This document shows, one piece after another, positions 1 through 64,000 of a stretch of 64,000 nucleotides of DNA; the stretch's first letter is position 1; every line of letters starts with the position of its first letter. The notes under the pieces are model-generated. The model ran no database searches. It was not told the origin of the DNA and saw only the letters and a program-made list of their open reading frames with translations. Origin of the DNA: Salidesulfovibrio onnuriiensis (GTDB taxonomy: Bacteria; Desulfobacterota; Desulfovibrionia; Desulfovibrionales; Desulfovibrionaceae); the NCBI RefSeq assembly GCF_008001235.1, contig NZ_CP040751.1, positions 789,001-853,000 of the forward strand, in the 5' to 3' direction. The translations under genes and the position numbers were made by a program.

Positions 1-1154
1 TGGCGCAGAAGATGGAGGCCCTGGGGACCTTGGCCGGTGGCATTGCCCACGACTTCAACAACATTCTCGGAGTGATCATGGGCTATGCCGAGATCATTCA
101 GAGCGGGGCAGATACGGGGTCGGGCCTGGAGCGGCGCGCGGGCGAGATCTTGCTGGCCGGCGGACGGGCCCGTGACCTGGTGACGCAGATTCTCAATTTT
201 TCCCGCCAGGGGCCTCAGGAGCGCCAACCCATGAATCTGGCCCCCTTGGTCAAGGAGGCGCTCAAGCTGCTCCGTTCCAGCATCCCAACCAACATCGAGA
301 TCGATGTCCGGATCCTGGCCCGGGACGACCGCATCATGGCCGACGCCACCCAGGTGCACCAGGTGCTCATGAACCTGTGCACCAATGCGGCGCACGCCAT
401 GCGCGAACACGGGGGCCGCATGGCCGTGGAGATCGCAGACGCCGATGATTCGGACCGGGCCTGCATTCCCGAGGAACTGGGACGCCCGGAATGGTTCGTG
501 CGCCTCACCGTGCGCGACACGGGGCACGGCATCGAGCCGGACCTTCTGGACCGCATTTTCGATCCGTTCTTCACCACCAAGGGGCTGGGGGAAGGCACGG
601 GCATGGGGCTTTCCATGGTTCACGGCATCGCCACCCGGCACGAGGGGCATGTGCACGTGGAGAGCGAGCCCGGCAACGGCGCGGTTTTTCACGTCTATCT
701 TCCCCGTACGCCCAGCCTGGTCAAACCCGAGATGGCTTCGCCGCCGCCGTTGGTCTTCACCCGGGGGCGCATCCTGTTCGTGGACGATGAAAAGCCCCTG
801 GTGGACGTGGGCCGGGAAATGCTGGAGGGTTTCGGTTTCGAGGTGGTCACCCGCACCAGCAGCATCGAGGCTCTGGAGGCCTTCCGCCACCGGGCCGACG
901 ACTTCGACCTGGTCATCACGGACCAGGCCATGCCCAACATGACCGGCATGGAGCTCTCCCGCGAGATCCTCAAGATCCGCGCGGATCAGCCCATCATCCT
1001 GTGCACCGGGTTCAGCGAGGCGGTTTCCTACGAACGGATCCGCGAGGCGGGCATCGGCGATTTCATCATGAAGCCCATACTCAAGCACGAGCTCATGCAG
1101 AGCATGGGCAGGCTGTTGGGCGGCGGTGACGGGGATTCCGACCTGATCGGCTAG
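1..1154 (+). CDS. Hybrid sensor histidine kinase (HisKA-HATPase-REC), 5' end cut by the window
   Basis: This is the C-terminal part of a hybrid two-component kinase. The reading frame is already open at base 3 and enters directly at the phospho-acceptor H-box (GGIAHDFNNILG), so the sensory part lies upstream of the window. An HATPase_c domain follows, with the N-box region (HQVLMNLCTNAAHAM) and G-boxes (DTGHGIEPD, GLGEGTGMGLSMV). A receiver domain starts near base 770 (ILFVDDEKPLV), with the phospho-acceptor Asp in VITDQAMP and the conserved Lys in FIMKPI. The H-box type with DFNN is common in PAS-rich hybrid kinases of Desulfovibrio. It would autophosphorylate and pass phosphate to its own receiver. 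The input signal cannot be told. It converges with the HD-GYP gene and overlaps it by four bases. Confidence 0.92.
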   Translation, partial: AQKMEALGTLAGGIAHDFNNILGVIMGYAEIIQSGADTGSGLERRAGEILLAGGRARDLVTQILNFSRQGPQERQPMNLAPLVKEALKLLRSSIPTNIEIDVRILARDDRIMADATQVHQVLMNLCTNAAHAMREHGGRMAVEIADADDSDRACIPEELGRPEWFVRLTVRDTGHGIEPDLLDRIFDPFFTTKGLGEGTGMGLSMVHGIATRHEGHVHVESEPGNGAVFHVYLPRTPSLVKPEMASPPPLVFTRGRILFVDDEKPLVDVGREMLEGFGFEVVTRTSSIEALEAFRHRADDFDLVITDQAMPNMTGMELSREILKIRADQPIILCTGFSEAVSYERIREAGIGDFIMKPILKHELMQSMGRLLGGGDGDSDLIG

Positions 1155-2422
1155 TCGTTCATATCCACGAAATAGGTGATGCGCGAGCGCGGGCTCAGGT
1201 AGTCGAAGATTTCCGGGGGCAGGTGGCTGAGCCGGATGCTCTTTTCCACCTTGAGATCTGTTTCCTCGGCCAGCTCCACGATCAGGGCCTCCTTCTTGGG
1301 CACTTCCGAATCATAGAGCACCACGCTGGGCCGCAGCTGGTTGCTGGGGTTCACGGACATGACCATGCCGATGGTGCCGTTGGTGAGCTGCACCACGGTG
1401 CCGGGCGGATACACCCCCAGGCAACGGATGAACGAGGCCAGGAATTCCGTGTCGAACAGCTTTTTCTGCTGCCCGAACATGTAGGACAGGGCCAGGTAGG
1501 GGGTCAGGGTTTCCTCGGGATCCTTGCTGTTGCACAGGGTGTCGTAGGTGTCGGCAATGGCCGCGATGCGGGCCAGGGGATGGATAGCTTCGCCCGCAAG
1601 TCCTTCGGGGTAGCCGGAGCCGTCCATGCGCTCGTGGTGCTGCAGGATCACGGGCAGGGCACCGAGGGGGAATTCCTCAATGTTTTCCAGAATTTCGGTG
1701 CCAAAGGTCGGATGCCGCTCCATAAGTTCCTGCTCGGGCCTGGAGAGCGGCCCCCGTTTGAGCAGCAGCTTCTTTTCCATGCGCGACTTGCCCAGGTCGT
1801 GGAACAGTGCGCCCATGCCGAGGAGTTTCATGTCCTCTTCCGCCAGCCCGAGTTCCCGGCCTACCATCATGGACAGCACGGCCACGTTGAGGGAGTGGGA
1901 GTAGATGGGCTCGGTGCGGTTCATGACGTTCATGAGGTGCAGGGTGGATTCGCTGTCCCGGAGAAAATGTTCGGTGAGCCTGGCCACAAAGGCCTCGGCC
2001 TCGAGCACGGACTGGGCGTTCCCGCGCACGATGCCCTTCATGATGTTGGTGAAGTCTTGGATGGAGGCGTTGTAGCGGTTTTCGCATTCGGCGATGCGCT
2101 GCTTTTTTTCTTGGAGCCGACGGGTGCGTTCCTTTTTGAGCTGCCAGAGCTCGTCGAGGATTTCCGCAGCCGGGGCTGAGGGCGGGGCAGCTTTCTGGGG
2201 TTGGGACGGCTTGAGCGGGAGCACGTCGCTTTTTTCCGGAACGCAGATGAGTTCCGTGATGCCCAGCTCCCGGATGATGGCGATCTGGTCCGTGTTCTTG
2301 ATCTTGAAATTGCTGAAGAGAAATGGATGGGAAAACCAGTTGGATCGTTCCAGGCGAACGAAAACCCCCGGCCGCAATTGGTCGACGGTGATCCTGTATT
2401 CCGGGATGCTCATGTTCGCCAT
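1151..2422 (-). CDS. HD-GYP domain protein, probable cyclic-di-GMP phosphodiesterase
   Basis: The product is about 423 residues. The N-terminal 100 residues resemble the DUF3391 region often found before HD-GYP domains (YRITVDQLRPGVFVRLE). The catalytic domain carries the HD pair (GALFHDLGKS), then HHERMDGSGYPEGL, the HHE and GYP signature of c-di-GMP hydrolases, and DTYDTL downstream. All metal-ligand positions that can be recognised are intact. An upstream ATG at 2446 is in frame, but the ATG at 2422 follows a GGGGAG ribosome site at good spacing, so the shorter start is preferred. It probably lowers c-di-GMP and favours motility over attachment. No partner is evident. Confidence 0.9.
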   Translation of the reverse strand: MANMSIPEYRITVDQLRPGVFVRLERSNWFSHPFLFSNFKIKNTDQIAIIRELGITELICVPEKSDVLPLKPSQPQKAAPPSAPAAEILDELWQLKKERTRRLQEKKQRIAECENRYNASIQDFTNIMKGIVRGNAQSVLEAEAFVARLTEHFLRDSESTLHLMNVMNRTEPIYSHSLNVAVLSMMVGRELGLAEEDMKLLGMGALFHDLGKSRMEKKLLLKRGPLSRPEQELMERHPTFGTEILENIEEFPLGALPVILQHHERMDGSGYPEGLAGEAIHPLARIAAIADTYDTLCNSKDPEETLTPYLALSYMFGQQKKLFDTEFLASFIRCLGVYPPGTVVQLTNGTIGMVMSVNPSNQLRPSVVLYDSEVPKKEALIVELAEETDLKVEKSIRLSHLPPEIFDYLSPRSRITYFVDMND

Positions 2423-2544
2423 GCCCTGCTCCCCTGCGAAGGTCATTGAACGAATTGTTGCAAGTGTTTATATTATATGGAAAGCGCAAAAAGTCAAACA
2501 TGCGCTTGGATACAGCTTCCCCGAAGCGGCGACCCGCCTGCGCC

Positions 2545-2619
2545 AGTCAAGAGTCTTTTTCTTCCCCGTGGCTTCCTTTTGCCGCCCGGTTTTATCCGGG
2601 CCGGAAAAGCGGCGGTATG
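2545..2619 (+). promoter_or_regulatory. Shared upstream element, copy A (before the tail adaptor gene)
   Basis: This 75-bp stretch lies 40 bp before the ATG of the podovirus-like adaptor gene. It aligns without gaps to 36341..36415, which lies 33 bp before the tail nozzle gene, with 60 of 75 positions identical by my count. The best conserved blocks are GTCTTTTT, TCCTTTTGCCG and GGAAAAGCGG. Inside this copy CCCGG-TTTTAT-CCGGG can form a small hairpin, but copy B cannot form it. The function is unknown. A dedicated promoter, activator site or leader for virion genes is an inference from position. Confidence 0.6.
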
Positions 2620-2659
2620 CTTGCCCGTATCATTACGACCGCAACCGCAAGGAGGAACC

Positions 2660-3241
2660 ATGGCCGACAGTATCATCGAAATATGCAACAACGCCCTGCA
2701 AGATCTGGGGGAGGATCCGGTCATGTCCCTGACGGACGACTGCAAGGCCGCCCGCCTGTGCAACCAGCGCTGGGCCTCGGTCCGGGACGCGGTGCTTCGG
2801 GCGCATCCCTGGAACTGCTGCCAGGCGCAGGCCGAACTGGCAGCCGGGGTGAAGACGCCCCTGTGGCGGTGGGAGAGGGAGTACCCCCTGCCCACGGACT
2901 GCCTGCGGGTCATCGAGGTGGTGGGCGGGGGCGGAGCCGAAGTCCGGAATTGGGAAATTCAGGGGGCCGTCATCCTGTGCAGCGAGGATGCTCCCATCTA
3001 TCTCGCCTATGTGCGCAGGGAGGTGGACCCCAAGAAATACGACTCCCTGCTTTCGGAAACCCTTTCCGCCCGGCTGGCGGCGACCCTGGCCTATCCCCTG
3101 TCGGGCTCCACCTCCCTGGCAAATGCCTTTTGGGCCGCGTATCAGGACAAGCTTTCCGAGGCCCGTGGGGTGGATGCGCGCGAAGGGATCCCCGCATCCG
3201 TGCGCATGACCGGTTGGCTTTCGGCTAAGGTGGGTAGTTAG
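2660..3241 (+). CDS. Podovirus-like tail adaptor (tail tubular protein A, T7 gp11-like)
   Basis: The product is about 193 residues. Its opening (IIEICNNALQDLGEDPVMSL), the tract with CNQRWASVRDAVLRAHPWNC and the later LPTDCLRVIEV are the typical pattern of T7 gp11-like tail tubular A proteins, which form the ring joining portal to tail nozzle in short-tailed phages. ATG 2660 follows AAGGAGGAACC, a strong ribosome site, so upstream in-frame starts are unlikely. The gene stands alone: no capsid, portal or nozzle gene flanks it. Its likely partner, a nozzle-like gene, lies at 36449 behind the same kind of upstream element. It may be a displaced virion gene that is still used or a relic. Its intact frame favours use. 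Confidence 0.72.
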   Translation: MADSIIEICNNALQDLGEDPVMSLTDDCKAARLCNQRWASVRDAVLRAHPWNCCQAQAELAAGVKTPLWRWEREYPLPTDCLRVIEVVGGGGAEVRNWEIQGAVILCSEDAPIYLAYVRREVDPKKYDSLLSETLSARLAATLAYPLSGSTSLANAFWAAYQDKLSEARGVDAREGIPASVRMTGWLSAKVGS

Positions 3242-3369
3242 CTTTGAAATATTTAAATATATGAATAACGGAAGCTTTCCGATGGGTGGCGAAAAACAGG
3301 TGGAGGCCTGCCGGGCAGGGGCGTGTTGCGCGCTCTTGTCCTTTCAGACCCCGGCTGATACATTCCCGG

Positions 3370-3948
3370 ATGATGAAGAAATATCCCGGATATGGCCCGC
3401 AAGGGGCCGTCCTGCTCTTGTTCCTGGCCTTGGCGCTTTTTCCGTTGCCGTGCGGGGCGCAGACTCTCAACCTCGTACATACCTCAGTGGCGCGGGACGG
3501 GGATGCCCTGACCGCGCGCTTCGGCATCCGGCTCGGCGGCGTGGACGAGGTCGCGGCCTCCCTGCGTAACGGAGTGCCCCTGCGCCTGACATGCGAGGCC
3601 CGGCTTTCGCGGGACAGGAAATGCTGGTTCGGCGAGCTGCTGGGCAACCGGGAAATGGACAATTTGATTTCCTACGATTCCCTGCAAAAGGAATTCGTGC
3701 TGCATCCCGGCGGGGAAAGCCGTGAGCTTCGCGGCCCCGAGCTTGCCCCTCTGCTGGAGGAGCGCTGGGCCGAAATGATCCTGCCTCTGGGCAAGTGGGA
3801 CCTGCTGCGCCGCGGCGAATCCTATTCGCTTCAGGTCAAGGTGGCCCTGAACCGCACCGAGGTGCCCGACTGGGTTTCCCGGGCGCTCTTTTTCTGGGAC
3901 TGGGGGGACGGTCCCAGCACCTCCTACAAGCTGGATTTCCGGTTCTAG
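3370..3948 (+). CDS. DUF4390 domain protein, exported
   Basis: The product is about 192 residues with an N-terminal signal peptide (KK followed by the hydrophobic run AVLLLFLALALFPL, then CGAQT). The mature part matches the pattern of DUF4390 proteins, which are small proteins found directly before NtrY-like kinases in several proteobacterial groups. Here the stop is four bases before the kinase ATG, so the two are co-translated. The biochemical role is unknown; a periplasmic input or accessory to the kinase is inferred from synteny only. Two adjacent ATGs (3370 and 3373) precede the signal peptide, with no strong ribosome site. The 128 bp before it hold AT-rich sequence that may contain its promoter. 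Confidence 0.75.
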   Translation: MMKKYPGYGPQGAVLLLFLALALFPLPCGAQTLNLVHTSVARDGDALTARFGIRLGGVDEVAASLRNGVPLRLTCEARLSRDRKCWFGELLGNREMDNLISYDSLQKEFVLHPGGESRELRGPELAPLLEERWAEMILPLGKWDLLRRGESYSLQVKVALNRTEVPDWVSRALFFWDWGDGPSTSYKLDFRF

Positions 3949-3951
3949 GCC

Positions 3952-6144
3952 ATGACCGAATACATCAAGATCAGCACCACGGATCGCAAGGAACGCACCC
4001 GGCGCAGGCGGGAATTGGTTCTCGCCGGTTTCTGTTTCGCCCTCATTGCCGTTCTGACCTGGGTGGAGCTCAAGTACCTGGGCGGCAATTCCTATCTGTT
4101 TCTCGGCCTGCTCAACCTGAATTTCATTCTGTTGCTGCTGGTCCTGTTCATTGTGGCCCGCAACAGCGTCAAGCTGCTTCTGGAGCGCCGCCGCAAGGTG
4201 CTCGGCTCGCGCCTGAGGACCCGGCTGGTCCTGGCTTTCATCTCCCTGTCCCTCATTCCCACCACTCTCATGTTTCTGGTCAGCGTCAAGTTCGTGCAGA
4301 CCTCGGTGGATTACTGGTTCAAGGGCCAGGTGGAGGATTCCATGGAGCAGGCCCTGGAGCTCGGGCGGGCCTTTTACGGTTCGGCCCAGGAGCGTCTGGA
4401 GCGCCGCGCCAAGAACATGATCGACGAGATCATGGAGCGGGAATACAAGTGGGGCGGCAAGGGCATGGACAGCTTCCTGGGCGATAAGTTCGAGGAATAC
4501 GACCTGAGCCTGGTGGGCGTGGTCACGCCCGACGGCAGTATCCAGAACACCCATTCCTCGCCCCAGTGGGAAAAGGTCTGGCCCGAGATCACCCAGAAGG
4601 TGGACTGGGAAAGCATGGTCAGGAATCCCAGGATATGGTCCACCATCATGCCCAAGCCCGGCAGTGATCTCATTGTGGGAATCTCTCCCGTGGACAAGGG
4701 CAAGACCGGATTCCTGGTGCTGGGAGAGACAGCCGGCCAGGGGCTGCTTTACCGCCTGGACCAGATCGTGCGCGGCCTGGACGAGTACAAGAAACTCAAG
4801 ACATTGAAATATCCATGGAAAATGACCCTGTACCTCACCCTGGGGGTCATGACCATGCTCATCATTCTGGGGGCCATCTGGTTCGGATTCCGGCTGGCCA
4901 AGGAAATTTCCGCGCCTGTGCAGGCCCTGGCGGCCGGTACCGAGCGTATTGCCCGGGGCGACCTGACCGTGCGCCTGGAAGACCCCTCGGATGACGAACT
5001 GGGGTTTCTGGTGGGTTCGTTCAACCGCATGGCCGAGGACCTGGAGTCGAGCCAGGAGCACGTGCAGCGGGCCCAGGAGCGTCTGGCCCAGCAGAACCAG
5101 GAGCTGGAGCGTCGCGGCCACTATATCGAGGCGGTTCTGGACAACATCACCTCGGGCGTCATCTCCATGGATCCCAAGGGGCGCATCGGCACCGTGAACA
5201 AGGCGGCGGGGGAGATCCTGGGCGTGCCTGCGGAATTTCTTATTGGTAAGAAGCCCCACGCCCTGCTTTCCGGCGACTTCGCGGATCTCATGAAGGCGGC
5301 CCTGGAGCAGATCGCAACCAGCCCGGGGTCCAAGTGGATCCGGCAGATCGACCTGCCCGTGCGCAACAAGGTGGTCAAGGTGCTGGTCAGCGTGGTGCCT
5401 CTGCGGGCCGGCCTCGGAGGCGAGGGCGGCACCGTGGCCGTGTTCGAGGACATCACCGAGCTGGAAAAGATCCAGCGCCTTGCGGCCTGGCGCGAGGTTG
5501 CCCGCCGCATCGCCCACGAGATCAAGAACCCCCTGACCCCCATCAAGCTTTCTGCCCAGCGCCTGCAGCGGAAATACGGCGACAGGCTAGGCGACAAGAC
5601 CTTTGAGGAGTGCACCGGGCTCATTGTCCGTCAGGTGGAGCGGCTGCAGCAGATGGTGGTGGAGTTTTCCGCCTATGCCAAGATCCCCGAGGTGCAGCCC
5701 CGGCTCGACTATTTGGCCCCGCTGGTGGAAGAGGTGGTGGGCATGTTCGAGAATACCCACCGCAACATCGCCTGGTCTCTGGACTTCGACTCCACGGTGC
5801 CGGAGCTTCCCTTTGACCGCGAGGGCATCCGCAAGGTGCTCATCAACCTGTTCACCAACGCGGTGGAGGCGCTGGAAGGGCGCAAGGACGGCGGTGTGGG
5901 CATCGCGGTCTCCCACGACGGCGAATCCGGTGTGGTGACCATTGCCGTACACGACAACGGCCCGGGGCTTTCCGAAGAGGATTGCTCGCGCCTGTTCGAG
6001 CCGTATTTCTCACGCAAGAAGGGGGGGACCGGCCTGGGGCTGGCCATTGTCCGCTCCATTGTCACAGATCACAAGGGGACCGTACGAGTGGTTTCCGACC
6101 GTCCCGGCGGCACGACTTTCATTGTGGAATTGCCGGATCGATAG
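3952..6144 (+). CDS. NtrY-like membrane sensor histidine kinase
   Basis: The product is 730 residues. Two or three membrane segments lie in the first 120 residues, followed by an extracytoplasmic stretch, another membrane segment near residues 285-310 (LTLGVMTMLIILGAIWFGF) and a HAMP linker. A PAS domain follows at about 390-500 (YIEAVLDNITSGVISMD). The HisKA H-box ARRIAHEIKNPLTPIKLSA has its His near residue 522, and the HATPase_c domain has the DNGPGLS and GGTGLGLAIV boxes. This architecture is that of NtrY. No NtrX-type regulator is adjacent; the next genes are the ATP synthase operon, so its partner must lie elsewhere. It is translationally coupled to the DUF4390 gene. Confidence 0.9.
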   Translation: MTEYIKISTTDRKERTRRRRELVLAGFCFALIAVLTWVELKYLGGNSYLFLGLLNLNFILLLLVLFIVARNSVKLLLERRRKVLGSRLRTRLVLAFISLSLIPTTLMFLVSVKFVQTSVDYWFKGQVEDSMEQALELGRAFYGSAQERLERRAKNMIDEIMEREYKWGGKGMDSFLGDKFEEYDLSLVGVVTPDGSIQNTHSSPQWEKVWPEITQKVDWESMVRNPRIWSTIMPKPGSDLIVGISPVDKGKTGFLVLGETAGQGLLYRLDQIVRGLDEYKKLKTLKYPWKMTLYLTLGVMTMLIILGAIWFGFRLAKEISAPVQALAAGTERIARGDLTVRLEDPSDDELGFLVGSFNRMAEDLESSQEHVQRAQERLAQQNQELERRGHYIEAVLDNITSGVISMDPKGRIGTVNKAAGEILGVPAEFLIGKKPHALLSGDFADLMKAALEQIATSPGSKWIRQIDLPVRNKVVKVLVSVVPLRAGLGGEGGTVAVFEDITELEKIQRLAAWREVARRIAHEIKNPLTPIKLSAQRLQRKYGDRLGDKTFEECTGLIVRQVERLQQMVVEFSAYAKIPEVQPRLDYLAPLVEEVVGMFENTHRNIAWSLDFDSTVPELPFDREGIRKVLINLFTNAVEALEGRKDGGVGIAVSHDGESGVVTIAVHDNGPGLSEEDCSRLFEPYFSRKKGGTGLGLAIVRSIVTDHKGTVRVVSDRPGGTTFIVELPDR

Positions 6145-6279
6145 GGACTTTCGGGTCGTGGTTGTGCTTTTTTGCCCAATTTCTTTTGCGGGCCTAACGG
6201 TTTGTTTCCGTTGCAGATAGCCCTTTTGATTCAAGCCATTTTTTTCTGCCCGGGAACCCGGCAAAAAACAAAAAACGCA

Positions 6280-6309
6280 TTGACGCGCGAATCGTGCCTG
6301 TGGTAGTGA
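6280..6309 (+). promoter_or_regulatory. Candidate sigma70-type promoter of the Fo operon
   Basis: TTGACG at 6280-6285 and TAGTGA at 6304-6309 are separated by 18 bp, about 90 bp before the first gene of the operon. The -35 is close to consensus and the -10 is weak. A Rex-like operator lies just downstream, which fits a repressible promoter. No other good promoter was seen in the 254-bp spacer 6145-6398. Confidence 0.4.
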
Positions 6310-6317
6310 TCCGTCAC

Positions 6318-6335
6318 TTGTGAAGGATTGCACGA
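6318..6335. promoter_or_regulatory. Candidate Rex operator before the Fo ATP synthase genes
   Basis: TTGTG-AAGGATTG-CACGA matches the palindromic pattern TTGTG-N8-CACAA known for Rex operators in this bacterial group, with one mismatch in the right arm. It sits just after the candidate promoter, in the region where transcription would start. The rex gene lies directly after this operon. Regulation of ATP synthase and sulfate-reduction genes by Rex is known for Desulfovibrio. That this copy binds Rex is inference. Confidence 0.5.
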
Positions 6336-6398
6336 ACTATCATTTCCGGTCTGGCCGGAGGCCTTGCCGGAAGTGGCGACCCGCAACACGGTGCGATT

Positions 6399-6728
6399 AT
6401 GCTCTTTAATAAAAACGACAGTTTGAAGGACCTGCTTCAGGTGGGAGGCGTTGCGGGCACCATGGGCCTTCATCTGGTTTCGGCCACTGTCGTGGGTATT
6501 GCAATTGGTTATTGGCTCGATAACAAGTTTTTCCCGGTATACCTCGGGTGGGAAACAGCACCTTGGTGCTTTGTGGTGTTTCTTTTCCTCGGCATCGTGA
6601 CCGGCTTCAAGATGGTCATCGAGGATACGAGAAGGCTGCAACGGGAGGAGGAATCGGGCGGCAACCATGCAAATCAAAGCTCAAAACAACAGGATGACGG
6701 AAAGGCGGACGATACACCGGAAGGTTGA
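6399..6728 (+). CDS. AtpZ/AtpI family membrane protein (ATP synthase operon, first gene)
   Basis: The product is 109 residues with two predicted membrane helices (GLHLVSATVVGIAIGYWLD and the CFVVFLFLGIVTGF region) and a polar C-terminus. It resembles the AtpZ-type ATPase_gene1 family, which accompanies Fo genes and is thought to help assemble the c-ring or carry divalent cations. Its C-terminal codons overlap the next gene by about 60 bases, which suggests coupled translation. The ribosome site before ATG 6399 is weak. The family is recognised from hydrophobic pattern and context more than from unique motifs. Confidence 0.75.
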   Translation: MLFNKNDSLKDLLQVGGVAGTMGLHLVSATVVGIAIGYWLDNKFFPVYLGWETAPWCFVVFLFLGIVTGFKMVIEDTRRLQREEESGGNHANQSSKQQDDGKADDTPEG

Positions 6729-7116
6729 TCGATTCCTCTACGAGAGAGGGTTCGTGCACACGGAGATTCGCAGTCTCATGCGAAGCCAGCTGTACGTGTC
6801 TCTCGGGTCGGCAATCGCACTTCTCGGTATAACGCTCGGCGCCGCCTGGGCCGTGGCCTATGCGGCCGGGGCAGTCCTCATTACACTGAATCTCTGGGCG
6901 CTCGCGCGGGTGGTCCAACATTTGGTGTATGTGCGCAAGGGGGCGACGTTTACCCTGTTGGTGATATTTTACGGCAAGCTGATCATCAGTGGGCTGGGTT
7001 TATATTTAGTCCTTGCTGTTTGGCACCTGCCGGTATGGGGGCTTGTTGCAGGCCTTTCCACCGTGGTGGTTAATCTCACCGCGTGGGGGCTGAAGACTTT
7101 CGGGCATAAAGCCTGA
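6667..7116 (+). CDS. atpI: ATP synthase subunit I-like membrane protein
   Basis: The product is 149 residues with four predicted membrane helices after a basic, polar N-terminus. It has the size and helix pattern of the ATP synthase I chain family (AtpI), an assembly factor for the c-ring, and it directly precedes atpB. The start is uncertain. ATG 6667 overlaps the preceding gene by 62 bases, while an in-frame ATG at 6694 would remove nine residues. Neither has an ideal ribosome site, although AGGAGG lies about 20 bases before the first. Confidence 0.72.
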   Translation: MQIKAQNNRMTERRTIHRKVDRFLYERGFVHTEIRSLMRSQLYVSLGSAIALLGITLGAAWAVAYAAGAVLITLNLWALARVVQHLVYVRKGATFTLLVIFYGKLIISGLGLYLVLAVWHLPVWGLVAGLSTVVVNLTAWGLKTFGHKA

Positions 7117-7144
7117 ATGCAATCACTGAAAGAGGAGTAAGGAT

Positions 7145-7843
7145 ATGGCAGCTGGTGGCGGTTTACCGCATCCTCTGATTTACATGGATCTTTTGCGCAA
7201 TGCCTTGGGGTTGCACGGAGATTGGGCCTACTACGTCATGCATACGTGGATGGTCATGATCATCCTGTTCACCCTGGCCTTCCTGGTTCGCGGCAGGCTC
7301 CAGATGGTGCCCGGCGGACTGCAGAATGTATTTGAAATGGTCATCGGCGGCCTCGAGGACTTCGTGGTCTCCAACATCGGTGAAGAGGGCCGCAGGGTCT
7401 ACCCGATGCTGATCACCCTGTTTCTGTACATTCTCTTCTCCAACTACATGGGACTGATTCCGGGCTGCGACGCCCCCACCGCCAACATCAACACCATCAT
7501 CCCGTTGGCCGTGACGCTGTTCCTGTACTACAACTTCCACGGTATCCGTAAATGGGGTTTCGGATACATCAAGCACTTCATGGGCCCGGTTGCGGCCATG
7601 GCTCCGCTTATGCTGATCCTGGAGCTCATCTCGCACTTCGCACGCCCGCTGTCGCTGACTCTGCGTCTCTTCGGCAACATCCGCGGTGAGGAAATCGTTC
7701 TGGTGCTGCTGTTCTTCCTGGCGCCGGTGTTCTCCACCATTCCGATGTACTTCCTGTTCCTGCTGGCAAAGTCCATCCAGGCGTTCATCTTCTTCATGCT
7801 GGGTACCATCTACCTGCAGGGAGCCCTTGATCACGCCCACTAG
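7145..7843 (+). CDS. atpB: ATP synthase Fo subunit a
   Basis: The product is 232 residues, with the five to six membrane helices and the signature segment RPLSLTLRLFGNIRGEE near residue 170. The Arg in SLTLRLFGN corresponds to the essential Arg that faces the c-ring. The subunit forms the ion half-channels at the stator-rotor interface. It is preceded by GAGGAG and follows atpI by 28 bp. The F1 genes and subunit b are not in the window, so this genome splits its ATP synthase genes into at least two loci, as is usual in this bacterial group. Confidence 0.96.
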   Translation: MAAGGGLPHPLIYMDLLRNALGLHGDWAYYVMHTWMVMIILFTLAFLVRGRLQMVPGGLQNVFEMVIGGLEDFVVSNIGEEGRRVYPMLITLFLYILFSNYMGLIPGCDAPTANINTIIPLAVTLFLYYNFHGIRKWGFGYIKHFMGPVAAMAPLMLILELISHFARPLSLTLRLFGNIRGEEIVLVLLFFLAPVFSTIPMYFLFLLAKSIQAFIFFMLGTIYLQGALDHAH

Positions 7844-7914
7844 GAACAGACCTTAAATTTGGGGAAATGGTCGTCTGACCACAACTTATATCAAACTCTT
7901 TTGGAGGAGTTACA

Positions 7915-8223
7915 ATGAAAGCTCTGAAAACTATCCTGACCACTCTGGCCCTGACCCTGGTTGCCACCGCTGCATTCGCATCCGAAGGCGGCGAAGTCGT
8001 GATGTCCGCTAAAGCATACGCCACCGCTCTGGGCATGGGCCTGGCCGCTGGCCTCTGCGGCATCGGTCAGGGCATGGGCCTGAAGGGCGCTTGTGAAGGC
8101 ACCGCCCGCAACCCCGAAGCCGGTTCCAAGCTGACCACCACCCTGATCCTCGGCCTGGCATTCATCGAATCCCTGGCTATTTACGCTCTGGTTGTCTGCC
8201 TGATCCTGCTCTTCGTGGTCTAG
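7915..8223 (+). CDS. atpE: ATP synthase Fo subunit c (rotor ring), with N-terminal signal-like extension
   Basis: The product is 102 residues, longer than the usual 75-90. The first 23 residues look like a cleavable signal ([15 protein letters not shown], then ATAAFA-SE). The two ring helices follow, joined by the polar loop ARNPEA. The carrier Glu lies in [10 protein letters not shown]. Helix one has GIGQG, and the Glu is followed by Ser with Tyr four residues after that, so the side chains that bind sodium in sodium-type c-rings (Gln, Glu, Ser, Tyr) are all present. The gene has a good ribosome site (TTGGAGGAG) and is followed by a clear terminator, so the operon ends here. Confidence 0.96.
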
Positions 8224-8247
8224 TTGCCAGTTAAGCGAGATTGAGAT

Positions 8248-8272
8248 AAGGGAGGCCTCGGCCTCCCTTTTT
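8248..8272 (+). terminator. Intrinsic terminator after atpE
   Basis: GGGAGGC and GCCTCCC form a perfect seven-base-pair stem around CTCG, flanked by AA on the left and followed by five T. It lies 25 bp after the atpE stop and separates the Fo operon from rex. Confidence 0.85.
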
Positions 8273-8331
8273 CAACCGAAATCATGTTACGGATTTCACA
8301 TGTTTGAGCCCGGATTGTGGGCGAAAGAATA

Positions 8332-8967
8332 ATGAAAAGCGAACACATACCTAAAGCGACCATCGGCAGACTTGCCGTCTACATACAAGTTCTGGAAAAC
8401 CTCATCCGCGACGGGATTGAGGTCATTTCGTCTGAAAAGCTGGCCCAGGCCTGCTCGGTGAACTCGTCCCAGATCCGCAAGGACCTGGCTTATTTCGGCG
8501 AATTCGGCGTGCGCGGCGTGGGCTACTATGTTCAGGAGCTCATCACCTCCATCCGCGAATCCCTGGGCATCAACCGGGTCTGGAACTGCGCTCTCATCGG
8601 CGTGGGCAATCTGGGCACCGCTTTGCTGCGGCACCATGATTTCGAAAGGCGTGGATTTTTGATCAAGGCCGCCTACGACTGCGACCCGGACAAGATCGGC
8701 AAGGAACTGGTGGGCATGGAAGTGGTTTGCCCGACCCATCTCAAGGAACACGTGGATGAGCTGGGCATTGAGCTGGGCATCATCACCACCCCGCCGGACC
8801 GGGCCCAGCGCGCCGCCAACCACTTGGTGGATGCGGGCATCAAGGGCATCGTGAATTTCGCTCCGGCCCGGATCAATGTACCGCCGCACATTCCCGTCGA
8901 GTACGTCGACTTTTTCGACCATCTCTATTCATTGGCCTTCCAGGTTACCCTCGGCGGCCATTCCTGA
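8332..8967 (+). CDS. rex: Redox-sensing transcriptional repressor Rex
   Basis: The product is about 211 residues. The N-terminal winged helix (KATIGRLAVYIQVLENL through SSQIRKDLAYFGEFG, including the typical RKDL and GEFGVRGVGY) is followed by a Rossmann domain with GVGNLG, and the C-terminal swap helix ends near DFFDHLYSLAFQV. Rex senses the NADH/NAD+ ratio and releases DNA when NADH is high. In sulfate reducers it controls energy genes. ATG 8332 is preferred over GTG 8317, though both lack a strong ribosome site. A candidate Rex operator precedes the neighbouring Fo operon. Confidence 0.95.
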   Translation: MKSEHIPKATIGRLAVYIQVLENLIRDGIEVISSEKLAQACSVNSSQIRKDLAYFGEFGVRGVGYYVQELITSIRESLGINRVWNCALIGVGNLGTALLRHHDFERRGFLIKAAYDCDPDKIGKELVGMEVVCPTHLKEHVDELGIELGIITTPPDRAQRAANHLVDAGIKGIVNFAPARINVPPHIPVEYVDFFDHLYSLAFQVTLGGHS

Positions 8968-9003
8968 GTCTCGGGTTCCGGCGTATCTCCTGTTCCGCCC
9001 TCA

Positions 9004-9693
9004 TTATGAGCGGAACCTGTAGCCTACGCCGCGGACCGTCTCGATCCATTCGGCATACGGCCCCAGTTTTTGGCGCAGCCTGCGTACGTGCGTATCCACG
9101 GTGCGGGAATAGCCTTCGAAGTGGGTGTCCCAGACCGTGTCCAGAAGATGGTCGCGGGTCTGCACCTTGCCCTGGCCGGTGATCAGCTCTGAAAGCAGCT
9201 TGAATTCGGTCGCGGTCAGGGGGACGGACTCGCTGTCTATTTCCAGCTGGTGGGCCTCGAAGTCTACCTTGAGGCCGTCCCTTTCCCATGCGCTGGGGCG
9301 CGAGCCGGTCTCATTGCCGCCGGAGCGGCGGAGCACCGCCTTGATGCGCAGGATCAGTTCCCGTGGGCTGAAGGGCTTGACCACATAGTCGTCTGCCCCC
9401 AGTTCCAGCCCCACGATCCGGTCGATTTCCTCTCCCTTGGCAGTGAGCATGATCACGGGGACTCCCGAAGTCCCGGGGTCCTGCTTGAGCTTGCGGCAGA
9501 CCTCCAGGCCGTCCATGCCGGGCAGCATGAGGTCCAGCAGCACCAGGTCGGGGTGAAAGCCCCTGGCCCGATCCAGGCCTTCTGCGCCATCCTCGGCTGC
9601 GGCCACGTCGAACCCGGCGGAGGCAAGATTGTATTTGAGCAGTTCCCGAGTGTCTCTGTGGTCTTCCACAACCAGAATTTTGTAATCCGGCAC
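9004..9693 (-). CDS. OmpR/PhoB-family response regulator
   Basis: The product is 229 residues. The receiver domain has ILVVEDH at its start, the phospho-acceptor Asp in LVLLDLMLPGMDG, the Thr in MLTAKG and the Lys in VVKPFSPRE. The C-terminal winged helix ends with TVDTHVRRLRQKLG and GVGYRF, typical of the OmpR/PhoB class. It closely resembles PhoB, but no kinase, pst or phoU gene is near, so the target is unknown. It converges with rex; the stop codons are 36 bp apart. Confidence 0.92.
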   Translation of the reverse strand: MPDYKILVVEDHRDTRELLKYNLASAGFDVAAAEDGAEGLDRARGFHPDLVLLDLMLPGMDGLEVCRKLKQDPGTSGVPVIMLTAKGEEIDRIVGLELGADDYVVKPFSPRELILRIKAVLRRSGGNETGSRPSAWERDGLKVDFEAHQLEIDSESVPLTATEFKLLSELITGQGKVQTRDHLLDTVWDTHFEGYSRTVDTHVRRLRQKLGPYAEWIETVRGVGYRFRS

Positions 9694-9790
9694 TGAGCGC
9701 TCCTTGGTCTCAGGTTGATTTCAGCGCAAGGTATAACCAGTTCGTGTGTCCCTTTCGTGACAAATGAGAAACATTTTGTGTGTTTGTTAC

Positions 9791-9825
9791 AGGCTTGTCC
9801 CTTTTCTTCAGTAAAGGGACAGCCT
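9791..9825. repeat. Inverted repeat in a divergent promoter region
   Basis: GTCCCTTT (9797-9804) and AAAGGGAC (9813-9820) form a perfect hairpin with an eight-base loop. The stem extends by AGGC/GCCT past a single bulge. TGTCCCTTT also occurs at 9747-9755 in the same spacer. The spacer 9694-9947 separates the leftward response regulator from a rightward small gene. The structure could be an operator or an RNA leader. No T-run follows it, so it is not a good terminator. Confidence 0.45.
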
Positions 9826-9947
9826 CTGATGCCGTCATATCTAACATTACGTGATTCTTGAATCAAATTTAAGTGAAAATGAGCGTAAAGTCATTTGATC
9901 CAGTCGCCGATAGAGAAGGAAACAGGCACAGAAAACGGAGTTGCTCA

Positions 9948-10154
9948 ATGTACTACCACGGTTTCGACAATAAATTTCCCTCAGGCAACAAATACTGGAC
10001 TCTGTATGATGACCAGCTCATCGGCATGCTGTTTTCCAAGATTATCAACAAGACCGTGAGCGTCGAGCCGGAGGGCGAGGAACTCGTGGACGAGATGGTC
10101 AACAACCTGTTTGATCTGTGCTTTTATATCAGCAAGGACTGCTACGAATGCTAG
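9948..10154 (+). CDS. Small acidic protein of unknown function ending in a Cys pair
   Basis: The product is about 68 residues and was not recognised. The reading frame is open from 9873, but ATG 9948 follows CGGAG at seven bases, so this start is preferred. The product begins MYYHGFDNKFPSGNKYW, has an amphipathic middle (DQLIGMLFSKIINKTVS, then an acidic helix EGEELVDEMVNNLFDLCFY) and ends in DCYEC. Three Cys in the last fourteen residues suggest metal or disulfide chemistry, but this is only a guess. A very strong bidirectional terminator follows directly. Because of that terminator and the clean start it is called a real gene. Confidence 0.6.
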   Translation: MYYHGFDNKFPSGNKYWTLYDDQLIGMLFSKIINKTVSVEPEGEELVDEMVNNLFDLCFYISKDCYEC

Positions 10155-10188
10155 CGGTTTTTTGTATATCCGGTTGAGGCTGCAAATC

Positions 10189-10231
10189 CAAAAGAAAGGG
10201 CCCGGGGACATTCCCCGGGCCCTTTCTTTTG
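10189..10231. terminator. Strong bidirectional terminator
   Basis: A perfect 19-bp inverted repeat around the loop ACATT, with a GGGCCCGGGG core and A/T-rich ends that supply a CTTTT run on both strands. It lies between the convergent small gene and the single-domain response regulator. Confidence 0.9.
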
Positions 10232-10232
10232 C

Positions 10233-10607
10233 CTAATCTTCGTCAAGCGCCTTGTGCACCACGGCCACCAGCCTTCGCGTGTCGATGGGCTTGGTGAATG
10301 TCTCAATGACATCGAAGGCCTTGGCCAGTTCGACAATGGCCTCCGGATTGAAGGCCTCGCCCCCGGAGATGGCAATGAACTTGTGGGGCGCTTCCAGTTC
10401 CATGATTTCTCCCATGACCTGAAGCCCTCCCTTCTTGGGCAGGAAGATATCCACGATGCTCAGATCGATCTTCTGTTGTTTATATATCTGGATGGCTTCT
10501 TCGCCGTCGGATGCCTCGGCGACATTGAAGCCCTCGGCCTCGAGCACGCTTTTGATGAGTTCCCGAATCATGGGGGCGTCGTCAATGACAAGAATGGTTT
10601 TGGCCAT
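10233..10607 (-). CDS. Single-domain response regulator (CheY-like)
   Basis: The product is 124 residues and consists of a receiver domain only. The acidic pair is in ILVIDDAPM, the phospho-acceptor Asp in LSIVDIFLP, and the Lys in ETFTKPID. There is no output domain, so it signals by protein contact or as a phosphate relay. Its start, with AAAGGA upstream, lies four bases after the stop of the large hybrid kinase, on the same strand. The kinase has its own Hpt domain, so a relay to this protein is plausible. Confidence 0.9.
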   Translation of the reverse strand: MAKTILVIDDAPMIRELIKSVLEAEGFNVAEASDGEEAIQIYKQQKIDLSIVDIFLPKKGGLQVMGEIMELEAPHKFIAISGGEAFNPEAIVELAKAFDVIETFTKPIDTRRLVAVVHKALDED

Positions 10608-10611
10608 GGGC

Positions 10612-13044
10612 TTATCCTTTTGATTCCTGTTGGAGGTGCTTTTCCTGTTTACCGATGAAATCTATAGCAGTTTTTATTTCAAACTCAAATTGTTCCATGC
10701 CTTCCCGAACCGCCTGCTGGTTGGCGTGCTTGCAGAGGTACTCCATCTGTTCCGCCAACGCCCCGGTGCGCATGGCGCCCACCGTGCGCGCCGCTCCCTT
10801 GATGCTGTGGGCGGCTCGCTGTGCGGTTTCCATGTCCTCGTCCTGGAACGCCCGGTGAAATTCCTCCAGGTCGCCGCCGATATCACGGAGGAATATCCGG
10901 TCCATTTTCAGGAGCAGATCCGTTCGGTTTGAAAGCATCTCCAAGGCGCTTTTTCTGTCAAATCGGCTGTGGCTCTTTCGCGGCTCCTTTTCCTCATGTC
11001 CGGTCTCCTGAGACGGGGTGCGCTGGGACTTGGTGAAGGTTTCGGCGATCACGGCGAGAAAACGCTTCATGCTGATGGGCTTGGATAGGTAAGCGTCCAT
11101 CCCGGCCTCCAGAAAGCGCTCCTTGTCGCCCTTGAGCGCATGGGCCGTAAGGGCGATGACCGGAATTTCGGGGTCGATCACGCCCGAATTGGGATCGCGG
11201 ATAATGCGGGTGGCGGTGATGCCGTCCATGACGGGCATCTGGACATCCATGAGCACCATGTCGAATTTGCCCGCCTTGAGCAGGGCTATGGCGTCATGTC
11301 CGTTTTCCACGGTGGTGACGTCGTGGCCCTGTTCCTTGAGGATGGTGGCCGCGAGTTTGCGGTTCAGGGCGTTGTCGTCCGCCAGCAGGATGCTCAGTGC
11401 GGGCATGTCCGGCAGGGTGGCCGGTTCACCTGCCGGTTCTCCCTTCTGGATCTTTTCGGGGTCGCCTGCTTCGAATTCCGCAGTGAAGCTGAACGTGCTT
11501 CCCTTGCCGGGCTCGCTCTGCACGTGAATTCTTCCGTGCATCAGGTCCACCAGGAGCTTGCTGATGGCCAGGCCCAGCCCTGTTCCGCCGTGCTTTCGGG
11601 TCACGGAGTCGTCGGCCTGGAGAAAGCTTTCGAAAATGGCCTGCTGTTTGTCCTCGGGGATGCCTATTCCTGTGTCCTGAACCGCGAATTCGAGACGCAC
11701 GGCCTTGCTTCCCGGGTGTCCGTTCAGGGGTTTGTTCCGGACGGAAATGTGTATTGATCCCCTAGGGGTGAACTTGATGGCGTTGGCCACCAGGTTGATG
11801 AGCACCTGCCGCAGCCGGGAGGGGTCGCCGCGAAGACAGTCCGGAACGGAGCTGTCCATGTGGCAGGAGATGTCCAGTTGCTTGCCCTTGGCCTGGATGG
11901 AGTGGATCTCCATGAGGGTGTCGAGAACTGTGGTCAGGCTGAAGTCAATCTTCTCCAGGGTGAGTTTCTGGGCCTCGATCTTGGAGAAGTCCAGAATGTC
12001 GTTGATGACGGTCAGCAGGGATGTTCCGGCCTCAAGTACGTTCTGGAGGTAATGGGCGCGGCTGTCCTGATCCTCGGCCTTGAGAGCCAGCTCCGTCATA
12101 CCCAGAATGGCGTTGAGGGGGGTCCGTATCTCGTGGCTCATGTTGGCCAGGAAGGCCGATTTGGCCCGCGCTGCGGCGTCCGCCTTTTTCTTGGCCTCGA
12201 TGAGCCGGAGGCTCTTGTCCGTAAGCTGCTTGTTGGCCGTTTCCAGTTCATGGGTCCGTTGCCGGACGCGGTCTTCGAGTTCCTCGTAGGCCTGCTGCAG
12301 CTTGTCCTCGGCCCGTTTGCGTTCGGTGATGTCGAGCCCCAGGGCCATGACCATGCGCTCGCCTGCGCTGTTGGTCATGGGGCTGTACTGGATGTGAAAG
12401 GTCCTGTCCCGCTTGTCGGTCCATTCCCATTCCACGGCCCTGTCCCTGCTCATGGCCTCCTTGGGCGGGCAGGCCGAACAGTGGGTGCCCCGGCAATCCA
12501 GCAGCTCGTGGCAGTGCTTGCCTCCTGGGCTGCCGAACTGCTTGCGGAAATAGCGGTTTGCGTAGCGGATGGTTTCGTCTGGATAGATGTGGAAAACCAG
12601 GCCGGGCAGGGATTCCATGAAGAAGATCTGCCGTTGCTGCTCGCGCCGAAGTTCTTCCCCACTTTTGCGCAGGGCGGTCACGTCCTGGGAGTGGATGGCG
12701 ATCCTGACCACGTCCCCCCATGGATTGGTTATGGGGGTGAAGGTGTGGATATAGGATCGGTTCAGGATCTCCTCTTCAAAGCGGATTGTCCTGCCCTCGC
12801 GAATGAGCTTGCGTATGCGCTGACGGCGTGTGGTGACCAGCTCCTCGGGTAGGAAGTCATACAGGGTGCTGCCTTCGAGGTTCTCGGGTGCTGCCTTGTG
12901 GAACATGGCGGCCGCGGGCTCGTTGGCCGCGATGATATGGGCGGCCATGTCGATGATCAGGGCCGGTTCTGCGCAGGCCGTGAGCAGGCCGCGGGTGTTG
13001 TTGTCTATGCCGACATAGGAGCGGTTGTTGTTTTCAGGCTTCAT
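10612..13044 (-). CDS. Hybrid histidine kinase with PAS, HisKA, HATPase, REC and Hpt domains
   Basis: The product is about 810 residues with no obvious membrane segment. Two PAS domains come first. The second holds a cysteine-rich stretch (CHELLDCRGTHCSACPP) of the type seen in PAS domains that may bind metal or sense redox. A coiled coil follows, then the H-box (ANMSHEIRTPLNAILG), HATPase_c (GTGLGLAISKLL), a receiver (ILLADDNALN; Asp in VLMDVQMP) and a C-terminal Hpt domain with AAHSIKGAAR. This is a BarA/ArcB-like phosphorelay. The start ATG 13044 was chosen because sequence conservation begins there; longer in-frame starts exist. It is co-transcribed with the following single receiver. Confidence 0.9.
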   Translation of the reverse strand: MKPENNNRSYVGIDNNTRGLLTACAEPALIIDMAAHIIAANEPAAAMFHKAAPENLEGSTLYDFLPEELVTTRRQRIRKLIREGRTIRFEEEILNRSYIHTFTPITNPWGDVVRIAIHSQDVTALRKSGEELRREQQRQIFFMESLPGLVFHIYPDETIRYANRYFRKQFGSPGGKHCHELLDCRGTHCSACPPKEAMSRDRAVEWEWTDKRDRTFHIQYSPMTNSAGERMVMALGLDITERKRAEDKLQQAYEELEDRVRQRTHELETANKQLTDKSLRLIEAKKKADAAARAKSAFLANMSHEIRTPLNAILGMTELALKAEDQDSRAHYLQNVLEAGTSLLTVINDILDFSKIEAQKLTLEKIDFSLTTVLDTLMEIHSIQAKGKQLDISCHMDSSVPDCLRGDPSRLRQVLINLVANAIKFTPRGSIHISVRNKPLNGHPGSKAVRLEFAVQDTGIGIPEDKQQAIFESFLQADDSVTRKHGGTGLGLAISKLLVDLMHGRIHVQSEPGKGSTFSFTAEFEAGDPEKIQKGEPAGEPATLPDMPALSILLADDNALNRKLAATILKEQGHDVTTVENGHDAIALLKAGKFDMVLMDVQMPVMDGITATRIIRDPNSGVIDPEIPVIALTAHALKGDKERFLEAGMDAYLSKPISMKRFLAVIAETFTKSQRTPSQETGHEEKEPRKSHSRFDRKSALEMLSNRTDLLLKMDRIFLRDIGGDLEEFHRAFQDEDMETAQRAAHSIKGAARTVGAMRTGALAEQMEYLCKHANQQAVREGMEQFEFEIKTAIDFIGKQEKHLQQESKG

Positions 13045-13234
13045 GGCGACTCTTTCGCGAATGTTCGGATACGTCGTTCTACTACGTTCGCGGGCGGGGA
13101 AAAGCAACCGGCGTCCGCGACATCGCTGCTTCTTGATGTTTTCAAGGCTTGCGGTATCGTACCCGCATGCAGCATACCGCTTCCAACCATACGATGCGAT
13201 TATTACTCTTTTTAACAGGTTCGCGGAGGCCGTG

Positions 13235-14104
13235 ATGGATTTGCAGGGAACCGTCATACGTCCCCCCAGCGAGGCCGGGAGCATTCTGCTGCAGGTTTCC
13301 CTCGGGTGCACCCATGGAAAATGCGCCTTTTGCGGCGCCTATCTGGACAAACCCTTTGCCATCAAGGACCGGCAAACCGTGAGCGCGGATATTGAGTTCG
13401 CCGCTGCCCGGTGCCGGGGAATCCGAAAAGTCTTCTTGTGCGACGGCGACGCCCTGTCCCTGCCCCAGAAGCGACTGGAGGGTATCCTTGGGGAAATCCA
13501 GGAAAAGCTGCCCTGGGTGACGAGGGTTGCCGCCTATGGCAACGCCCGGGGGCTGCGCCGGAAAAGTGATGCGGAGCTGCGCAGGCTGCGGCGGCTCGGC
13601 CTGGGAAAGGTCTACATGGGACTAGAGTCGGGAGACGATGTCACGCTGGCGGTCATGAACAAGAAAAGCACCGCCGTTTCCATGGTGGAGCAGGGGCAGC
13701 GGGCCGTGGCCGCAGGATTCAATCTCAATGTCACGGTCATCAACGGGCTCGCCGGGGTCGAGCGTTCCCTGGTGCATGCCCGGGAAACGGCGCGGATTCT
13801 GAACCTCATGCAGCCGCATCAGGTGGCGGCCTTGAGCCTGATGCTCGTGCCCGGAACGCCCCTGCACCGGCGGTGGCAGAGCGGGGAGTTCGTGCTGCCC
13901 GACGCCCGGGGGATGCTGGTGGAGCTTCGCGAGATGGTTGCCGGGCTGGAATTGAAAAAGGGATTGTTCCTGGCCAACCACGCCTCAAATTATCTCCCGG
14001 TGCGGGCGCGTCTGCCCCGGGACAAGGCCAGGACGTTACTGGCCCTGGACGCAGCGCTGGACGGGGAATTGGCCCTCAAGCCCGAAGGACTGCGGGGGTT
14101 GTAG
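13235..14104 (+). CDS. Radical SAM protein with a CX4CX2C cluster motif
   Basis: The product is about 289 residues. The cluster motif is LGCTHGKCAFCGAY, where the three Cys are spaced four and two residues apart. This is the variant seen in a common family of uncharacterised radical SAM proteins with GC-x-H-x-x-C-x-F-C. Later motifs are LGKVYMGLESGDD and the TIM-barrel strands. It binds a 4Fe-4S cluster and SAM by family knowledge; its substrate is unknown. The start ATG 13235 follows GCGGAGG. The gene is divergent from the hybrid kinase and converges with the EAL-HDOD gene. Confidence 0.82.
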   Translation: MDLQGTVIRPPSEAGSILLQVSLGCTHGKCAFCGAYLDKPFAIKDRQTVSADIEFAAARCRGIRKVFLCDGDALSLPQKRLEGILGEIQEKLPWVTRVAAYGNARGLRRKSDAELRRLRRLGLGKVYMGLESGDDVTLAVMNKKSTAVSMVEQGQRAVAAGFNLNVTVINGLAGVERSLVHARETARILNLMQPHQVAALSLMLVPGTPLHRRWQSGEFVLPDARGMLVELREMVAGLELKKGLFLANHASNYLPVRARLPRDKARTLLALDAALDGELALKPEGLRGL

Positions 14105-14114
14105 GTTTTCTCGC

Positions 14115-15374
14115 CTAATGAGGCGTGCTGCTCGAATAGTCCGTCCCGAAAAAGGAATCGGCCCAGGTAAAGGCGTGCTGGTAGCTCACCGCCACCGTGC
14201 CCGGCAGCAGGTTGAGGGCGCGTGCGGTATGCCCCACCTCTTCCCAGTTGGAGTTCTCGATGGCAAAGGCCAGCCGGAGCCACTCGGAATATTCGTTTTC
14301 CGCCCCGCACAATGCCTTCTTGAGGGAATCGTCAATGGGCAGGTGCTTGACCACTTCCTTCATTTCCATGTCGAACATGGCGTCCAGCAGCGAGAACAGC
14401 CCGAGCATGAACAATTTGTCGGAGATGTTCTCATAGCCGCCGCCCAAGGCGGCCGTTTCGAAAAGCTTGGCCCGGTGCGCGGAAAGGTAGGTAAGTTCGC
14501 GACTCTTTTCCGAAGGGGTCAGGTCCGTGAGAATGACCACCCTCAGCCAGTTGCGGATGGGTTTCCAGCCAGCCAGGACCACAGCCTGCTTGATGGAGGT
14601 GATGGTGGTGGCGAAGCCGAAACTGGCTGAATTGAGGAAGCCCAGCAAACGGTAGCTGATGGAGACGTCCGCCTCCACGGCCTGGGCCAGGGCGTCGAAG
14701 TCCGGTTCGTCCCGTTCGATGATTTCGAAAAGCTTGAGCCGGGTGATCTCATTGGAGGAGATCTTTCGGGCCGAGTCCACCTCAGGCTTCTTGTAATAGA
14801 ATCCGTGGAAGAGGCTGCACCCACTCTTTTTGGCCATGCGCTGCACGTCGATGTTTTCCACGCGCTTGGCCATCAGTTTGGCATTGCCGTGTTCCTTGGC
14901 TTTTTTGACCAACGCGGCCAGGTCTCCCTGGTTTTTATCGAGCAGGTCCACGATGAGGATGTCCGCAGCCTTGTAGAGCTCTTCCTTGTCCGGAAGTCCC
15001 TGGTAGTTGTTGATGGCCACCTTGTAGCCTTCTTCGCGAATGGATTGCAGTGCGTCGACGAGCTCGGGGGAGACGTCCTCGTTTTCTTCCAGGACAATGA
15101 CCCCGCAGTCCGAACGCATGGCCCGGTGAATGCCCTTGATGATGGATTCGGCCGGGAAATGGACCATGACGCCGGCGTCAGGTGAGGTGCCCAGGTTGCA
15201 CATGGGCATGTTGGCGAGCACGCGCATGGTCGCTTCCGAGTTGTCGGTGAAGCTGGCCGAGGTGGCGTGCTGGCTGTCCCGGAAAAGGAGCATGTATCCC
15301 CAAGTCTTGCCCACTTCGTCAAAAATCGGCTGACGGGCGATGAACACGTTTTCGTATGTTCTTTCCTGATCCAT
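14115..15374 (-). CDS. EAL-HDOD (YuxH-like) signalling protein with a degenerate EAL domain
   Basis: The product is 419 residues. The N-terminal half is EAL-like (FIARQPIFDEVGKTWGYMLLFRD), but the catalytic EAL tripeptide is replaced by LLF, so c-di-GMP hydrolysis is unlikely. The C-terminal half is an HDOD domain (ISYRLLGFLNSASFGF, SIKQAVVLAG, MLGLFSLLDAMFDM). Such proteins act as signalling or scaffold proteins and are abundant in Desulfovibrio. AAGGAG precedes ATG 15374. It converges with the radical SAM gene. Confidence 0.88.
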   Translation of the reverse strand: MDQERTYENVFIARQPIFDEVGKTWGYMLLFRDSQHATSASFTDNSEATMRVLANMPMCNLGTSPDAGVMVHFPAESIIKGIHRAMRSDCGVIVLEENEDVSPELVDALQSIREEGYKVAINNYQGLPDKEELYKAADILIVDLLDKNQGDLAALVKKAKEHGNAKLMAKRVENIDVQRMAKKSGCSLFHGFYYKKPEVDSARKISSNEITRLKLFEIIERDEPDFDALAQAVEADVSISYRLLGFLNSASFGFATTITSIKQAVVLAGWKPIRNWLRVVILTDLTPSEKSRELTYLSAHRAKLFETAALGGGYENISDKLFMLGLFSLLDAMFDMEMKEVVKHLPIDDSLKKALCGAENEYSEWLRLAFAIENSNWEEVGHTARALNLLPGTVAVSYQHAFTWADSFFGTDYSSSTPH

Positions 15375-15595
15375 CCTCGAAACTCCTTCCAGTTAGACTC
15401 AATGGGGCATAGTGCATTGATATTGCCCCACATTGAAGGGAGCGTCAATGCTGGGGGCCATGGTCTGGGGTGATGTCGTCTTGAGTGGGAAAAGACTGAA
15501 ATTCTCACGGAATCGCTTTGCACTTTGATTGTGTTGTACTATTGTGCCCCAAGAGGTGACCGGGTGGTCACTTTTATGCAGGAATGGAGGAGCAT

Positions 15596-16402
15596 ATGAG
15601 TACCGGCAAGGCCATCCGCCTGGAACGTATCATCAACAGGAATACAGGGCGCACGTTCATCGTACCCATGGATCACGGGGTCACGGTGGGCCCACTGGAA
15701 GGAATCCGCGACATAAGGGCCGCGGTGGCGGCCATTGCCGAGGGAGGGGCCGATGCGGGGCTTGTCCACAAGGGCATTGCCAGGCTCGGGCACCGAGGCT
15801 CCGGCAGGGATCTCGGCCTGATCATACATCTTTCCGCCTGTACCTCCCTGAGTCCCTCCGCCAATACCAAGGTCTTGGTGGGCACTGTGGAGGAGGCGCT
15901 CAAGCTCGGGGCGGACGGTGTCAGCATCCATGTGAACATCGGAGATGAAAACGAGCCTTCCATGCTGGCGGATTTCGGGCGTATCGCCGCCTCGGCCGCG
16001 GAATGGGGCGTTCCGCTCCTGGCCATGGTTTATGCCCGGGGGCCCAAGGTGGCCAACGAATTCGACCCGGATGCGGTGGCGCACTGTGCGCGGGTGGGGG
16101 CCGAACTGGGGGCTGATATCATCAAGGTGCATTACAGCGGCAGCGTGGAAAGTTTTTCCCGTGTAGTGCAGGGTGCTGGCGGAGTTCCCGTGGTGATTGC
16201 CGGGGGCGAACGCACGGACAGTGTGCGCTCTTTTTTGGACATGGTCCGGGACGCATTGGATGCCGGGGCATCCGGCCTCTCTGTGGGCAGGAACGTTTTT
16301 CAGCATCCGGATCCGCGCGCCCTGGCGACCGTGCTGCGACGTCTTGTGCATGAGGACATGGCCGTGGACGAGGCCCTGAACGGGGTCTCCGGAGTGGTCT
16401 GA
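15596..16402 (+). CDS. 2-amino-3,7-dideoxy-D-threo-hept-6-ulosonate synthase-like class I aldolase
   Basis: The product is about 268 residues of the DhnA/LsrF/FbaB aldolase class. Motifs are [12 protein letters not shown] near the N-terminus, the Schiff-base Lys in [11 protein letters not shown], and the phosphate-binding segments VVIAGGER and [11 protein letters not shown]. The closest pattern is the archaeal-type ADH synthase (AroA' of the alternative route to 3-dehydroquinate), which Desulfovibrio is known to use. A plain class I fructose-bisphosphate aldolase is the alternative. Its usual partner AroB' is not in the window. ATG 15596 follows ATGGAGGAGCAT, so the ATG four codons upstream is less likely. 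A terminator follows. Confidence 0.82.
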
Positions 16403-16436
16403 TTCAGCAATCCTTGTTTTGATGTATTTTTTCCCG

Positions 16437-16462
16437 GGGAGCGGCGTCCGCTCCCTTTTTTT
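16437..16462 (+). terminator. Intrinsic terminator after the aldolase gene
   Basis: GGGAGCGG and CCGCTCCC form a perfect eight-base-pair stem with a CGT loop, followed by seven T. It lies 35 bp after the stop codon. Confidence 0.9.
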
Positions 16463-16894
16463 GTTCCCTGGCGCATTGGTCCCGGTTCATGAGCACGGCT
16501 TCGGAAACCTTGAATCCCTTTTGCGCCAAATGCCGCGCCTTGGGCAGGCTTCCCGAGCGGCCCGGCAAGCATATGAATATCATCGGCATACCACTGCATC
16601 CTCGTGTTTACTGCCGCAGCCCTCGCGGAGTGCGGTTTTCTGAGAGGAGGCCCACCCCTTGTCGGCCCTGCCGTGGAAATACGTTCGCCCATAGGGAAAA
16701 GTCCAGCAAAATATCTAAAAAACTTATATAATTCAAGCTATTTGTGTTTGCTGAGGCAGAAAAATATCTTATAAATATTTTGTCCTGCACAGGAGGTGAT
16801 AGTAAAGCGAATTTTATAGATAGATTTATCTATAAAATAGAGCACAAAAAATGATTTCTCCCCATCGGGTTGCTGGTCGGAGTTGTGGCGTCGG
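16463..16894. other. Non-coding convergent spacer with an AT-rich core
   Basis: No convincing gene lies in these 430 bases. The left half has ordinary GC content and only weak short frames on both strands. From about 16690 to 16860 the sequence becomes strongly AT-rich. It contains an inverted repeat AAAATAT/ATATTTT (16761-16781), a perfect Shine-Dalgarno-like AGGAGGTGAT (16789-16798) without a start codon at proper distance, and the 28-bp palindrome listed separately. The flanking genes both point into the spacer, so it is not an ordinary promoter region for either. Confidence 0.55.
16811..16838. repeat. Perfect 12-bp-arm palindrome
   Basis: ATTTTATAGATA, a GATT spacer and TATCTATAAAAT form a perfect inverted repeat in the AT-rich spacer. 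The A/T composition makes a weak RNA hairpin, so a protein-binding site or recombination site is more likely than a terminator. No second copy was seen in the window. Confidence 0.75.
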
Positions 16895-17302
16895 CTACGC
16901 CTGGGGCGTTTCCTGAGAGGGGCGGAAAATGAACACGGGCAGTTCCGCCTGGGAAGTCCATTCGCTGCCGCGCTTGGTGGTCACGGACAGGACGTGTCTG
17001 CCTTCCTGGGTCACGGCCAGGCCCGGGAGCTGGAAATTGAGTTTGTGGAGCATGGTACCCGGACTGGCCACTTCCTGCACCCCGAGGGTTTCGATTTTCC
17101 CGTCCGGGTGGGTCAGCTGCAGGGCCACGGTAAAGGGTTCCGCGTCTTCAAGTTCCCACATGCTCCCCACATACAGGGGTGGGAGGGTGGCCGGCAGGTT
17201 CTGGACCACGGCGTGTTCTATGGAACGGATAAAGGAGGTGGCCCCGGTTTCCCGGTCCACAATGACGTCGCTACAGATAAGGGCGTAAAGCAGTCGTGCC
17301 AT
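16895..17302 (-). CDS. DUF6941 family protein
   Basis: The product is 135 residues. The pattern (LLYALICSDVIVDRETGATSF, LYVGSMWELED, GTMLHKLNFQLPGL, VLSVTTKRGSEW) fits the DUF6941 family of uncharacterised, probably beta-rich proteins, recognised from memory. It has no signal peptide, membrane segment or catalytic motif that I can name. Its ATG follows AAAGGAAAGAGC and lies 18 bp after the S24 repressor stop, so the two form one leftward operon. A role connected with what the repressor controls is inferred from this arrangement only. Confidence 0.65.
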   Translation of the reverse strand: MARLLYALICSDVIVDRETGATSFIRSIEHAVVQNLPATLPPLYVGSMWELEDAEPFTVALQLTHPDGKIETLGVQEVASPGTMLHKLNFQLPGLAVTQEGRHVLSVTTKRGSEWTSQAELPVFIFRPSQETPQA

Positions 17303-17320
17303 GCTCTTTCCTTTGGTGGG

Positions 17321-18067
17321 TTATTTTCTGGTCATGTCGCTCCACGCCCATACCACGTTGCCGCCGATGGCGCGGGTGATGTCCCCGTCGTAATCGCGTT
17401 CGAGCCTGTAGGTCATGGGCGGGAATTCCTTGCTGTTGTCGGAATAGAAAATCAGTTCGATGTCGTCGTCCAGGCGCTTGGTGTTGACCCGCTTGACCAT
17501 GACGCCGCCTTCCTGACCGGGCTCGCAGACGAGCATGATCTTTCCGGCCGGGGTGGGGTCTCGGTCGTTGCGGTCCACGAGGACGATATCCCCTGGGTGC
17601 AGGGTCGGGACCATGGACATCTCGTTCTTGCCCACCTGGACCGCCACCAGGTTGGAGCGGAACCGCACGGATTCGTGGTGCCGCCAGACCAGCACCCAGC
17701 TTTCGATCTTGTCTTCGGGGATCAGGCCCGGGCCGGCGGCAACAGGGGATGCGGCCAGGGGGACGGCCAGGTAGTCCTCCGGAACCGGGTCAAAGGATTC
17801 CTCGCCGCTGGAAAGCTTGGTGGGCGAAACAAAACAGACTTCCATGGCCGCGTCCGCCGGTTCGTCGGGGAAGGACACCGCCGCGTCAAGCCCGTCAAGG
17901 ATCTTGCCCAGGGAGTCGGCATTGAGTCCGCGCTCCCGCTTGAGAAAGCGGTTCAGTTGCGAAGGGTCCACTCCCAGTTCGTCGGCCATGCGTTTGTTGT
18001 TGGAGAATCGCCGTCCTTTTCCCACTCGGGCCAGAAGCGCTTCGCGCACATCATCGGTGAAGCCCAT
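17321..18067 (-). CDS. Phage-type repressor with HTH and S24 (LexA/CI-like) peptidase domain
   Basis: The product is about 248 residues. The N-terminal helix-turn-helix lies at residues 20-60 (NKRMADELGVDPSQLNRFLKRE). The C-terminal S24 domain has the nucleophile Ser in NEMSMVPTLHPGDIVLVDR and the general-base Lys in GGVMVKRVN, so the self-cleavage pair is present. Such repressors keep prophage or defence genes silent and are inactivated during the SOS response. ATG 18067 follows AGGGAG at five bases; an upstream ATG at 18142 lies inside the divergent promoter region. It is divergent from the DUF5675 gene, the normal layout of a repressor and its target. Confidence 0.88.
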   Translation of the reverse strand: MGFTDDVREALLARVGKGRRFSNNKRMADELGVDPSQLNRFLKRERGLNADSLGKILDGLDAAVSFPDEPADAAMEVCFVSPTKLSSGEESFDPVPEDYLAVPLAASPVAAGPGLIPEDKIESWVLVWRHHESVRFRSNLVAVQVGKNEMSMVPTLHPGDIVLVDRNDRDPTPAGKIMLVCEPGQEGGVMVKRVNTKRLDDDIELIFYSDNSKEFPPMTYRLERDYDGDITRAIGGNVVWAWSDMTRK

Positions 18068-18087
18068 GTATGCTCCCTTATTCGAGA

Positions 18088-18123
18088 ATTCTTCAGTAGG
18101 GTTAATCATATTTTTGGAAGAAT
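18088..18123. promoter_or_regulatory. Inverted repeat in the divergent control region, candidate repressor operator
   Basis: ATTCTTC (18088-18094) and GAAGAAT (18117-18123) are perfect inverted copies 22 bp apart. A second, overlapping pair, GTCTA (18124-18128) and TAGAC (18161-18165), brackets the rightward promoter. Both lie between the S24 repressor and the DUF5675 gene. Binding by the repressor is inferred from position. Confidence 0.4.
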
Positions 18124-18148
18124 GTCTAAAGCTTTTTGTCAAAACCTA

Positions 18149-18178
18149 TTGACTAACAAATAGACATTTGGCTAATAA
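18149..18178 (+). promoter_or_regulatory. Candidate promoter of the DUF5675 operon
   Basis: TTGACT (18149-18154) and TAATAA (18173-18178) are separated by 18 bp, 36 bp before the preferred ATG 18214. The hexamers are close to consensus. TAGAC of one inverted repeat lies inside the spacer, so a bound repressor would block polymerase. Confidence 0.6.
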
Positions 18179-18213
18179 TGAAACTGCGTGAGGGCACAAC
18201 CCGTGGAGGAATT

Positions 18214-18618
18214 ATGTTGCCAGTAGTGGAAATAACACGACTTGAGGAAGGTGAAGCGGGTACCATCGGCGCGCTTCGATTAAACAAACAATTGATATGT
18301 CTGACTCTTGAGCCTCCCGACAGGGAAAACGCCAGAAATGTGTCAAGTGTTCCGGCACAGCAGTATCGCTGCTCCAGGGTCCGTTCCCCGAAATTCGGGG
18401 AGACGTTCGAGGTCAACGACGTGCCGGGGCGTTCCTCCGTGCTCTTTCATCCGGGGAACGTGGTGGAGGATACCCGGGGGTGTTTTCTTCTCGGCCGGCA
18501 TGTGGGCGCGCTGCGCGGTCGACGGGCCCTGATGGCCTCGGGCGAGGCTTTTCGGGAGTTTCTGGCCCTGCTGGAGGGCGTGGATTCGTTTCATCTGACC
18601 ATACGTGAAGAGTATTAG
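18214..18618 (+). CDS. DUF5675 family protein (phage-associated)
   Basis: The product is about 134 residues. The pattern TIGALRLNKQLICLTLEPPDREN, SSVPAQQYRCSRVRSPKFGETFEV, VPGRSSVLFHPGN and DTRGCFLLGR is that of DUF5675, a family frequent in prophages and possibly a cell-wall or lysis-related enzyme; its activity is unproven. The conserved His in LFHPGN and Cys in RGCFLLG are kept. GTGGAGG before ATG 18214 decides the start. It is the first gene of a two-gene operon driven from the repressor region. Confidence 0.75.
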   Translation: MLPVVEITRLEEGEAGTIGALRLNKQLICLTLEPPDRENARNVSSVPAQQYRCSRVRSPKFGETFEVNDVPGRSSVLFHPGNVVEDTRGCFLLGRHVGALRGRRALMASGEAFREFLALLEGVDSFHLTIREEY

Positions 18619-18627
18619 GGGGCTTTG

Positions 18628-18846
18628 ATGCAACAGCATATATGCCTGAAGGGCGCAAAGGACATTTGCTATGCGGTGGGAGAGAATCCCAAGGAAATAA
18701 CCTCGCTGGTGAAATTGCACGGGTTGCCCGCCTGGAAGCGGGCCAATCGGGGGCAGTGGCGGGCTCTGCCCGAGGATCTGCGGCGCTGGGTGCGGGCTCA
18801 GCGGGACAAGAATATTGGCCGGTATCTGTATGGCGAGATCAGCTGA
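18628..18846 (+). CDS. Small helix-turn-helix protein, excisionase- or AlpA-like
   Basis: The product is 72 basic residues. The layout KDICYAVGENPKEITSLVKL, HGLPAWKRANRGQWRALP, EDLRRWVRAQRDK resembles the winged helix of excisionase, AlpA and terminase-small-subunit-like proteins. It starts nine bases after the DUF5675 stop, with GGGGG upstream. It could be a DNA-binding regulator or a packaging-related protein of the control island. The family assignment is by pattern only. Confidence 0.55.
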   Translation: MQQHICLKGAKDICYAVGENPKEITSLVKLHGLPAWKRANRGQWRALPEDLRRWVRAQRDKNIGRYLYGEIS

Positions 18847-18850
18847 TGTT

Positions 18851-19573
18851 TTAGGAGACCTGGTGGCGTATGCTCCAGGAGCCATTGATGCCGTCCGGCC
18901 TGAGGTCGGGCGGCATTTCTATTCTGACGCCGTTGCCGTCGGTTCGGCCGGTAAGGTGCATGTCGGCGGCGCGGAACGACTGTTCCATGCGCTGTATCCG
19001 GAGCAGGGTGTCGGGTGGCGGTGTTTTGGCGGAGCGCAGGGGCAGGGGGGGGCGAATTTTCGCGGCTCGTGTCTGTAATTCGACTTTCTTTTCTGGTGAA
19101 TGTTTGACAAATGACTTTTCAAAATGAGTTCTTTCGGGAGTTATGTTTGCCGGATGACTTTTTTGTCGTGGTAGTTCCGTGGTGCCCAGCATGGCTACTT
19201 CCATAATTATGGGCTCGGGGGCGGTTTCCAGCGTGGGGCTGGGCAGGGGGGCGATACGAAGGGTTTTCAGGGGGGCGGCGGGCGTATTTTGCTCGGCCAG
19301 CAGGGTTGTCTGCGGCTCCTCAGCCTTGTTTCGATCCGTGTCCGGACCTATGAACCAGGCCAGTTTTTCCTTGATGACCATGTCCGGGGTCTTGTTGTTG
19401 GCTGCCAGCTCATAGGTGTATTCGCCCACGGTGTACACCGTGCCGATATACTGGGCCGGGCCCGTGAGCACGAAACCGCTGGCCCCCAGCAGGGCGCTGA
19501 GCACGAGGCAGCCGGAGAGCGGCAGCACGGTCGTGGCTATGAGTGCGCAGTTGCGCAGGGTGCTCCACTTCAT
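18851..19573 (-). CDS. Lipoprotein of unknown function with DUF3568-like N-terminus
   Basis: The product is 240 residues. It has a lipobox (TTVLPLSGC), followed by a hydrophobic stretch and the segment QYIGTVYTVGEYTYELAANNKTPDMVIKEKLAWFIG. This resembles DUF3568-type lipoproteins and is common in this group. The C-terminal 140 residues are Pro- and Ser/Thr-rich and look disordered. An eight-C run within the frame (19045-19052 region) is read through without a break. It converges with the small HTH gene. The function is unknown. Confidence 0.65.
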   Translation of the reverse strand: MKWSTLRNCALIATTVLPLSGCLVLSALLGASGFVLTGPAQYIGTVYTVGEYTYELAANNKTPDMVIKEKLAWFIGPDTDRNKAEEPQTTLLAEQNTPAAPLKTLRIAPLPSPTLETAPEPIIMEVAMLGTTELPRQKSHPANITPERTHFEKSFVKHSPEKKVELQTRAAKIRPPLPLRSAKTPPPDTLLRIQRMEQSFRAADMHLTGRTDGNGVRIEMPPDLRPDGINGSWSIRHQVS

Positions 19574-19642
19574 GCCCCCATGACAGCAAAAGCCATGCCC
19601 CGTGCGGGATTCGGCAGAAAACCGAAGGGTTGCGAATGCTCT

Positions 19643-21015
19643 TTATTTGCCCCGGAGGCTCGACTGTCGAAGGCTTGACGCCTGCTTGTTGGTGACCAGG
19701 AATGTCAGCCCATAGACCGAGTCCAACAGGTTCCCCCGTGATGGGGAGAGATTGTAGAGCTCCTTGCCCGGTTCCAGCGAAGTGATGACTGTCCGTCCGA
19801 TGACGTGGCGGCCCTCGTCACCGAACATGAATTGGGTTTTGACGCCCCACATGGTCTGGAAGACCACGGGTTCCCCGTCGCGCTCCCCGATGTAGAGCAT
19901 GATGTGGCCCGGCGAACGGATCAGGGTCAGGAACGGGATGCCGTGTTCTCTCAGCGCCCGTTTCTTGTTGGCGCGACCGAGGCCCTTGAGCTCCGTGATG
20001 CTTCCTTCGTTATATTGCTGGCTGGAATTCCTGGGCAGGTAGATGCCGAAGGGGGCCATGAGGTCCATGAGGGTTGCGGAGCAGTCCCTGTCTTCATACA
20101 GGCCCCCCAGCCGTAAGGCCGCCCGAGCATGGCGTTGGCCAGCTTGGCAAAGGTGCGCGGGGTGGCGGGCAGGGGCATGAGCTCGGCATCCGTGCGGCAG
20201 ATGTCCGCCTCCACGGCCACGGCGTTTCCCTGGGCGTCGCGGACGGGAATAAGGGTTTTGAAACAGCCGTTGTCCGGGCGTTGCGCCAGGGGCAAGACCG
20301 TGCCGATGTTGGCGGTGAACCGGAATCGGTCCTGGATGTCGCGTACCGGAACCTCATCCCTGGTGACGGCGATCATGGCCGGGGCGTTGAAGGCGTTCAT
20401 GAATTCGCTGTCGGTCCAGGCGATGTCGCGTACCGGCACCCAGCCGAAGGTGAACCGGGATTCCACGAACACCCATTGCCCGCTTTTGCTGATGTGCTCG
20501 GCCCGGAGCGGAGTTCCCGCCAGCACCTGGGAGTTCTGCATGTAGTCGAAGGGAAAGCCTTCGCCGGGCTTCCGGAAGTCCCAGAACACGGGTTCCCGGG
20601 TGGGCAGGCTGCGCATGCTCGTGTTGGTCACGGCGATGCAGGGGCGGCTCATGCTCGGATAGGCGTCCTTTCGTGCCTCTTCGGCCACCATCCGCATCCA
20701 TTCCGGATTCCGTTTCAGGGTGTTTTGTCCGAAGATTTCCTTGTTCGAATAGTGCGTCAGCGCCCAGTAGGCCGCGTCCTCCTTCACGGGCTGGAAGTCC
20801 GGAGCCCAGGGGCCGTAATGTTTGCGTAGGAACCGTGCGTACATCCCGGCCTGAAGCCCGGGGGAAAGCAGCGGCGCATCGGCGTCGAGGCCGTGGTAGG
20901 CGCCTGCGTCCTGGGGCAGGGTGTCCAGGTCGCGGATCATGCCCGGCCTGGGCATGGCGCAGGCGGAAACTAGCAGAATGGACAGCAGGCAGAAGGCATT
21001 ACAAATATGTTTCAT
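19643..21015 (-). pseudogene. SH3 / NlpC-P60 family lipoprotein hydrolase, frame broken at a six-G tract
   Basis: Two overlapping frames together encode one SH3-NlpC/P60 protein. The first (from ATG 21015) has a lipobox (LLVSACAM), the N-terminal domain of this family and two SH3-like domains (SGQWVFVESRFTFGWVPV), and reaches LGRPYGWG. The second frame supplies the catalytic core LYEDRDCSATLMDL, with the nucleophile Cys, and RSPGHIMLYIG, with the His. The switch lies at six C at 20103-20108 (six G in the coding strand). One added G restores a 457-residue protein reading YGWGGLYEDRDC. It would cleave peptidoglycan peptides in the periplasm. Whether the break is real or a sequencing error cannot be told here. 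Confidence 0.82.
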
Positions 21016-21083
21016 GATTACCTCACGGTACATAAGGGACGAAATCCGGAGTGCTGTCAATGGTCAGCCGAAAACCGCCCCTC

Positions 21084-22418
21084 TTAGAACCCGAAGCGCA
21101 GATAATCCTTGTCGCGGCGGTTGATGAACTGGATATAGCGGTACTGGCCCTTGATCTGGGCCTCCTCCACCATCTTGTATCCCAGGTCCTTGCAGGCCCG
21201 GCATGCGCCTTGGGGCACCTCGATGCCCAGGCAGAGCGGGTTGTTGGTGGACCTGGTCTCGTATTTCATGAGCCCCCGGCAATGCGGGCACTGGTAGACC
21301 ATTTCTATCTGGGCCTCGGAAATGCCGTCCGTATCGTAGTAGATGTCCTTGTGGCGGATGAACCAGTCACCGGAGATGATGCCCTGCTTGGATTTTTCCG
21401 AGCCGTCGAAGGGGGGCGGGGTAAAGTAGAGCTCGGGCAGGGCTTCGCAGAGCTGCTCGATGTAGGCGGTGGTGCGCGCGTCCTGCTTCCACTGCTCCGG
21501 GCTGTAGTCGGGTTCGCGCACCTGGGAGTAGTCCACCCCGGCCATGGCCAGGCAGATGCCCAGGTTCACGTAGGGCAGGGCCCCCTGGATGGCGTATCCG
21601 CCTTCGAGCACGGCGATGTCCGGCTGCAGGATTTCGTTCAGGGCGGCGTATCCCTGGGCCGAGAAATTCATGTTCGTGATGGGGTCGGTGAAGTGGTTGT
21701 CCTGCCCGGCCGAGTTGATGATCAGGTCCGGCTTGAAGTCCTCCAGGATGGGCATGACGATGCGTTCCAGTGCCATAAGGAACCCTTCGTCCGAGGTGTT
21801 GGGCGGCAGGGGGATGTTCAGGGTCCGGCCCATGGCCGCGGGGCCGCCCAGGTCCTGCGGGAAGCCCGTGCCCGGGTACAGGGTTCGGCCGTCCTGGTGC
21901 ATGGAGATGAACAGGGTGTCCGGATCGTGCCAGTAGACGTCCTGGGTGCCGTCGCCGTGGTGGCAGTCCGTGTCGATGATGGCGACGCGCTTGGGCCCGT
22001 AGTGCTCCCGGATCCATTCGATCATGACCGCTTCGATGTTGATGGTGCAGAAACCGCGCGAGCCGTGCACCACCTTCATGGCGTGGTGGCCCGGGGGGCG
22101 CACCAGGGCGAAGCTTTTCCGCCGTTCGCCGGTCATGACCAGCTCTGCGGCGCGGATGGCCCCGCCCGCGGAAACGAGATGGGAGCGGGTGACTACGGAG
22201 CTGGTTTCCGGGAAGCAGAAATGCACGCGTTCGATATCCTCTGTCTCGGCCACTCCTGGTTTGTATTCGCCGATGCCCTCGATGTCGAAGATCCCTTCCT
22301 CGCGAAGTTGGTCCTGGGTATAGAGCAGTCGTTCCTCCCGCTCCGGGTGGGTGGGCGAGATGGACCAGTCAAAGGCCGGGAAAAAAATGATGCCGAGTGT
22401 GTTTTCTGCCTTGAGCAT
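21084..22418 (-). CDS. Histone-deacetylase-like amidohydrolase with C-terminal zinc-ribbon-like domain
   Basis: The product is 444 residues. The HDAC/acetylpolyamine amidohydrolase fold is shown by RPPGHHAMK, the zinc-ligand stretch DTDCHHGDGTQD, SMHQDGRTLYPGTG and SAGQDNHFTDP, with AVLEGGYAI at the end. It would remove acetyl groups from a small amine or protein Lys. A C-terminal tail of about 100 residues has CPHC and CRAC pairs and probably binds zinc. AGGAGA precedes ATG 22418. It follows the hydantoinase/oxoprolinase gene by about 20 bp on the same strand, so the two are probably co-expressed. The substrate is unknown. Confidence 0.87.
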   Translation of the reverse strand: MLKAENTLGIIFFPAFDWSISPTHPEREERLLYTQDQLREEGIFDIEGIGEYKPGVAETEDIERVHFCFPETSSVVTRSHLVSAGGAIRAAELVMTGERRKSFALVRPPGHHAMKVVHGSRGFCTINIEAVMIEWIREHYGPKRVAIIDTDCHHGDGTQDVYWHDPDTLFISMHQDGRTLYPGTGFPQDLGGPAAMGRTLNIPLPPNTSDEGFLMALERIVMPILEDFKPDLIINSAGQDNHFTDPITNMNFSAQGYAALNEILQPDIAVLEGGYAIQGALPYVNLGICLAMAGVDYSQVREPDYSPEQWKQDARTTAYIEQLCEALPELYFTPPPFDGSEKSKQGIISGDWFIRHKDIYYDTDGISEAQIEMVYQCPHCRGLMKYETRSTNNPLCLGIEVPQGACRACKDLGYKMVEEAQIKGQYRYIQFINRRDKDYLRFGF

Positions 22419-22439
22419 GAAGTTCTCCTGATACCGGGC

Positions 22440-24140
22440 CTAGGAGGCGATCTTGCGCACCACGCCGGGACGGACCTGGCATTTGACGCGGATGTTTCGG
22501 CCCACCATGTCGTATCCCTTGACCATGTTGAAGCTGGACGAACTGGTGATCTGCGCGTCCTCGGGCTTCAGGAACACGCCCAGCTTGTCCAGGTGGATGG
22601 TCAGGTTGTTGACCGCGTCCTTGCGAGCGTCCTTTTCCGTGTAGGATGTGGGGATGTTTTCGCGGTGGGAAAGGGAAGGGATGAACAGCACATGGCGTTC
22701 GGTGTCGGCAAAGAGCTCCAGTTCCCAGGTTGTGCGGGTCAGGGCCGCGCCGATGGCGTTGGCCACCGAATAGTTGGAGGGCACGTCCGTGGACAGGCGG
22801 AACTGCTTGAACAGGTCGGCTTTCATGGCCTCGGCAGGGCCACCCATGAGGTAGACCTTGCGGGGCACGACCCGTTTGCCCTCCAGGAGCTCGTGGATGG
22901 TGTACACGGGCTTGGAGTTGATTTCGTCCACCAGCTCCCGCGTGGCCTTGTGAATGGCTCTGGCCGCATATTCCACGGCGGTTTCCGCCAGTTTTTCCGG
23001 GGAAAGGGAGTGCTTTTCCGCAAAGTCGGCAATGGCCTTTTTCGAGGCCTCCATATTGCCCAGGGCGCAGGCCCCGGTGCAGTTGAGCGCGTCGGTGAGG
23101 GTGGGGCGCTGGCCTCCCTGGCACACGGACGGGCCGAGCCGGTGGGGGCCGACCCGGATTTCCTCGCCGATGACCGAAATGGCTGAATCGCCGCCAATGC
23201 CGATGGACTTGACCTTCAGCGCCTGGACCAGGGTGGGGTGCGACCCGATGGAGATGCCGTCGCGTTCCACCAGGGGAGCGCCGTCCGCAAAGACCGCGAT
23301 GTCCGTGGTGGTGCCGCCGATATCCAGAATTACCGAGTCGTGCACGATGTCGCACAGGGCGATGATGCCCATGACGCTGGCCGCCGGGCCGGAAAAAATG
23401 GACTGCACCGGGATCTTGCGCGAGGCCTCCAGGGGCATGGTGCCGCCGTCGGCCTTGAGCATGTTGACCGTGACGTGGGACATGCCCATGTCGTCCAGGG
23501 ACCGGCGCACGGCGGTGGCGAACCCGTTGTAGAGCCGCCAGACCGCGCAGTTGAAATAGGAGGTGGCCACCCGGCGCGGAAAATTGAGCGCCCCGCCCTG
23601 CTCGTGCCCCATGGTCACGAAGTCCGCGCCTTCGCAGGCGCCTTCATCCGTGCATTGGCAGACCATGCGCCGGATCAGGTTCTCGTGGCGCGGGTTGCGG
23701 GTGGAGAATTTGCCCACGGCGGCAAAGACGCGCACCCCGTTTTTTCGGCAGGAGGCAATGGCTTTTTCGGCCTGGCGCATGGGCAGGGCCTTGATCTCGT
23801 TGCCTCGGTGGTCGATGGAGCCGTCCAGCACGTGAAAGTCCCGGCAGGGCTGGAAGTTGTAAGGGTCGATTCCCGGTCCGGCGCTGACCAGCAGCCCCAC
23901 GTCCTCGGTGCGGCCCTCCACGATGGCGTTTGTGGACAGGGTGGTGGACAGGTTGAGCTGCTTGATGAGGGACTGGTCGATGTCCCGCAGGATGATACGC
24001 AGGGCCTCGGTGACCGACGAAAGCAGGTCGTCGTGCTTGGTGGGCACCTTGCAGGAGGCGGCCACCTCCACGCGCGGTCCGCTCAGGTCCAGGGCTACCG
24101 CATCGGTATGCGTTCCCCCCACGTCGATTCCTAGTAACAT
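22440..24140 (-). CDS. Hydantoinase/oxoprolinase (HyuA-like) ATP-dependent hydrolase
   Basis: The product is about 566 residues. It begins with the ATP-binding motif MLLGIDVGGTHTDAVAL, and has the second phosphate motif VILDIGGTTTDIAVF and the adjacent SIGIGGDSA, all hallmarks of HyuA. It matches the A-type subunit only; no HyuB partner is seen. The family opens cyclic amides such as 5-oxoproline or N-methylhydantoin using ATP. CAGGAGACGGC precedes ATG 24140. The coupling with an HDAC-like enzyme suggests a two-step breakdown of an acylated, lactam-type compound, which is inference. Confidence 0.85.
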   Translation of the reverse strand: MLLGIDVGGTHTDAVALDLSGPRVEVAASCKVPTKHDDLLSSVTEALRIILRDIDQSLIKQLNLSTTLSTNAIVEGRTEDVGLLVSAGPGIDPYNFQPCRDFHVLDGSIDHRGNEIKALPMRQAEKAIASCRKNGVRVFAAVGKFSTRNPRHENLIRRMVCQCTDEGACEGADFVTMGHEQGGALNFPRRVATSYFNCAVWRLYNGFATAVRRSLDDMGMSHVTVNMLKADGGTMPLEASRKIPVQSIFSGPAASVMGIIALCDIVHDSVILDIGGTTTDIAVFADGAPLVERDGISIGSHPTLVQALKVKSIGIGGDSAISVIGEEIRVGPHRLGPSVCQGGQRPTLTDALNCTGACALGNMEASKKAIADFAEKHSLSPEKLAETAVEYAARAIHKATRELVDEINSKPVYTIHELLEGKRVVPRKVYLMGGPAEAMKADLFKQFRLSTDVPSNYSVANAIGAALTRTTWELELFADTERHVLFIPSLSHRENIPTSYTEKDARKDAVNNLTIHLDKLGVFLKPEDAQITSSSSFNMVKGYDMVGRNIRVKCQVRPGVVRKIAS

Positions 24141-24376
24141 GCCGTCTCCTGTCTTCGTTGCGGTACGGCCAATGTTTACCACCCCTTGCGGAGCGGAGTC
24201 CATGCCCAAAACGGCAAACGGCATGATTCTCTCGGGGAATGGTTGCTGCGGCTGGGGGAGTTTTTGGAGGATGCCGTAACTCCTTGATTCCGGATTATAT
24301 TTGACCGTGGGCACCCTGAAGTGTATGGGGTATGGAGTTGAACTGTAGCCTGCGACGGAAAATGAACGGGACCGCG

Positions 24377-25651
24377 ATGGGAAAACGATGCGCCGCACTT
24401 GTGCTGTTTATCAGCCTTCTGGCCCTTGCCCCGGCCTGCCTGGCCAAGGGCGAGGTCAAGCCGTATCCCTTTACCGATCCCTATAAGGCCACGGTCTTCG
24501 GAACCCCGCCCGAGATGATCTACCACCCGGCCCGGGTCGGTTTCGTGGCTGAAAAGAGCCTGACCATCAAGGACCGTCATACCCCCGATCTTTTCTGGTA
24601 TGCCGAGGACCTGGACTACAGCATGGTGCTCCAGGACAAGGGCGCCCCACTCATGTTCCTGGTGGCGGGCACGGGAGCCAGGCACAATTCCGCCAAGATG
24701 CGTTTTCTGGCCCAGGTGTTCTACAGCCAAGGTTACCACGTGGTCTGCGTTTCCTCTCCCACGCATTACAATTTCATTGTCAGCGCCTCCCGGTATGCGG
24801 CCGCGGGCTATGTGCCCCACGACGTGGAGGACCTGTACCGGGTCATGCTCTGGTGCAAGGAAGTGGTGGAAAAGCGGCAGCCCGTGACCTCCATTTCCGT
24901 GGGGGGCTATAGCCTCGGCGGCATGCATTCCGCATTCCTGGCCCGCCTGGACAGTCAGCGCGGCGATTTCAAGTTCCGAAAGGTGCTCCTGATCAACCCG
25001 GCCGTGAACCTGTATTCCTCGGCCCTGCGGTTCGATTCCTGGCTTTCGCCCAAGAACACGGGCGGCGAGACCCCGAACCAGATCATCGACAAGTTTTTCC
25101 GCCAGTTCGCGGATTTCTATAAGTCCCGAGAGCTCAAGACTCTGGACAGCGAGGTCCTCTACCAGCTTTCCGACTACCTCAAGGCGTCGGACGCGGACTA
25201 CCGGGTGCTCATCGCCACGGCCTTCCGCATCACCTCCTCCTCCATGGTCTTCACTTCCGACGTCTGCCTCAATGCCGGGTACATCGTGCCCGCGGACAAG
25301 GTCCTGACCAAGTACGATCCCCTGCTTCCGTACATGAATGCGGCCTCGCGCATCCGGTTCGAGGATTATCTGGACGAGTATCTCTACCCCTATCTCCAGT
25401 TCCTGGGGGTGGAGGGCAGCAAGGAGGACGTGATCCGGCGGTGCAGTCTGGAGAGCATCGGGGAGTACCTGAAGGGTGCCGGGAACATCGCGGTGGTGGG
25501 CAACGAGGACGACCCCATCCTGGATGAGGGCAACCTGAATTTTCTGCGGGACACCTTTGGCGACAGGGTCAGGCTTTTCCCGCATGGTGGCCATTGCGGC
25601 AACCTGCAGCATGTGAATTTTGTCAACGCCATGCTTGAGGCGGTCAAGTAG
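24377..25651 (+). CDS. Exported alpha/beta hydrolase (serine hydrolase)
   Basis: The product is about 424 residues with a signal peptide (AALVLFISLLALAPACLA). The nucleophile elbow is SVGGYSLGGMHS; later PHGGHCGN may hold the catalytic His, and NEDDPIL an acid. ATG 24377 and ATG 24362 are both possible starts. The gene sits eight bases before the mlaA-like gene, a frequent pairing, and may process lipid or envelope material in the periplasm. The substrate is unknown. Confidence 0.75.
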   Translation: MGKRCAALVLFISLLALAPACLAKGEVKPYPFTDPYKATVFGTPPEMIYHPARVGFVAEKSLTIKDRHTPDLFWYAEDLDYSMVLQDKGAPLMFLVAGTGARHNSAKMRFLAQVFYSQGYHVVCVSSPTHYNFIVSASRYAAAGYVPHDVEDLYRVMLWCKEVVEKRQPVTSISVGGYSLGGMHSAFLARLDSQRGDFKFRKVLLINPAVNLYSSALRFDSWLSPKNTGGETPNQIIDKFFRQFADFYKSRELKTLDSEVLYQLSDYLKASDADYRVLIATAFRITSSSMVFTSDVCLNAGYIVPADKVLTKYDPLLPYMNAASRIRFEDYLDEYLYPYLQFLGVEGSKEDVIRRCSLESIGEYLKGAGNIAVVGNEDDPILDEGNLNFLRDTFGDRVRLFPHGGHCGNLQHVNFVNAMLEAVK

Positions 25652-25658
25652 GAGCGCC

Positions 25659-26477
25659 ATGAACAGCAGCAGAACCATATCGTTTCATTCCCTGGCCCGG
25701 GCCGTGTGTCTGGTCATGGTGTTGCTGCTGCTCGGCGCATGCGCCTCCCGCAAGGTGGCTCCGGAACTGACGCTTGAAGACCGGCAGTTCCGCGCCCCGG
25801 TCTCCCATGTACCCAGCCCTGAGGAAATCAGGAATGCGGTCGAGGATTCCTATTTCGGCGTGGACGACCCCGCCAACAACTTCAACCGCACCATGTATTC
25901 CTTCAACGCCCATTTCGACAAGTACGTCTTCATGCCGCTGGTGAAGACCTACAATGCAGTGCTGATCCCGCCGGCGCGCAAGGGCATTTCCAACGGTATC
26001 GACAACCTCAACGAGGTTCCCACCTTTGTGAACTGCGTACTGCAGGGCAAGGGGAAAAAAGCCGTGGTTACCGTGGGCCGGTTTTTGGTCAACTCCACCA
26101 TCGGTATTCTGGGGCTTATGGATGTGGCTTCGGAGATGGGGCTGACCAAGCACGAGGAGGATTTCGGACAGACCCTGGGCGTCTGGGGATTCGACGACGG
26201 CCCGTATCTGGTGCTGCCCATCCTCGGCCCGTCCAACGGGCGCGACGCCATCGGCCTGGTGCCGGATTACTTCATTTCCATGTACGAGATGGAAGCCATC
26301 TACAGCGCCGCGGACGTGAAGGACAAGTCCTCAGCCCGCAACATCAATTCCGGGACCCGGGCCATCAACGCCCGCGCCAATATCCCGTTCCTCTATTACT
26401 CCACGGATACCCCGTTCGAGTACGAGTTTGTGCGTTTCCTGTATACCAAGAAGCGTGAACTGGACGTCCAGAAATAA
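25659..26477 (+). CDS. mlaA: MlaA/VacJ family lipoprotein
   Basis: The product is about 272 residues. It has a lipobox (VLLLLGACAS) and the family core DDPANNFNRTMYSFNAHFDKYVFMP, PPARKGISNGIDNLNEVP, FLVNSTIGILGLMDVASEMGL and EEDFGQTLGVWGFDDGPYLVLPILGPS. MlaA is the outer-membrane component that removes phospholipids from the outer leaflet. The other Mla transport genes are not in the window. GGAG at 25651 decides the start. The exported hydrolase just upstream may act on the same lipids. Confidence 0.93.
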   Translation: MNSSRTISFHSLARAVCLVMVLLLLGACASRKVAPELTLEDRQFRAPVSHVPSPEEIRNAVEDSYFGVDDPANNFNRTMYSFNAHFDKYVFMPLVKTYNAVLIPPARKGISNGIDNLNEVPTFVNCVLQGKGKKAVVTVGRFLVNSTIGILGLMDVASEMGLTKHEEDFGQTLGVWGFDDGPYLVLPILGPSNGRDAIGLVPDYFISMYEMEAIYSAADVKDKSSARNINSGTRAINARANIPFLYYSTDTPFEYEFVRFLYTKKRELDVQK

Positions 26478-26510
26478 ACAAGGATAAGAGCGCATCTACT
26501 TCGTTGCCGC

Positions 26511-26563
26511 AAGAAAGCCAGCTCCCCACGTATTGGATATACGCTGCGGGCTGGCTTTCTTTT
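26511..26563 (+). terminator. Intrinsic terminator after mlaA
   Basis: AAGAAAGCCAGC and GCTGGCTTTCTT pair over 12 bp around a 27-base loop, followed by TTTT. The next gene to the right is on the opposite strand, so the hairpin may serve mainly the mlaA operon. Confidence 0.7.
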
Positions 26564-26678
26564 GCGTTTCGTATCTGCGACCCTTCTCGGCAGTCTTGAA
26601 AAGGGCGTTTGATGGAGCAGATTCATTTTGATCGAAGCGAAATTGTAGCTGCATCAGCAATACAGGACCCCGAAGCCA

Positions 26679-27446
26679 CTACACGTCCAGTTCGATGCCG
26701 ATGGGGCAGTGGTCCGAGCCTTGGACCTCGGGTTCGATCCAGGCCCGCTTGACCTTTTTCTTCAGTTCCTCCGAGACAAAGAAGTAGTCGATGCGCCATC
26801 CCGCGTTGTTTTGGCGGGCGTTGAAGCGGTACGACCACCAGGTATAGTGGTGCGGACCCGGCTCGAACATGCGGAAGGTGTCCACGTAGCCGTGCTCTAT
26901 GAATTTGTCGATCCAGGCGCGCTCGATAGGCAGGAACCCGGAGCGCTCGGCATTGGATTTGGGGTTCTTGAGGTCGATCTCGGTGTGGGCCGTGTTGAAG
27001 TCGCCGCCCACCACGATGGGCTTGGTCTTGCGCAGTTCCTGGGCGTGCTCCAGGAAGCAGTCGTAGAAGCCCATCTTGAACTCCAGGCGTTCGTCCGACA
27101 TCTGGCCGTTGGGAAAATAGATGTTGAAGAGGTGGAAATCCGGATACTCCAGATGCTGCACCCGGCCCTCGTTGCGGTAGCGCTCGTCGGGAAGGCCTGT
27201 GAACACGGCCAGGGGCTCCGGGTTACAGAAGCAGCAGGTGCCCGAATACCCTTTCTTTTTCTGGGAGGAATTCCAGTAGTGGTGGCTGAAGGAGTCGGGC
27301 TCGCTGTGCTTGTGCGGCACTTGGTCCTTTTCCGCCTTGGTTTCCTGAAGCATGACCACGTCCGCGCCGCAGCCGTCCAGCCAGGAGCGGAAATCCTTTT
27401 TCAGTACGGCCCTGTAGCCGTTGACGTTCCAGGAATAGATGATCAC
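26679..27446 (-). CDS. xth: Exodeoxyribonuclease III (AP endonuclease)
   Basis: The product is 255 residues. The exonuclease-endonuclease-phosphatase fold is shown by YSWNVNGYRAV, VVMLQETKAEKDQ, VVGGDFNTAHTEIDL, YTWWSYRFNARQNNAGWRIDYFFVS and GSDHCPIGIEL. Asn, Glu, Asp-Asn and Asp-His catalytic residues are all kept. It repairs abasic sites in base-excision repair. It is a monocistronic gene on the minus strand. Confidence 0.95.
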   Translation of the reverse strand: MIIYSWNVNGYRAVLKKDFRSWLDGCGADVVMLQETKAEKDQVPHKHSEPDSFSHHYWNSSQKKKGYSGTCCFCNPEPLAVFTGLPDERYRNEGRVQHLEYPDFHLFNIYFPNGQMSDERLEFKMGFYDCFLEHAQELRKTKPIVVGGDFNTAHTEIDLKNPKSNAERSGFLPIERAWIDKFIEHGYVDTFRMFEPGPHHYTWWSYRFNARQNNAGWRIDYFFVSEELKKKVKRAWIEPEVQGSDHCPIGIELDV

Positions 27447-27543
27447 GGGCGTTTCCTTGCTTGGGGTTCAGACGCGCAGAGGGAACCCGCCGCAAAACGG
27501 ATTCCCTCCGGAAAATTGTTGGGCCCGATGCCCGGTGAACCGA

Positions 27544-27633
27544 TTAGTCCTCGTTGGGGGTGCTGGTTTTGATCATCACCAGACCGCAGATGGTCATGAC
27601 CAGACCCAGGAAAAACCAGAAATAACCTTCCAT
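27544..27633 (-). CDS. 29-residue membrane microprotein
   Basis: ATG 27633 follows GGAGGAGCACGAT, one of the best ribosome sites in the window. The product begins MEGYFWFFLGLVMTICGLVM and ends IKTSTPNED. It is one hydrophobic helix with a short polar tail, and therefore a single-span membrane protein if made. It is preceded by a 130-bp region before the divergent BaiN gene. The function is unknown. Similar tiny hydrophobic proteins often modulate membrane complexes; that is analogy only. Confidence 0.55.
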   Translation of the reverse strand: MEGYFWFFLGLVMTICGLVMIKTSTPNED

Positions 27634-27765
27634 ATCGTGCTCCTCCGTTCTTGGCTTGCAAGCCTTGTGGTTCTGACAACATAGCAAATTTTTCTCTGCA
27701 TTGGAAGGAACTTGAGCCTGCGGCTTCGGCTTGAGCATTGTTGTGTTTCGGCCTACAACCGGGGC

Positions 27766-28935
27766 ATGCAGCAATATGATGCCATTATTTTGGGCGCAGG
27801 GGCCTCGGGCCTGTATTGCGCCCTGCACGCGGCCCGGCGCGGCCGGAGTGTCGCGGTGCTCGACCACGGTCCCAAGGTGGCCCGCAAGGTCAGGATTTCC
27901 GGAGGCGGGCGGTGCAATTTCACCAATCTCGAATGCGGTGCCGGGCACTTCCTTTCCGAGAATCCCCATTTCTGCAAGTCGGCCCTGGCGCGGCACACGC
28001 CGTGGGATGTGGTGGCCTTTTTTGCGGAGCACGGTATCGGGTACGAGGAAAAGGCCGCGGGCCAGCTTTTTTCGGACCAGGGCGCGGGCCGCGTGGCGGG
28101 CGTGCTGGCAGAGCAGTGCCACCGCAGCGGCGTTGCGGTTCTGTTGGAGCGTGAGATCGGGAGCGTTTCGGGCACCGGGCCGTTTCAGGTGGAAACCAAC
28201 GGCGAGTCCCTGGAGGCCCCGAAGCTGGTGTTGGCCCTGGGCGGCAGGTCCTGGCCCCAGGTCGGCGCTTCGGATCTGGGGTATCGCCTGGCGCGGCAGT
28301 TCGGACTGAATGTCGTCAAGCCAAGGCCCGGCCTGGTCCCGCTGGTGCTCTCCGGCAAGGAGGCCGAGCGCTGCAACCGGCTGGCGGGCACGGCCTTGCC
28401 CGTGGCCGTATCCACCAACGGTCAGACCTTCACCGATGACCTGCTGTTTACCCATAAGGGGATTTCCGGTCCCGCCGTGCTGCAGGTTTCCTCCTACTGG
28501 CAGAGCAACGACCCTGTGCTCGTGGACCTGATGCCCGGGCGGCGGGTGGAGGTCCTGGTGGAGGAAAACCGCCGGTCCAACGCGCTTTTCCGCAAGGTGC
28601 TGCAGTCCTGTCTTCCGAAACGTATTCTTCCGGAATTTATTCCGAAATCTATTGGTGAAACCCCGGTTTCCCAGCTGAGCAACAAGCAACTGCAACAGGC
28701 TGCGGACGCCCTGCATCGCTGGGAAGTGATCCCCTCGGGAACGGAAGGCTGGAAAAAGGCCGAGGTATCCTGCGGCGGTGTGGACACGGCAGAACTTTCG
28801 TCCAAGACCCTGGAGGTGAACAAGGTGCCGGGCCTGCACGTCATCGGCGAACTGCTCGATGTCACCGGCCACCTGGGCGGGCACAATCTGCAATGGGCCT
28901 GGGCTTCGGCCCATGCTGTGGGAGTGTTGTTGTAA
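27766..28935 (+). CDS. BaiN/HI0933-type flavoprotein oxidoreductase
   Basis: The product is about 389 residues. It has an N-terminal FAD-binding GxGxxG motif (AIILGAGASGLYCALHAARRG), the family signature ARKVRISGGGRCNFTN, FTHKGISGPAVLQ, and a C-terminal SCGGVDTAEL and LDVTGHLGGHNLQWAWASAHAVG. These are the marks of the HI0933 family of NAD(P)/FAD-dependent reductases. The substrate is not known for most members. ATG 27766 follows GGGGC. A terminator follows the stop by about 45 bp. Confidence 0.9.
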   Translation: MQQYDAIILGAGASGLYCALHAARRGRSVAVLDHGPKVARKVRISGGGRCNFTNLECGAGHFLSENPHFCKSALARHTPWDVVAFFAEHGIGYEEKAAGQLFSDQGAGRVAGVLAEQCHRSGVAVLLEREIGSVSGTGPFQVETNGESLEAPKLVLALGGRSWPQVGASDLGYRLARQFGLNVVKPRPGLVPLVLSGKEAERCNRLAGTALPVAVSTNGQTFTDDLLFTHKGISGPAVLQVSSYWQSNDPVLVDLMPGRRVEVLVEENRRSNALFRKVLQSCLPKRILPEFIPKSIGETPVSQLSNKQLQQAADALHRWEVIPSGTEGWKKAEVSCGGVDTAELSSKTLEVNKVPGLHVIGELLDVTGHLGGHNLQWAWASAHAVGVLL

Positions 28936-28980
28936 TTCGGCTGTTCGGAAGGGCGCATTCGCCTTGTCGATGCAAACAAG

Positions 28981-29027
28981 AAAAGCCCCGACGCGTCTGT
29001 TTCAAGATGCGCCGGGGCTTTTTTTTC
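28981..29027. terminator. Intrinsic terminator between convergent genes
   Basis: AAAAGCCCCG pairs with CGGGGCTTTT, extended by CGC/GCG past a mismatch, with an inner loop of about 14 bases. Eight T follow on the plus strand and four A precede it. It closes the flavoprotein gene and may also serve the DUF985 gene from the other side. Confidence 0.85.
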
Positions 29028-29074
29028 GTACCCCTCTGAGCGGATTCGCTGTCAGGGGGGCGGGAAATTTGTGT

Positions 29075-29587
29075 TCAATCCGAGGTGAGCAGGGTGATCA
29101 GTTTTTCGGCCATGGGGTATTGCCGGATGAGCGCGGACCGGTCGCCGTGTTCGTAGTCGGCGTATTCGAAGCCCGGGGCCACGGTACAGCCCAGCAGGCC
29201 GAAACTGCCGCCCGGCAGAAGGCGCGTTCCCTGCCAGACGCCCTTGGGCGCCAGCGCCTGGAGCTTATGGCCCGCGGCGATGTCCTGGCCGAGAACGATG
29301 GTCTTTGCCGATCCATCCGGGTGCAGTTGGATCATTTCGCAGGGATCCCCCAGATAGAAGTGAAAGATCTCGTCGCTTTTCAGCCTGTGAATGTGCGAGA
29401 AGGTCGCCGGGGTGAGCATGTAGTAGATGGCCGTGCCGTGTGCTCGCGGGCCGTCGTATGGGCCGGGCAGGTGCTCTTGGAGCACGCTTTCCGCGCTACG
29501 GTAGGTCTCGGCAAAGAAACCGCCTTCCTCGGGGTGCGGCTCCAGGCGCAACAGGCGGATGACGTCTTCCGGCGTAAGCGCGCTCAT
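29075..29587 (-). CDS. DUF985 cupin protein
   Basis: The product is 170 residues. The pattern LRLEPHPEEGGFFAETYRS, GTAIYYML, HRLKSDEIFHFYLGDP and LGCTVAPGFEYADYEHGDR is that of the cupin DUF985 family. His and Glu residues that could bind a metal are in the HRLKSDEIFHF stretch. The biochemical role is unknown; some relatives are linked to sugar or nucleotide epimerisation. It follows slyX by three bases on the same strand. Confidence 0.85.
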   Translation of the reverse strand: MSALTPEDVIRLLRLEPHPEEGGFFAETYRSAESVLQEHLPGPYDGPRAHGTAIYYMLTPATFSHIHRLKSDEIFHFYLGDPCEMIQLHPDGSAKTIVLGQDIAAGHKLQALAPKGVWQGTRLLPGGSFGLLGCTVAPGFEYADYEHGDRSALIRQYPMAEKLITLLTSD

Positions 29588-29590
29588 GCC

Positions 29591-29797
29591 CTACCCCCCG
29601 TAATGCGGCGGCGGTACGTCGCTGGTTTCCATCTCCGAGGCCTCGGCCAGTTCCTTGAACTTGCGGGCCATGATGTTGAACAGTTTTTCCAGTTCATCCA
29701 GCTGCTTTTGCTGTTCGTAGACCACCTCGTTGAGCTGCTCGATGGTCCGCTCCTGCTCGGCGGTAATGGCTTCCAGCCGTTCTATGCGATCTTCCAT
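29591..29797 (-). CDS. slyX: SlyX family coiled-coil protein
   Basis: The product is 68 residues: MEDRIERLEAITAEQERTIEQ, a continuous heptad coiled coil, ending in PPPHYG, which is the conserved SlyX tail. Its function is not known; the name comes from its proximity to slyD in enterobacteria. It lies upstream of the DUF985 gene, almost without a gap. Confidence 0.88.
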   Translation of the reverse strand: MEDRIERLEAITAEQERTIEQLNEVVYEQQKQLDELEKLFNIMARKFKELAEASEMETSDVPPPHYGG

Positions 29798-29856
29798 TGC
29801 GGTACTCCTGTTGCTTCAGCCGCAGGAATACGCACGAACCGGCAGACAGTAAAGGA

Positions 29857-30468
29857 TTATACCTTCTGTTCCACCTTGCTGAAGCAGGGGATGCACAGGG
29901 TCTGGCCGTCAAAGCGCCGGGTGCGCGATTCCATGGCTCCCTCGCCGCAGTGGTCGCAGACCAGGGTGGCCAGAATCTTTGCGGGCCTCGGGATGAGGGT
30001 GTCGGGCTCGCTGATGTGGAAGACCTCCTCCAGCGGGGCGTCCATGAGATTTTGCTGTTGCTCCCGGCGCAGAAGGGCGAGGCGTTCCTCTTCCTCGGGC
30101 GTGGCGGTTCCATCCACGCTTTTCTTCATGAGGTCGCGGCATTCGGCGTAGTTGGGGCCCATGGCCTCGGGCCGGAGCAGGGCGCGGAGGCCCTTGCCGT
30201 CGTTTTTGCGGTAGAAGGTGAAGGCGTTCTTGCCCCAGTCCCGGTGGATCAGGTTGCCCTTGCCAAAGGTGCAGCCGGTCAGGAACTGGATGGCGTCCAC
30301 CCCGCACATGTCGGTTTCGCAGATGGTGGTCAGGGGCGTGTCGTTGTTGTGGCCGAATTCCCGCAGGCAGAGCTCCGCGGCGCGGATGCCGATGGACAGG
30401 CCCGGACAGACATGGCCGTGAAAGTCGATGGTTGCCTCGATGCGTTCCCGGGGGATGGTGGTGCTCAT
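29857..30468 (-). CDS. FmdE family protein with C-terminal zinc ribbon
   Basis: The product is 203 residues. The FmdE core has DFHGHVCPGLSIGIRAAE, ETDMCGVDAIQFLTGCTFGKGN and a Lys-Asn-rich stretch, typical of the E-subunit-like family of formylmethanofuran dehydrogenase. A C-terminal CDHCG plus CIPCF pair forms a zinc ribbon. Free-standing FmdE proteins are thought to handle metals or molybdopterin. It is nine bases after the ABC ATPase gene in a four-gene operon with an iron-type importer, which supports a metal link. The exact function is unknown. Confidence 0.85.
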   Translation of the reverse strand: MSTTIPRERIEATIDFHGHVCPGLSIGIRAAELCLREFGHNNDTPLTTICETDMCGVDAIQFLTGCTFGKGNLIHRDWGKNAFTFYRKNDGKGLRALLRPEAMGPNYAECRDLMKKSVDGTATPEEEERLALLRREQQQNLMDAPLEEVFHISEPDTLIPRPAKILATLVCDHCGEGAMESRTRRFDGQTLCIPCFSKVEQKV

Positions 30469-30477
30469 GGTCCGCTC

Positions 30478-31287
30478 CTATTGGGTCAGGTTGTGCTCAT
30501 GTTGGTGTTCGCGAAGGAAATCGGCCTCCATGGTGTCCATGGGAACAACCACGGGCCTCCCCGCCACATGTTCGATATGCACCGGGACGTTGTAGACGTC
30601 CTCGATGATCTCCGCCGTGATCCGGCCGCGATCCACTGCGGCGTGGATGCGCCCGTCCTTGAGAAAAAGGAATTTGTCGGCAAAGCGCAGGGCCTGGTTG
30701 AGGTCGTGCATGGTCATCACCGCTGCCACGGCATGGCTGCGCACCACGGCCCGCACCAGGGAGAGGATCTCCACCTGGTTGCGTAGGTCCAGGCTGCTGG
30801 TGGGCTCGTCCAGAAGCAGCACGCGCGGTTCCTGGACCAGGGCACGGGCAATGCTGATCTTCTGCACCTCGCCGCCGCTCATTTCGTCCAGGTGGCGCAG
30901 GGCCAGTTTTTCCAGGCGCAGCCGTTTCACTGCCGAATCCACGATGCGCAGATCCCGGTCGCAAACGCGCCAACGGATGTGGGGCTTGCGGCCCATGAGG
31001 ATGGCGTCAAAGGCCGTCATGCGTCCTGTCTCCTGCTTCTGGGCCACATAACCCAGCCTGCGGGCGATTGCGCCGGGTTCCATCTTGCAGACATCGGCAT
31101 CGTCCACCAGGACGCAGCCGCCCGTGGGGCGGTGGATGGCGTTCATGCACTTGAGCAGGGTGGTCTTGCCCACGCCGTTGGGACCCATGATGGCCAGGAC
31201 CTCGCCCTCTTCCACGCCGAAGTGCACGCCCTTGAGCACGGACAGGCTCTTGTAGGAAAATTCCAGGCCGTGAACGTTGAGGATCAT
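30478..31287 (-). CDS. ABC transporter ATP-binding protein (Fec/Btu type)
   Basis: The product is about 269 residues. Walker A is MGPNGVGKTTLL, the Q-loop lies in YVAQKQET, the signature is MSGGEVQKISIAR, Walker B is RVLLLDEPTSSLD, and the switch His is in TMHDLNQ. Compared with FecE and BtuD it is an importer ATPase for iron-chelate or cobalamin-type substrates. The C-terminus is His-rich (REHQHEHN) and may bind metal. ATG 31287 overlaps the permease stop as ATGA, so translation is coupled. Confidence 0.93.
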   Translation of the reverse strand: MILNVHGLEFSYKSLSVLKGVHFGVEEGEVLAIMGPNGVGKTTLLKCMNAIHRPTGGCVLVDDADVCKMEPGAIARRLGYVAQKQETGRMTAFDAILMGRKPHIRWRVCDRDLRIVDSAVKRLRLEKLALRHLDEMSGGEVQKISIARALVQEPRVLLLDEPTSSLDLRNQVEILSLVRAVVRSHAVAAVMTMHDLNQALRFADKFLFLKDGRIHAAVDRGRITAEIIEDVYNVPVHIEHVAGRPVVVPMDTMEADFLREHQHEHNLTQ

Positions 31288-32351
31288 GAGTTCCTCCTGG
31301 TGATGAGGTAGAGGAAGGCCGGAGCCCCGAGAAAGGCGGTCAGCACCGAGACGGGGAGAATGTGCGGGGCCAGCAGGAGCCGGGCCACCGTATCCGAAGC
31401 CAGCAGGAGAACCCCGCCGAAGAGGATGGAGGCCGGGATGAGGAAACGGTGGTCGTCCCCCACGAACCGCCGCACCATGTGTGGGCAGACAAGGCCCACG
31501 AATCCGATGATGCCGACAAAGGAGACGATGACGGCTGTCAGGAGGGAGGACACGAACATTCCGAGGATCCTGACCCGTTCCACCTGAACCCCCAGACCCT
31601 TTGCGGTTTCGTCGCCCGCATTGATGGCGTTGTAGTTCCAGCGGTTGCAGATGAAATAGACGCAGCCTGCGCCGGTGACCGAGCCCATGACGGCCAGTTC
31701 GGGCCAGTTGGCCCGGGCCGTGTCGCCGAAGGTCCAGAAGACCATGGCCGCCAGCTGCACGTCGTCCGCAAAGTACTGCAGGAACATGGTGCCCGCGGTG
31801 AAGAGCGCCCAGAGGGCGACCCCGGCCAGGACGGTGGTCTCCGGGGACGACCTGCGGATGCGGGAGATGGCGATGATGGTCAGGGTTGCGACCAGGCTCA
31901 TGGCAAAGGCCACCGATGTCGTCACATAGGGGTTGTTGATGACGATGGCGTCCGTGCCCGTGGAGTGCATGGAACCCGAGTCCAAGACCATGACCGAAAG
32001 CGCGGCCCCGAAGGATGCGGCATGGGTGATGCCCAGGGTGAAGGGGGAACCCAGAGGGTTGCGGAGCACGGATTGCATGACCACCCCGGCCACGGCCAGG
32101 CCCGCCCCGGCCACGATGGCCGCCAGGGCCTGGGGCAGGCGGATGTTCCAGATGATGGCGTCCCAGCGCTTGCTGGCGGCCGAGCCTGTGAGGGCCAGCC
32201 AAACCTCGGCCAGGGGAATGTTCACGGCCCCGCAGCTGATGGCGACCACCAGGGCCGCCGCCAGCACCAAGCCGGTTCCGGCAATGATTGTCCGCTTGCG
32301 GTTGACGTGCCGGAGATAGTCGGCCGGGAGAACTCCATCATCAAAGTGCAT
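31284..32351 (-). CDS. FecCD-family ABC permease
   Basis: The product is 355 residues with about nine to ten membrane helices. The family motif is GFVGLVCPHMVRRFVGDDHRFLIPASILFGG, and the N-terminal GAGLAVAGVVMQSVLRNPL is typical of BtuC/FecD permeases. It forms the membrane channel of the importer. It is tightly packed between the binding protein (six-base gap) and the ATPase (ATGA overlap). Confidence 0.94.
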   Translation of the reverse strand: MHFDDGVLPADYLRHVNRKRTIIAGTGLVLAAALVVAISCGAVNIPLAEVWLALTGSAASKRWDAIIWNIRLPQALAAIVAGAGLAVAGVVMQSVLRNPLGSPFTLGITHAASFGAALSVMVLDSGSMHSTGTDAIVINNPYVTTSVAFAMSLVATLTIIAISRIRRSSPETTVLAGVALWALFTAGTMFLQYFADDVQLAAMVFWTFGDTARANWPELAVMGSVTGAGCVYFICNRWNYNAINAGDETAKGLGVQVERVRILGMFVSSLLTAVIVSFVGIIGFVGLVCPHMVRRFVGDDHRFLIPASILFGGVLLLASDTVARLLLAPHILPVSVLTAFLGAPAFLYLITRRNS

Positions 32352-32357
32352 GGCTAC

Positions 32358-33512
32358 CTACTTGCTGAGGATTTTGCCCTTGTCGCCGATGCGGATCACG
32401 GACGGGTCCAGCCGCTTGAAGGCCAGGCCGCCGAATGCCGCCGACAGGTCCGTGAACACGGGCTTGCCCACCAAGAACGTGTAGATCTCGTCGGCTTTGG
32501 ATGCGGAGTCCACGTCCGCAAAGGCCTCGGGATACAGGATCTTGCCGATGAAATAGGCGTCGGCCAGGGTGTTGCCGTGGTTTGAGGTGTACCAGTTGTA
32601 GGGCAGCACGCCGAAGACCCGGTCCTGCTTGCAGGCGGTCAGTTCCTGGAAGGACGGGTCGTTGTGCAGTTCGTAGAGGGAGTTGGATTCGGCCCCGGCC
32701 CGGATGGTGGAGAGGTCCACGAACAGGTAGCCCGGGTTCCATTCCAGGATCATTTCCTTGGCCATGTCCGCATGGCGCAGGGGTTCGGAACCGTCCTGCG
32801 GCGCGGCCACGTTGCGGGCGTTCAGGAACTGGAACGGGGGGTAGCCGGGTTCGGTGGAACGGAAACCGTGGGGCCCCTTGAAGGCGATGCCGCCCACGTA
32901 GCAACTGGGGCCCTGGAGGCCTTCGGTTCGTTTCTGCAGGTCCGCAATGGTGTTTTCCATGAAGTCGACGACCGCCTTGGCCCGATCCTCGGCGCCCAGC
33001 ACCTTGGCCATGAGGGTCAGAGCCTGCTTCATGGCGTTCCTGCGCACGCCGAGGTCGCCGTAGTCGAGCACCACTACCGGAATGCCGGTTTTCTGCTGCA
33101 ATTCGTCGGGATCATGTCCCATGGTGCCGTATGTCTTGAAGATCACCTGGGGCTGCGGCTCCAGCGCGGCGATGAGCTCCGGGTTGTCGTGCCCCCGGAA
33201 TTGGCCGAACAGCGGCAGCTGCTTGAACTGCGGGTTGGCCATTGCATAGGGGCGGGCGTCGATGAGCCGGACCTCGAGCTCGGCGCTGTCCACCCCCACG
33301 ATGCGGTCCTGCGCCTGGAGATAGGTCAGGTAGCGCAGACAGCCGGACCCGGAGGCCAGCACGCGCTGCGGGTGCACGGGCACCTCGACGCTGCGTCCAG
33401 CCATGTCCGTGATGGTCATTGTGGACGTGGTTGCGGTTTGTTGTGGTTGGTTCTGGTCGCAGCCGAACAGGAAAAGCGAGACAAGGGCAAGCAGGAACAG
33501 GCGTCGCATCAT
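32358..33512 (-). CDS. Periplasmic metal-complex binding lipoprotein of the ABC importer
   Basis: The product is 384 residues with a lipobox (VSLFLFGCDQ). It has the TroA/FepB-like start (TITDMAGRSVEVPVHPQRVLA) and the segments ELIAALEPQPQVIFKTYG and QDRVFGVLPYNWYTSNHGNTLADAYFIGKILYPE. These fit a class III binding protein of the type associated with FmdE. The ligand (iron chelate, corrinoid or molybdate/tungstate complex) is not determinable from sequence. It is the first gene of the operon. Confidence 0.87.
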   Translation of the reverse strand: MMRRLFLLALVSLFLFGCDQNQPQQTATTSTMTITDMAGRSVEVPVHPQRVLASGSGCLRYLTYLQAQDRIVGVDSAELEVRLIDARPYAMANPQFKQLPLFGQFRGHDNPELIAALEPQPQVIFKTYGTMGHDPDELQQKTGIPVVVLDYGDLGVRRNAMKQALTLMAKVLGAEDRAKAVVDFMENTIADLQKRTEGLQGPSCYVGGIAFKGPHGFRSTEPGYPPFQFLNARNVAAPQDGSEPLRHADMAKEMILEWNPGYLFVDLSTIRAGAESNSLYELHNDPSFQELTACKQDRVFGVLPYNWYTSNHGNTLADAYFIGKILYPEAFADVDSASKADEIYTFLVGKPVFTDLSAAFGGLAFKRLDPSVIRIGDKGKILSK

Positions 33513-33566
33513 TGTAAAAACCTACTGTAGATGTTGGGTACGGGATATTTTACGATGAACGCAATG

Positions 33567-33593
33567 AGTATAAAAATACAGAAAACGTGTCAA
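33567..33593 (-). promoter_or_regulatory. Candidate promoter of the Fec-type importer/FmdE operon
   Basis: On the minus strand TTGACA (33593-33588) is followed after 15 bp by TATACT (33572-33567). Both hexamers match consensus well; the spacer is two bases short. It lies 55-80 bp before the binding-protein ATG. No Fur, DtxR or NikR palindrome was found that I would call with confidence. Confidence 0.5.
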
Positions 33594-33633
33594 ACGGGGG
33601 CGGAATTCGAGAGGGAAAATCCGCAGGGATTTT

Positions 33634-34521
33634 TCAGGTCCGGTTGGTCAGGACAACCCCGGCGATGACCATGCAGCCGCCCAGCAACAGCGAGAGCTCC
33701 AGGGCTTCGCCGAGCATGAGTGAGGCAAAGAGCAGGGCGAAGATCGGCACCAGGTTGATGAAGATGCCTGCCCGGGACGGGCCGATGGCCTGGATGCCCT
33801 TGTAGTACCAGGCATAGCTCAGGCCCGTGGCCAGCACGCCCAGGTAGAGGATACAGCCCCAGTCCGTGAGGGAAGCCCTGGCAATGTCCTCTGCAAGGCC
33901 CGTGTGCAGGGCCGGGAAGAACAGAAAGGCCGAGCCGAAAAGACAGGACCACATGACCGCAACGGGCGGGGAGAGATGCTTCATGGCCGAGCGCCCGCCC
34001 AGGGAATAGGCGGTCCAGGCGGCCACGCAGCCCAGGATGAGCAGGTCGCCGGTGGAAACGCCCTGGCGCAGCAGGGTCATTGGGTTCCCGTTGGAGAGCA
34101 CCACGGCCACGCCGCACAGGGAGAGCAGGGTCCCGAATATGCGCACCGGCCCGAATCGCTCCTTGTAGAGCAAGGCGGACAGGCCGGAGATGCATACCGG
34201 AATGCAGGCCACGATGAGGGCGGCCCGGCCCGCGGTGCTGTATTGCAGTCCCTTGAAGAAGAACCAGCTGTACATGAAGACGCCAGTGGCTCCTAGAAAG
34301 GCCGCATGGGGCGCAAGCCGCCAGGAAATCTTGGGAAAGCCCCCCTGGCCGTGGCTCACGAACAGGACCAGGAAGACGGAGGCCGAGAAAAAGCGCAGGA
34401 AGGAGGCGGACAGGGGAGCCATGTGGGTCGCCAGCACACGGCCGGCCACCCAGGTGCCGCCCCAGAGGGCCATGGTCAGCACCAGCAGGAAAAAGACGAA
34501 AGGAGTGGAGTTCCGGTTCAT
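33634..34521 (-). CDS. EamA/DMT-family transporter
   Basis: The product is 295 residues with ten predicted helices in two EamA repeats (LVLTMALWGGTWVAGRVLATHM and LILGCVAAWTAYSLGGRSAMKHL). The second repeat ends with AIGPSRAGIFINLVPIFALLFASLMLGE. It is probably an exporter of amino acids or other metabolites. It lies on the same strand downstream of the cyclase gene, at a gap of about 70 bp. Confidence 0.88.
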   Translation of the reverse strand: MNRNSTPFVFFLLVLTMALWGGTWVAGRVLATHMAPLSASFLRFFSASVFLVLFVSHGQGGFPKISWRLAPHAAFLGATGVFMYSWFFFKGLQYSTAGRAALIVACIPVCISGLSALLYKERFGPVRIFGTLLSLCGVAVVLSNGNPMTLLRQGVSTGDLLILGCVAAWTAYSLGGRSAMKHLSPPVAVMWSCLFGSAFLFFPALHTGLAEDIARASLTDWGCILYLGVLATGLSYAWYYKGIQAIGPSRAGIFINLVPIFALLFASLMLGEALELSLLLGGCMVIAGVVLTNRT

Positions 34522-34590
34522 GATCCTGGTGGTACTGCCGGGGGCCGTGTCCGTCCAATCGGAAAAGCGGATACCTGGTCCTGGATCCGT

Positions 34591-35226
34591 TTATATCCCG
34601 AGCATGGCCACGGCCCGGCAGGGCGATCCGTCGCTGCCCCTGATGGGCAGGGGCAGGCAGGAAAAGGTGAACGGCTCCCTGGGCAGCAGCTCCAGGTTGG
34701 TCAGGTTTTCGATACAGACCATGCCCGCCCGGAACAGAGCCATGTGCGCTTCGTAGTCGTGGGTTTCCAGCGGGTCCGGAGAGGGGCTGTCCATGCCCAC
34801 GCCTCGCAGGTCCAGTCCGGTGAGGAACCGGGCGGCCAGCACGCTTAGCTCGGGCCAGTCCCGGTAGTACTGGTCGTTTCCCCAGTGCCTGTCCCAGCCT
34901 GTGCGCAGCAGCACGAAGTCCAGGTCGTTCGTTTTGGTCAGGGAGGACAGATGTTCCGGAGTGATGAGCTGGCCCGCTTCGGTGAGGTCCACCACCATTG
35001 CCTTGCCCACGAAGTATTCCGCCTGGAACCAGTCGATGGTCGGGCCTTCCTGAAGCATGTGGTACGGCGCGTCCATGTGGGTGCCGGTGTGCACGCCCAT
35101 GTCCAGGGCCGTGACCGAGAAGCCGTAGGTCTCATAGGTGCAGGGGCGCGGAAACCGGGGCGGCGTGTCTTCCGGGTATACGGGCATGCCGGGCTGAAGC
35201 GGATGGGTCAGGTCGATGACTTTCAT
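34591..35226 (-). CDS. Cyclase / kynurenine formamidase-like metal-dependent hydrolase
   Basis: The product is 211 residues. The metal-binding motif is HTGTHMDAPYHM, preceded by DLTHPLQPGMPVYPED, and the end is LPIRGSDGSPCRAVAMLG. These are the marks of the cyclase family (PF04199), which opens amide rings or forms lactones. The natural substrate is unknown. It starts 15 bp after the Dus stop on the same strand, so it is probably in one operon with it. Confidence 0.9.
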   Translation of the reverse strand: MKVIDLTHPLQPGMPVYPEDTPPRFPRPCTYETYGFSVTALDMGVHTGTHMDAPYHMLQEGPTIDWFQAEYFVGKAMVVDLTEAGQLITPEHLSSLTKTNDLDFVLLRTGWDRHWGNDQYYRDWPELSVLAARFLTGLDLRGVGMDSPSPDPLETHDYEAHMALFRAGMVCIENLTNLELLPREPFTFSCLPLPIRGSDGSPCRAVAMLGI

Positions 35227-35241
35227 GGGGAGCCTCCTTTT

Positions 35242-36275
35242 TCAACTGGTGAACATGAGCGCGTTGGGTCGTTCTGTGGTGGGCCGGTCCGGGGTCAGCG
35301 CTGCGTTTACGTTTTCCCGCATCCGGGCCATGGAATTGCCCTTGAGCAGTTCGCTCTGCATGCGTAGGCCGTAGGAAAAATTGGCGGTGATGTACACGGC
35401 TATTTTCTTGAACAGCTTGACCTGCCGGGCCGGGTGGTCGAAATGCTCCTCAATGGCGTCCAGGAGCTTCAGGGCATACTGGCGGTAGGCGTCCTCCCGG
35501 GGGGCGTTGTCACCCGCCATCTGGGAGAAAATCCAGGGCCGGGCAATGGCCATGCGGCCGAGGGCGATTCCGTCGCAGCCGGTGTGTTCGAACATTTTCA
35601 GGGCATCATCCGGGGTGCAGACGTTACCGTTGCCGATGACCGGGATGGACACCGCCTCCTTGAGAAGCCGGATGTGGTCCCAGACCGGAGGGCGTGAGCG
35701 TTTGTCCGGAGCCACGCGGGGATGGAAGACCAGGGCGTCCGCCCCGGCCTGCTCGAATGCCTTGCCCAGGTTCACGGCCGGTCCGGGGTCGCCGCTCCAG
35801 CCCGTACGGAATTTGATCGTCACCGGGATGCCTACAGCCTGGCGTACCGCCCGAACCACGTCCACGGCCCGGTCAGGGGCGCGCAGCAGGTCGGCCCCGC
35901 AGCCCTTCTTGCAGATGCCGCCCACGGAACAGCCCATGTTGATGTCCACCCCGAAAAAACCCTCGGCCTCCACGCGCCGGGCCGCAGGGACGAATTCCTC
36001 GGGCCGTGCCCCGGCCAACTGGCAGGAAAGATGGGGCAGCTCCTCCTTGCGGAACTTGAAGATGGGCGAGGTTGCCGGGTTCTCCTTGGGCAGGCCTAGG
36101 GCGCTGCACATTTCCGACACCATGAGCCCGCAACCGCCATAGCCTTCCAGCACCTGCCGGAAGGCCACATGGCCGAGTCCGACCATGGGGGCGAGCCAGA
36201 GCCTGTTGGCAACGGTCCTCCCCCCACGTTCAGTGGGCGGTTGACCAGTCGTGCGAGTGTCTCCCGGGTATTCAT
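35242..36275 (-). pseudogene. tRNA-dihydrouridine synthase, frame broken at a six-G tract
   Basis: The main frame reads RLWLAPMVGLGHVAFRQV, CSALGL, EGFFGVDINMGCSVGGICKKGCGADLL, KFRTGWSG and IPVIGNGNVCTPDDA, then GLRMQSELLKG: the FMN-dependent Dus family, which reduces U to D in tRNA. The family's catalytic Cys is kept in MGCS, where most members have GCP. The frame has no sensible start. The natural start MNTRETLARLVNRPLN (ATG 36275) lies in another frame and joins the main one at six C at 36220-36225. One extra G gives NVGGRTVANRLW and a 344-residue protein. The lesion may be an assembly error, since loss of this part of the barrel would inactivate the protein. Confidence 0.85.
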
Positions 36276-36340
36276 GCCTGTTTTCCTGTTCTGCGGGCAA
36301 CCGGTTATCCTGATTCCCCTTTCGCGTCCAGCCGTCCCCC

Positions 36341-36415
36341 TGTCAACAGTCTTTTTTTTCCCTGTGACGTCCTTTTGCCGTGCTTTTTTGTCCGGCCGGG
36401 AAAAGCGGGGGTAAG
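36341..36415 (+). promoter_or_regulatory. Shared upstream element, copy B (before the tail operon)
   Basis: This 75-bp stretch is 33 bp before the ATG of the tail nozzle gene and aligns without gaps to 2545..2619, with 60 of 75 positions identical. The conserved blocks are AGTCTTTTT, TCCTTTTGCCG, GTCCGG and GGAAAAGCGG; the middle differs most. It has no obvious sigma70 hexamers. It probably marks the start of the tail operon, since the gene to the left is transcribed away from it. Confidence 0.6.
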
Positions 36416-36448
36416 GTGCCTGAAACCTTCTCGGAACAGGAGCAGAGC

Positions 36449-38536
36449 ATGAGTATTGCCACACCGGCGTTGACGAATTTCACCTCCGGGGAATTGAGCC
36501 CCAGGTTGGAAGGCCGTACCGACCTGGCCAAGTATTTCAACGGCTGCAGGACGCTGGTCAACTTTCATGTCCATCCCCACGGGGGAGCCACCCGGCGTTC
36601 CGGGTTCCGGTTCGTGGCCGAGGCCTTGGGCCGGGAAAAGCCGGTCCTGCTCATTCCCTTCGAGTTCAACCCGGAGCAGACCTACATCCTTGAGCTGGGA
36701 GAGGACGCCAGCGGCCGGGGTTGCATGCGGGTCTTCACCGATCACGGCCTGGTGCTGGACAGCCAGGGACAGGTCTATGTGAAGGACATGCCCTATAGGG
36801 CCGAGGAGTTCTCCCGGTTGCGCTACGTCCAGTCCAACGATGTGCTCATTTTGGTGCATGCCAAGCACCCGCCGCGCCGGCTGACCCGCACCGGGCACGA
36901 CAAATGGAAACTGGAGGAAGTGTTTTTTCTGGGCAAGCCCGAGGCCTGGAAGGAGGATAACTATCCCTCCTGCTGCTGTTTTTTCGAGGAGCGCCTGGTG
37001 CTGGCCGCCACGCCGGACAAACCCGGCACCATCTGGTTTTCCCGTACCGGCGACATGAACGATTTCCGGCTCAAGACCTGCGAGGTGCCGCAGGAGAAGT
37101 GGCGCGACCTGCTCATCAAAGGTTCCAAGCGGGGCCGGGCCAACGACACCTTCGTGGTGCTCATGGGTGGACTGTTCGACAAGTCCGCGGGCATCCGGGG
37201 GCTCAATGCGAAAGGCGAGGATTGCTATTACCGGTACAAGGGAAATCGCGTTTTTGCCCCGGACACCAAGGATCAGACCGTGACCTTCGTGCACAATCCG
37301 TCTTCGGACAGCCATATCGAGTCCATTTGGGATGCATCCGGCGTCCTGCGAGACGGATTTTGGGATTGTCTCAAGGCGGGCGACCGCGTGGAGGCCCCTG
37401 CAGGGGACAAGCCCTTGGATGACGACGCCATCGAAGTGACCCTGGCCGGGCGCGAGGGCAACAACATCGAATTTTTGGTGCCCAAGGCCCGGCTTTGGGT
37501 GGGCACCACCGGGGGGGAATGGACCGTGGGCGGCGCCCGGCTCGGGGCCACCACGCCAGACAATATCAAGGCCAACCACGAGGGCTCCTGCGGCTCCTCG
37601 GGGGCGCGTCCGGAAACCGTGGGCTTTTCCACCCTGTTCATCCAGCGTTCGGGCACCAAGATTCGCTGTATGTCCTATCGCTATGATTCGGATGCCTATT
37701 CCTCTTCGGACCTGACCCTGCTTTCCGAGCACATCACCGGGCCGGGCGTGTCGCAGCTGGCCTATGTGCAGGAGCCGGATTCCACGGTTTACGGCATCCG
37801 CAAGGACGGAACCCTGGTGGCCCTGACCTATGAGCAGGACGAGGAAGTCATGGCCTGGACCCGGCTGGAGACTCTGGGGAGGGTGGAGTCCATTGCCTCG
37901 ATCCATGACGACAGCACCCGGCGCGACGAATTGTGGGCCGTGGTGCGAAGGTCGGTGAACGGCAGCGAGCGGCGCTACATCGAATATCTGGAGGGAGGTT
38001 TTGACGGGCCGGTGGAAGAGGCCTTTTTCGTGGACAGCGGGCTTTCCTACCGGGGCGAGCCCATAGAGTCCCTTTCCGGGTTGCAGCACCTGGCGGGCGA
38101 GATGGTCAGCGTGCTTGCGGACGGTGCCGTGCAGCCGGACCGGAAGGTGGCTGCCGACGGCAGCATCGAATTGGACCGGCCTGCGCGCGTGGTGCATGCA
38201 GGGCTTCCCTATAGGTCGATGTTGCAGCCCATGCGCCTGGATGCCGGGAGCGAGCGGGGTACGGCCCAGACCAAGCGCAAGCGTATCATTCGTGTTTCGG
38301 CTCGATTTCACAAGACCCTGGGCGGCCGGATCGGACCGTCCGAGGAGAGGCTTGAACCGGTGTATTTTCGGTCTGCGTCCGCGCCCATGGGCAGCCCCCC
38401 GGGGCTTTGGTCCGGGGACAAGGGAATCCGTTTCCCCAAGGGATGGGATCGCGACGGCGTCCTGACCATCGTGCAGGATCAGCCTTTGCCCATGACCGTG
38501 CTCATGATCGTACCGGAAGTGGTCATCAACGAATAA
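36449..38536 (+). CDS. Podovirus-like tail nozzle protein (tail tubular protein B-like)
   Basis: The product is about 695 residues. The start ALTNFTSGELSPRLEGRTDL, followed by KYFNGCRTLVNFHVHPHGGA and RRSGFRFVAEAL, is the widely shared N-terminus of short-tail phage nozzle or stabilising proteins, equivalent to T7 gp12. A beta-rich body follows (TPDKPGTIWFSRTGDMNDF, CGSSGARPETVGFSTLFIQR). It would form the tube that contacts the cell and carries the fibres. AGGAG precedes ATG 36449. It is the first gene of a rightward operon and follows copy B of the shared element. The frame is intact over 2.1 kb. Confidence 0.78.
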   Translation: MSIATPALTNFTSGELSPRLEGRTDLAKYFNGCRTLVNFHVHPHGGATRRSGFRFVAEALGREKPVLLIPFEFNPEQTYILELGEDASGRGCMRVFTDHGLVLDSQGQVYVKDMPYRAEEFSRLRYVQSNDVLILVHAKHPPRRLTRTGHDKWKLEEVFFLGKPEAWKEDNYPSCCCFFEERLVLAATPDKPGTIWFSRTGDMNDFRLKTCEVPQEKWRDLLIKGSKRGRANDTFVVLMGGLFDKSAGIRGLNAKGEDCYYRYKGNRVFAPDTKDQTVTFVHNPSSDSHIESIWDASGVLRDGFWDCLKAGDRVEAPAGDKPLDDDAIEVTLAGREGNNIEFLVPKARLWVGTTGGEWTVGGARLGATTPDNIKANHEGSCGSSGARPETVGFSTLFIQRSGTKIRCMSYRYDSDAYSSSDLTLLSEHITGPGVSQLAYVQEPDSTVYGIRKDGTLVALTYEQDEEVMAWTRLETLGRVESIASIHDDSTRRDELWAVVRRSVNGSERRYIEYLEGGFDGPVEEAFFVDSGLSYRGEPIESLSGLQHLAGEMVSVLADGAVQPDRKVAADGSIELDRPARVVHAGLPYRSMLQPMRLDAGSERGTAQTKRKRIIRVSARFHKTLGGRIGPSEERLEPVYFRSASAPMGSPPGLWSGDKGIRFPKGWDRDGVLTIVQDQPLPMTVLMIVPEVVINE

Positions 38537-38550
38537 AAGGAGAGGTTTGT

Positions 38551-39072
38551 ATGGGATATTCGGGAGCGGCGGGCAGCGCCGCCGGAGGCTCAGCCGCGGG
38601 CGGTGCGGGCGGCGTGTGGGGCATGGTTTTCAGTACCGCCATGAACCTTGTGCAGCAGAAACTCCAGGCTGATGCGCAGAACAGCGCCTGGAAGGATGCG
38701 GAAGAGGCTGCGGAAAATCAGGCGTTGCTTCAGGAGGAGCAGGCCAAGGGAGAAGCGGCCGAGTCGTTGCTTCAGTCCAGACGGGAAATTTCCCGATACC
38801 GCAAGGAAGCGGCCCAGCGCAGGGCGGCGACCCGCGCCGAATGGGGTGGAGCAGGGCTGGCCAACAGCGGTTCCGTGGCGCTCGGACAGGCCGCCGATGC
38901 GGTCCAGGACAGGCTTGATGCCGACGACATGCGTTTCAATGCCCAGCAACAGGCGCAGGGCATCCTGTCCCGGGGACGGGCCAAGGCCAATGCCACGCGC
39001 ATCGGCGGGGGCGCGGACATCAAGAAAAGCACTCTTTCTCTCGGCTCCGGAATTTACGGGCCGAGGAGGTAA
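38551..39072 (+). CDS. Internal virion/core-like protein (T7 gp14-like)
   Basis: The product is about 173 residues. A Gly/Ala/Ser-rich hydrophobic start (GYSGAAGSAAGGSAAGG, then WGMVFSTAMNLVQQKL) is followed by a long alanine- and charge-rich helix (EEAAENQALLQEEQAKGEAAE) and the segment RAEWGGAGLANSGS, ending AKANATRIGGG. This pattern is common in podovirus internal core proteins that are injected to form the channel through the envelope. Sequence similarity is low, so the call rests on pattern and on its place between nozzle and fibre genes. AAAGGAGAGG is the ribosome site. Confidence 0.6.
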   Translation: MGYSGAAGSAAGGSAAGGAGGVWGMVFSTAMNLVQQKLQADAQNSAWKDAEEAAENQALLQEEQAKGEAAESLLQSRREISRYRKEAAQRRAATRAEWGGAGLANSGSVALGQAADAVQDRLDADDMRFNAQQQAQGILSRGRAKANATRIGGGADIKKSTLSLGSGIYGPRR

Positions 39073-39074
39073 CA

Positions 39075-40006
39075 ATGACGGTTTCATCCACCATTTCGCG
39101 TACGGCGTACTCCGGCAACGGCTCCACCAGGAATTTCGCAATACCGTTCATGTTCATCAAGGACAGTGACCTGGAGATCGTGCTTCGCGCCGCTTCCGGT
39201 ACGGAGGCGCAGCTTTCCATTTCCACGGACTATACCCTGTCCGGCGCAGGAGAACAGCACGGGGGCGTTTGTTCTTTGAACTCGGCTCCCAAAGCCGGAG
39301 AAGTGCTGGTCATCAGGCGCAACCCGGCAATGATCCAGGAGGTCGACTACCTGGAAAACGACGCCTTTCCTGCCCAAAGTCATGAATCCGCCCTGGATCT
39401 GCTGACCATGATCTGCCAGGCGCTCTCCGAGCGTTTGGACCGGACGGTCTCCCTGAGGTTGTCCTCGGCCGTGACCGGCGTGGAGATCCCCGATCCCGAT
39501 CCGGGGACCGCCCTGGTCTGGAATGATTCCGGTGACAATCTGACAAACAAGAGCCTTGTCGCCCAAGGGCTGGTGGGGTTGCCTTTGGAGATATCCCAGG
39601 GGGGCACCGGCTGCACCTCCGCTGCCGACGTCCTTGCCGCCTTTGGAGGCGAGCCTGCGGATGCCTCCCTGCTCAAGAACGCGAAGCAGGGCCAATCTCT
39701 GGAGGCGGCCTTCCTGGAGCCCTATTTCGAAATAACCGACGCTGCTGAGCCCCCCATCAACCTTGCTGCGCGCAATCGCTTCAAGTGGATATTGAGCGCG
39801 GACCGGACCTTTCCGGATTTGAATCCGGCAGCCGAAGGGGAGTGGCATTTCAACGTTTATTCAGGTGGGCACGCCCTGACCCTGGCCGCCGAGTGGGGGG
39901 CAAGATTGTCGGGGAGATCCAGGCCGGAGCCTCCATGCACCGCCTGTGCCTCGTCAACGACGGCACGAGCCTGACCCTCTACATCGACAACAAAGGAGGC
40001 GCATGA
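39075..40006 (+). pseudogene. T7 gp17-like tail fibre with N-terminal attachment domain, frame broken at a six-G tract
   Basis: The first frame starts MTVSSTISRTAYSGNGSTRN, with a fold seen in the head-binding domain of T7-like fibres (FAIPFMFIKDSDLEI, YTLSGAG, VLVIRRNPA, YLENDAFPAQSHESALDLLTMI). Ordinary sequence continues to TLAAEW, after which it reads nonsense. A second frame gives the expected end KIVGEIQAGASMHRLCLVND, LTLYIDNKGGA and stops at 40006. The switch is at six G at 39895-39900. One more G makes a 310-residue protein. The next ATG overlaps the stop of the second frame (ATGA), which supports that frame as the true end. It could be a sequencing error, slippage or programmed frameshift. 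Confidence 0.8.
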
Positions 40007-42360
40007 TGGCCCGGACACCGAAACGGGGGCATGTGGGAGGAGGGGCGGCCAAGGTGTATCCGTACGAGATTCAGCAGAGCGCCTTTTTTCCGGGCGTGAA
40101 CGGGGTTTCATATCTGGAACGCACCATTGCAGCCAGCTCCGCAGATCGCACAAAGGCCACGTTTTCCTGCTGGGTTCGTCCGAATCAGGCGGCTACGTCG
40201 AACTTCCCGTGGCTGTTTGGCGCAGGGCCAACAAGCGCTGTCATGAATCCACGTTTTGGTATCTGGCTTGGGAGGGATACGGTAACGACATATGGGCTCA
40301 TGATTTATGAAGCGAACTCCGCGGGAACCGTTAGGGTCGATTATCGGGTGGACAACTCCAAGCTTTTTGCCGATCCGGCTGGATGGTATCATATTTTCGT
40401 TGTTATCAACAGCAACGAAGCAATATCTGCAGACCGGATAAAAGCCTATATCAACGGTGCTCAGGTTTCGTTGATCGTACACAAGGCAGTGCCTTCGGGG
40501 CATGAGATACTTTGGGGAGATTGTACGCAGCCGCATCTTTTTGCTGGTGTACTTGCAGCAACTGCTACGAGCGCCATTTCGCATCCCAACTCGTATTATG
40601 CGGAAGTCGTTCACATTGATGGCCAAGTTCGTACTCCCGATGATTTCGGGCAATGGTCAAAGCTCATCCCATCCCTTTGGGTTCCCAAACAATACGTTGG
40701 GACTTATGGACGCAACGGGTTCCACCTCGACTTTGCCAATGGCGCGGCCCTTGGTAACGATGTGTCCGGTAACGGCAACCACTTCTCTGCGCAGGGTGCA
40801 CCGTATCAGCTTCTTGATACACCGACCAACACGCATTGCGTTTGGAACAACCTTGTGTACGAATGGAACACCGGAAAGGGTGTCTACACCAACGGCAACC
40901 GCACGGCTTCAACCTCTGCAGACCAGTCCTTCTCAATGTCGCGAGGGACAGGCTTATACTCTGCTGTCGAGGGTGTTTATTGGGAATTGGCTCTCGATTC
41001 ACTCGTGGATAATACCAATTACTACTACGGACTGTGTGCATATGATGCACCCTACGGCAACATGATTGCAGAAGACGGCTATTTTACATGCAGCGCAACT
41101 GGCTACTGGAAAGGTACCGTGTTGACCAATTGGGCGGCAAATCCCAATCTCAAGACAGGCGATGTTATACAGTTTGCAGCAAAAGATAACAAAATGTGGG
41201 TCGGGAAAAATGGCGCGTGGTTGGAAGGAGGCAACCCTGAGAACGGTACAAATCCGCTCATGACCGACTTACCCGATTGGATTGTCCCGTTCGTTACGCC
41301 ATACAAAACGAACGAAATCACCACGCTGCATTCTGGTGCTACGGGGTTCACCTACACGCCGCCCTCTGGCTTCAAGACATTATGTACGGCCAACCTGCCG
41401 GAGCCGGAAATCCTTAACCCGGCAACCGGCAACGACATCGCACTGTATCAGGGCAATGGAACCACATTGGATATCAGCGGCCTCAACATGGCCCCGGATT
41501 ACGCCAATATCAAAGACTGTTCGGCCTCGGCCCACTGGCTCATGTGCGACACGGTACGTGGTGCCACCAAAGCCTTGGCTACCAGCTACAGCGGCGCGGA
41601 GTCTACGGAAGCTACGTCTATCACGGCGTTCAATTCCGACGGGATTTCCCTCGGCAACTACAGCCGGGTGAACAACAGCGGCGCTAACTTCTTGGCGCAG
41701 TTCCTCAAGCGAGGGCCTGCGTTTGGCTTTGACATAGTGCCCTATAACGGTGCGGGTCTTGCTGGCTTGCAGATTGCGCACAACTGCGGCGGCGCGCCGG
41801 AACTTATCATCGTCAAATGCACGTCCGGTTCGCAGAATTGGGGCGTCTACCACGTTGCTGCTGGGGCCACCAAGTATGGGCTGTTGAATGACACCCGGGC
41901 TTTTAACTTATCCTCTTCTCTTTGGAACGACACAGAACCAACCGCAACACACTTTACAGTAGGTGATTGGACCGGTGTAAACCAAGACGGCCAGCAGTAC
42001 GTTGCTTATATCTTCCGCTCCGTACCCGGATTTTCCAAGGTGTTCAGTTACGAAGGAAACGGAAACGCAGACGGCCCGTATACAGACCTCGGATTCAGGC
42101 CAAAGGCCATAATGCTTAAAGATTCGGCGGCTGCGGTGCCTTGGTACTTTTTCAACACGGAGGTTAATCCCATAAACCCTGTTGAAGATTACCTGTACCC
42201 GAACGCTGAGAACGCAGAACAGACCGCAGCAGGACTCCTCACATGTACGAGTACAGGATTCAAGGTAAGCCGAGTCTCTGGTGGCATCAATACAAACGGT
42301 GACACCATCATAGGCATTGCCTGGGCTGAACAACCTTTCAAATACAGCAACGCTTTTTAG
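40003..42360 (+). CDS. Large fibre/receptor-binding protein with lectin-like (LamG/SPRY) domains
   Basis: The product is about 785 residues. The N-terminal 220 residues have a LamG-like fold pattern (RTKATFSCWVRPNQA, FGIWLGRDTVTTYGLMIYE, WYHIFVVINSNE, VVHIDGQVRTPDDFG). The middle carries SPRY-like strands (GVYWELALDSL, GDVIQFAAKDNKMWVGKNG), and the C-terminal region repeats IVKCTSGSQNWGVYH, typical of the DUF7483-like domain of phage fibres. It would bind surface glycans. Two ATGs overlap the upstream stop, with AAAGGAGG ahead. By eye it is AT-richer than its neighbours over much of its length, with many rare codons, which suggests replacement by exchange with phages. Confidence 0.7.
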   Translation: MMARTPKRGHVGGGAAKVYPYEIQQSAFFPGVNGVSYLERTIAASSADRTKATFSCWVRPNQAATSNFPWLFGAGPTSAVMNPRFGIWLGRDTVTTYGLMIYEANSAGTVRVDYRVDNSKLFADPAGWYHIFVVINSNEAISADRIKAYINGAQVSLIVHKAVPSGHEILWGDCTQPHLFAGVLAATATSAISHPNSYYAEVVHIDGQVRTPDDFGQWSKLIPSLWVPKQYVGTYGRNGFHLDFANGAALGNDVSGNGNHFSAQGAPYQLLDTPTNTHCVWNNLVYEWNTGKGVYTNGNRTASTSADQSFSMSRGTGLYSAVEGVYWELALDSLVDNTNYYYGLCAYDAPYGNMIAEDGYFTCSATGYWKGTVLTNWAANPNLKTGDVIQFAAKDNKMWVGKNGAWLEGGNPENGTNPLMTDLPDWIVPFVTPYKTNEITTLHSGATGFTYTPPSGFKTLCTANLPEPEILNPATGNDIALYQGNGTTLDISGLNMAPDYANIKDCSASAHWLMCDTVRGATKALATSYSGAESTEATSITAFNSDGISLGNYSRVNNSGANFLAQFLKRGPAFGFDIVPYNGAGLAGLQIAHNCGGAPELIIVKCTSGSQNWGVYHVAAGATKYGLLNDTRAFNLSSSLWNDTEPTATHFTVGDWTGVNQDGQQYVAYIFRSVPGFSKVFSYEGNGNADGPYTDLGFRPKAIMLKDSAAAVPWYFFNTEVNPINPVEDYLYPNAENAEQTAAGLLTCTSTGFKVSRVSGGINTNGDTIIGIAWAEQPFKYSNAF

Positions 42361-42366
42361 GAGGGA

Positions 42367-42885
42367 ATGATGCAACTCAGACAGGAAACCTACTGGCTGC
42401 TGCCGAGAAACGGGCGAACCTACCGCGTGCTACCCCGGGAACAAATCAAAGGCCAGCCCATCCCGACCACGTGGGCCGGGGTTGGCCAGGCCCGGGCAAA
42501 AGAGCTGGGCGCGGTGGAGTGTCACCGTGATATGGTGCCGCCGTATCACTCCATCCCCGCAGAGACGGATCCCTGGACTGTGGAAGAGGCCGACGGGGTG
42601 AGGCATTATCGGCTGGATATGGCCATGCTGGTTCATGATGGTGAAGCCGAAAATGCGGCTTTGGCGGACAGCCTGCGCAGACAGCGCGATGAAAAGCTCA
42701 AAGAGAGCGACTGGGCCGTCCTGGCCCTGGAACGCCGCATCCGTCTGGCTGGCGGTACCGGGGACGGCGTGCCGTCCCTAGAGGAAAACTTGGCCCAGTG
42801 GGATGCCTACCGGGAAGCCCTGTGCACCCTTCCGGACTCCGCCGGATTTCCCCAGGAAGTGCAATGGCCTGAAAGGCCCGAATAG
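42367..42885 (+). CDS. Phage tail assembly chaperone-like protein
   Basis: The product is about 172 residues. The C-terminal part, RDEKLKESDWAVLALERR, then LAQWDAYREALCTLP and EVQWPERPE, matches the phage tail assembly chaperone family (Phage_tail_APC), which is placed after fibre genes and helps fold or trimerise them. The N-terminal part (YWLLPRNGRTYRVLP) is not recognised. AGGAGGG precedes two possible ATGs (42367 and 42370). It ends the first part of the tail operon. Confidence 0.78.
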   Translation: MMQLRQETYWLLPRNGRTYRVLPREQIKGQPIPTTWAGVGQARAKELGAVECHRDMVPPYHSIPAETDPWTVEEADGVRHYRLDMAMLVHDGEAENAALADSLRRQRDEKLKESDWAVLALERRIRLAGGTGDGVPSLEENLAQWDAYREALCTLPDSAGFPQEVQWPERPE

Positions 42886-42926
42886 TTCGGACACCCTTTT
42901 CATACCAACATCATAGATCCCGAACG

Positions 42927-42951
42927 GGCGCGGGCCTGATCATCCCGCGCC
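42927..42951. terminator. Hairpin in the spacer before the collar-gene array
   Basis: GGCGCGGG and CCCGCGCC form a perfect eight-base-pair stem with a nine-base loop. No T-run follows, so termination is uncertain. The 187-bp spacer also contains GTAAAT-GG-ATTTAC at 43002-43015, an operator-like palindrome, 58 bp before the first collar gene. The array may have its own promoter here. Confidence 0.4.
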
Positions 42952-43072
42952 TATCCGGCTGCGGCGAGCCGGGTGCATCTGTAAGAGGCGTTCATGCCAT
43001 GGTAAATGGATTTACGGTAAGTTTTCGCAAGCTTGCTGGTCTTGTCTCACGCGTATGAAAAAGGAGTAGTGA

Positions 43073-43891
43073 ATGTCTCAGTTCAACTACCAGATCAAGG
43101 ACATCAGCCGCGCGCTGACCGCCGTCATCACCCTCAACTCCGGCGGCTCCGAGCCGTCCACCACCTATCCGTTCATGCTTTGGATGGATACCAGCGTCAC
43201 TCCGGCCGTGCTCAAGCAGCGCACCGAGGCCGACGACGCCTGGATCGAGATCCTCAAGGCCGACAACATCCCCTTTGATGACGGCCAGACTCAGATTAAC
43301 GCGGAAACCGTGCAGCAGGCCATCGAGAAGATCAAACAGCTCATCGACGCCCATGCGGCCCGTACCGACAACCCTCACCAGGTGACTGCTGAGCAGTCCG
43401 GGGCCTATACCAAGGCCGAGGTCGACGCGTTGCTGAAAAAAGCGGGCGCGGCACCTATCGGTTCCGTCACGGCCCTGGCTTCCTCCGTGATTTCGGAAGG
43501 CTGGCTGGCCTGCGACGGCGCGGAAGTCTCTCGTACGGACTATGCCGATCTGTTCGGCGTTCTCGGCGAGACCTTTGGCGTGGGCGACGGTTCCACCACC
43601 TTCAACCTGCCGGACCTGCGTGGAGAATTCATTCGCGGTCTGGACAGCGGTCGTGGCGTGGATGCTGCCCGAGAGCTGGGTTCCCAGCAGGATTATGCAA
43701 TGGAAGATCATAATCACAAAATGCGTCTTGTTCAAAAAAGCGGCTCTGGTTCTGGCTGTGCAGGAAATGCTAGTTTTGACGCATATTCGAGTGAAACAGT
43801 GCAATCCACTGGTTTGTCGGGCTCTCCCTACAATGTTGCAAGTGAAACCCGTCCGCGCAACGTGGCCCTGACCTACATCATCAAATATTAA
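43073..43891 (+). CDS. Tail collar-domain fibre, paralogue 1
   Basis: The product is 272 residues. The N-terminal module of about 60 residues is shared by all four paralogues (ITLNSGGSEPSTTYPFMLWMDT, KQRTEADDAWIEIL). A helical spacer follows (VQQAIEKIKQLIDAH), then DNPHQVTAEQSGAYTKAEVD, a segment frequent in phage fibres, and the collar domain (GWLACDGAEVSRTDYADLFGVLG and FNLPDLRGEFIRGLDSGRG). The tip region from about 200 is unique, and the end RPRNVALTYIIKY is shared. GGAG with seven-base spacing precedes ATG. Collar proteins attach or terminate phage tail fibres. Confidence 0.82.
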   Translation: MSQFNYQIKDISRALTAVITLNSGGSEPSTTYPFMLWMDTSVTPAVLKQRTEADDAWIEILKADNIPFDDGQTQINAETVQQAIEKIKQLIDAHAARTDNPHQVTAEQSGAYTKAEVDALLKKAGAAPIGSVTALASSVISEGWLACDGAEVSRTDYADLFGVLGETFGVGDGSTTFNLPDLRGEFIRGLDSGRGVDAARELGSQQDYAMEDHNHKMRLVQKSGSGSGCAGNASFDAYSSETVQSTGLSGSPYNVASETRPRNVALTYIIKY

Positions 43892-43961
43892 CCGTTTCCC
43901 ATTCAAGGGCCGTCTCGGGGCCGCCCGCCTTTGCAACATAAACACTCAAGGAGTGAAATAC

Positions 43962-44645
43962 ATGTCCCAATTCAATTACCCGTCTAACAACCTGGGCCAG
44001 GCCCTGGACGCCATCATCACCCTGAACTCCGGCGCTTCCGAACCTCCGGCCACCGCGCCGTACATGCTCTGGATGGACACCAGCAAGACCCCGGCCGTCA
44101 TGCGCCAGCGCAACGGCGACGACACCGGCTGGATCGACCTGTTCGCCGCCAACGCCGTGGCGGCCGTTCCCGTGGGTACGGTCAACGCCATTGCCGGCGC
44201 GGCCATTCCCGACGGCTGGCTGGAATGCGATGGTGCGGAAGTCTCCCGCACCCAGTATGCCGACCTCTTCGGTCAGATCGGCACCATCTATGGCGTGGGC
44301 GACGGTTCCAGCACTTTCAACCTGCCGGACCTGCGCGGGGAATTCATTCGCGGTCTGGACAACGGTCGCGGTGTGGATGCCTCCCGTGCGCTCGGTTCCG
44401 AGCAGGGCGATGCCATCCGCAATATTACCGGCCGTTGGAAGAACTCTCAGATCAACACCCTCCCTGGCAATGCTATTCCGGAGAATTCCGGTGTGTTCTC
44501 CAAGTCTGGTAGCTACGCATACAAATACGATGGGGGAGCCCGGACCATCTCCGAATGGATGAACTTCGATGTTTCCACTCAGGTTCCAACCGCCGAGGAA
44601 AACCGTCCCCGCAACGTGGCAATGAAATACATCATCAAATACTAA
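43962..44645 (+). CDS. Tail collar-domain fibre, paralogue 2
   Basis: The product is 227 residues. It has the shared N-terminal module (ITLNSGASEPPATAPYMLWMDT, RQRNGDDTGW) but lacks the helical spacer and joins directly to the collar domain (PDGWLECDGAEVSRTQYADLF, FNLPDLRGEFIRGLDNGRG). Its tip (ITGRWKNSQINTLPGN) differs from the other copies, and the end is RPRNVAMKYIIKY. CAAGGAG lies nine bases before ATG 43962. It is separated from paralogue 1 by a short GC-rich spacer that holds a degenerate hairpin, GGGC...GCCC, near 43907-43925. Confidence 0.82.
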   Translation: MSQFNYPSNNLGQALDAIITLNSGASEPPATAPYMLWMDTSKTPAVMRQRNGDDTGWIDLFAANAVAAVPVGTVNAIAGAAIPDGWLECDGAEVSRTQYADLFGQIGTIYGVGDGSSTFNLPDLRGEFIRGLDNGRGVDASRALGSEQGDAIRNITGRWKNSQINTLPGNAIPENSGVFSKSGSYAYKYDGGARTISEWMNFDVSTQVPTAEENRPRNVAMKYIIKY

Positions 44646-44660
44646 CCACATTCCGTTTAA

Positions 44661-44680
44661 GGGCCGCCTGCGGGCGGCCC
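44661..44680 (+). terminator. Hairpin after collar paralogue 2
   Basis: GGGCCGCC-TGCG-GGCGGCCC is a perfect eight-base-pair stem with a four-base loop, 16 bp after the stop. It is followed by GTCTTTT. It may act as a weak terminator or attenuator, or protect RNA ends between cassettes. Confidence 0.65.
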
Positions 44681-44714
44681 GTCTTTTCAACAGCAATACG
44701 CAAGGAGAAAACAT

Positions 44715-45521
44715 ATGGCTCAGTTCAATTTTCCGTCCGACATCCTGCAGGCCTTGGACGCCCTCAATACCCTGAACTCAGGATCTGTCGAACCTCCGGC
44801 CACCGCGCCGTACATGCTTTGGATGGATACCGGTGCCGCCCCGGCCGTGCTCAAGCAGCGCAACGGCGACGACACCGGCTGGAACGTGCTGCTCACCGCT
44901 TCCAACACATCCTTTGACGACAGCACCGCCCAACTCGGCGCATCCGACGTGCAGGCGGCCATCGAGAAGATCAAGCAGTCCCTGGACACCATCCTGAACA
45001 AGCCCGCCGATGTGCCTGTGGGCTCCATCAACGCCCTGGCCGTTTCCACGGTTCCGGCAGGTTGGCTGGAGTGTGACGGCGCAGCCGTCTCCCGCACGGA
45101 ATTCGCTGCCCTGTTTGCCCTGCTCGGCACCAAGTTCGGCGCTGGCGATGGTTTCAGCACCTTCAATCTGCCGGATCTGCGCGGCGAGTTCATTCGCGGT
45201 TGGGACAACGGCCGTGGCGTGGATGCGGACCGTGTATTAGGGACTTCCCAGTTGGCGGGCGTTGGAGAGCATGACCACTCGCTTCTCGTGAACATGTCGA
45301 CTTGGGACGGTGGCGGCGGCCACGGTGGGTATGCCTATAACTATTCCGTGGGCAGCAATCACTTCCGGGGCCTGACTGGTGTAAACCAAGCTATCCACGG
45401 TTATAGCGATACGGTTGGTGGAGCTGGTGACTATGCTGGCCAGCCGCTGGTTAAAATGGCACAGGCTGATGCCGAAACCCGCCCCCGCAACGTGGCCCTC
45501 ATGTATGTGATCAAGTACTAG
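44715..45521 (+). CDS. Tail collar-domain fibre, paralogue 3
   Basis: The product is 268 residues. It has the shared N-terminal module (NTLNSGSVEPPATAPYMLWMDT), a helical spacer (VQAAIEKIKQSLDTIL) and the collar domain (GWLECDGAAVSRTEFAALFALLG, FNLPDLRGEFIRGWDNGRG). It then has a unique tip with GEHDHSLLVNM and a Gly/His-rich stretch (DGGGGHGGYAYNYSVG), as found in fibre tips that bind metal or sugars. It ends RPRNVALMYVIKY. CAAGGAG precedes ATG 44715. Domain order is otherwise as in paralogue 1. Confidence 0.82.
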   Translation: MAQFNFPSDILQALDALNTLNSGSVEPPATAPYMLWMDTGAAPAVLKQRNGDDTGWNVLLTASNTSFDDSTAQLGASDVQAAIEKIKQSLDTILNKPADVPVGSINALAVSTVPAGWLECDGAAVSRTEFAALFALLGTKFGAGDGFSTFNLPDLRGEFIRGWDNGRGVDADRVLGTSQLAGVGEHDHSLLVNMSTWDGGGGHGGYAYNYSVGSNHFRGLTGVNQAIHGYSDTVGGAGDYAGQPLVKMAQADAETRPRNVALMYVIKY

Positions 45522-45536
45522 CCTTAATTACACTTA

Positions 45537-45554
45537 GGCCGCCTTCGGGCGGCC
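45537..45554 (+). terminator. UUCG-loop hairpin after collar paralogue 3
   Basis: GGCCGCC-TTCG-GGCGGCC forms a seven-base-pair stem closed by C and G around UUCG, the classic very stable tetraloop. Only a short ATTTAT follows, so it may act more as an RNA stability or pausing element than as a full terminator. Confidence 0.65.
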
Positions 45555-45583
45555 ATTTATCTACGGATATCCAAGGAGAAAAC

Positions 45584-46654
45584 ATGCCTCAATTCGATTA
45601 TACGTCCAATCTCATGAAACCGGCTCTCGATGCCGTGGTCACGCTTAATTCCGGCTCCATGGAACCTCCCTCCACCGCGCCGTACATGCTCTGGATGGAT
45701 ACCAGCGCCACCCCGGCCGTGTTCAAACAGCGCAACGGCGGTGATACCGGATGGAACGCCCTGTTTATGGCGTCCAATATCATTTTTAATGATGGAGAAA
45801 CCAAGATTCAGGCTGCAAACGTCCAGGAGGCCATCGAGAAGATCAAGGCGCTTATCGACGCCCATGTGGACCGCAAGGACAACCCGCATGAAGTGACCGC
45901 CGAGCAGGTGGGCGCAACCCCGCTGGGACATAAACATACTTTGTCCGATATCACCGACGCGGGCGAAGCCGCTGCCATGGACAGGGCGACGGAAGCTTTA
46001 GTGGAAGAGGGTGTCGACAACAACACTGTGGTCACCCCTGCATTAATGAAGAAGGCCATACATACTTTCGGGAGCCGCAACACTCAGCTCATCACTGAGG
46101 ATTGCTCTTTTGTGGTCCCTGCCGAAAAGATTTGGGTCGAGATTGCCGGAGGTGGCGGAGGCGGAGGAGGGAGCTTTGCCAACGGGATGCATGGATATGC
46201 TTGCGGAGGCAGTGGTGGCTCTGGTGGAAACTGCATGGTGGAGATAGGTGGTTTGACTGTTGGCGATGCCGTGATATGCAAAGTCGGAAGCGGAGGGACG
46301 AGAAATCCTAACCCTGCCTATCCAAGCCACACTCCTAATCCGGGTGTTCCTGGTGGGGAGTCTGCCTTTGGGGATTATGTGTCGTGTACTGGGGGAACAG
46401 CCGGAAGCAGTGCGACTAATGGCTTTGGCTCGGCTGGTATGAGTGGGCGAGTTGTTGTAACTAATGAAAAAAACGTTGTGTTAATGAAGGATTTTAGCAA
46501 CTGCGGGATCGCTGGGCACCGTGGTGTAACCCCTGGAGGCAAATCAATATTTGGAAGTGTGTATGGTGCAGGAGGGAACAGTGTATACCTTTCAGGTCAT
46601 TCTTCGCGGGATGGTCAACATGGCAAGCCTGGAGCCATCCTCGTGAGCTGGTAA
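45584..46654 (+). CDS. Tail fibre paralogue 4 with Gly-rich adhesin tip
   Basis: The product is 356 residues. The N-terminal module (VTLNSGSMEPPSTAPYMLWMDT) and helical spacer (VQEAIEKIKALIDAH) match the other paralogues. It then has DNPHEVTAEQVGATPLGHKHTLSDITDAG, a fibre repeat of T4-like phages. Instead of a collar domain it has a Gly-rich tip (AGGGGGGGGSFANG, ACGGSGGSGGNC, GSGGTRNP) that resembles the poly-glycine sandwich adhesins of phage tails. It would have a different receptor from copies 1-3. A terminator follows. Confidence 0.78.
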   Translation: MPQFDYTSNLMKPALDAVVTLNSGSMEPPSTAPYMLWMDTSATPAVFKQRNGGDTGWNALFMASNIIFNDGETKIQAANVQEAIEKIKALIDAHVDRKDNPHEVTAEQVGATPLGHKHTLSDITDAGEAAAMDRATEALVEEGVDNNTVVTPALMKKAIHTFGSRNTQLITEDCSFVVPAEKIWVEIAGGGGGGGGSFANGMHGYACGGSGGSGGNCMVEIGGLTVGDAVICKVGSGGTRNPNPAYPSHTPNPGVPGGESAFGDYVSCTGGTAGSSATNGFGSAGMSGRVVVTNEKNVVLMKDFSNCGIAGHRGVTPGGKSIFGSVYGAGGNSVYLSGHSSRDGQHGKPGAILVSW

Positions 46655-46662
46655 CATCAATC

Positions 46663-46692
46663 AAGGCCGCCTTTGGGCGGCCTTTTCTTTTT
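46663..46692 (+). terminator. Intrinsic terminator ending the tail locus
   Basis: AAGGCCGCC-TTTG-GGCGGCCTT is a nine-base-pair stem followed by TTCTTTTTC. It is the same GGCCGCC/GGCGGCC hairpin seen between the paralogues, here with a real T-run. Confidence 0.85.
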
Positions 46693-46753
46693 CACCCGCT
46701 TGTATCAAAGCGCACGGCAGGATACAGAGAGGACAAGACCGGAGGAAGAAGAC

Positions 46754-47233
46754 ATGAAGCGCATGCGGGTCAAGGTGGAGCCGGGCCGGATGGAGAAGCT
46801 GCTGGCCAGGAGCGGTTGGGGGGCGGCCTTTGAGGAGGACGACCTCAGGAGCGTGGCCGAGCGGTTCTGGCTGGAGACCGCCCCGGAGGGCGAGGCACTG
46901 TTCGAGCAGGGCGACAGGGACGCCTACATGGGTATCATCGTGGATGGGGCCGTGGATATCTCCCGGCGCGACGGCGGCGGTGCGGATCGGCTCATCACCA
47001 CCCTGGGTGACGGCGCGGTCTTCGGCGAGATGTCCGTGCTGGACGGCCAGTCCCGGTCGGCCTCGGCCCGGGTGCGGAAGGACCTGACCATGGTGGTGCT
47101 CACGGCCGAGGATTTCGGAAGGCTGGTGGTGGAGCGCCCGCGCCTGGGCCTGACCCTGGTGCGCGCGGTCTCCCGCCTTGTCAGCCTGCGGTTGCGCCAG
47201 ATGGACAATCTGCTGGAGGAGTACTTCGGCTAG
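46754..47233 (+). CDS. Stand-alone cyclic-nucleotide-binding-domain protein
   Basis: The product is about 159 residues. The cNMP-binding fold is shown by GEALFEQGDRDAYMGIIVDGAVDI, GDGAVFGEMSVLDGQSRSASARV and a final helix. The phosphate-binding cassette FGEMSVLDGQSRSASA is a good match to Crp and kinase-type domains, so it may bind cAMP or cGMP. No effector or DNA-binding domain is present. GGAGGAAGAA precedes ATG 46754. It converges with the nuclease gene, overlapping by four bases. Confidence 0.85.
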   Translation: MKRMRVKVEPGRMEKLLARSGWGAAFEEDDLRSVAERFWLETAPEGEALFEQGDRDAYMGIIVDGAVDISRRDGGGADRLITTLGDGAVFGEMSVLDGQSRSASARVRKDLTMVVLTAEDFGRLVVERPRLGLTLVRAVSRLVSLRLRQMDNLLEEYFG

Positions 47234-47718
47234 GATTTCTTCTGCTTTTTCCGCCACTGGCCGGGCGTCATGCTTAGGCCGCCGCGCAGCCAGAACCCGC
47301 GGCGTTCTTCCCTCGCAATCTTTTCCGCCTGTTTGAGCCTTCCATAGTAACGGCCGTTTGGTTTGACCATGATGGGCATGGCCAGTCCGCTCTTCACCAG
47401 TTCTTCGTTGAGCATGGATCTGTCGTCGTAGACATAGGCGAGAAGCCGACCATAGCGGTCCCGCTTTTCCCGGTCGTATTCCAGCCGGAGTTCCTTGCCG
47501 TAGCAGAAGCGCATGGTGAAGGTCTTGGCCTGCACCCCGTATTCCTGGTCCCATTCGGGCGCATCAATGCCGATGAGCCGGACTTCAACCGGCCGGTGGC
47601 CGAGGCGGACCATGATGGAATCGCCGTCAATGACGTTCAGGAACCGGGCCGACTCGGCGCGGGCCATGCCGGGCAGGAGCAGGGCGGCAAAAAGGAAAAG
47701 AAGGAGAAGTCGTTTCAT
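47230..47718 (-). CDS. Exported staphylococcal-nuclease-like (thermonuclease) protein
   Basis: The product is 162 residues with a signal peptide (LLLLFLFAALLLPGMARA). The nuclease core has VIDGDSIMVRLG, VEVRLIGIDAPEWDQEYGVQAK, LEYDREKRDRYGRLLAYVY and LNEELVKSGLAM. The expected catalytic Arg and Glu positions are present (VRLIGIDAPE, and the Asp/Arg-rich YDREKRDRYGR). It probably cuts nucleic acid in the periplasm or outside the cell. It follows the GGDEF-EAL gene on the same strand by about 20 bp. Confidence 0.88.
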   Translation of the reverse strand: MKRLLLLFLFAALLLPGMARAESARFLNVIDGDSIMVRLGHRPVEVRLIGIDAPEWDQEYGVQAKTFTMRFCYGKELRLEYDREKRDRYGRLLAYVYDDRSMLNEELVKSGLAMPIMVKPNGRYYGRLKQAEKIAREERRGFWLRGGLSMTPGQWRKKQKKS

Positions 47719-47738
47719 GATCTGTGCGCGGGGAAGAT

Positions 47739-50201
47739 TCAGGATGCTTGCTTTCCGGGGCGGTCTTTTCTTCCGGAAACCCCGGGCGGTTCCGGCGACT
47801 GCTGGGCAATGAGCTTTTCCGCCTCCATGGCGGAGAGGGGCTTGTGGAACAGGAAACCCTGGACGCATTCGCACTCCAGGGGGGAAAGGGATGCGTACTG
47901 GGCGGCGTTTTCCACACCCTCGGCCACCACGTCCAGGTCCAGGCTGTGGGCCAAGGCCACCACCGCACGCACGATCTCCAGGTTTTCCTTGTCCTCTCCC
48001 AGGCGGGAGATGAAGCTGCGGTCCACCTTGAGGGTGTCCACGGGCAGGCGCTGCAGCTGGGTCAGGGAGGAATAGCCCGTGCCGAAGTCGTCGATGGAGA
48101 ACTGCACCCCGTATTCCCGCAGCCGGTTCAGGATCTGCAGGGCCATTTCCGGGTTGTCCATGAGCGTGCTTTCCGTGATCTCCAGCTTGAGATTCCTGGC
48201 GGGCACGCCGGACTGCTGCAACTGGGCCACGATGGACTCGTAGAGGTCGCTCTGGGTCAGTTGCCTGCTGGAAAGGTTCACGGCCATGAACAGGCGGTCC
48301 GCCACCTCGTTGTTCGCCCGCCAGCGGGCCAGTGTGTCCAGGGCTTCCCGCAGCACCCACTGCCCCAGCTCCATGATCAGGCCCGAGTCCTCGGCCATGG
48401 GGATGAACTCCGAGGGCATGATCTCGCCCCGGGTGGGGTGTTTCCAGCGGGCCAGGGCCTCGAAGCCGAGGAGCTCTCCGGCGTCCATGCGCAGGATGGG
48501 CTGGAAGTTGAGGTAGAATTCCTTGTTGGCCAGCCCCCGGCGCATGTCGTTTTCCATGTTCATCTGGTCCACGGCGTGCTCCAGCATGCGCGAGGTAAAG
48601 ACCTTGAACTGGTTGCGGCCCTTGTCCTTGGCCCGGTGCATGGCGATGTTCGCGTTCTGGAGCAGGTCCTCGGGGCGCTTGTAGTCCGTGGGGCTGAGCA
48701 CGATGCCGAAGCTGGCCGTGGTCATGACCTCGTGCCCGTCGAAACAGAATTTTTCGGCCATTTCCTCGCGGAGCCGCTTGACGATGCGGATGGCTTCGCG
48801 GGGGGAATGCAGCTCATCGAGCAGGAACACGAATTCATCGCCGCCGAACCGGGCCACCGTGTCCAGGCTGCGCACGTGCCGGGTCAGGCGGCGGGCGGTC
48901 TCCACCAGCACCATGTCGCCGAAGCGATGGCCCAGGGAGTCGTTGATGATCTTGAAGCGGTCCAGGTCGATGAAGACCACGGCATAGAAGTAGCTTCCTC
49001 TGCGCTTGGCGCGTTCCATGGCCTGCCGGATGCGGTCCAGGCACAGGGTCCGGTTGGCCAGCCCCGTGAGCGGGTCGTGCAGGGCCTGGTGCCGGAGCTG
49101 TTCCTCCATGTTTTTGCGTTCCGTGATGTCGCGGAAGCTGAAGCGCAGGCCCAGGGGCTTGAGCCCGATGCCGTAGACGCTGCGTCCCACGGCGCTGAGC
49201 CAGGGACGGCCCCCGTTTTTCTTGAGGATGCGGAAATCGAGCTGCTGGCCTTCCCGGTAGGGAACCTGTTCCAGGTAGTCCTGCCAGGCCTCCTTGAAGT
49301 CCGGGTCGATGATTTCGGCGATCAGGCCCGGGTTCTCGAAAAACGCCTCGGGGGGATATCCGGTGATCCGTTCGCAGGAGGGCGAACAGTAGAGGATGGT
49401 GCCGTCCGGGCCGATCCAGGCCTCCCAGTCGTAGGCGAAGTCCGCGATGGTGCGGTAGCGCTCCTCCCCGGCCTTGAGCGCCCCCAGCAGGCGTTCGCGC
49501 TGGCGCTGGACCTTTTGCCGGTCTCGTTCGCTCTTTCTCACCTGATGGATGACCGAGCCGGAAAGCACGGCGATGATGGTCAGGATGACCAGCAGGACCA
49601 CGGCGATGCGGTTGCGGAAGGCGGCCAGCTCCCGCTGCACGTCATCCAGGTAAATGCCGGTTCCCACCACCCAGCCCCAGGGTTGGAACTCCTGCACGTA
49701 GGAGAGCTTGGGGACCTCCCGTTCGGGCTGGTCCTTCCACTGCCAGTAATAGCTGACAAAGCCACCGCCCTCATGGGCCGTGCGTATGAATTCCTGGAAG
49801 GGGGCCAGGCCTTCCCTGTCCCGGTAGCCGCCGAGTTCCCTGCCTTCCAGGTCGGAGCGGTAGGGGTGCATGAGCATGACCCCCCGGTCGTCGTTGACCC
49901 AGAAGTAGTCCTTGCCCTCGGGGCCGTAGCGCATGGCGCGGATCTGTGCCAAGGCCATGTCCCTGGCCTGTGCCCGGTCCAGCTTGCCGGATAGGACCTG
50001 CTGTTCGAAGGATTCCAGCTTGCCGATGACCGATTGGGTCATCTGCCGAATGGTGTCCTTTTTATGGTCCAGGAAGTAGTCTCCCACGGCCGGGAGAAAG
50101 TAGAAGAAGACGGTCCCTGCGAACAGGGCGAGCGTCAGCACGGTAGGAAGCAGTGTCCTGACCATGGGGGTGAGGTGGTATTTGAATCCTTCTTTCGCCA
50201 T
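47739..50201 (-). CDS. Membrane cache-PAS-GGDEF-EAL cyclic-di-GMP protein
   Basis: The product is 820 residues. A membrane segment at about 15-37 and another at about 200-220 enclose a single cache-type sensor (GKDYFWVNDDRGVMLMHPYRSD, GWVVGTGIYLDDVQ). A PAS domain, then GGDEF (RFGGDEFVFLL, intact) and EAL (LGFEALARWKHPTRGE, intact) follow, with the catalytic sites LEITES and DDFGTGYSSL. It can in principle make and break c-di-GMP, so which activity dominates is not known. It responds to a periplasmic ligand. The thermonuclease gene follows on the same strand. Confidence 0.93.
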   Translation of the reverse strand: MAKEGFKYHLTPMVRTLLPTVLTLALFAGTVFFYFLPAVGDYFLDHKKDTIRQMTQSVIGKLESFEQQVLSGKLDRAQARDMALAQIRAMRYGPEGKDYFWVNDDRGVMLMHPYRSDLEGRELGGYRDREGLAPFQEFIRTAHEGGGFVSYYWQWKDQPEREVPKLSYVQEFQPWGWVVGTGIYLDDVQRELAAFRNRIAVVLLVILTIIAVLSGSVIHQVRKSERDRQKVQRQRERLLGALKAGEERYRTIADFAYDWEAWIGPDGTILYCSPSCERITGYPPEAFFENPGLIAEIIDPDFKEAWQDYLEQVPYREGQQLDFRILKKNGGRPWLSAVGRSVYGIGLKPLGLRFSFRDITERKNMEEQLRHQALHDPLTGLANRTLCLDRIRQAMERAKRRGSYFYAVVFIDLDRFKIINDSLGHRFGDMVLVETARRLTRHVRSLDTVARFGGDEFVFLLDELHSPREAIRIVKRLREEMAEKFCFDGHEVMTTASFGIVLSPTDYKRPEDLLQNANIAMHRAKDKGRNQFKVFTSRMLEHAVDQMNMENDMRRGLANKEFYLNFQPILRMDAGELLGFEALARWKHPTRGEIMPSEFIPMAEDSGLIMELGQWVLREALDTLARWRANNEVADRLFMAVNLSSRQLTQSDLYESIVAQLQQSGVPARNLKLEITESTLMDNPEMALQILNRLREYGVQFSIDDFGTGYSSLTQLQRLPVDTLKVDRSFISRLGEDKENLEIVRAVVALAHSLDLDVVAEGVENAAQYASLSPLECECVQGFLFHKPLSAMEAEKLIAQQSPEPPGVSGRKDRPGKQAS

Positions 50202-50283
50202 AGTGCCCGATTCCGGCCGTGGCTGGCAGACCGGTATCTAATTTCTTAATACGGCGGAGGAAAAAAGGAAAGAAGGATGTTGG

Positions 50284-51063
50284 CTAGAGCTTGGGCGGCG
50301 GGACATCCATGACGCAGTTCCTGCCCTTGTTCTTGGCGCTGGTGAGCCCGTTCTGCAGGCGCTGGAGGAATATCTCCATGGTGTCGCGGCTGGAGCCCTG
50401 GGTCACGCTGAGGCTGATTGTGAAGCTGATGCCGTCGCCGAACGGGGTGTTCTCGACCATCTGGCGCAGCTTCTCCGCCACCTCGCGGGCCACGGCGCAG
50501 TCGATGTGGGGGGCGAGGATGATGAACTTGCCGCCGCGCCAGCGGAACAGGTAGTCGGTCTTGCGGATGCGTTTGTTCACGTACCGGGCCAGCTGGTAGA
50601 GCAGTTTGTCCCCGGCGTTGTATCCGTGACGTTCGTTGATTTCCCGGAAGCCGTCGATGTCGAACATGATGCCGGAAAGCACGCTCTTGTAGCGCCGGAT
50701 GTTTTCCAGCTCCCGGGCCATGACCGAATCGAACTTGAATCGGTTGAAGGCCTTGGTCAGGTCGTCGATGACCGTGAGCTGGGCCACCTTGTCGCCCAGT
50801 TCCCTGGCTTTTTCCCGGTCCTTGTCCATGTTGGCGATGATGCCCTTGAAGACGAGCAGGGCCTGGGCCCCGAGGGTGAGCAGGCCGCCCACCATGAGCA
50901 GGTAGGCGAACTTGGTGAGCTTGTCCGGGGAGAACCCGCCGGTGACCGACTGGTTGTAGAGCAGCCCGAAATCCAGGAAGAGCACGAGCCCGACCACGAA
51001 AAGGCTGGCGGCGTAAAGCAGGACAGCCCTGTTCTTGTTGTCGGCGGGCTTTTTTTCGTTCAT
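50284..51063 (-). CDS. Membrane protein with a degenerate GGDEF domain
   Basis: The product is about 259 residues. Two membrane helices (ASLFVVGLVLFLDFGLLY and AYLLMVGGLLTLGAQALLVF) are followed by a linker and a diguanylate-cyclase-like domain (DDLTKAFNRFKFDSV, IMFDIDGFREINERHGYNAGD). The signature is RGGKF in place of GGDEF, so the catalytic acidic residue is lost and cyclase activity is unlikely. It may act as a c-di-GMP or protein-interaction receptor. GGAGCAGCC before ATG 51063 decides the start. Confidence 0.85.
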   Translation of the reverse strand: MNEKKPADNKNRAVLLYAASLFVVGLVLFLDFGLLYNQSVTGGFSPDKLTKFAYLLMVGGLLTLGAQALLVFKGIIANMDKDREKARELGDKVAQLTVIDDLTKAFNRFKFDSVMARELENIRRYKSVLSGIMFDIDGFREINERHGYNAGDKLLYQLARYVNKRIRKTDYLFRWRGGKFIILAPHIDCAVAREVAEKLRQMVENTPFGDGISFTISLSVTQGSSRDTMEIFLQRLQNGLTSAKNKGRNCVMDVPPPKL

Positions 51064-51138
51064 GGCTGCTCCAGGTCTTGCGTGCAAATCGGTCCGGTTG
51101 CGGCCATGATACCAGCCGGGCCCCGGGTGTCCATTATT

Positions 51139-51606
51139 CTAACCGTCCTGGGGCTTGCCTTCGTAGGTGTAGTAGAGCCCGCCCTGGTGCCGGGATGCGT
51201 CGTAGTTGATCTCCATGGAGAACTCGGGCCACATCCAGCCGTAGCGCGCTCCCACGGCCCTGCCCGGGCCGAAATCGCGGATGAGCTTGTCCTTGATCAG
51301 GAAATAGTTGGTCTCGCCCTCGAAGGCCACGCCCACCCTGTAGAGCCTGTCCTTCCGGAAGTAGTAGGCCACGGAAAGAATGTCGGCCTGACCGAAGGTG
51401 AGTTTTTCGTCCTTGCGGTAGTAGGTGTCCTTGTAGCCCGCCTTGGGGACCGGGACGAGATCCGTGAGGCTCTCCAGGCTGGCCCCGAAGGCCATGTCTC
51501 GGAATTTTTCCGGGGCGGGATTCTGGACGAAATCACCGGCCGTGACGGAGAGGGGGAGGAACAGGATCAAGGTGAATATGGTCAGGAGGAGTTGTTTCCC
51601 CTTCAT
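51139..51606 (-). CDS. Exported protein of unknown function
   Basis: The product is 155 residues with a clear signal peptide (LLLTIFTLILFLPLSVTAGD). The mature part (PEKFRDMAFGASLESLTDLV, TYYRKDEKLTFGQADILSVAYYF, YGWMWPEFSMEINY) is beta-rich and resembles periplasmic proteins of this bacterial group that have no assigned function. AAGGAG precedes ATG 51606. It is divergent from the lipoprotein gene at 51724. Confidence 0.65.
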   Translation of the reverse strand: MKGKQLLLTIFTLILFLPLSVTAGDFVQNPAPEKFRDMAFGASLESLTDLVPVPKAGYKDTYYRKDEKLTFGQADILSVAYYFRKDRLYRVGVAFEGETNYFLIKDKLIRDFGPGRAVGARYGWMWPEFSMEINYDASRHQGGLYYTYEGKPQDG

Positions 51607-51723
51607 GTGCAGCTCCTTTGTTTGAAGAGTCGATCCTAATAATTCTGGGGCGAATTGCAAGTGTTTGCACATGGATTGTCTCAATTCTGCGGCTGTGCTA
51701 GTGACGGGCGAAAAGGAGGTTCC

Positions 51724-52152
51724 ATGTTCAGACTGCTGATGCCTGCGTTGGCCCTTTGCGTGCTCCTCGCCGGGTGCGGCGAGTCTCCTTCCCAGGAGTT
51801 GTCCGTGCCGGGCAAGGTGGCGGTTTCCGGTGAAATGGAAGCTCGTCTTTCCCGGATAGAGCAGGATCTCCTTTCCCTGCGGATCGAGAACGACCGCCGG
51901 CTGGAGGCCCTGAAGGGTGATATCGAGTCCCTGCGCGGACAGATGGAGCAGCTTGCCGAGGCCCTGGCCGGGCGCGCGCAGAAGGATGAACTGGATGAGT
52001 CCGCCCGGGAGTTTGCCCGGGAAAGCATGCAGCGTATGCTCGATCTTTCCAAGAAGATCATGGACAAGCTGGAAAAGGAACTGGAATCGACGCCGGAAGG
52101 CGACCCCGGGGAGCCCGAAGGGCAGACCCCGGAAAACGACAAGACCATTTAG
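51724..52152 (+). CDS. Coiled-coil lipoprotein
   Basis: The product is about 142 residues. It has a lipobox (ALCVLLAGCGE) and a long helical region from about residue 38 to 120 (EARLSRIEQDLLSLRIEN and LEALKGDIESLRGQMEQL with heptad spacing). The tail is acidic. It may be a structural envelope protein of the Lpp type, but no named family is recognised. GGAGG precedes ATG 51724, and the next lipoprotein gene follows by 14 bp. Confidence 0.7.
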   Translation: MFRLLMPALALCVLLAGCGESPSQELSVPGKVAVSGEMEARLSRIEQDLLSLRIENDRRLEALKGDIESLRGQMEQLAEALAGRAQKDELDESAREFARESMQRMLDLSKKIMDKLEKELESTPEGDPGEPEGQTPENDKTI

Positions 52153-52166
52153 CAACGAGAAAATGG

Positions 52167-52730
52167 ATGAACACGATGATCAGGAAGATATGCTTTTGTC
52201 TGGTGGCATTTCTGGGCGCGGCCGTCCTGGCCGGATGCGCCGCGAATACGGTGGTGCCTTTGAATTATTCCCTGGTGGCCTCCCCCGGGCAGGCCTGCCG
52301 TGGGCCCATGACCGTGCTCAAGTTCAAGGACGCGCGCGAACAGCGAAGCCTGGGGCGTGATGCGGACGGCAACCTGCTTCGTCCGGCAACGGATGTGGCC
52401 GACTGGGTGGGCTGGTCCCTGTACGAGGAGTTGAGCGCCCTGAGCTGCCCGGTGGAATACCACGGTATCCGCAAGGACGAGGGTGCCCGCACGATCCTGA
52501 GTGGCGAAGTCGTGGACGTGCGGCTCATGCCCATGGGCAAGACCGTGTGGAAGGCAAAGGTTTCCGTGCTCCTGAATGTGGAGCGGGAGGGAAAGGTTAT
52601 TGTGGCCCGGACCTTTTCCGCCGAGCGGGAAAAACCGATCATATTCGGGGTGAGCAGCCGGGAAGAGGTGCTCACCGAGGCTCTGCAGGGGGTCATGGAG
52701 CAGATGGTGTCCATGGCCCTGACTTCATAA
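52167..52730 (+). CDS. YajG-like lipoprotein
   Basis: The product is 187 residues. It has a lipobox (VAFLGAAVLAGCAAN) and the pattern TVLKFKDAREQRSLGRD, ATDVADWVGWSLYEELSAL, EVVDVRLMPMGKTVWKAKVSVLLNVER, as in YajG-type outer-membrane lipoproteins of unknown role. It lies in tandem with the coiled-coil lipoprotein and ends at a strong terminator, so the two form one operon. Confidence 0.68.
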   Translation: MNTMIRKICFCLVAFLGAAVLAGCAANTVVPLNYSLVASPGQACRGPMTVLKFKDAREQRSLGRDADGNLLRPATDVADWVGWSLYEELSALSCPVEYHGIRKDEGARTILSGEVVDVRLMPMGKTVWKAKVSVLLNVEREGKVIVARTFSAEREKPIIFGVSSREEVLTEALQGVMEQMVSMALTS

Positions 52731-52741
52731 GGCGCAAAAAA

Positions 52742-52771
52742 GGGGCGCTCCCGAACGGGAGCGCCCCTTTT
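52742..52771. terminator. Bidirectional intrinsic terminator
   Basis: GGGGCGCTCCC-GAAC-GGGAGCGCCCC is a perfect 11-bp stem, preceded by six A and followed by four T. It lies between convergent genes and can serve both. Confidence 0.9.
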
Positions 52772-52794
52772 CATTTCAAATGCAAAGCCGGTCA

Positions 52795-53292
52795 TCAGAG
52801 GTCGAGCAGGGCAGCCTTGATGGTCCGCTTGCCGAACCTTCTGGCCCGGCCTTCGTCCCACATGAATACGTCCACCCGCTTGGTGAAGCGCTTGTTCATG
52901 AGGTCGTTGATTTCGAAGATGCCCAATCCTTCGATCCTGACCTTCTTGCCGAAGACCCATCCCTGGTCGAACAGGTCGCGGGAGACGGCCACGGTCCCTT
53001 CCCGGACCTTGCGCATGCTGGCCGCGATGAGCGGGTCCGAATCGCATTGCTCGGCCACGGGATTGTAGGCCGTGACGGTTACCTTCAGAACCTGGCTGTT
53101 GGCGTTGACCGCCTTTTGCAGCAACCGGGCTTCCTCCACCATCACCTTGCGCGCCTCGGCCGTATGATTGGCCAACGCCAGCTCGTGGCGCAGGGTGTCG
53201 ATGGCCCGGTCCTTGTAACCGATAATGACGCCCAAAGCTGCGACGAGAACGCAAAGTGTTGTGATAATTACGTAATTGATTTTATGCTTCAT
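52795..53292 (-). CDS. 3D-domain (double-psi beta-barrel) protein, membrane-anchored
   Basis: The product is 165 residues. An N-terminal anchor (YVIITTLCVLVAALGVIIGY) precedes a helical linker and a 3D domain: VTVTAYNPVAEQCDSDPLIAASM, GTVAVSRDLFDQGWVFGKKVRIEGLG and IFEINDLMNKRFTKRVDVFM. The three conserved Asp of the family are recognisable. Such domains occur in lytic transglycosylase-like or cell-wall proteins. The substrate and activity are not shown here. Confidence 0.82.
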   Translation of the reverse strand: MKHKINYVIITTLCVLVAALGVIIGYKDRAIDTLRHELALANHTAEARKVMVEEARLLQKAVNANSQVLKVTVTAYNPVAEQCDSDPLIAASMRKVREGTVAVSRDLFDQGWVFGKKVRIEGLGIFEINDLMNKRFTKRVDVFMWDEGRARRFGKRTIKAALLDL

Positions 53293-53581
53293 ATTTGTGA
53301 TAGCTCCTGATCTGTCTGGAGGATTCGCATATAATGAGCGAGGACGATTGTGTCAAATCCGGGCGGGAACCATGGGTTATGCGCATTGCCGGTCGGCTAA
53401 CGACCCGGAATACAAGCTGATGCGGAAGACTTGCTTGGAGGAAAATGCAATTCCGCCTTTTTGTAGTCGCTTGATTTGTCATGCTTTTATTTTTTTGTCC
53501 GGCCCTGGTCTTTGGAGGAGCGCGACGTTGGACGCCCAACGCGTTTCGGGGTAGTCTCCCGGCCATATTGCGAGGAAAATC

Positions 53582-54715
53582 ATGAAGGTATTGCACTGCA
53601 TCACGGGGTTGAACACCGGAGGCGCAGAAACCATGCTCTGCAAGCTGGTTTCCCGGCTGCCCGAACGCGGCGTGGAATGCCGCGTTGTCAGTCTGCTGCC
53701 GCCGGGTCCCCTGGCTGGGGAGCTGGCCGCCATGGGTGTGCGGGTGGATTCCCTGGGCATGAGCCGGGGCGTGCCTTCCCTGGGCGCGCTGTGGAAGCTT
53801 TCCGGCATCATCCGCAGTTGGCGGCCGGATGTTGTCCAGACATGGCTGTACCATGCGGACCTGCTGGGGCTGCTGGCCGCCCGGCTGGCCGGACATTCGG
53901 CGGTGGCCTGGAATATCCGATGCTCCTACATGGATCTTTCCCGCTACGGGTGGACCACCTCCCTGGTGCTCAAACTCTGTTCCTGGCTCTCCCCCCTGCC
54001 AACCGTGGTGCTGGCCAATTCCGATGAAGCGCGGCGTTTTCATGAACGGTTGGGCTACCGGGCCAGGCGATTCGAGGTCATTCCCAACGGGTTCGACACG
54101 GACCGGTTTTCCCCGGACGCGGAGGCCCGCGAGCGCCTGCGGCGGGAATTGGGTCTTGCGCCCGATGCCCTGCTGGTGGGCCTGGTGGCCCGGTTCGATC
54201 CCATGAAGGACCATGCCGGATTCCTGCGGGCGGCCGCGGAGCTCCGGAGTTTGCATCCCGGAGTCCGTTTCGTGCTCTGCGGTGACGGCATTTCCTGGGA
54301 GAACCGAGAGCTGGCGGAATTCGTCCGGAAAGAGGCCCTGGAGGACTCCGTGTTCCTGCTCGGCAGGCGGAGCGACATTCCCTCCCTGACCGCCGCCCTG
54401 GACGTGGCCGTGTGCTGTTCCATCGGGGAGAGCTTCCCCAATGTGGTGGGCGAGGCCCTGGCCTGCGGCGTACCCTGCGTGGTCACGGATGTGGGCGATT
54501 CCGCCCGGATCGTGGGCCCTGCTGGCGTGGTGGTCGAGCCGGGGAATCCGTCCGGGTTGTGCCGCGGGATATTCCGGCTGCTGGAGCTCGGGAATGATGA
54601 ACGGCAGGCCATGGGGGCCTTGGGCCGGGAACGGGTTGTTTCCCTGTTTTCGCTGGAGAAGGTTGCCGGGCTGTACTATGATCTGTATAAAGATATGGTG
54701 GGGAAGGCCGGGTAG
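53582..54715 (+). CDS. GT4-family glycosyltransferase
   Basis: The product is 377 residues with a two-domain GT-B fold. Motifs are HCITGLNTGGAETMLCKLV at the N-terminus and, in the C-terminal domain, RRFEVIPNGFDTDRFSP, GLVARFDPMKDHAGFL and SIGESFPNVVGEALACGVPCVVTDVG. The last contains the E-x7-E-type nucleotide-sugar site. It transfers a sugar from a nucleotide donor, perhaps to a surface glycan. GCGAGGA precedes ATG 53582. The 289-bp spacer upstream contains a sequence weakly similar to the shared tail element near 53485-53510. No other surface-glycan genes are adjacent. Confidence 0.9.
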   Translation: MKVLHCITGLNTGGAETMLCKLVSRLPERGVECRVVSLLPPGPLAGELAAMGVRVDSLGMSRGVPSLGALWKLSGIIRSWRPDVVQTWLYHADLLGLLAARLAGHSAVAWNIRCSYMDLSRYGWTTSLVLKLCSWLSPLPTVVLANSDEARRFHERLGYRARRFEVIPNGFDTDRFSPDAEARERLRRELGLAPDALLVGLVARFDPMKDHAGFLRAAAELRSLHPGVRFVLCGDGISWENRELAEFVRKEALEDSVFLLGRRSDIPSLTAALDVAVCCSIGESFPNVVGEALACGVPCVVTDVGDSARIVGPAGVVVEPGNPSGLCRGIFRLLELGNDERQAMGALGRERVVSLFSLEKVAGLYYDLYKDMVGKAG

Positions 54716-54765
54716 CCGTCGTGGCGCGGAGGGAATAACCACATGCCGGTTCGGGGGCATTCTGT

Positions 54766-55110
54766 ATGGGAGTGATTTTCAATTCAAGCGCGTTCATGGA
54801 CAGCCTTGGCGGTGACGCCGAATTGGCTGCGGAACTGCTGGTGGCGTATATCGAGGACAGCCTCCTGCGTTCGGAAAAGCTGGGCGAGGCCTTGCAGACC
54901 AATGACAGCGGCGTTGCGGCCAAGGCGGCCCACTCCCTCAAGGGAATGTCCGGGGTGGTCCGGGCGCAGGCCCTGGTGGAGATGGCCCTGGACATGGAGG
55001 CCACCGCCAAGGACGGCGATCTGGTGCGGGTGCGGGCCGTATATGAGAAATTTACCGGGACCCTGGATGCCGCCCTCGAGGAAATGCGATTGTTTTTGAA
55101 CGAACTGTAG
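54766..55110 (+). CDS. Free-standing Hpt (histidine phosphotransfer) protein
   Basis: The product is 114 residues, a four-helix-bundle Hpt domain with KAAHSLKGMSGVV carrying the phospho-acceptor His and the conserved Lys-Gly. Such proteins shuttle phosphate between hybrid kinases and response regulators. Several hybrid kinases lie in the window. GGGGGC lies eight bases before ATG 54766. The terminator directly after makes it monocistronic or the last gene of the GT4 unit. Confidence 0.88.
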   Translation: MGVIFNSSAFMDSLGGDAELAAELLVAYIEDSLLRSEKLGEALQTNDSGVAAKAAHSLKGMSGVVRAQALVEMALDMEATAKDGDLVRVRAVYEKFTGTLDAALEEMRLFLNEL

Positions 55111-55118
55111 GAAAGAAG

Positions 55119-55150
55119 AAAGCCCCGCCTCCAAAGGGAAGCGGGGCTTT
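55119..55150. terminator. Bidirectional terminator between hpt and the OmpH-like gene
   Basis: AAAGCCCCGC and GCGGGGCTTT pair over ten bases around a 12-base loop. Further T follow on the right and AAGAA precedes on the left, so it can end transcription from both sides. Confidence 0.85.
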
Positions 55151-55165
55151 TTTGCGTGCTGTGGC

Positions 55166-55750
55166 CTACTGTTTGTCGTCCGCAGGCTTTTCCGCCTCGG
55201 GCTTGGTTTCAGCTGCTTTTTCGGGCTCGGCCTTTTCCGGTGCGGGCGCTGCCGCGGCGGGCTCCGGCGTTTCCGATACTTCCACCGAAACAGCAAAGTC
55301 CAGATTGAGCTTGTTCATGGCTTCAATCACGTCCTTGGTGATGTCCACGGACTCATCCATGGACAGGACGGACTGCTTGTTGACCACCAGGGACAGGCCC
55401 TTGGCGGTGCGGTATTCGTCGATGACCTTGTTGAACTCTTCGCTGAGCATGCTCACCACGCGCTGCTGTTCCGCACCCATGACGGTCTTGAGCTTGGTCA
55501 TGGCTTCGCGGTAGGCGTTGGTGGTGTCCTCGTTTTCCTCGGCCTGCATGGCCTTGTAGGCGGCTTCCGCCTCAGCCTGCAGCGGAGCGCTCCTTTCCTG
55601 GAGGAAGTCCATGGCGGCTTTCGCTGCGTTGTTGTCGCGGAAGGCTGCGGCTTCATCCAGAACGCCGATGGCGGGCCCCTGCGCGTTGCAGGCCGCGAGG
55701 GCGGTCAAACAGCCCAGAATAAGAATAAGAGAGATGGCAATGCGTTTCAT
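55166..55750 (-). CDS. OmpH/Skp-like lipoprotein
   Basis: The product is 194 residues. The signal sequence ends with a lipobox (CLTALAACNAQG). The mature part has the Skp-like order: IGVLDEAAAFRDNNAAKAAMDFLQ, two helices that form the prongs, and a final strand VIDEYRTAKGLSLVVNKQSVLSMDESVDIT. Skp proteins hold outer-membrane proteins in the periplasm. This one would be tethered and has a Pro/Ala/Glu-rich tail of about 45 residues. It is not beside bamA or lpxD, its usual neighbours. Confidence 0.75.
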   Translation of the reverse strand: MKRIAISLILILGCLTALAACNAQGPAIGVLDEAAAFRDNNAAKAAMDFLQERSAPLQAEAEAAYKAMQAEENEDTTNAYREAMTKLKTVMGAEQQRVVSMLSEEFNKVIDEYRTAKGLSLVVNKQSVLSMDESVDITKDVIEAMNKLNLDFAVSVEVSETPEPAAAAPAPEKAEPEKAAETKPEAEKPADDKQ

Positions 55751-55963
55751 CAGGTACTGCTCCGTATAGATTTTGTTTTGTCTGGCGCGGAGACGCGCGC
55801 AGCACAAGTTGTGGCACCATACGTGCCGAGCTTTTCGCTGTCCACCCTTTGAGACGACAGGAAATATCCTTCGGGGAACGCAGAAGGGCGGTTGTTGGCT
55901 TTCCCCGGCAGTTTGTTCCGAGCTGTTTTGTTTATAATACCCTTAAATTTAAGAAAAAACATT

Positions 55964-55979
55964 TGGCACGCCCATTGCT
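55964..55979 (+). promoter_or_regulatory. Sigma54 promoter of flgE
   Basis: TGGCACGCCCATTGCT matches the sigma54 consensus TGGCAC-N5-TTGCT exactly. It lies 98 bp before the flgE ATG, in the 327-bp spacer 55751-56077. AT-rich sequence upstream (CCTTAAATTTAAGAAAAAAC) may bind IHF or an activator. This fits sigma54 control of middle flagellar genes, known in many flagellated bacteria. Confidence 0.85.
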
Positions 55980-56077
55980 TTGGTACCGGTGGAGAAGAAA
56001 CTGGGAACATGTTTCCGGTTAGGGGTAACCGATTGTTCCCGGCTGTACCGGCAGAGCCGGTCAGGAGGATTAGAGTT

Positions 56078-57679
56078 ATGGGTTTCAGTTCCATGTATAC
56101 CGGCGTGACCGGGTTGAAGTCGTATAGTACCGGAATGCAGGTCATCGGCAACAACCTGGCCAACGTCAACACCACCGGGTACAAGCGCAGCGAGATTCGC
56201 TACGCCGACCTCATGAGCGTGCACGCGGGTACGCCCGGCATTAAGGACGATGCAGGGGTGCTTTCGGTTTCCCAGAAGGGCAAGGGCGTCTCGGTTGCCG
56301 CCATCCTGCCCAATTTCGAACAGGCCTCCTTTGAAACCACCACCACGGTGACCGACCTGGCCATCGGGGGCAGGGGCTTTTTCGGCGTGCGCGATTCGGC
56401 AAACAGCGTCATGCGCTACACCCGCAACGGCGTTTTCCGGTTCAATAACGAGGCCTACCTCGTGGATCCGCACGGGCTCCGGCTGCAGGGCTATGCCGTG
56501 GACCGGGATACGGGCTCGGTGGCAGCCTCGGCCACAGATATTTTATTGCCCTACGAGGATGTGACCAATCCGGACGGCAGCGTCTCCCGAGCCGTTGTCT
56601 CTCCTCCTCGGGCCACCACGGCAGTGGACATGGTCGCCAACCTGGACCCCCTGCAGGGGGACCGGTTCACGAATGCGTCGCATCCCTTCTTTGCCATGTT
56701 CGACGCCTGGCAGGGTGGCTCCTCGGGCGCGGGGACGTTTGTCTCGGGCAATTCCTCGTCCCTCGATGTCTTTGATGCGGACGGCACCAAGCATACCGTG
56801 ACCATTCATTACGATCTGGTCACGCCGTCCACCCTGTCCAATGCCAGCGGCGGCGCTTCCTACTGGGAGTATATCGTCACCATAGATCCCGCCGAAGACG
56901 GGCGCTCCGGCTTTGCCGGAACATCCGCTGCCGGGCTTCTGGCGGCGGGAACCATGATGTTCGACACCGTGGGCAGTATTTCCGGACTGTCCATGTACAC
57001 CCTCGGAACGGGCGGCGCCTCCAAGGTGCTGAGCAACTGGTCGCTGACCACCTTCGGTTCGGGCGGCGTGCCACAACTGGATGTGACCTTTGCCGGGTCT
57101 GGGGCTTCTGCCACCGGCCAGACCATTTCCTTTGATTTTGGCATTTCCTCGCCCTCGTCGACCTGGACCGTGACGGGGTCCAACGCCGGTGCCAACGCCA
57201 TCGGTTCCAATGCGGGGGCCGTGCCCAATCTTTCGGGTTGGGAACGGGCGGGCATGCACATGACCAGCTATTCCACCCAGGGCAATGCCACCATTTTCTC
57301 GAGCCAGGACGGCTATGCCGAGGGTTATCTTCAGGCTCTGAGCGTGGATCGGGACGGGTTCCTGACCGGCCGGTTTACCAACGGCGAAGAGGAACGGCTT
57401 TACCAGATCAACCTGTATCTGTTCACCAACGAGTTCGGCCTGCGGCGGGAGGGAAACAACGTGTTCTCCGCCACCAATGATTCCGGGGCGGCCATCATCG
57501 GCACGGCCCGCAGTGAGGGACGCGGGGAGATTTCCCAGAGCAGCCTGGAGATGTCCAATGTGGACATGGCCAAGGAGTTTGCGGACATGATCCTGACCCA
57601 GCGGGCTTTCCAGGCCAACACCAAGGTCATCACCACCTCGGACAGCCTGATGAACACTGCCCTGCAGATCAAGCGCTAG
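56078..57679 (+). CDS. flgE: Flagellar hook protein FlgE
   Basis: The product is about 533 residues. It has the rod-hook-filament N-terminus (MGFSSMYTGVTGLKSYSTGMQVIGNNLANVNTTGYKRSE is represented by SYSTGMQVIGNNLANV and NTTGYKRSE), DLAIGGRGFFGVR and a C-terminal FLTGRFTNGEEERLYQINLY, SQSSLEMSNVDMAKEFADMI and RAFQANTKVITTSDSLM. It is the size of a FlgE hook subunit. AGGAGG lies nine bases before ATG 56078. The gene is isolated from other hook genes and has its own sigma54 promoter and terminator. Confidence 0.93.
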   Translation: MGFSSMYTGVTGLKSYSTGMQVIGNNLANVNTTGYKRSEIRYADLMSVHAGTPGIKDDAGVLSVSQKGKGVSVAAILPNFEQASFETTTTVTDLAIGGRGFFGVRDSANSVMRYTRNGVFRFNNEAYLVDPHGLRLQGYAVDRDTGSVAASATDILLPYEDVTNPDGSVSRAVVSPPRATTAVDMVANLDPLQGDRFTNASHPFFAMFDAWQGGSSGAGTFVSGNSSSLDVFDADGTKHTVTIHYDLVTPSTLSNASGGASYWEYIVTIDPAEDGRSGFAGTSAAGLLAAGTMMFDTVGSISGLSMYTLGTGGASKVLSNWSLTTFGSGGVPQLDVTFAGSGASATGQTISFDFGISSPSSTWTVTGSNAGANAIGSNAGAVPNLSGWERAGMHMTSYSTQGNATIFSSQDGYAEGYLQALSVDRDGFLTGRFTNGEEERLYQINLYLFTNEFGLRREGNNVFSATNDSGAAIIGTARSEGRGEISQSSLEMSNVDMAKEFADMILTQRAFQANTKVITTSDSLMNTALQIKR

Positions 57680-57697
57680 GCAACGTGCAATCGATTG

Positions 57698-57735
57698 TAA
57701 GGCCGTCGATGATAATCGGCGGCCTTATTTTTTTT
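57698..57735 (+). terminator. Intrinsic terminator after flgE
   Basis: TAAGGCCGTCGAT and ATCGGCGGCCTTA pair around GATA with one G-T wobble. Eight T follow. It makes flgE monocistronic. Confidence 0.88.
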
Positions 57736-57866
57736 GAAAATCAATAGATTATTAAAGAATAAATTATCAATAAGCACTCTGTTTTAAGGGCCCATCCCTT
57801 TGGGGTCGCAGTTGTTTTATGGCTGAATTCCGGGTAGGACCGTTGCAAACACGCCAAGGAGTCCAT

Positions 57867-58739
57867 ATGGCCGAAATCGCGGGCATCAGAAAAACGATCC
57901 AGGAATTGCGGGACAAGTCGCCCATGGCCGCCGAGGTCCTGTGCATGGGGGCCTTTCTTGCGGATGCCCCGCTGCCCACGGAGTTCGCGCTTCATATCGA
58001 GGGAGGCATGCACAGTCCGGCCCTGCTCAATCCCGCAGCGGCCGTCTTTGCCATGGCCGCCACCCTTGATCCCCTGTTGTCCGGCGGCCTGGCCCTGAGC
58101 GATGGCGAGTTGCAGACCTTCAGCATCCCCCCCGAGGTGCGGCAGGCGGTTCTGGAACTGCTTTCCGCCGAAGAGCGGCTCGAATGGGCCGCGCGTGCCT
58201 GCTATGTCCTCAACCTGAGCCTGCCCGACGCCGAGCCCGGCAACTGGTATGCGGCCGAACCGCTCATGCCCCATGTGGAGGCCTGTTTCGGTCTGGTGGA
58301 GCAGGGCGTGCGGTCCGTGGCGGCCAACAGGGTGTTGCATCAGGCCGGTTTTTTCCTGTTCCAGCAGGAACGGTTCGACCAGGCCGTGCGTTACCTGGAA
58401 GCCGCGCTTGCAGTGGATGTGGACGTCAAGGGAGAGAAACACCCGGACATCGCCGCCGACCACGAAGGCCTGGGCATGGTCCGGCTGGCCGCCGGCGACC
58501 TGGACGGTGCCGAGCGGGAATACCTGGCCTGCATCAAACTCCGGGAGGAGATCTACACGCAGGACAACCCCATGCTTGCACCGGCCCTGGATGGTTTGGC
58601 CTATACCCTGCTTGCCTCCGGGCGGACGGCCGAGGCCGTGCGGCAGTGGGGACGGGCCGCGTCCATCATGGAACGGGTTTCGGGCGGGGAGCACCCCTTT
58701 GTGGCCGCATGCCGGGAAAACATCCGGCAGTATTCCTAA
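57867..58739 (+). CDS. TPR protein resembling the C-terminal part of STAND/NB-ARC regulators
   Basis: The product is about 290 residues. Residues 1-90 look like the winged-helix part of STAND ATPases (ELRDKSPMAAEVLCMGAFLADAPLPTEF), residues 90-160 include AEPLMPHVEACFGLVEQ, which is typical of the step before TPRs in that family, and residues 165-285 have three to four TPR units (ANRVLHQAGFFLFQQERFDQA, DHEGLGMVRLAAGDLDGAERE). No P-loop or NB-ARC domain precedes it. It may be a stand-alone sensor or scaffold. AAGGAG fixes ATG 57867. It converges with the glycosyltransferase gene. Confidence 0.7.
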   Translation: MAEIAGIRKTIQELRDKSPMAAEVLCMGAFLADAPLPTEFALHIEGGMHSPALLNPAAAVFAMAATLDPLLSGGLALSDGELQTFSIPPEVRQAVLELLSAEERLEWAARACYVLNLSLPDAEPGNWYAAEPLMPHVEACFGLVEQGVRSVAANRVLHQAGFFLFQQERFDQAVRYLEAALAVDVDVKGEKHPDIAADHEGLGMVRLAAGDLDGAEREYLACIKLREEIYTQDNPMLAPALDGLAYTLLASGRTAEAVRQWGRAASIMERVSGGEHPFVAACRENIRQYS

Positions 58740-60406
58740 TCTTCGCCCAGCAGGCGTCGCAGCCTGCCCCAGGGGTCCCTGGCCTTGAGGCTGCGTTCGA
58801 AGTGCGCCTGCTGCCCCTGTTCCCGGGCCAGCGACCGGGCCACGGCCAGCTCCTCCAGCCCCGGCTGAAGCCGGAAGGCCCGCAGGTTGGCCAGGGCCAA
58901 TTCCAGTCCCATTCTCCAGTCGTTTCGCTTGAAGAGCGTCAGGATGGACAAATAGCCCACGCGACTCTGTTCCAGTCCCCGGATATCCCTGGTCATGGCC
59001 TCCAGCAGTTGCAGAGCCTCCAGGTGCTGCGGTTCCTGGTGCAGCACGGCCATGAGGCATTCCACGGCTGTGGAGGGCAGGTGGCGCTTCGGATCAAATG
59101 CGAAGCCCGACTTGAGGATGCGCCCCTGCTTGCGCAACTCCCTGGCCCAGAGCAAATACAGGTGCTGCGCGTCTTGGGGCGGCTGCGGGGCTGTTGTTCC
59201 CGTTGTCTGAAGGTGGCGGTACCAGAAGGTCTTGGCGCAGTCCCAGAAGGCTTGTTCCTGGGCGTTTCTGAGGGCCAGCATGCTTCCGGCCACATTGATA
59301 TCCAGGCTGTGTTCATGAAGCTTTCCGGCCAGGATCACCTGCATGTTGCCGAGGGTTTCCCGGCTGCCGCTTCCGGTCTGGGCCCGCAGCAGGGCCGTGG
59401 TGACGTCCGCGTCCTGTTTCAGCGCTGTTATTTCCCTGAGTACGGTGGTTGCGGGGATGCCGCAGAGGCCCGCTTCCAGGAGCGCGAAGGCTGAAAGCCA
59501 GAACCATTTGTTTTCCTCGTCGCCCGAGGCTGCATGCGACCCCGCGTCCCGAAGATAGTCGTGCATGCGCTTTACCCGGTGCTCCATGCGGTGTTCGGTT
59601 TGGGTCCGTTCAAAGGCGGCGCGGCCCATGGCCTGGGCCCGGCGGGTATCCGCCAGATGCTGTGTCAGCAGTTCCCGAAGGTCGGCGATGGTGTCGAACA
59701 CCTCCACCTCCTTGCCCGGCTCGAACAACCCCTCCATTTCCTCGCCCGTGTCCGGGTTGAATACCAGGCATCCGCAGGCGGCTGCCTCGAAAAGCCGCAG
59801 GTTGGTTTCGTTGAAGATGGTTTCGTTGGGGGCCAGCATGGAGTGGCGGTAGAGGTCGAGCATTTCGTTGAAGGCAAGGCCGTCCCTGATGGCTGGCTGC
59901 GCTTCCTTGAACTGGGTTTTCAGGAGGTCCACCATCCATTCCCGGGCCGGACGCTGGGGGGTGATGCGTCCCACAAAGGCGATCTTGTGCTCCCGTTTGC
60001 TCCAGGGCACCCACTCCCCGCCCGCCGGGGCGAACCAGGGCAGCCAGCGCACGTCGGCCGCTCCCCGGAGCCGGAGATCCGGTATGCTTCTTTTTTGTGT
60101 GGAGCAGGTCAGGTCGAAGAGGCGGGCGTAATAGGCCTGCCAGTGAGCATTGAGATGCGGGTCCAGCCCCCAGAAGAGTTTGGGGCAGTCGTAGTTGCCG
60201 AGCCCCGCGACCAGGACGCGCCGGGTCAGGTTTTCCTGCTGCACGATGGCGTCCGGGGAAATCCCGGACTCCTCCAGTGCGGCGGGCAGGTCGAAGATGT
60301 ATTCCTCCAGGCCCGGCTTGAAGGCCAGTACCCGGGGGACCAGGGCCCGGAAGTGCTCCACGATGTCCGGACGGCAGTCGATGAGGCATATGGAATTGAG
60401 CCGCAT
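58736..60406 (-). CDS. CgeB-like glycosyltransferase with long C-terminal region
   Basis: The product is about 556 residues. The GT-B-like N-terminal part has CPKLFWGLDPHLN, GAADVRWLPWFAP and KIAFVGRIT. The acceptor end has ETIFNETNLRLFEAAACGCLVFN, the glycosyltransferase 1 motif of the CgeB/maturation-type family. Residues 340-556 are a helical repeat-like tail of unknown role. In flagellated relatives such enzymes decorate flagellin or surface proteins; the neighbourhood of flgE and flgM is suggestive only. ATG 60406 follows AAAGGA; an in-frame ATG at 60475 is possible. Confidence 0.78.
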   Translation of the reverse strand: MRLNSICLIDCRPDIVEHFRALVPRVLAFKPGLEEYIFDLPAALEESGISPDAIVQQENLTRRVLVAGLGNYDCPKLFWGLDPHLNAHWQAYYARLFDLTCSTQKRSIPDLRLRGAADVRWLPWFAPAGGEWVPWSKREHKIAFVGRITPQRPAREWMVDLLKTQFKEAQPAIRDGLAFNEMLDLYRHSMLAPNETIFNETNLRLFEAAACGCLVFNPDTGEEMEGLFEPGKEVEVFDTIADLRELLTQHLADTRRAQAMGRAAFERTQTEHRMEHRVKRMHDYLRDAGSHAASGDEENKWFWLSAFALLEAGLCGIPATTVLREITALKQDADVTTALLRAQTGSGSRETLGNMQVILAGKLHEHSLDINVAGSMLALRNAQEQAFWDCAKTFWYRHLQTTGTTAPQPPQDAQHLYLLWARELRKQGRILKSGFAFDPKRHLPSTAVECLMAVLHQEPQHLEALQLLEAMTRDIRGLEQSRVGYLSILTLFKRNDWRMGLELALANLRAFRLQPGLEELAVARSLAREQGQQAHFERSLKARDPWGRLRRLLGED

Positions 60407-60562
60407 GGCGATCCTTTGAAGAATGTCAATGTCTGTCGGGATATACACCTTCCGGTGCGGTTTTGTCATGTTCAATGTCCGCCGCAGCAGGGGGGCGGAA
60501 AAAAGATATCATGGGAAACCCGCAGGTTGGGGGACAGTTCGTGAAATGATGGCTCCGCGCCC

Positions 60563-60589
60563 TAACTTATCCCGGGCGGCTTCCGATAA
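60563..60589 (+). promoter_or_regulatory. Candidate sigma28 (FliA) promoter upstream of flgM
   Basis: TAACTTAT, an 11-bp spacer and TCCGATAA match the sigma28 consensus TAAAGTTT-N11-GCCGATAA at five of eight and seven of eight positions. It lies 159 bp before the flgM start. FlgM control by FliA is known in enterobacteria. Confidence 0.6.
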
Positions 60590-60747
60590 GAACTTCAGGC
60601 GCGGCCGGAATGTTCCGGGGAGAAACCGCGCCGGTCCGGGCAACACCGGACTTCCATGCCTCGGGCATGGAGGCGTCGTTGCGGGGATCAGGGAGACTGG
60701 GGAGGGCCGCGGCCCTTCCCGGGCGAGGCTCAACGGGGAGACAGGAC

Positions 60748-60969
60748 GTGGACGACAAGTGGGATGGCCTGGAACAGGCACTCAGCAATATCTGCTCGGA
60801 ACGGGGCATGGCGCGCAGGGAAGCCGAAGCGGCAGTAGCGCCCGCTCCGGAAGAGGACCGGGCCCGCAAGCTCGAAGCGCTCAAGCAGCAGGTCCGGGCC
60901 GGTTTGTACAAGCCGGATATAAAGGATATAGCCCGTCTTCTGACATCCGCTCTGAATCAGGGAGCATGA
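60748..60969 (+). CDS. flgM: FlgM-like anti-sigma28 factor
   Basis: The product is about 73 residues. The C-terminal segment RKLEALKQQVRAGLYKPDI, then KDIARLLTSAL, is the FlgM sigma28-binding motif (lysine-glycine-x-tyrosine followed by ASP and a helix ending in LL). FlgM holds FliA until the hook is finished and is then exported. The frame is open from 60610, but GTG 60748 follows GGGGAG at seven bases, giving the usual FlgM length. A candidate FliA promoter and a terminator bracket it. Confidence 0.82.
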   Translation: MDDKWDGLEQALSNICSERGMARREAEAAVAPAPEEDRARKLEALKQQVRAGLYKPDIKDIARLLTSALNQGA

Positions 60970-60995
60970 AAAAGGCCGGTTTAACCGGCCTTTTT
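60969..60995. terminator. Bidirectional terminator between flgM and era
   Basis: AAAAAGGCCGG-TTTAA-CCGGCCTTTTT is a perfect 11-bp inverted repeat with A and T ends, directly after the flgM stop. It can also terminate era, which ends 54 bp to the right on the other strand. Confidence 0.9.
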
Positions 60996-61048
60996 CATTT
61001 TATATTTCAGCATATTTCGGCATGCTATGCCTGTGTCGGGGTTGGAGG

Positions 61049-61963
61049 CTATTCGCCCAGTCCCAGGGCCCGCAGGAATCCGGGGTCCTCGGTCCAGCCG
61101 TCCCGGACCTTGACCCACAGCTCCAAGTGCACCCGGCAGTCCAGCATTTCCTGGATCTCCTTGCGCGCCCGCGAGCCGATGTCCTTGAGGGTGGCGCCCT
61201 GCTTGCCGATGATCATACCCTTGTGGTTCTTCTTGGACGTGTAGATCACGGCCGAGATGTTCACCCGTCCAGACTCGGGATCCTCCTCCCAGAGTTCGAT
61301 CTCCACGGCCGTGCCGTAGGGCAGTTCCTGACGCAGGGAGAGAAAGAGCTTTTCCCGGATGGTTTCCGAAACCATGAACCGAAGCGGAACGGTGGAAACC
61401 TGATCCTCCGGGTACATGGGCGGACCTTCCGGAATCAATTCCAGGATCTTGTCCAGCAGGGGGCGGGTTCCATCCCCCTTGAGCGCCGAAACCGGGAAGA
61501 TTTCCGCCTCGGGCCAGTATTCGTTGGCCTTTTGCAGCACCGGCAGCAGCGAGGGCTTGTCCTTGACCCGGTCCACCTTGTTGATGGCCACCAGCACGGG
61601 ACGGCCGGTCTTGGCCACGGGCTTGACCAGCGGGGCGATTTCCTTGTCCAGCAGGTGGGGCTTGGAAGCATACAGGGCCGCGTCGATCATGACCGTGACC
61701 ACGTCGCAGTTTGCCAGAGCGTTCCAGGCCGAATCGAGCAGGAACTTGTTCATCTTGCCCCGCAGGCGGTGGATGCCCGGCGTATCCAGGAAGACCACCT
61801 GGGATTCGTCCGTGCTCAGGATGCCGCTGATGCGGTTCCGGGTGGTCTGCGGACGCGGGGAGACAATGGCCACCTTCTGCCCCAGGAACTGGTTCATGAG
61901 GGTGCTCTTGCCTGCGTTGGGCGGTCCGATGAGGGCCACCATGCCGAATTTATGTGTATTCAT
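61049..61963 (-). CDS. era: GTPase Era (ribosome biogenesis)
   Basis: The product is 304 residues. The G1 box is GPPNAGKSTLMN, G3 is FLDTPGIH, G4 is INKVDRVKD and G5 is PVSALKG. The C-terminal KH domain has FLSLRQELPYGTAVEIELWEED and NHKGMIIGKQGATLKDIGSRARKEIQ. Era binds 16S rRNA and helps 30S assembly. The product is of normal length and all boxes are intact. Confidence 0.96.
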   Translation of the reverse strand: MNTHKFGMVALIGPPNAGKSTLMNQFLGQKVAIVSPRPQTTRNRISGILSTDESQVVFLDTPGIHRLRGKMNKFLLDSAWNALANCDVVTVMIDAALYASKPHLLDKEIAPLVKPVAKTGRPVLVAINKVDRVKDKPSLLPVLQKANEYWPEAEIFPVSALKGDGTRPLLDKILELIPEGPPMYPEDQVSTVPLRFMVSETIREKLFLSLRQELPYGTAVEIELWEEDPESGRVNISAVIYTSKKNHKGMIIGKQGATLKDIGSRARKEIQEMLDCRVHLELWVKVRDGWTEDPGFLRALGLGE

Positions 61964-62043
61964 ATGTTTTATGTCTTGTTGAGGTTCGCGTTTTTCGGGG
62001 TTGTAGCCTGATCGGTCCCAAAACGCCACCTTTGCAAGAGGGT

Positions 62044-62088
62044 GAACCCCGGTGAGGAAGCACTTTTCCGGAAGCCCCTCACCGGTTC
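62044..62088 (-). terminator. Bulged hairpin after the AhpD-like gene
   Basis: GAACC-CC-GGTGAGG and CCTCACCGGTTC pair over 12 bases with a two-base bulge, around an inner loop of about 19 bases. It lies 15 bp after the stop of the gene at 62104 (on the minus strand). There is no good T-run. Confidence 0.4.
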
Positions 62089-62103
62089 GAAACAGGATGA
62101 GGC

Positions 62104-62442
62104 CTATTCCTCTTCGTCGAAGAGCTTGGCTACCTCTTCGTACACGTACTTCATGTACATCATCTTGGGGGAGCCGCCCATGGCAACCGCCAGAAGGCCC
62201 GCGTCGATGATCTCGTCCTTGGTGGCGCCCTGGGTGGCCGCGTTCTGCACGTGGAGCGAGATGCACATGTCGCACTGGGAAAGGATGGAGCAGGCGATGA
62301 GGATCAGGCTCTGGTACTTGCCTTCGATGGAGCTGCCCTTTTTGATGGCCGAGGTGAAGCTCTGGTATGCCTTGAAGATGTCGCGGCGGTGCTTGTTCAT
62401 GTGCCGGAACAGTTCAACGGCTTTTTCTGCGGGTTCCTGCAT
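62104..62442 (-). CDS. AhpD-like carboxymuconolactone decarboxylase family protein
   Basis: The product is about 112 residues. The family core has SLILIACSILSQCDMCISLHVQNA, with the CXXC-XXX-H redox motif of AhpD, and DEIIDAGLLAVAMGGSP. It probably acts as a thiol peroxidase partner or reductase. AAGGAG at the right distance fixes ATG 62442. It lies downstream of the cNMP-binding gene on the same strand (about 140 bp). Confidence 0.87.
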   Translation of the reverse strand: MQEPAEKAVELFRHMNKHRRDIFKAYQSFTSAIKKGSSIEGKYQSLILIACSILSQCDMCISLHVQNAATQGATKDEIIDAGLLAVAMGGSPKMMYMKYVYEEVAKLFDEEE

Positions 62443-62583
62443 GGTGTATCTCCTTGCTTTTTCCCCGGCCGGGCCGGGGCGAATGTTCATGCCCGGGCGC
62501 GGACCCGGGCGGCGTTGTTCAATCCACAATAAAAAGCAATTCGTTTTGGAAGGCAAGGAAATGCAGGCCGACGCTGTCGAAAA

Positions 62584-63105
62584 CTACAGCAGGCTCACCC
62601 CGGTGGTGCCCAGGCTGTTTTCCGTGCAGGTGCCGGAACGGAGCTGGGCCTCTTCCCAGTTCACGATGCTGGCGGCGATGTTTTTCAGGAACACCTTGAA
62701 GCCGTCGCCGGACTGCCCCAGGGCCTGGGAGAGTTTCTTGCGGGGGATGATCAGGCATTTCAGCGGGGTCTTGGCACGCAGGGTGAAAAGGCGCTTCACG
62801 TTCGCCAGCAGCGCCAGCGCGCCGATGAACGACCCTTGCTCGAACGTGCCCACGATGGTTTCGCCCCGTTCGTCCTGTCGCACCACCTCGGCCGCGCCTT
62901 CCACCAGGAAGTAGGCCCGGTCGTCGTTGTCGCCAGCACTGAAGATCTCGGCTCCCGGCTGGTAGTTCATGTGGTTGCACACCAGGGCCATGACTTTGAG
63001 GGAGTCCACCTGCATGTCGCTGAAGTGGGGAATGGACCGCAGCACGTCCATGATCATTTCGTGTTCACAACAAGCTCTGCTATTGTTTTCCGTAAACGAG
63101 TTCAT
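62584..63105 (-). CDS. Cyclic-nucleotide-binding-domain protein coupled to an ABC transporter
   Basis: The product is about 173 residues. The cNMP-binding fold has PGAEIFSAGDNDDRAYFLVEGAAEVV and GTFEQGSFIGALALLANVKRLFTLRA. The cassette lacks the usual GE (GSFIGALALL), so nucleotide binding is doubtful. No effector domain is present. GAGGAGCG decides ATG 63105. The start overlaps the end of the ABC transporter gene by 26 bases, showing coupled translation and suggesting a joint function. Confidence 0.8.
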   Translation of the reverse strand: MNSFTENNSRACCEHEMIMDVLRSIPHFSDMQVDSLKVMALVCNHMNYQPGAEIFSAGDNDDRAYFLVEGAAEVVRQDERGETIVGTFEQGSFIGALALLANVKRLFTLRAKTPLKCLIIPRKKLSQALGQSGDGFKVFLKNIAASIVNWEEAQLRSGTCTENSLGTTGVSLL

Positions 63106-64000
63106 GAAGCGCTCCTCTTCGTTCGATGAGTTCATCGTAGGTGCCTTGTTCTATGATCTTGCCAGCCTTGAGCACGGCCACCTTGTCGTAATGCACCAGC
63201 ATGTCCAGCCGGTGGATGACCGCCACCACGGTGTGGGTCCCTTTCCACTTGCGGGAGATGACGTTCTGGACGCGTTTTTGCGAGGCGTTGTCCAGCGCGG
63301 CCGTGGCCTCATCCAGGATGACGATTCGCGGGCTCTTGAGGAAGACGCGCGCCAGGGCGATCTTCTGCCTCTGGCCGCCCGAGAGGCGGTCGCCCATGCT
63401 GCCCACCTCGAACTGCAGGCCCATCTCCACCACCTGCTCGAGCACGCCTTCCATGATCAGCAGCTGCATGATGCTCTGGTTGATGCGTTCCTCGGCCCCG
63501 GCGCTGTCCGGCTTGACCCGGCCGAAAACAATGTTGTCCTGGATGCTGCGCTCGCGCATGTATTTCTTTGCGTCCAGGAAGGCGAACGCCTCGGGGTCCC
63601 GATGTTCCATCAGCTCCCGGAACGCCTTGCGCGCCTTGAGGACCCTGCGGGCCAGTTCGTCGGTCATGCTGCCCAGCTTGTGCATGCCGGGCGCGCAGTC
63701 CAGGGCGAGCTTGAGCAGCAGGGAGTTTTCCACTTCCGTGGGTTCCCTGCCCCGGTCCAGATGATCCGCAATGGCCTTGTAGGTCTCGAAATCCTCCTGC
63801 CTGATGGGGCTTTCCTGGAACAGTTCCTCGCCCAGGTCGCCTACGGAGCTGAAGATGTCCACCACCCGCCGGGTCATGTCCGCGCCCAACTGAAGCAGGG
63901 GGGCCATGAGCCCCTGTTTTTCCAGGAAGTCCCGGAAGAAGGGCCTGTCGTAGAGCGAGGCCAGCAGATACTCCTCCTTGAGCGGGGCGCCCGTGGTGAT
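63080..64000 (-). CDS. ABC transporter ATP-binding domain, cut by the window end
   Basis: The frame is open to the window edge, so the N-terminal part lies outside. The visible 306 residues hold a helical region with HRDPEAFAFLDAKKYMRERSIQDNIVFGR and then the signature LSGGQRQKIALARVFLKSP, Walker B IVILDEATAALD, and the switch His in VAVIHRL. The Walker A part is not obvious in the visible region. The DNI and SGGQRQ pattern is that of exporter-type ABC proteins, often fused to membrane domains. The substrate is unknown. Confidence 0.85.
   Translation of the reverse strand: MTTGAPLKEEYLLASLYDRPFFRDFLEKQGLMAPLLQLGADMTRRVVDIFSSVGDLGEELFQESPIRQEDFETYKAIADHLDRGREPTEVENSLLLKLALDCAPGMHKLGSMTDELARRVLKARKAFRELMEHRDPEAFAFLDAKKYMRERSIQDNIVFGRVKPDSAGAEERINQSIMQLLIMEGVLEQVVEMGLQFEVGSMGDRLSGGQRQKIALARVFLKSPRIVILDEATAALDNASQKRVQNVISRKWKGTHTVVAVIHRLDMLVHYDKVAVLKAGKIIEQGTYDELIERRGALHELVYGKQ

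Follow-up and report, generated by a model that had tools for sequence, protein, structure and literature searches.

To our knowledge, gene transfer agents (GTAs) outside the Alphaproteobacteria are poorly known. Dd1, the agent that Rapp and Wall described in 1987 in Desulfovibrio desulfuricans, is said to be a short-tailed particle. Its TerS is given as Ddes_0720 in Table 1 of PMC6854486, and the accessible portions of the literature on this 1987 agent yielded a predicted TerS and nothing on regulation. The available sections on the Faecalibacterium agent FpGTA describe particles from a Gram-positive host and podovirus-type genes at two loci, which in one strain lie about 125 kb from each other, with locus I in all 12 of the 12 genomes examined in that study; the word “promoter” is absent from the main text (PMC12946183). 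For the Caulobacter GTA, RogA, a LexA-like repressor, is reported to repress an operon of activators, GafYZ, which switch on the GTA genes (PMC9632790). In the R and F pyocins, the accessible text describes a self-cleaving repressor, PrtR, with the activator PrtN behind it, a conserved promoter box (P-box) on which PrtN acts, and lysis genes in the same programme (PMC8609362).

Here we analysed a window of 64,000 nucleotides, the whole stretch of Salidesulfovibrio onnuriiensis DNA presented above, and describe, in this sulfate-reducing bacterium, an island that is probably the switch of dispersed phage head, tail and packaging genes sharing one unusual predicted promoter. Our main reading, to which we give a probability of roughly 60%, is that the island acts as the control and lysis node of a GTA-like system that derives from a podovirus, is inherited vertically and has its head, packaging, tail and lysis genes dispersed in the chromosome.

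Gene content of the island

The island consists of the following features, with window coordinates:

16895-17302, minus strand: DUF6941-like gene, downstream of REP
17321-18067, minus strand: REP, S24-type repressor (LexA/CI-like) of 248 amino acids
18122-18142, no strand: candidate REP operator O1, ATGTCTAAAGCTTTTTGTCAA
18149-18167, no strand: candidate REP operator O2
18214-18618, plus strand: DUF5675 protein with a predicted YkuD fold, probable lysis enzyme
18628-18846, plus strand: HTHw, small helix-turn-helix protein (MerR/excisionase-like), candidate activator of the R1 promoters described below

Genes were called with a custom script that is error-prone in high-GC loci, where some runs are clearly in wrong frames, and gene names are based on Pfam, PHROGs, tblastn or reading of the sequence. 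The preliminary description had placed an S24 repressor with a Ser and Lys pair and a DUF6941 gene opposite a DUF5675 gene and a small winged-helix gene, and this layout holds: 146 bp separate the two start codons (18068-18213) and contain TTGACT-N18-TAATAA (18149-18178) as well as the inverted repeat ATTCTTC/GAAGAAT (18088-18094 and 18117-18123), with neither an integrase nor a structural gene adjacent. We write “DUF6941-like” because the window protein itself has no DUF6941 match up to E = 10 and only relatives match, an orthologue below the cut-off (L042, 6.2e-5) and a distant protein above it (L066, 3.6e-8). The helix-turn-helix call is carried by a relative of HTHw (L055, HTH_17 at 7.6e-12), the window protein reaching just 0.0025, below the cut-off. 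The predicted model of HTHw has a pLDDT of 56.9 and was kept out of the fold search.

REP matches Pfam Peptidase_S24 (5.5e-6) and a PHROG transcriptional repressor (1.8e-15). Ala111-Gly112 and Ser151 are invariant in an alignment of 14 sequences, and Lys192 is present in 13, the remaining one (G020) having Arg there. By its residues, REP thus looks like an S24 self-cleaving repressor with an Ala-Gly site and a Ser/Lys dyad, Arg replacing Lys in 1 of 14.

DUF5675 (family match 3.5e-30) has a predicted model with a pLDDT of 96.4. This model superposes on Pgp2 with a VIA Z of 11.0 (2.4 Å, 111 residues) and on YkuD with 9.9, the first unrelated entry scoring 2.4, and the predicted fold is that of YkuD (L,D-transpeptidase-like). 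Foldseek alone gave no match under 0.07 and was uninformative, and profile searches of solved structures, started from the DUF5675 and REP sequences, gave nothing useful. His79 and Cys90, invariant among 24 sequences, are the candidate catalytic residues. Five genomes of the genus carry compact prophages with an HTHw-like gene, TerL, portal, capsid and tail genes; four of these prophages have DUF5675 and one has Phage_lysozyme in its place. The earlier suggestion of a “lysis-like” product is supported because DUF5675 combines a predicted YkuD fold with this exchange for a phage lysozyme, and by its model it looks like a cell-wall enzyme. A scan of genome contigs for DUF5675 with one strict pattern had no D. 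desulfuricans among its matches.

Dispersed particle genes

The tail genes noted earlier are real, and they are part of a larger scattered set. We found particle genes of one podovirus type (holin-like, terminase, capsid, portal, scaffold, tail tube and fibres) spread over 75 kb: in genome coordinates, holin-like and TerL genes at 760.5-763.4 kb, head protein, portal and scaffold-like genes at 769.7-774.0 kb, the island at 805.9-807.8 kb and tail genes at 825.4-835.7 kb. Those in the window are:

2660-3241, plus strand: tail tubular protein A-like gene, 66.7% identical to the G013 gene of the same position (which has no Pfam family), named from position and reading
36449-38536, plus strand: tail tubular protein B (phrog_376, 1.3e-176), best phage matches annotated as tail tubular protein B in the HTVC010P group
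38551-39072, plus strand: internal virion protein-like gene (phrog_418, 6.6e-6)
39075-39974, plus strand: tail fibre with a T7-type N-terminus (phrog_1640, 1.1e-33; Pfam Phage_T7_tail 7.3e-4, below cut-off)
40003-42360, plus strand: virion or fibre protein with DUF7483 (PHROG and Pfam scans)
42370-42885, plus strand: tail fibre assembly chaperone (Pfam Phage_tail_APC, 7.6e-12)
43073-46654, plus strand: tandem tail-fibre genes (43073-43891, 43962-44645, 44715-45521 and 45584-46654), the last from library scans, the other three from reading only

The host chromosome thus holds head, portal, terminase and tail genes of phage origin, as expected of a GTA, with TerL split by a frameshift in this assembly and no TerS found near the set with two queries. 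At 75 kb for the particle genes and 162 kb for the promoter sites described below, against about 35 kb for related phages, the set is too dispersed to be packaged as a unit. In contrast to the compact prophages, it does not resemble a contiguous genome with an integrase, as an active prophage would.

A shared predicted promoter

Blocks of the scattered particle genes have in common R1, a predicted promoter of 83 bp with the layout TGTCAA, about 52 bp, a TTNTCC-like element, 18 bp and TAnnnT. Two copies in the window were training sequences of the R1 model:

2544-2623, plus strand: R1 copy before the tail-tube A-like gene
36339-36419, plus strand: R1 copy before the tail-tube B gene

On the whole 3.89-Mb genome, the model gave eight strong matches (E <= 5.8e-11, the next being 0.15), all within 162 kb and three of them outside the training set. 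Across 59 genomes of the family, scanned with stricter filters, there are 45 matches at E < 1e-5 in eight genomes spanning five genera, 34 of them outside the 11 training sequences (R1 E-values are rough). Of these 34, 24 lie upstream of genes for packaging, head, tail or lysis and 8 upstream of RHS or Ntox44 genes, with 2 unclear or orphan; the gene names come from Pfam, tblastn or reading.

Across the family, R1 goes with REP and HTHw. REP of 64% or more occurs in 9 of the 59 family genomes (own included), with HTHw in all nine and DUF5675 between them in seven. All eight R1-bearing genomes carry REP of 64% or more together with HTHw, and none of the 49 genomes lacking HTHw of 50% or more has an R1 match at E < 1e-5. 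Fisher tests give 2e-8 for R1 versus HTHw and 4e-9 for R1 versus REP plus HTHw, values that are not probabilities because the genomes share ancestry, and the co-occurrence is confounded by common descent. DUF5675 was rejected as a marker of the regulon: one genome (G029) has no DUF5675, yet carries HTHw and nine R1 sites. Within the genus, HTHw and R1 are not always found together: R1 (E <= 0.01) occurs in 31 of 36 genomes, and the other five (G065, G066, G075, G088 and G089) carry both HTHw and portal with no R1 match at 0.01. In G028, REP and HTHw are accompanied by just the right half of R1. There was no match in the compact prophages of the genus up to E 2, nor, up to E 1, in the compact clusters L141-L145, which carry DUF5675 in other genera.

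Linkage, co-occurrence with the shared promoter and the same neighbours in intact prophages support, by comparison, that the island and the scattered tail genes belong together. REP relatives (45-52%) are present in 11 IMG/VR viral contigs; within 6 kb there is a portal gene in one contig and an HTHw-like gene in one.

Candidate operators and proposed control

Comparison of 15 related intergenic regions placed conserved dyads, the putative operators, at the predicted promoter of the DUF5675-HTHw operon. The core of O1, [AT]TGTC[TC]A, is present in 15 of 15 regions; O2, TTGAC-N9-GTCA, is exact in 10 and imperfect in the window, where it overlaps the -35 box of the DUF5675 promoter. The ATTCTTC/GAAGAAT repeat occurs in just 2 of the 15 regions and was rejected as a REP operator. 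With a matrix of the REP operator, a scan of 164 kb found sites above 20 bits only in REP's own region and inside ORF240, and none before tail genes. A weaker operator-like site of 14.3 bits coincides with the start of a fibre gene (832055); sites of this kind cannot be judged, because the poorest training site scores 9.2 bits.

The preliminary description had proposed REP as the switch of the tail genes, to be given up if REP “binds only its own region”. By that measure the scan speaks against a direct switch, and we rejected direct control as unsupported, the tail genes in the 164 kb scanned having no REP site above 20 bits before them. What stands is that the island belongs with the tail genes. 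Indirect control, a relay in which REP represses HTHw and HTHw activates R1, is the best reading of these patterns. REP would bind the two conserved dyads and hold both itself and the DUF5675-HTHw operon low. Its removal, most simply by RecA-stimulated self-cleavage at Ala111-Gly112 (an SOS response), would allow DUF5675 and HTHw to be made. HTHw, alone or with a partner, would then turn on the R1 promoters of the holin-like, terminase, capsid, portal, scaffold, tail-tube and RHS genes. Particles, possibly carrying host DNA, would assemble, and the holin-like protein and the DUF5675 enzyme would open the cell. A fuller version, which we offer as a tentative proposal with the odds somewhat against it, is that a cleavable repressor and a small phage-derived helix-turn-helix protein run dispersed, podovirus-derived GTA-like blocks that have kept the one 83-bp promoter, and co-fire polymorphic RHS/Ntox44-type toxin genes; lysis would then release DNA-packing particles and toxins at the same time.

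Alternative explanations

The scattered genes could instead be relics of one old podovirus prophage, with the island a remnant of its immunity region and nothing being made. Decay is visible in places: TerL is frameshifted in the window's genome, the portal of G060 is in two overlapping pieces (61 and 69%, a probable frameshift), and the closest relative, G084, has no portal in its genome and no capsid or TerL in the 160 kb examined, where tail tube B is down to 45 residues and the scaffold gene contains a stop. But 35 of the 36 genus genomes carry the GTA-type portal with no stop in frame (66-73% identity in 34), the same promoter precedes dispersed blocks in eight genomes of five genera, and dN/dS is 0.05-0.17 for the holin-like, orf70, orf75 and tail-tube A genes (G000 versus G084; rough, dS being high), which makes a mere relic quite improbable. 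The portal conservation, together with conserved host neighbours, suggests vertical inheritance in the clade. REP and HTHw have the lowest dN/dS among the compared island and particle genes (0.020 and 0.016); they may serve beyond particle making because they are so constrained although G084 lost particle genes. They might accordingly be a host regulatory pair now serving other targets, such as the RHS or Ntox44 genes that R1 precedes in G000, G013, G029, G054 (by reading) and G004, the particle genes being a shrinking part of the regulon. With 24 of the 34 new R1 sites before particle genes, and a loss in G084 that may be recent, we regard this as unlikely.

HTHw could also be a factor for excision or DNA packaging rather than an activator of transcription, in which case R1 would be recognised by some other host protein or by RNA polymerase unaided. 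HTHw is similar to proteins of the excisionase/MerR type (phrog_66, 0.0095; RacA, 6.7e-4), its relatives in the compact prophages adjoin an integrase, and G067 has portal and one R1 match, no HTHw. Such a role is nevertheless somewhat unlikely: HTHw is kept in 35 of 36 genus genomes, a search of 184 kb of the window's genome with three prophage integrases gave no match (best E 0.37), HTHw tracks R1 across the family, and in viral contigs L328 and L329 a relative stands directly before a lysozyme gene. HTHw is kept here as a candidate activator. That REP acts solely on itself and the DUF5675-HTHw operon, with no functional tie to the tail genes, would agree with the confinement of sites above 20 bits, but HTHw and DUF5675 go with the particle genes in linkage, in co-occurrence and in the gene order of prophages, and we hold it to be decidedly improbable. 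The relay from REP through HTHw to R1 remains our preferred reading.

Comparison with known systems

We class the system as an unproven variant of a GTA. For a genus that includes named cultured strains, the analysis supplies one defined repressor, a candidate activator, a promoter code covering the genome and an inventory of parts. It also suggests a route by which a phage is broken up into a host regulon, and proposes for DUF5675, so far a domain of unknown function, an enzymatic role that can be tested.

The best matches of the particle genes are Pelagibacter podoviruses of the HTVC010P type (portal 42-44%, tail tube B 37-44%, among 50,697 phage records), whose genes are contiguous in about 35 kb and among which, as in all these records, REP has no match at E 1e-5. 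Dd1 comes from a related host and is likened to the present system by description. The podovirus-type genes and separate loci are shared with FpGTA, for which particles were shown in a Gram-positive host. Like PrtR-PrtN, the island pairs a self-cleaving type of repressor with a putative activator, a conserved promoter element and a probable lysis gene; pyocins are tail-like, whereas here head, portal and terminase genes are included and dispersed, and the likeness is one of arrangement. RogA-GafYZ is alike in the same sense, by arrangement, but here a single 83-bp promoter stands before many separate blocks, and the cleavage residues that RogA is reported to lack (PMC9632790) are retained in REP.

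A repressor island kept on the chromosome

The 3.89-Mb genome (G000) is one contig, from which the window takes bases 789001-853000. The island consists of an S24 repressor gene (REP; window 17321-18067, minus strand), a DUF6941-like gene adjoining it on the downstream side, with a nil Pfam score of its own although its orthologues do score, and, on the far side of 146 bp, DUF5675 and a small HTH gene of 72 aa (HTHw). The Ser and Lys pair reported for REP in the preliminary description was borne out, as Ala111-Gly112 and Ser151 are invariant and Lys192 is found in 13 of 14 aligned sequences. In the REP copy of G020 (L049:9619-10374) the catalytic Lys is replaced by Arg, and self-cleavage may be absent there.

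REP at 64% identity or more was found in 9 of 59 family genomes. It is adjacent to DUF5675 and HTHw in seven of them (G000, G046, G004, G013, G054, G022 and G020), about 8 kb separates REP from DUF5675 and HTHw in G028, and G029 has REP and HTHw with DUF5675 absent. The same seven genomes carry a DUF6941-like or aldolase gene behind REP, sometimes with an added HEAT-repeat gene, and the NlpC/P60 and HDOD neighbours are common to genus members. From the comparison, the island is an old chromosomal locus, vertically kept. The closest relative found was G084, whose REP is 95% identical.

The HEAT-repeat gene sits between REP and the DUF6941-like gene in several Pseudodesulfovibrio (L042:10408-11382, L043:10344-11363, L206-L210), and none lies there in the window or L205. 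The NlpC/P60 gene beside the island (window 19643-21060, minus strand) is apparently split into two overlapping frames, with N-terminal domains in 19951-21060 and the rest in 19643-20068; its orthologue L042:6518-7921 is called as a single gene.

Scattered particle genes behind a common promoter

Particle genes of G000 lie in the following blocks:

760.5-763.4 kb of the genome: holin-like gene and TerL, the latter in two frames
769.7-774.0 kb of the genome: T7-type portal (PF12236, 8.9e-155), major head protein (phrog_3437, 5.8e-67) and associated genes
window 2660-3241: tail-tube A
window 36449-46654: tail-tube B and fibres

The corresponding genes form a near-continuous run of about 18 kb in G020, with a few host genes interspersed, and are more spread in G013. 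The best matches of portal and tail-tube B are both HTVC010P-type podoviruses. By sequence comparison the scattered genes belong to one set. The TerL of G000 (C1:762090-763407, L072) reads in two frames, through either a lineage-specific frameshift or an assembly error, whereas that of G004 is open. Four tandem fibre genes (window 43073-46654) have similar N-terminal parts and variable ends, an arrangement suggestive of a reservoir of alternative tips.

A long element, the 83-bp promoter element R1, is common to the upstream regions of many particle-gene blocks. A sequence-only model aligned from eleven copies in four genomes gave eight strong matches on the whole of G000, at 715.9-878.3 kb, followed by a gap in E from 5.8e-11 to 0.15. 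Five are training sequences; two of the three new ones sit 21-50 bp before RHS genes (TEN_YD-shell in Pfam, 5.6e-20 and 8e-19), and the third is an orphan. At E<1e-5 the model found 45 matches, confined to 8 of 59 family genomes (G029 9, G013 8, G000 8, G054 7, G004 5, G020 4, G046 3, G022 1), with the R1 blocks of G029 distributed over four contigs. Outside the training set, 24 of 34 matches lie upstream of genes for the particle (holin-like, TerS, TerL, capsid, portal block, orf75, scaffold, tail tube A/B and internal virion protein block), counting the TerS of G029, 535 bp from its site. Eight more precede RHS or Ntox44 genes, both G054 cases being identified only by reading. The other two are the orphan and a site ahead of a 380-aa gene in G013 that has 30 N-terminal residues in common with an RHS gene. 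All 46 sites in the alignment have GTCAA unchanged, and the element closes with a sequence compatible with a sigma-70 -10 box, TAnnnT.

After the orphan site G000:C1:878219-878300 (minus strand; L075:5219-5300) comes a terminator-like repeat, and about 250 bp separate the site from the next gene, which reads as Lrp-like. The R1-bearing RHS/YD-shell genes (G000:C1:714667-715818, minus, and 864275-865696, plus; L170 and L074) are about 48% identical in the core with C-terminal ends that are not alignable, as in polymorphic toxins. An Ntox44 gene lies behind R1 in G004.

The island and the particle genes occur together

The preliminary description proposed REP as an SOS-sensitive switch of the scattered tail genes. 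At family level all eight R1 genomes fall within the nine having REP at 64% or more; within the genus there are exceptions. In the ninth REP genome, G028, R1 survives as its right half alone. Ten family genomes have HTHw at 50% or more, namely these nine and G027, whose R1 matches are weak (1.9e-4, and 0.007 for one upstream of its portal); the remaining 49 of 59 have no R1 below 1e-5.

Among 36 genus genomes, HTHw is present in 35 (one fragment, one with an internal TGA), a GTA-type (gene transfer agent) portal in 35 (once as two pieces) and R1 at 0.01 in 31. G067 has the portal and one R1 match with HTHw absent, G084 has HTHw and R1 with the portal absent, and G065, G066, G075, G088 and G089 combine HTHw and portal with no R1 match at 0.01. 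HTHw and portal share a contig in 22 of the 36, at most 65 kb apart in 9 and at most 395 kb in 21; only in G090 are they farther apart, if its contig is not circular. A holin-like gene lies 9 kb (L208) and 7 kb (L209) from the island, preceded by R1 in L209; the R1 model finds no site in L208. Comparison gives good support to a proposed regulatory link between island and particle genes.

Distant REP relatives (43-48%) stand opposite an HTHw-like HTH gene (27-31%) in L055, L057, L058 and L069, from G010, G015, G051 and G055, genomes without a portal or R1 below 1e-5. They form a parallel repressor/HTH pair.

For candidate REP operators, [AT]TGTC[TC]A is present in 15 of 15 related intergenic regions, and TTGAC-N9-GTCA, a site overlapping the DUF5675-HTHw promoter at its -35 box, in 10. 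The ATTCTTC/GAAGAAT pair suggested earlier recurs in only 2 of 15 and was set aside. Over 164 kb the candidate operator matrix exceeds 20 bits nowhere except in the island and at one spot inside ORF240 (808104). This operator-like sequence, window 19104-19124, scores nearly as high as the candidate operators of the island.

DUF5675 and HTHw resemble phage lysis-side genes

Five genus genomes carry a compact, separate prophage with TerL (57-69%), portal (25-29%), capsid (46-64%), tail genes and an HTHw-like gene; three (G004, G077, G071) have an integrase by Pfam. DUF5675 (48-52%) is present in four, and in the fifth, G060, with a GTA_holin_3TM holin (9.1e-16), Phage_lysozyme (7.6e-14) takes its place beside the same neighbour. 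In G029, without DUF5675, Phage_lysozyme is close to the scaffold gene. HTHw relatives stand immediately ahead of a lysozyme gene on viral contigs L328 and L329, and REP relatives occur on 11 viral contigs, accompanied by a portal gene on L318 and by an HTHw-like gene on L320. In G036, G044, G045 and G002, where R1 is absent, DUF5675 has particle genes of the same types as neighbours. From these neighbourhoods, DUF5675 and HTHw therefore appear to come from the lysis side of a podovirus.

The AlphaFold2 model of DUF5675 (pLDDT 96.4) aligned in VIA to Pgp2 (Z 11.0), Csd6 (10.3) and YkuD (9.9), with 43 rows of YkuD-type proteins before the first unrelated row (2.4); Foldseek alone did not place it with YkuD enzymes. 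His79, Asn82 and Cys90 are invariant among 24 DUF5675 sequences. Because the predicted YkuD-type fold comes together with the lysozyme swap, DUF5675 is likely a lysis enzyme, in keeping with its earlier designation as lysis-like.

Selection and possible decay

Between G000 and G084, where dS is high and ratios are rough, dN/dS was 0.020 for REP and 0.016 for HTHw, against a median of 0.133 for other genes of the stretch (110 genes above 50% identity). Values were 0.05-0.17 for the holin-like, orf70, orf75 and tail-tube A genes, 0.35 for scaffold (the G084 copy has a stop), 0.24-0.33 for fibres and 0.41 for an RHS gene. Several particle genes are lost in G084. Although kept in the genus, the system may be breaking down in this branch.

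Comparison with known systems

A literature search on gene transfer agents in Pseudodesulfovibrio turned up no paper. In Faecalibacterium, a GTA-like element resembling podoviruses and divided between two loci has been reported, and was termed there the first with podovirus-like morphology (PMC12946183); for Desulfovibrio, 1987 work is cited and a TerS, Ddes_0720, predicted (PMC6854486, PMC11841831, PMC9662315), degenerate prophages are suggested as possible GTAs (PMC6006170), and one short-tailed particle is reported from D. piger (PMC12724379). The anatomy of the island and particle genes probably fits a relay, resembling PrtR-PrtN of pyocins (PMC8609362) and RogA-GafYZ of the Caulobacter GTA, in which RogA is without cleavage residues (PMC9632790).
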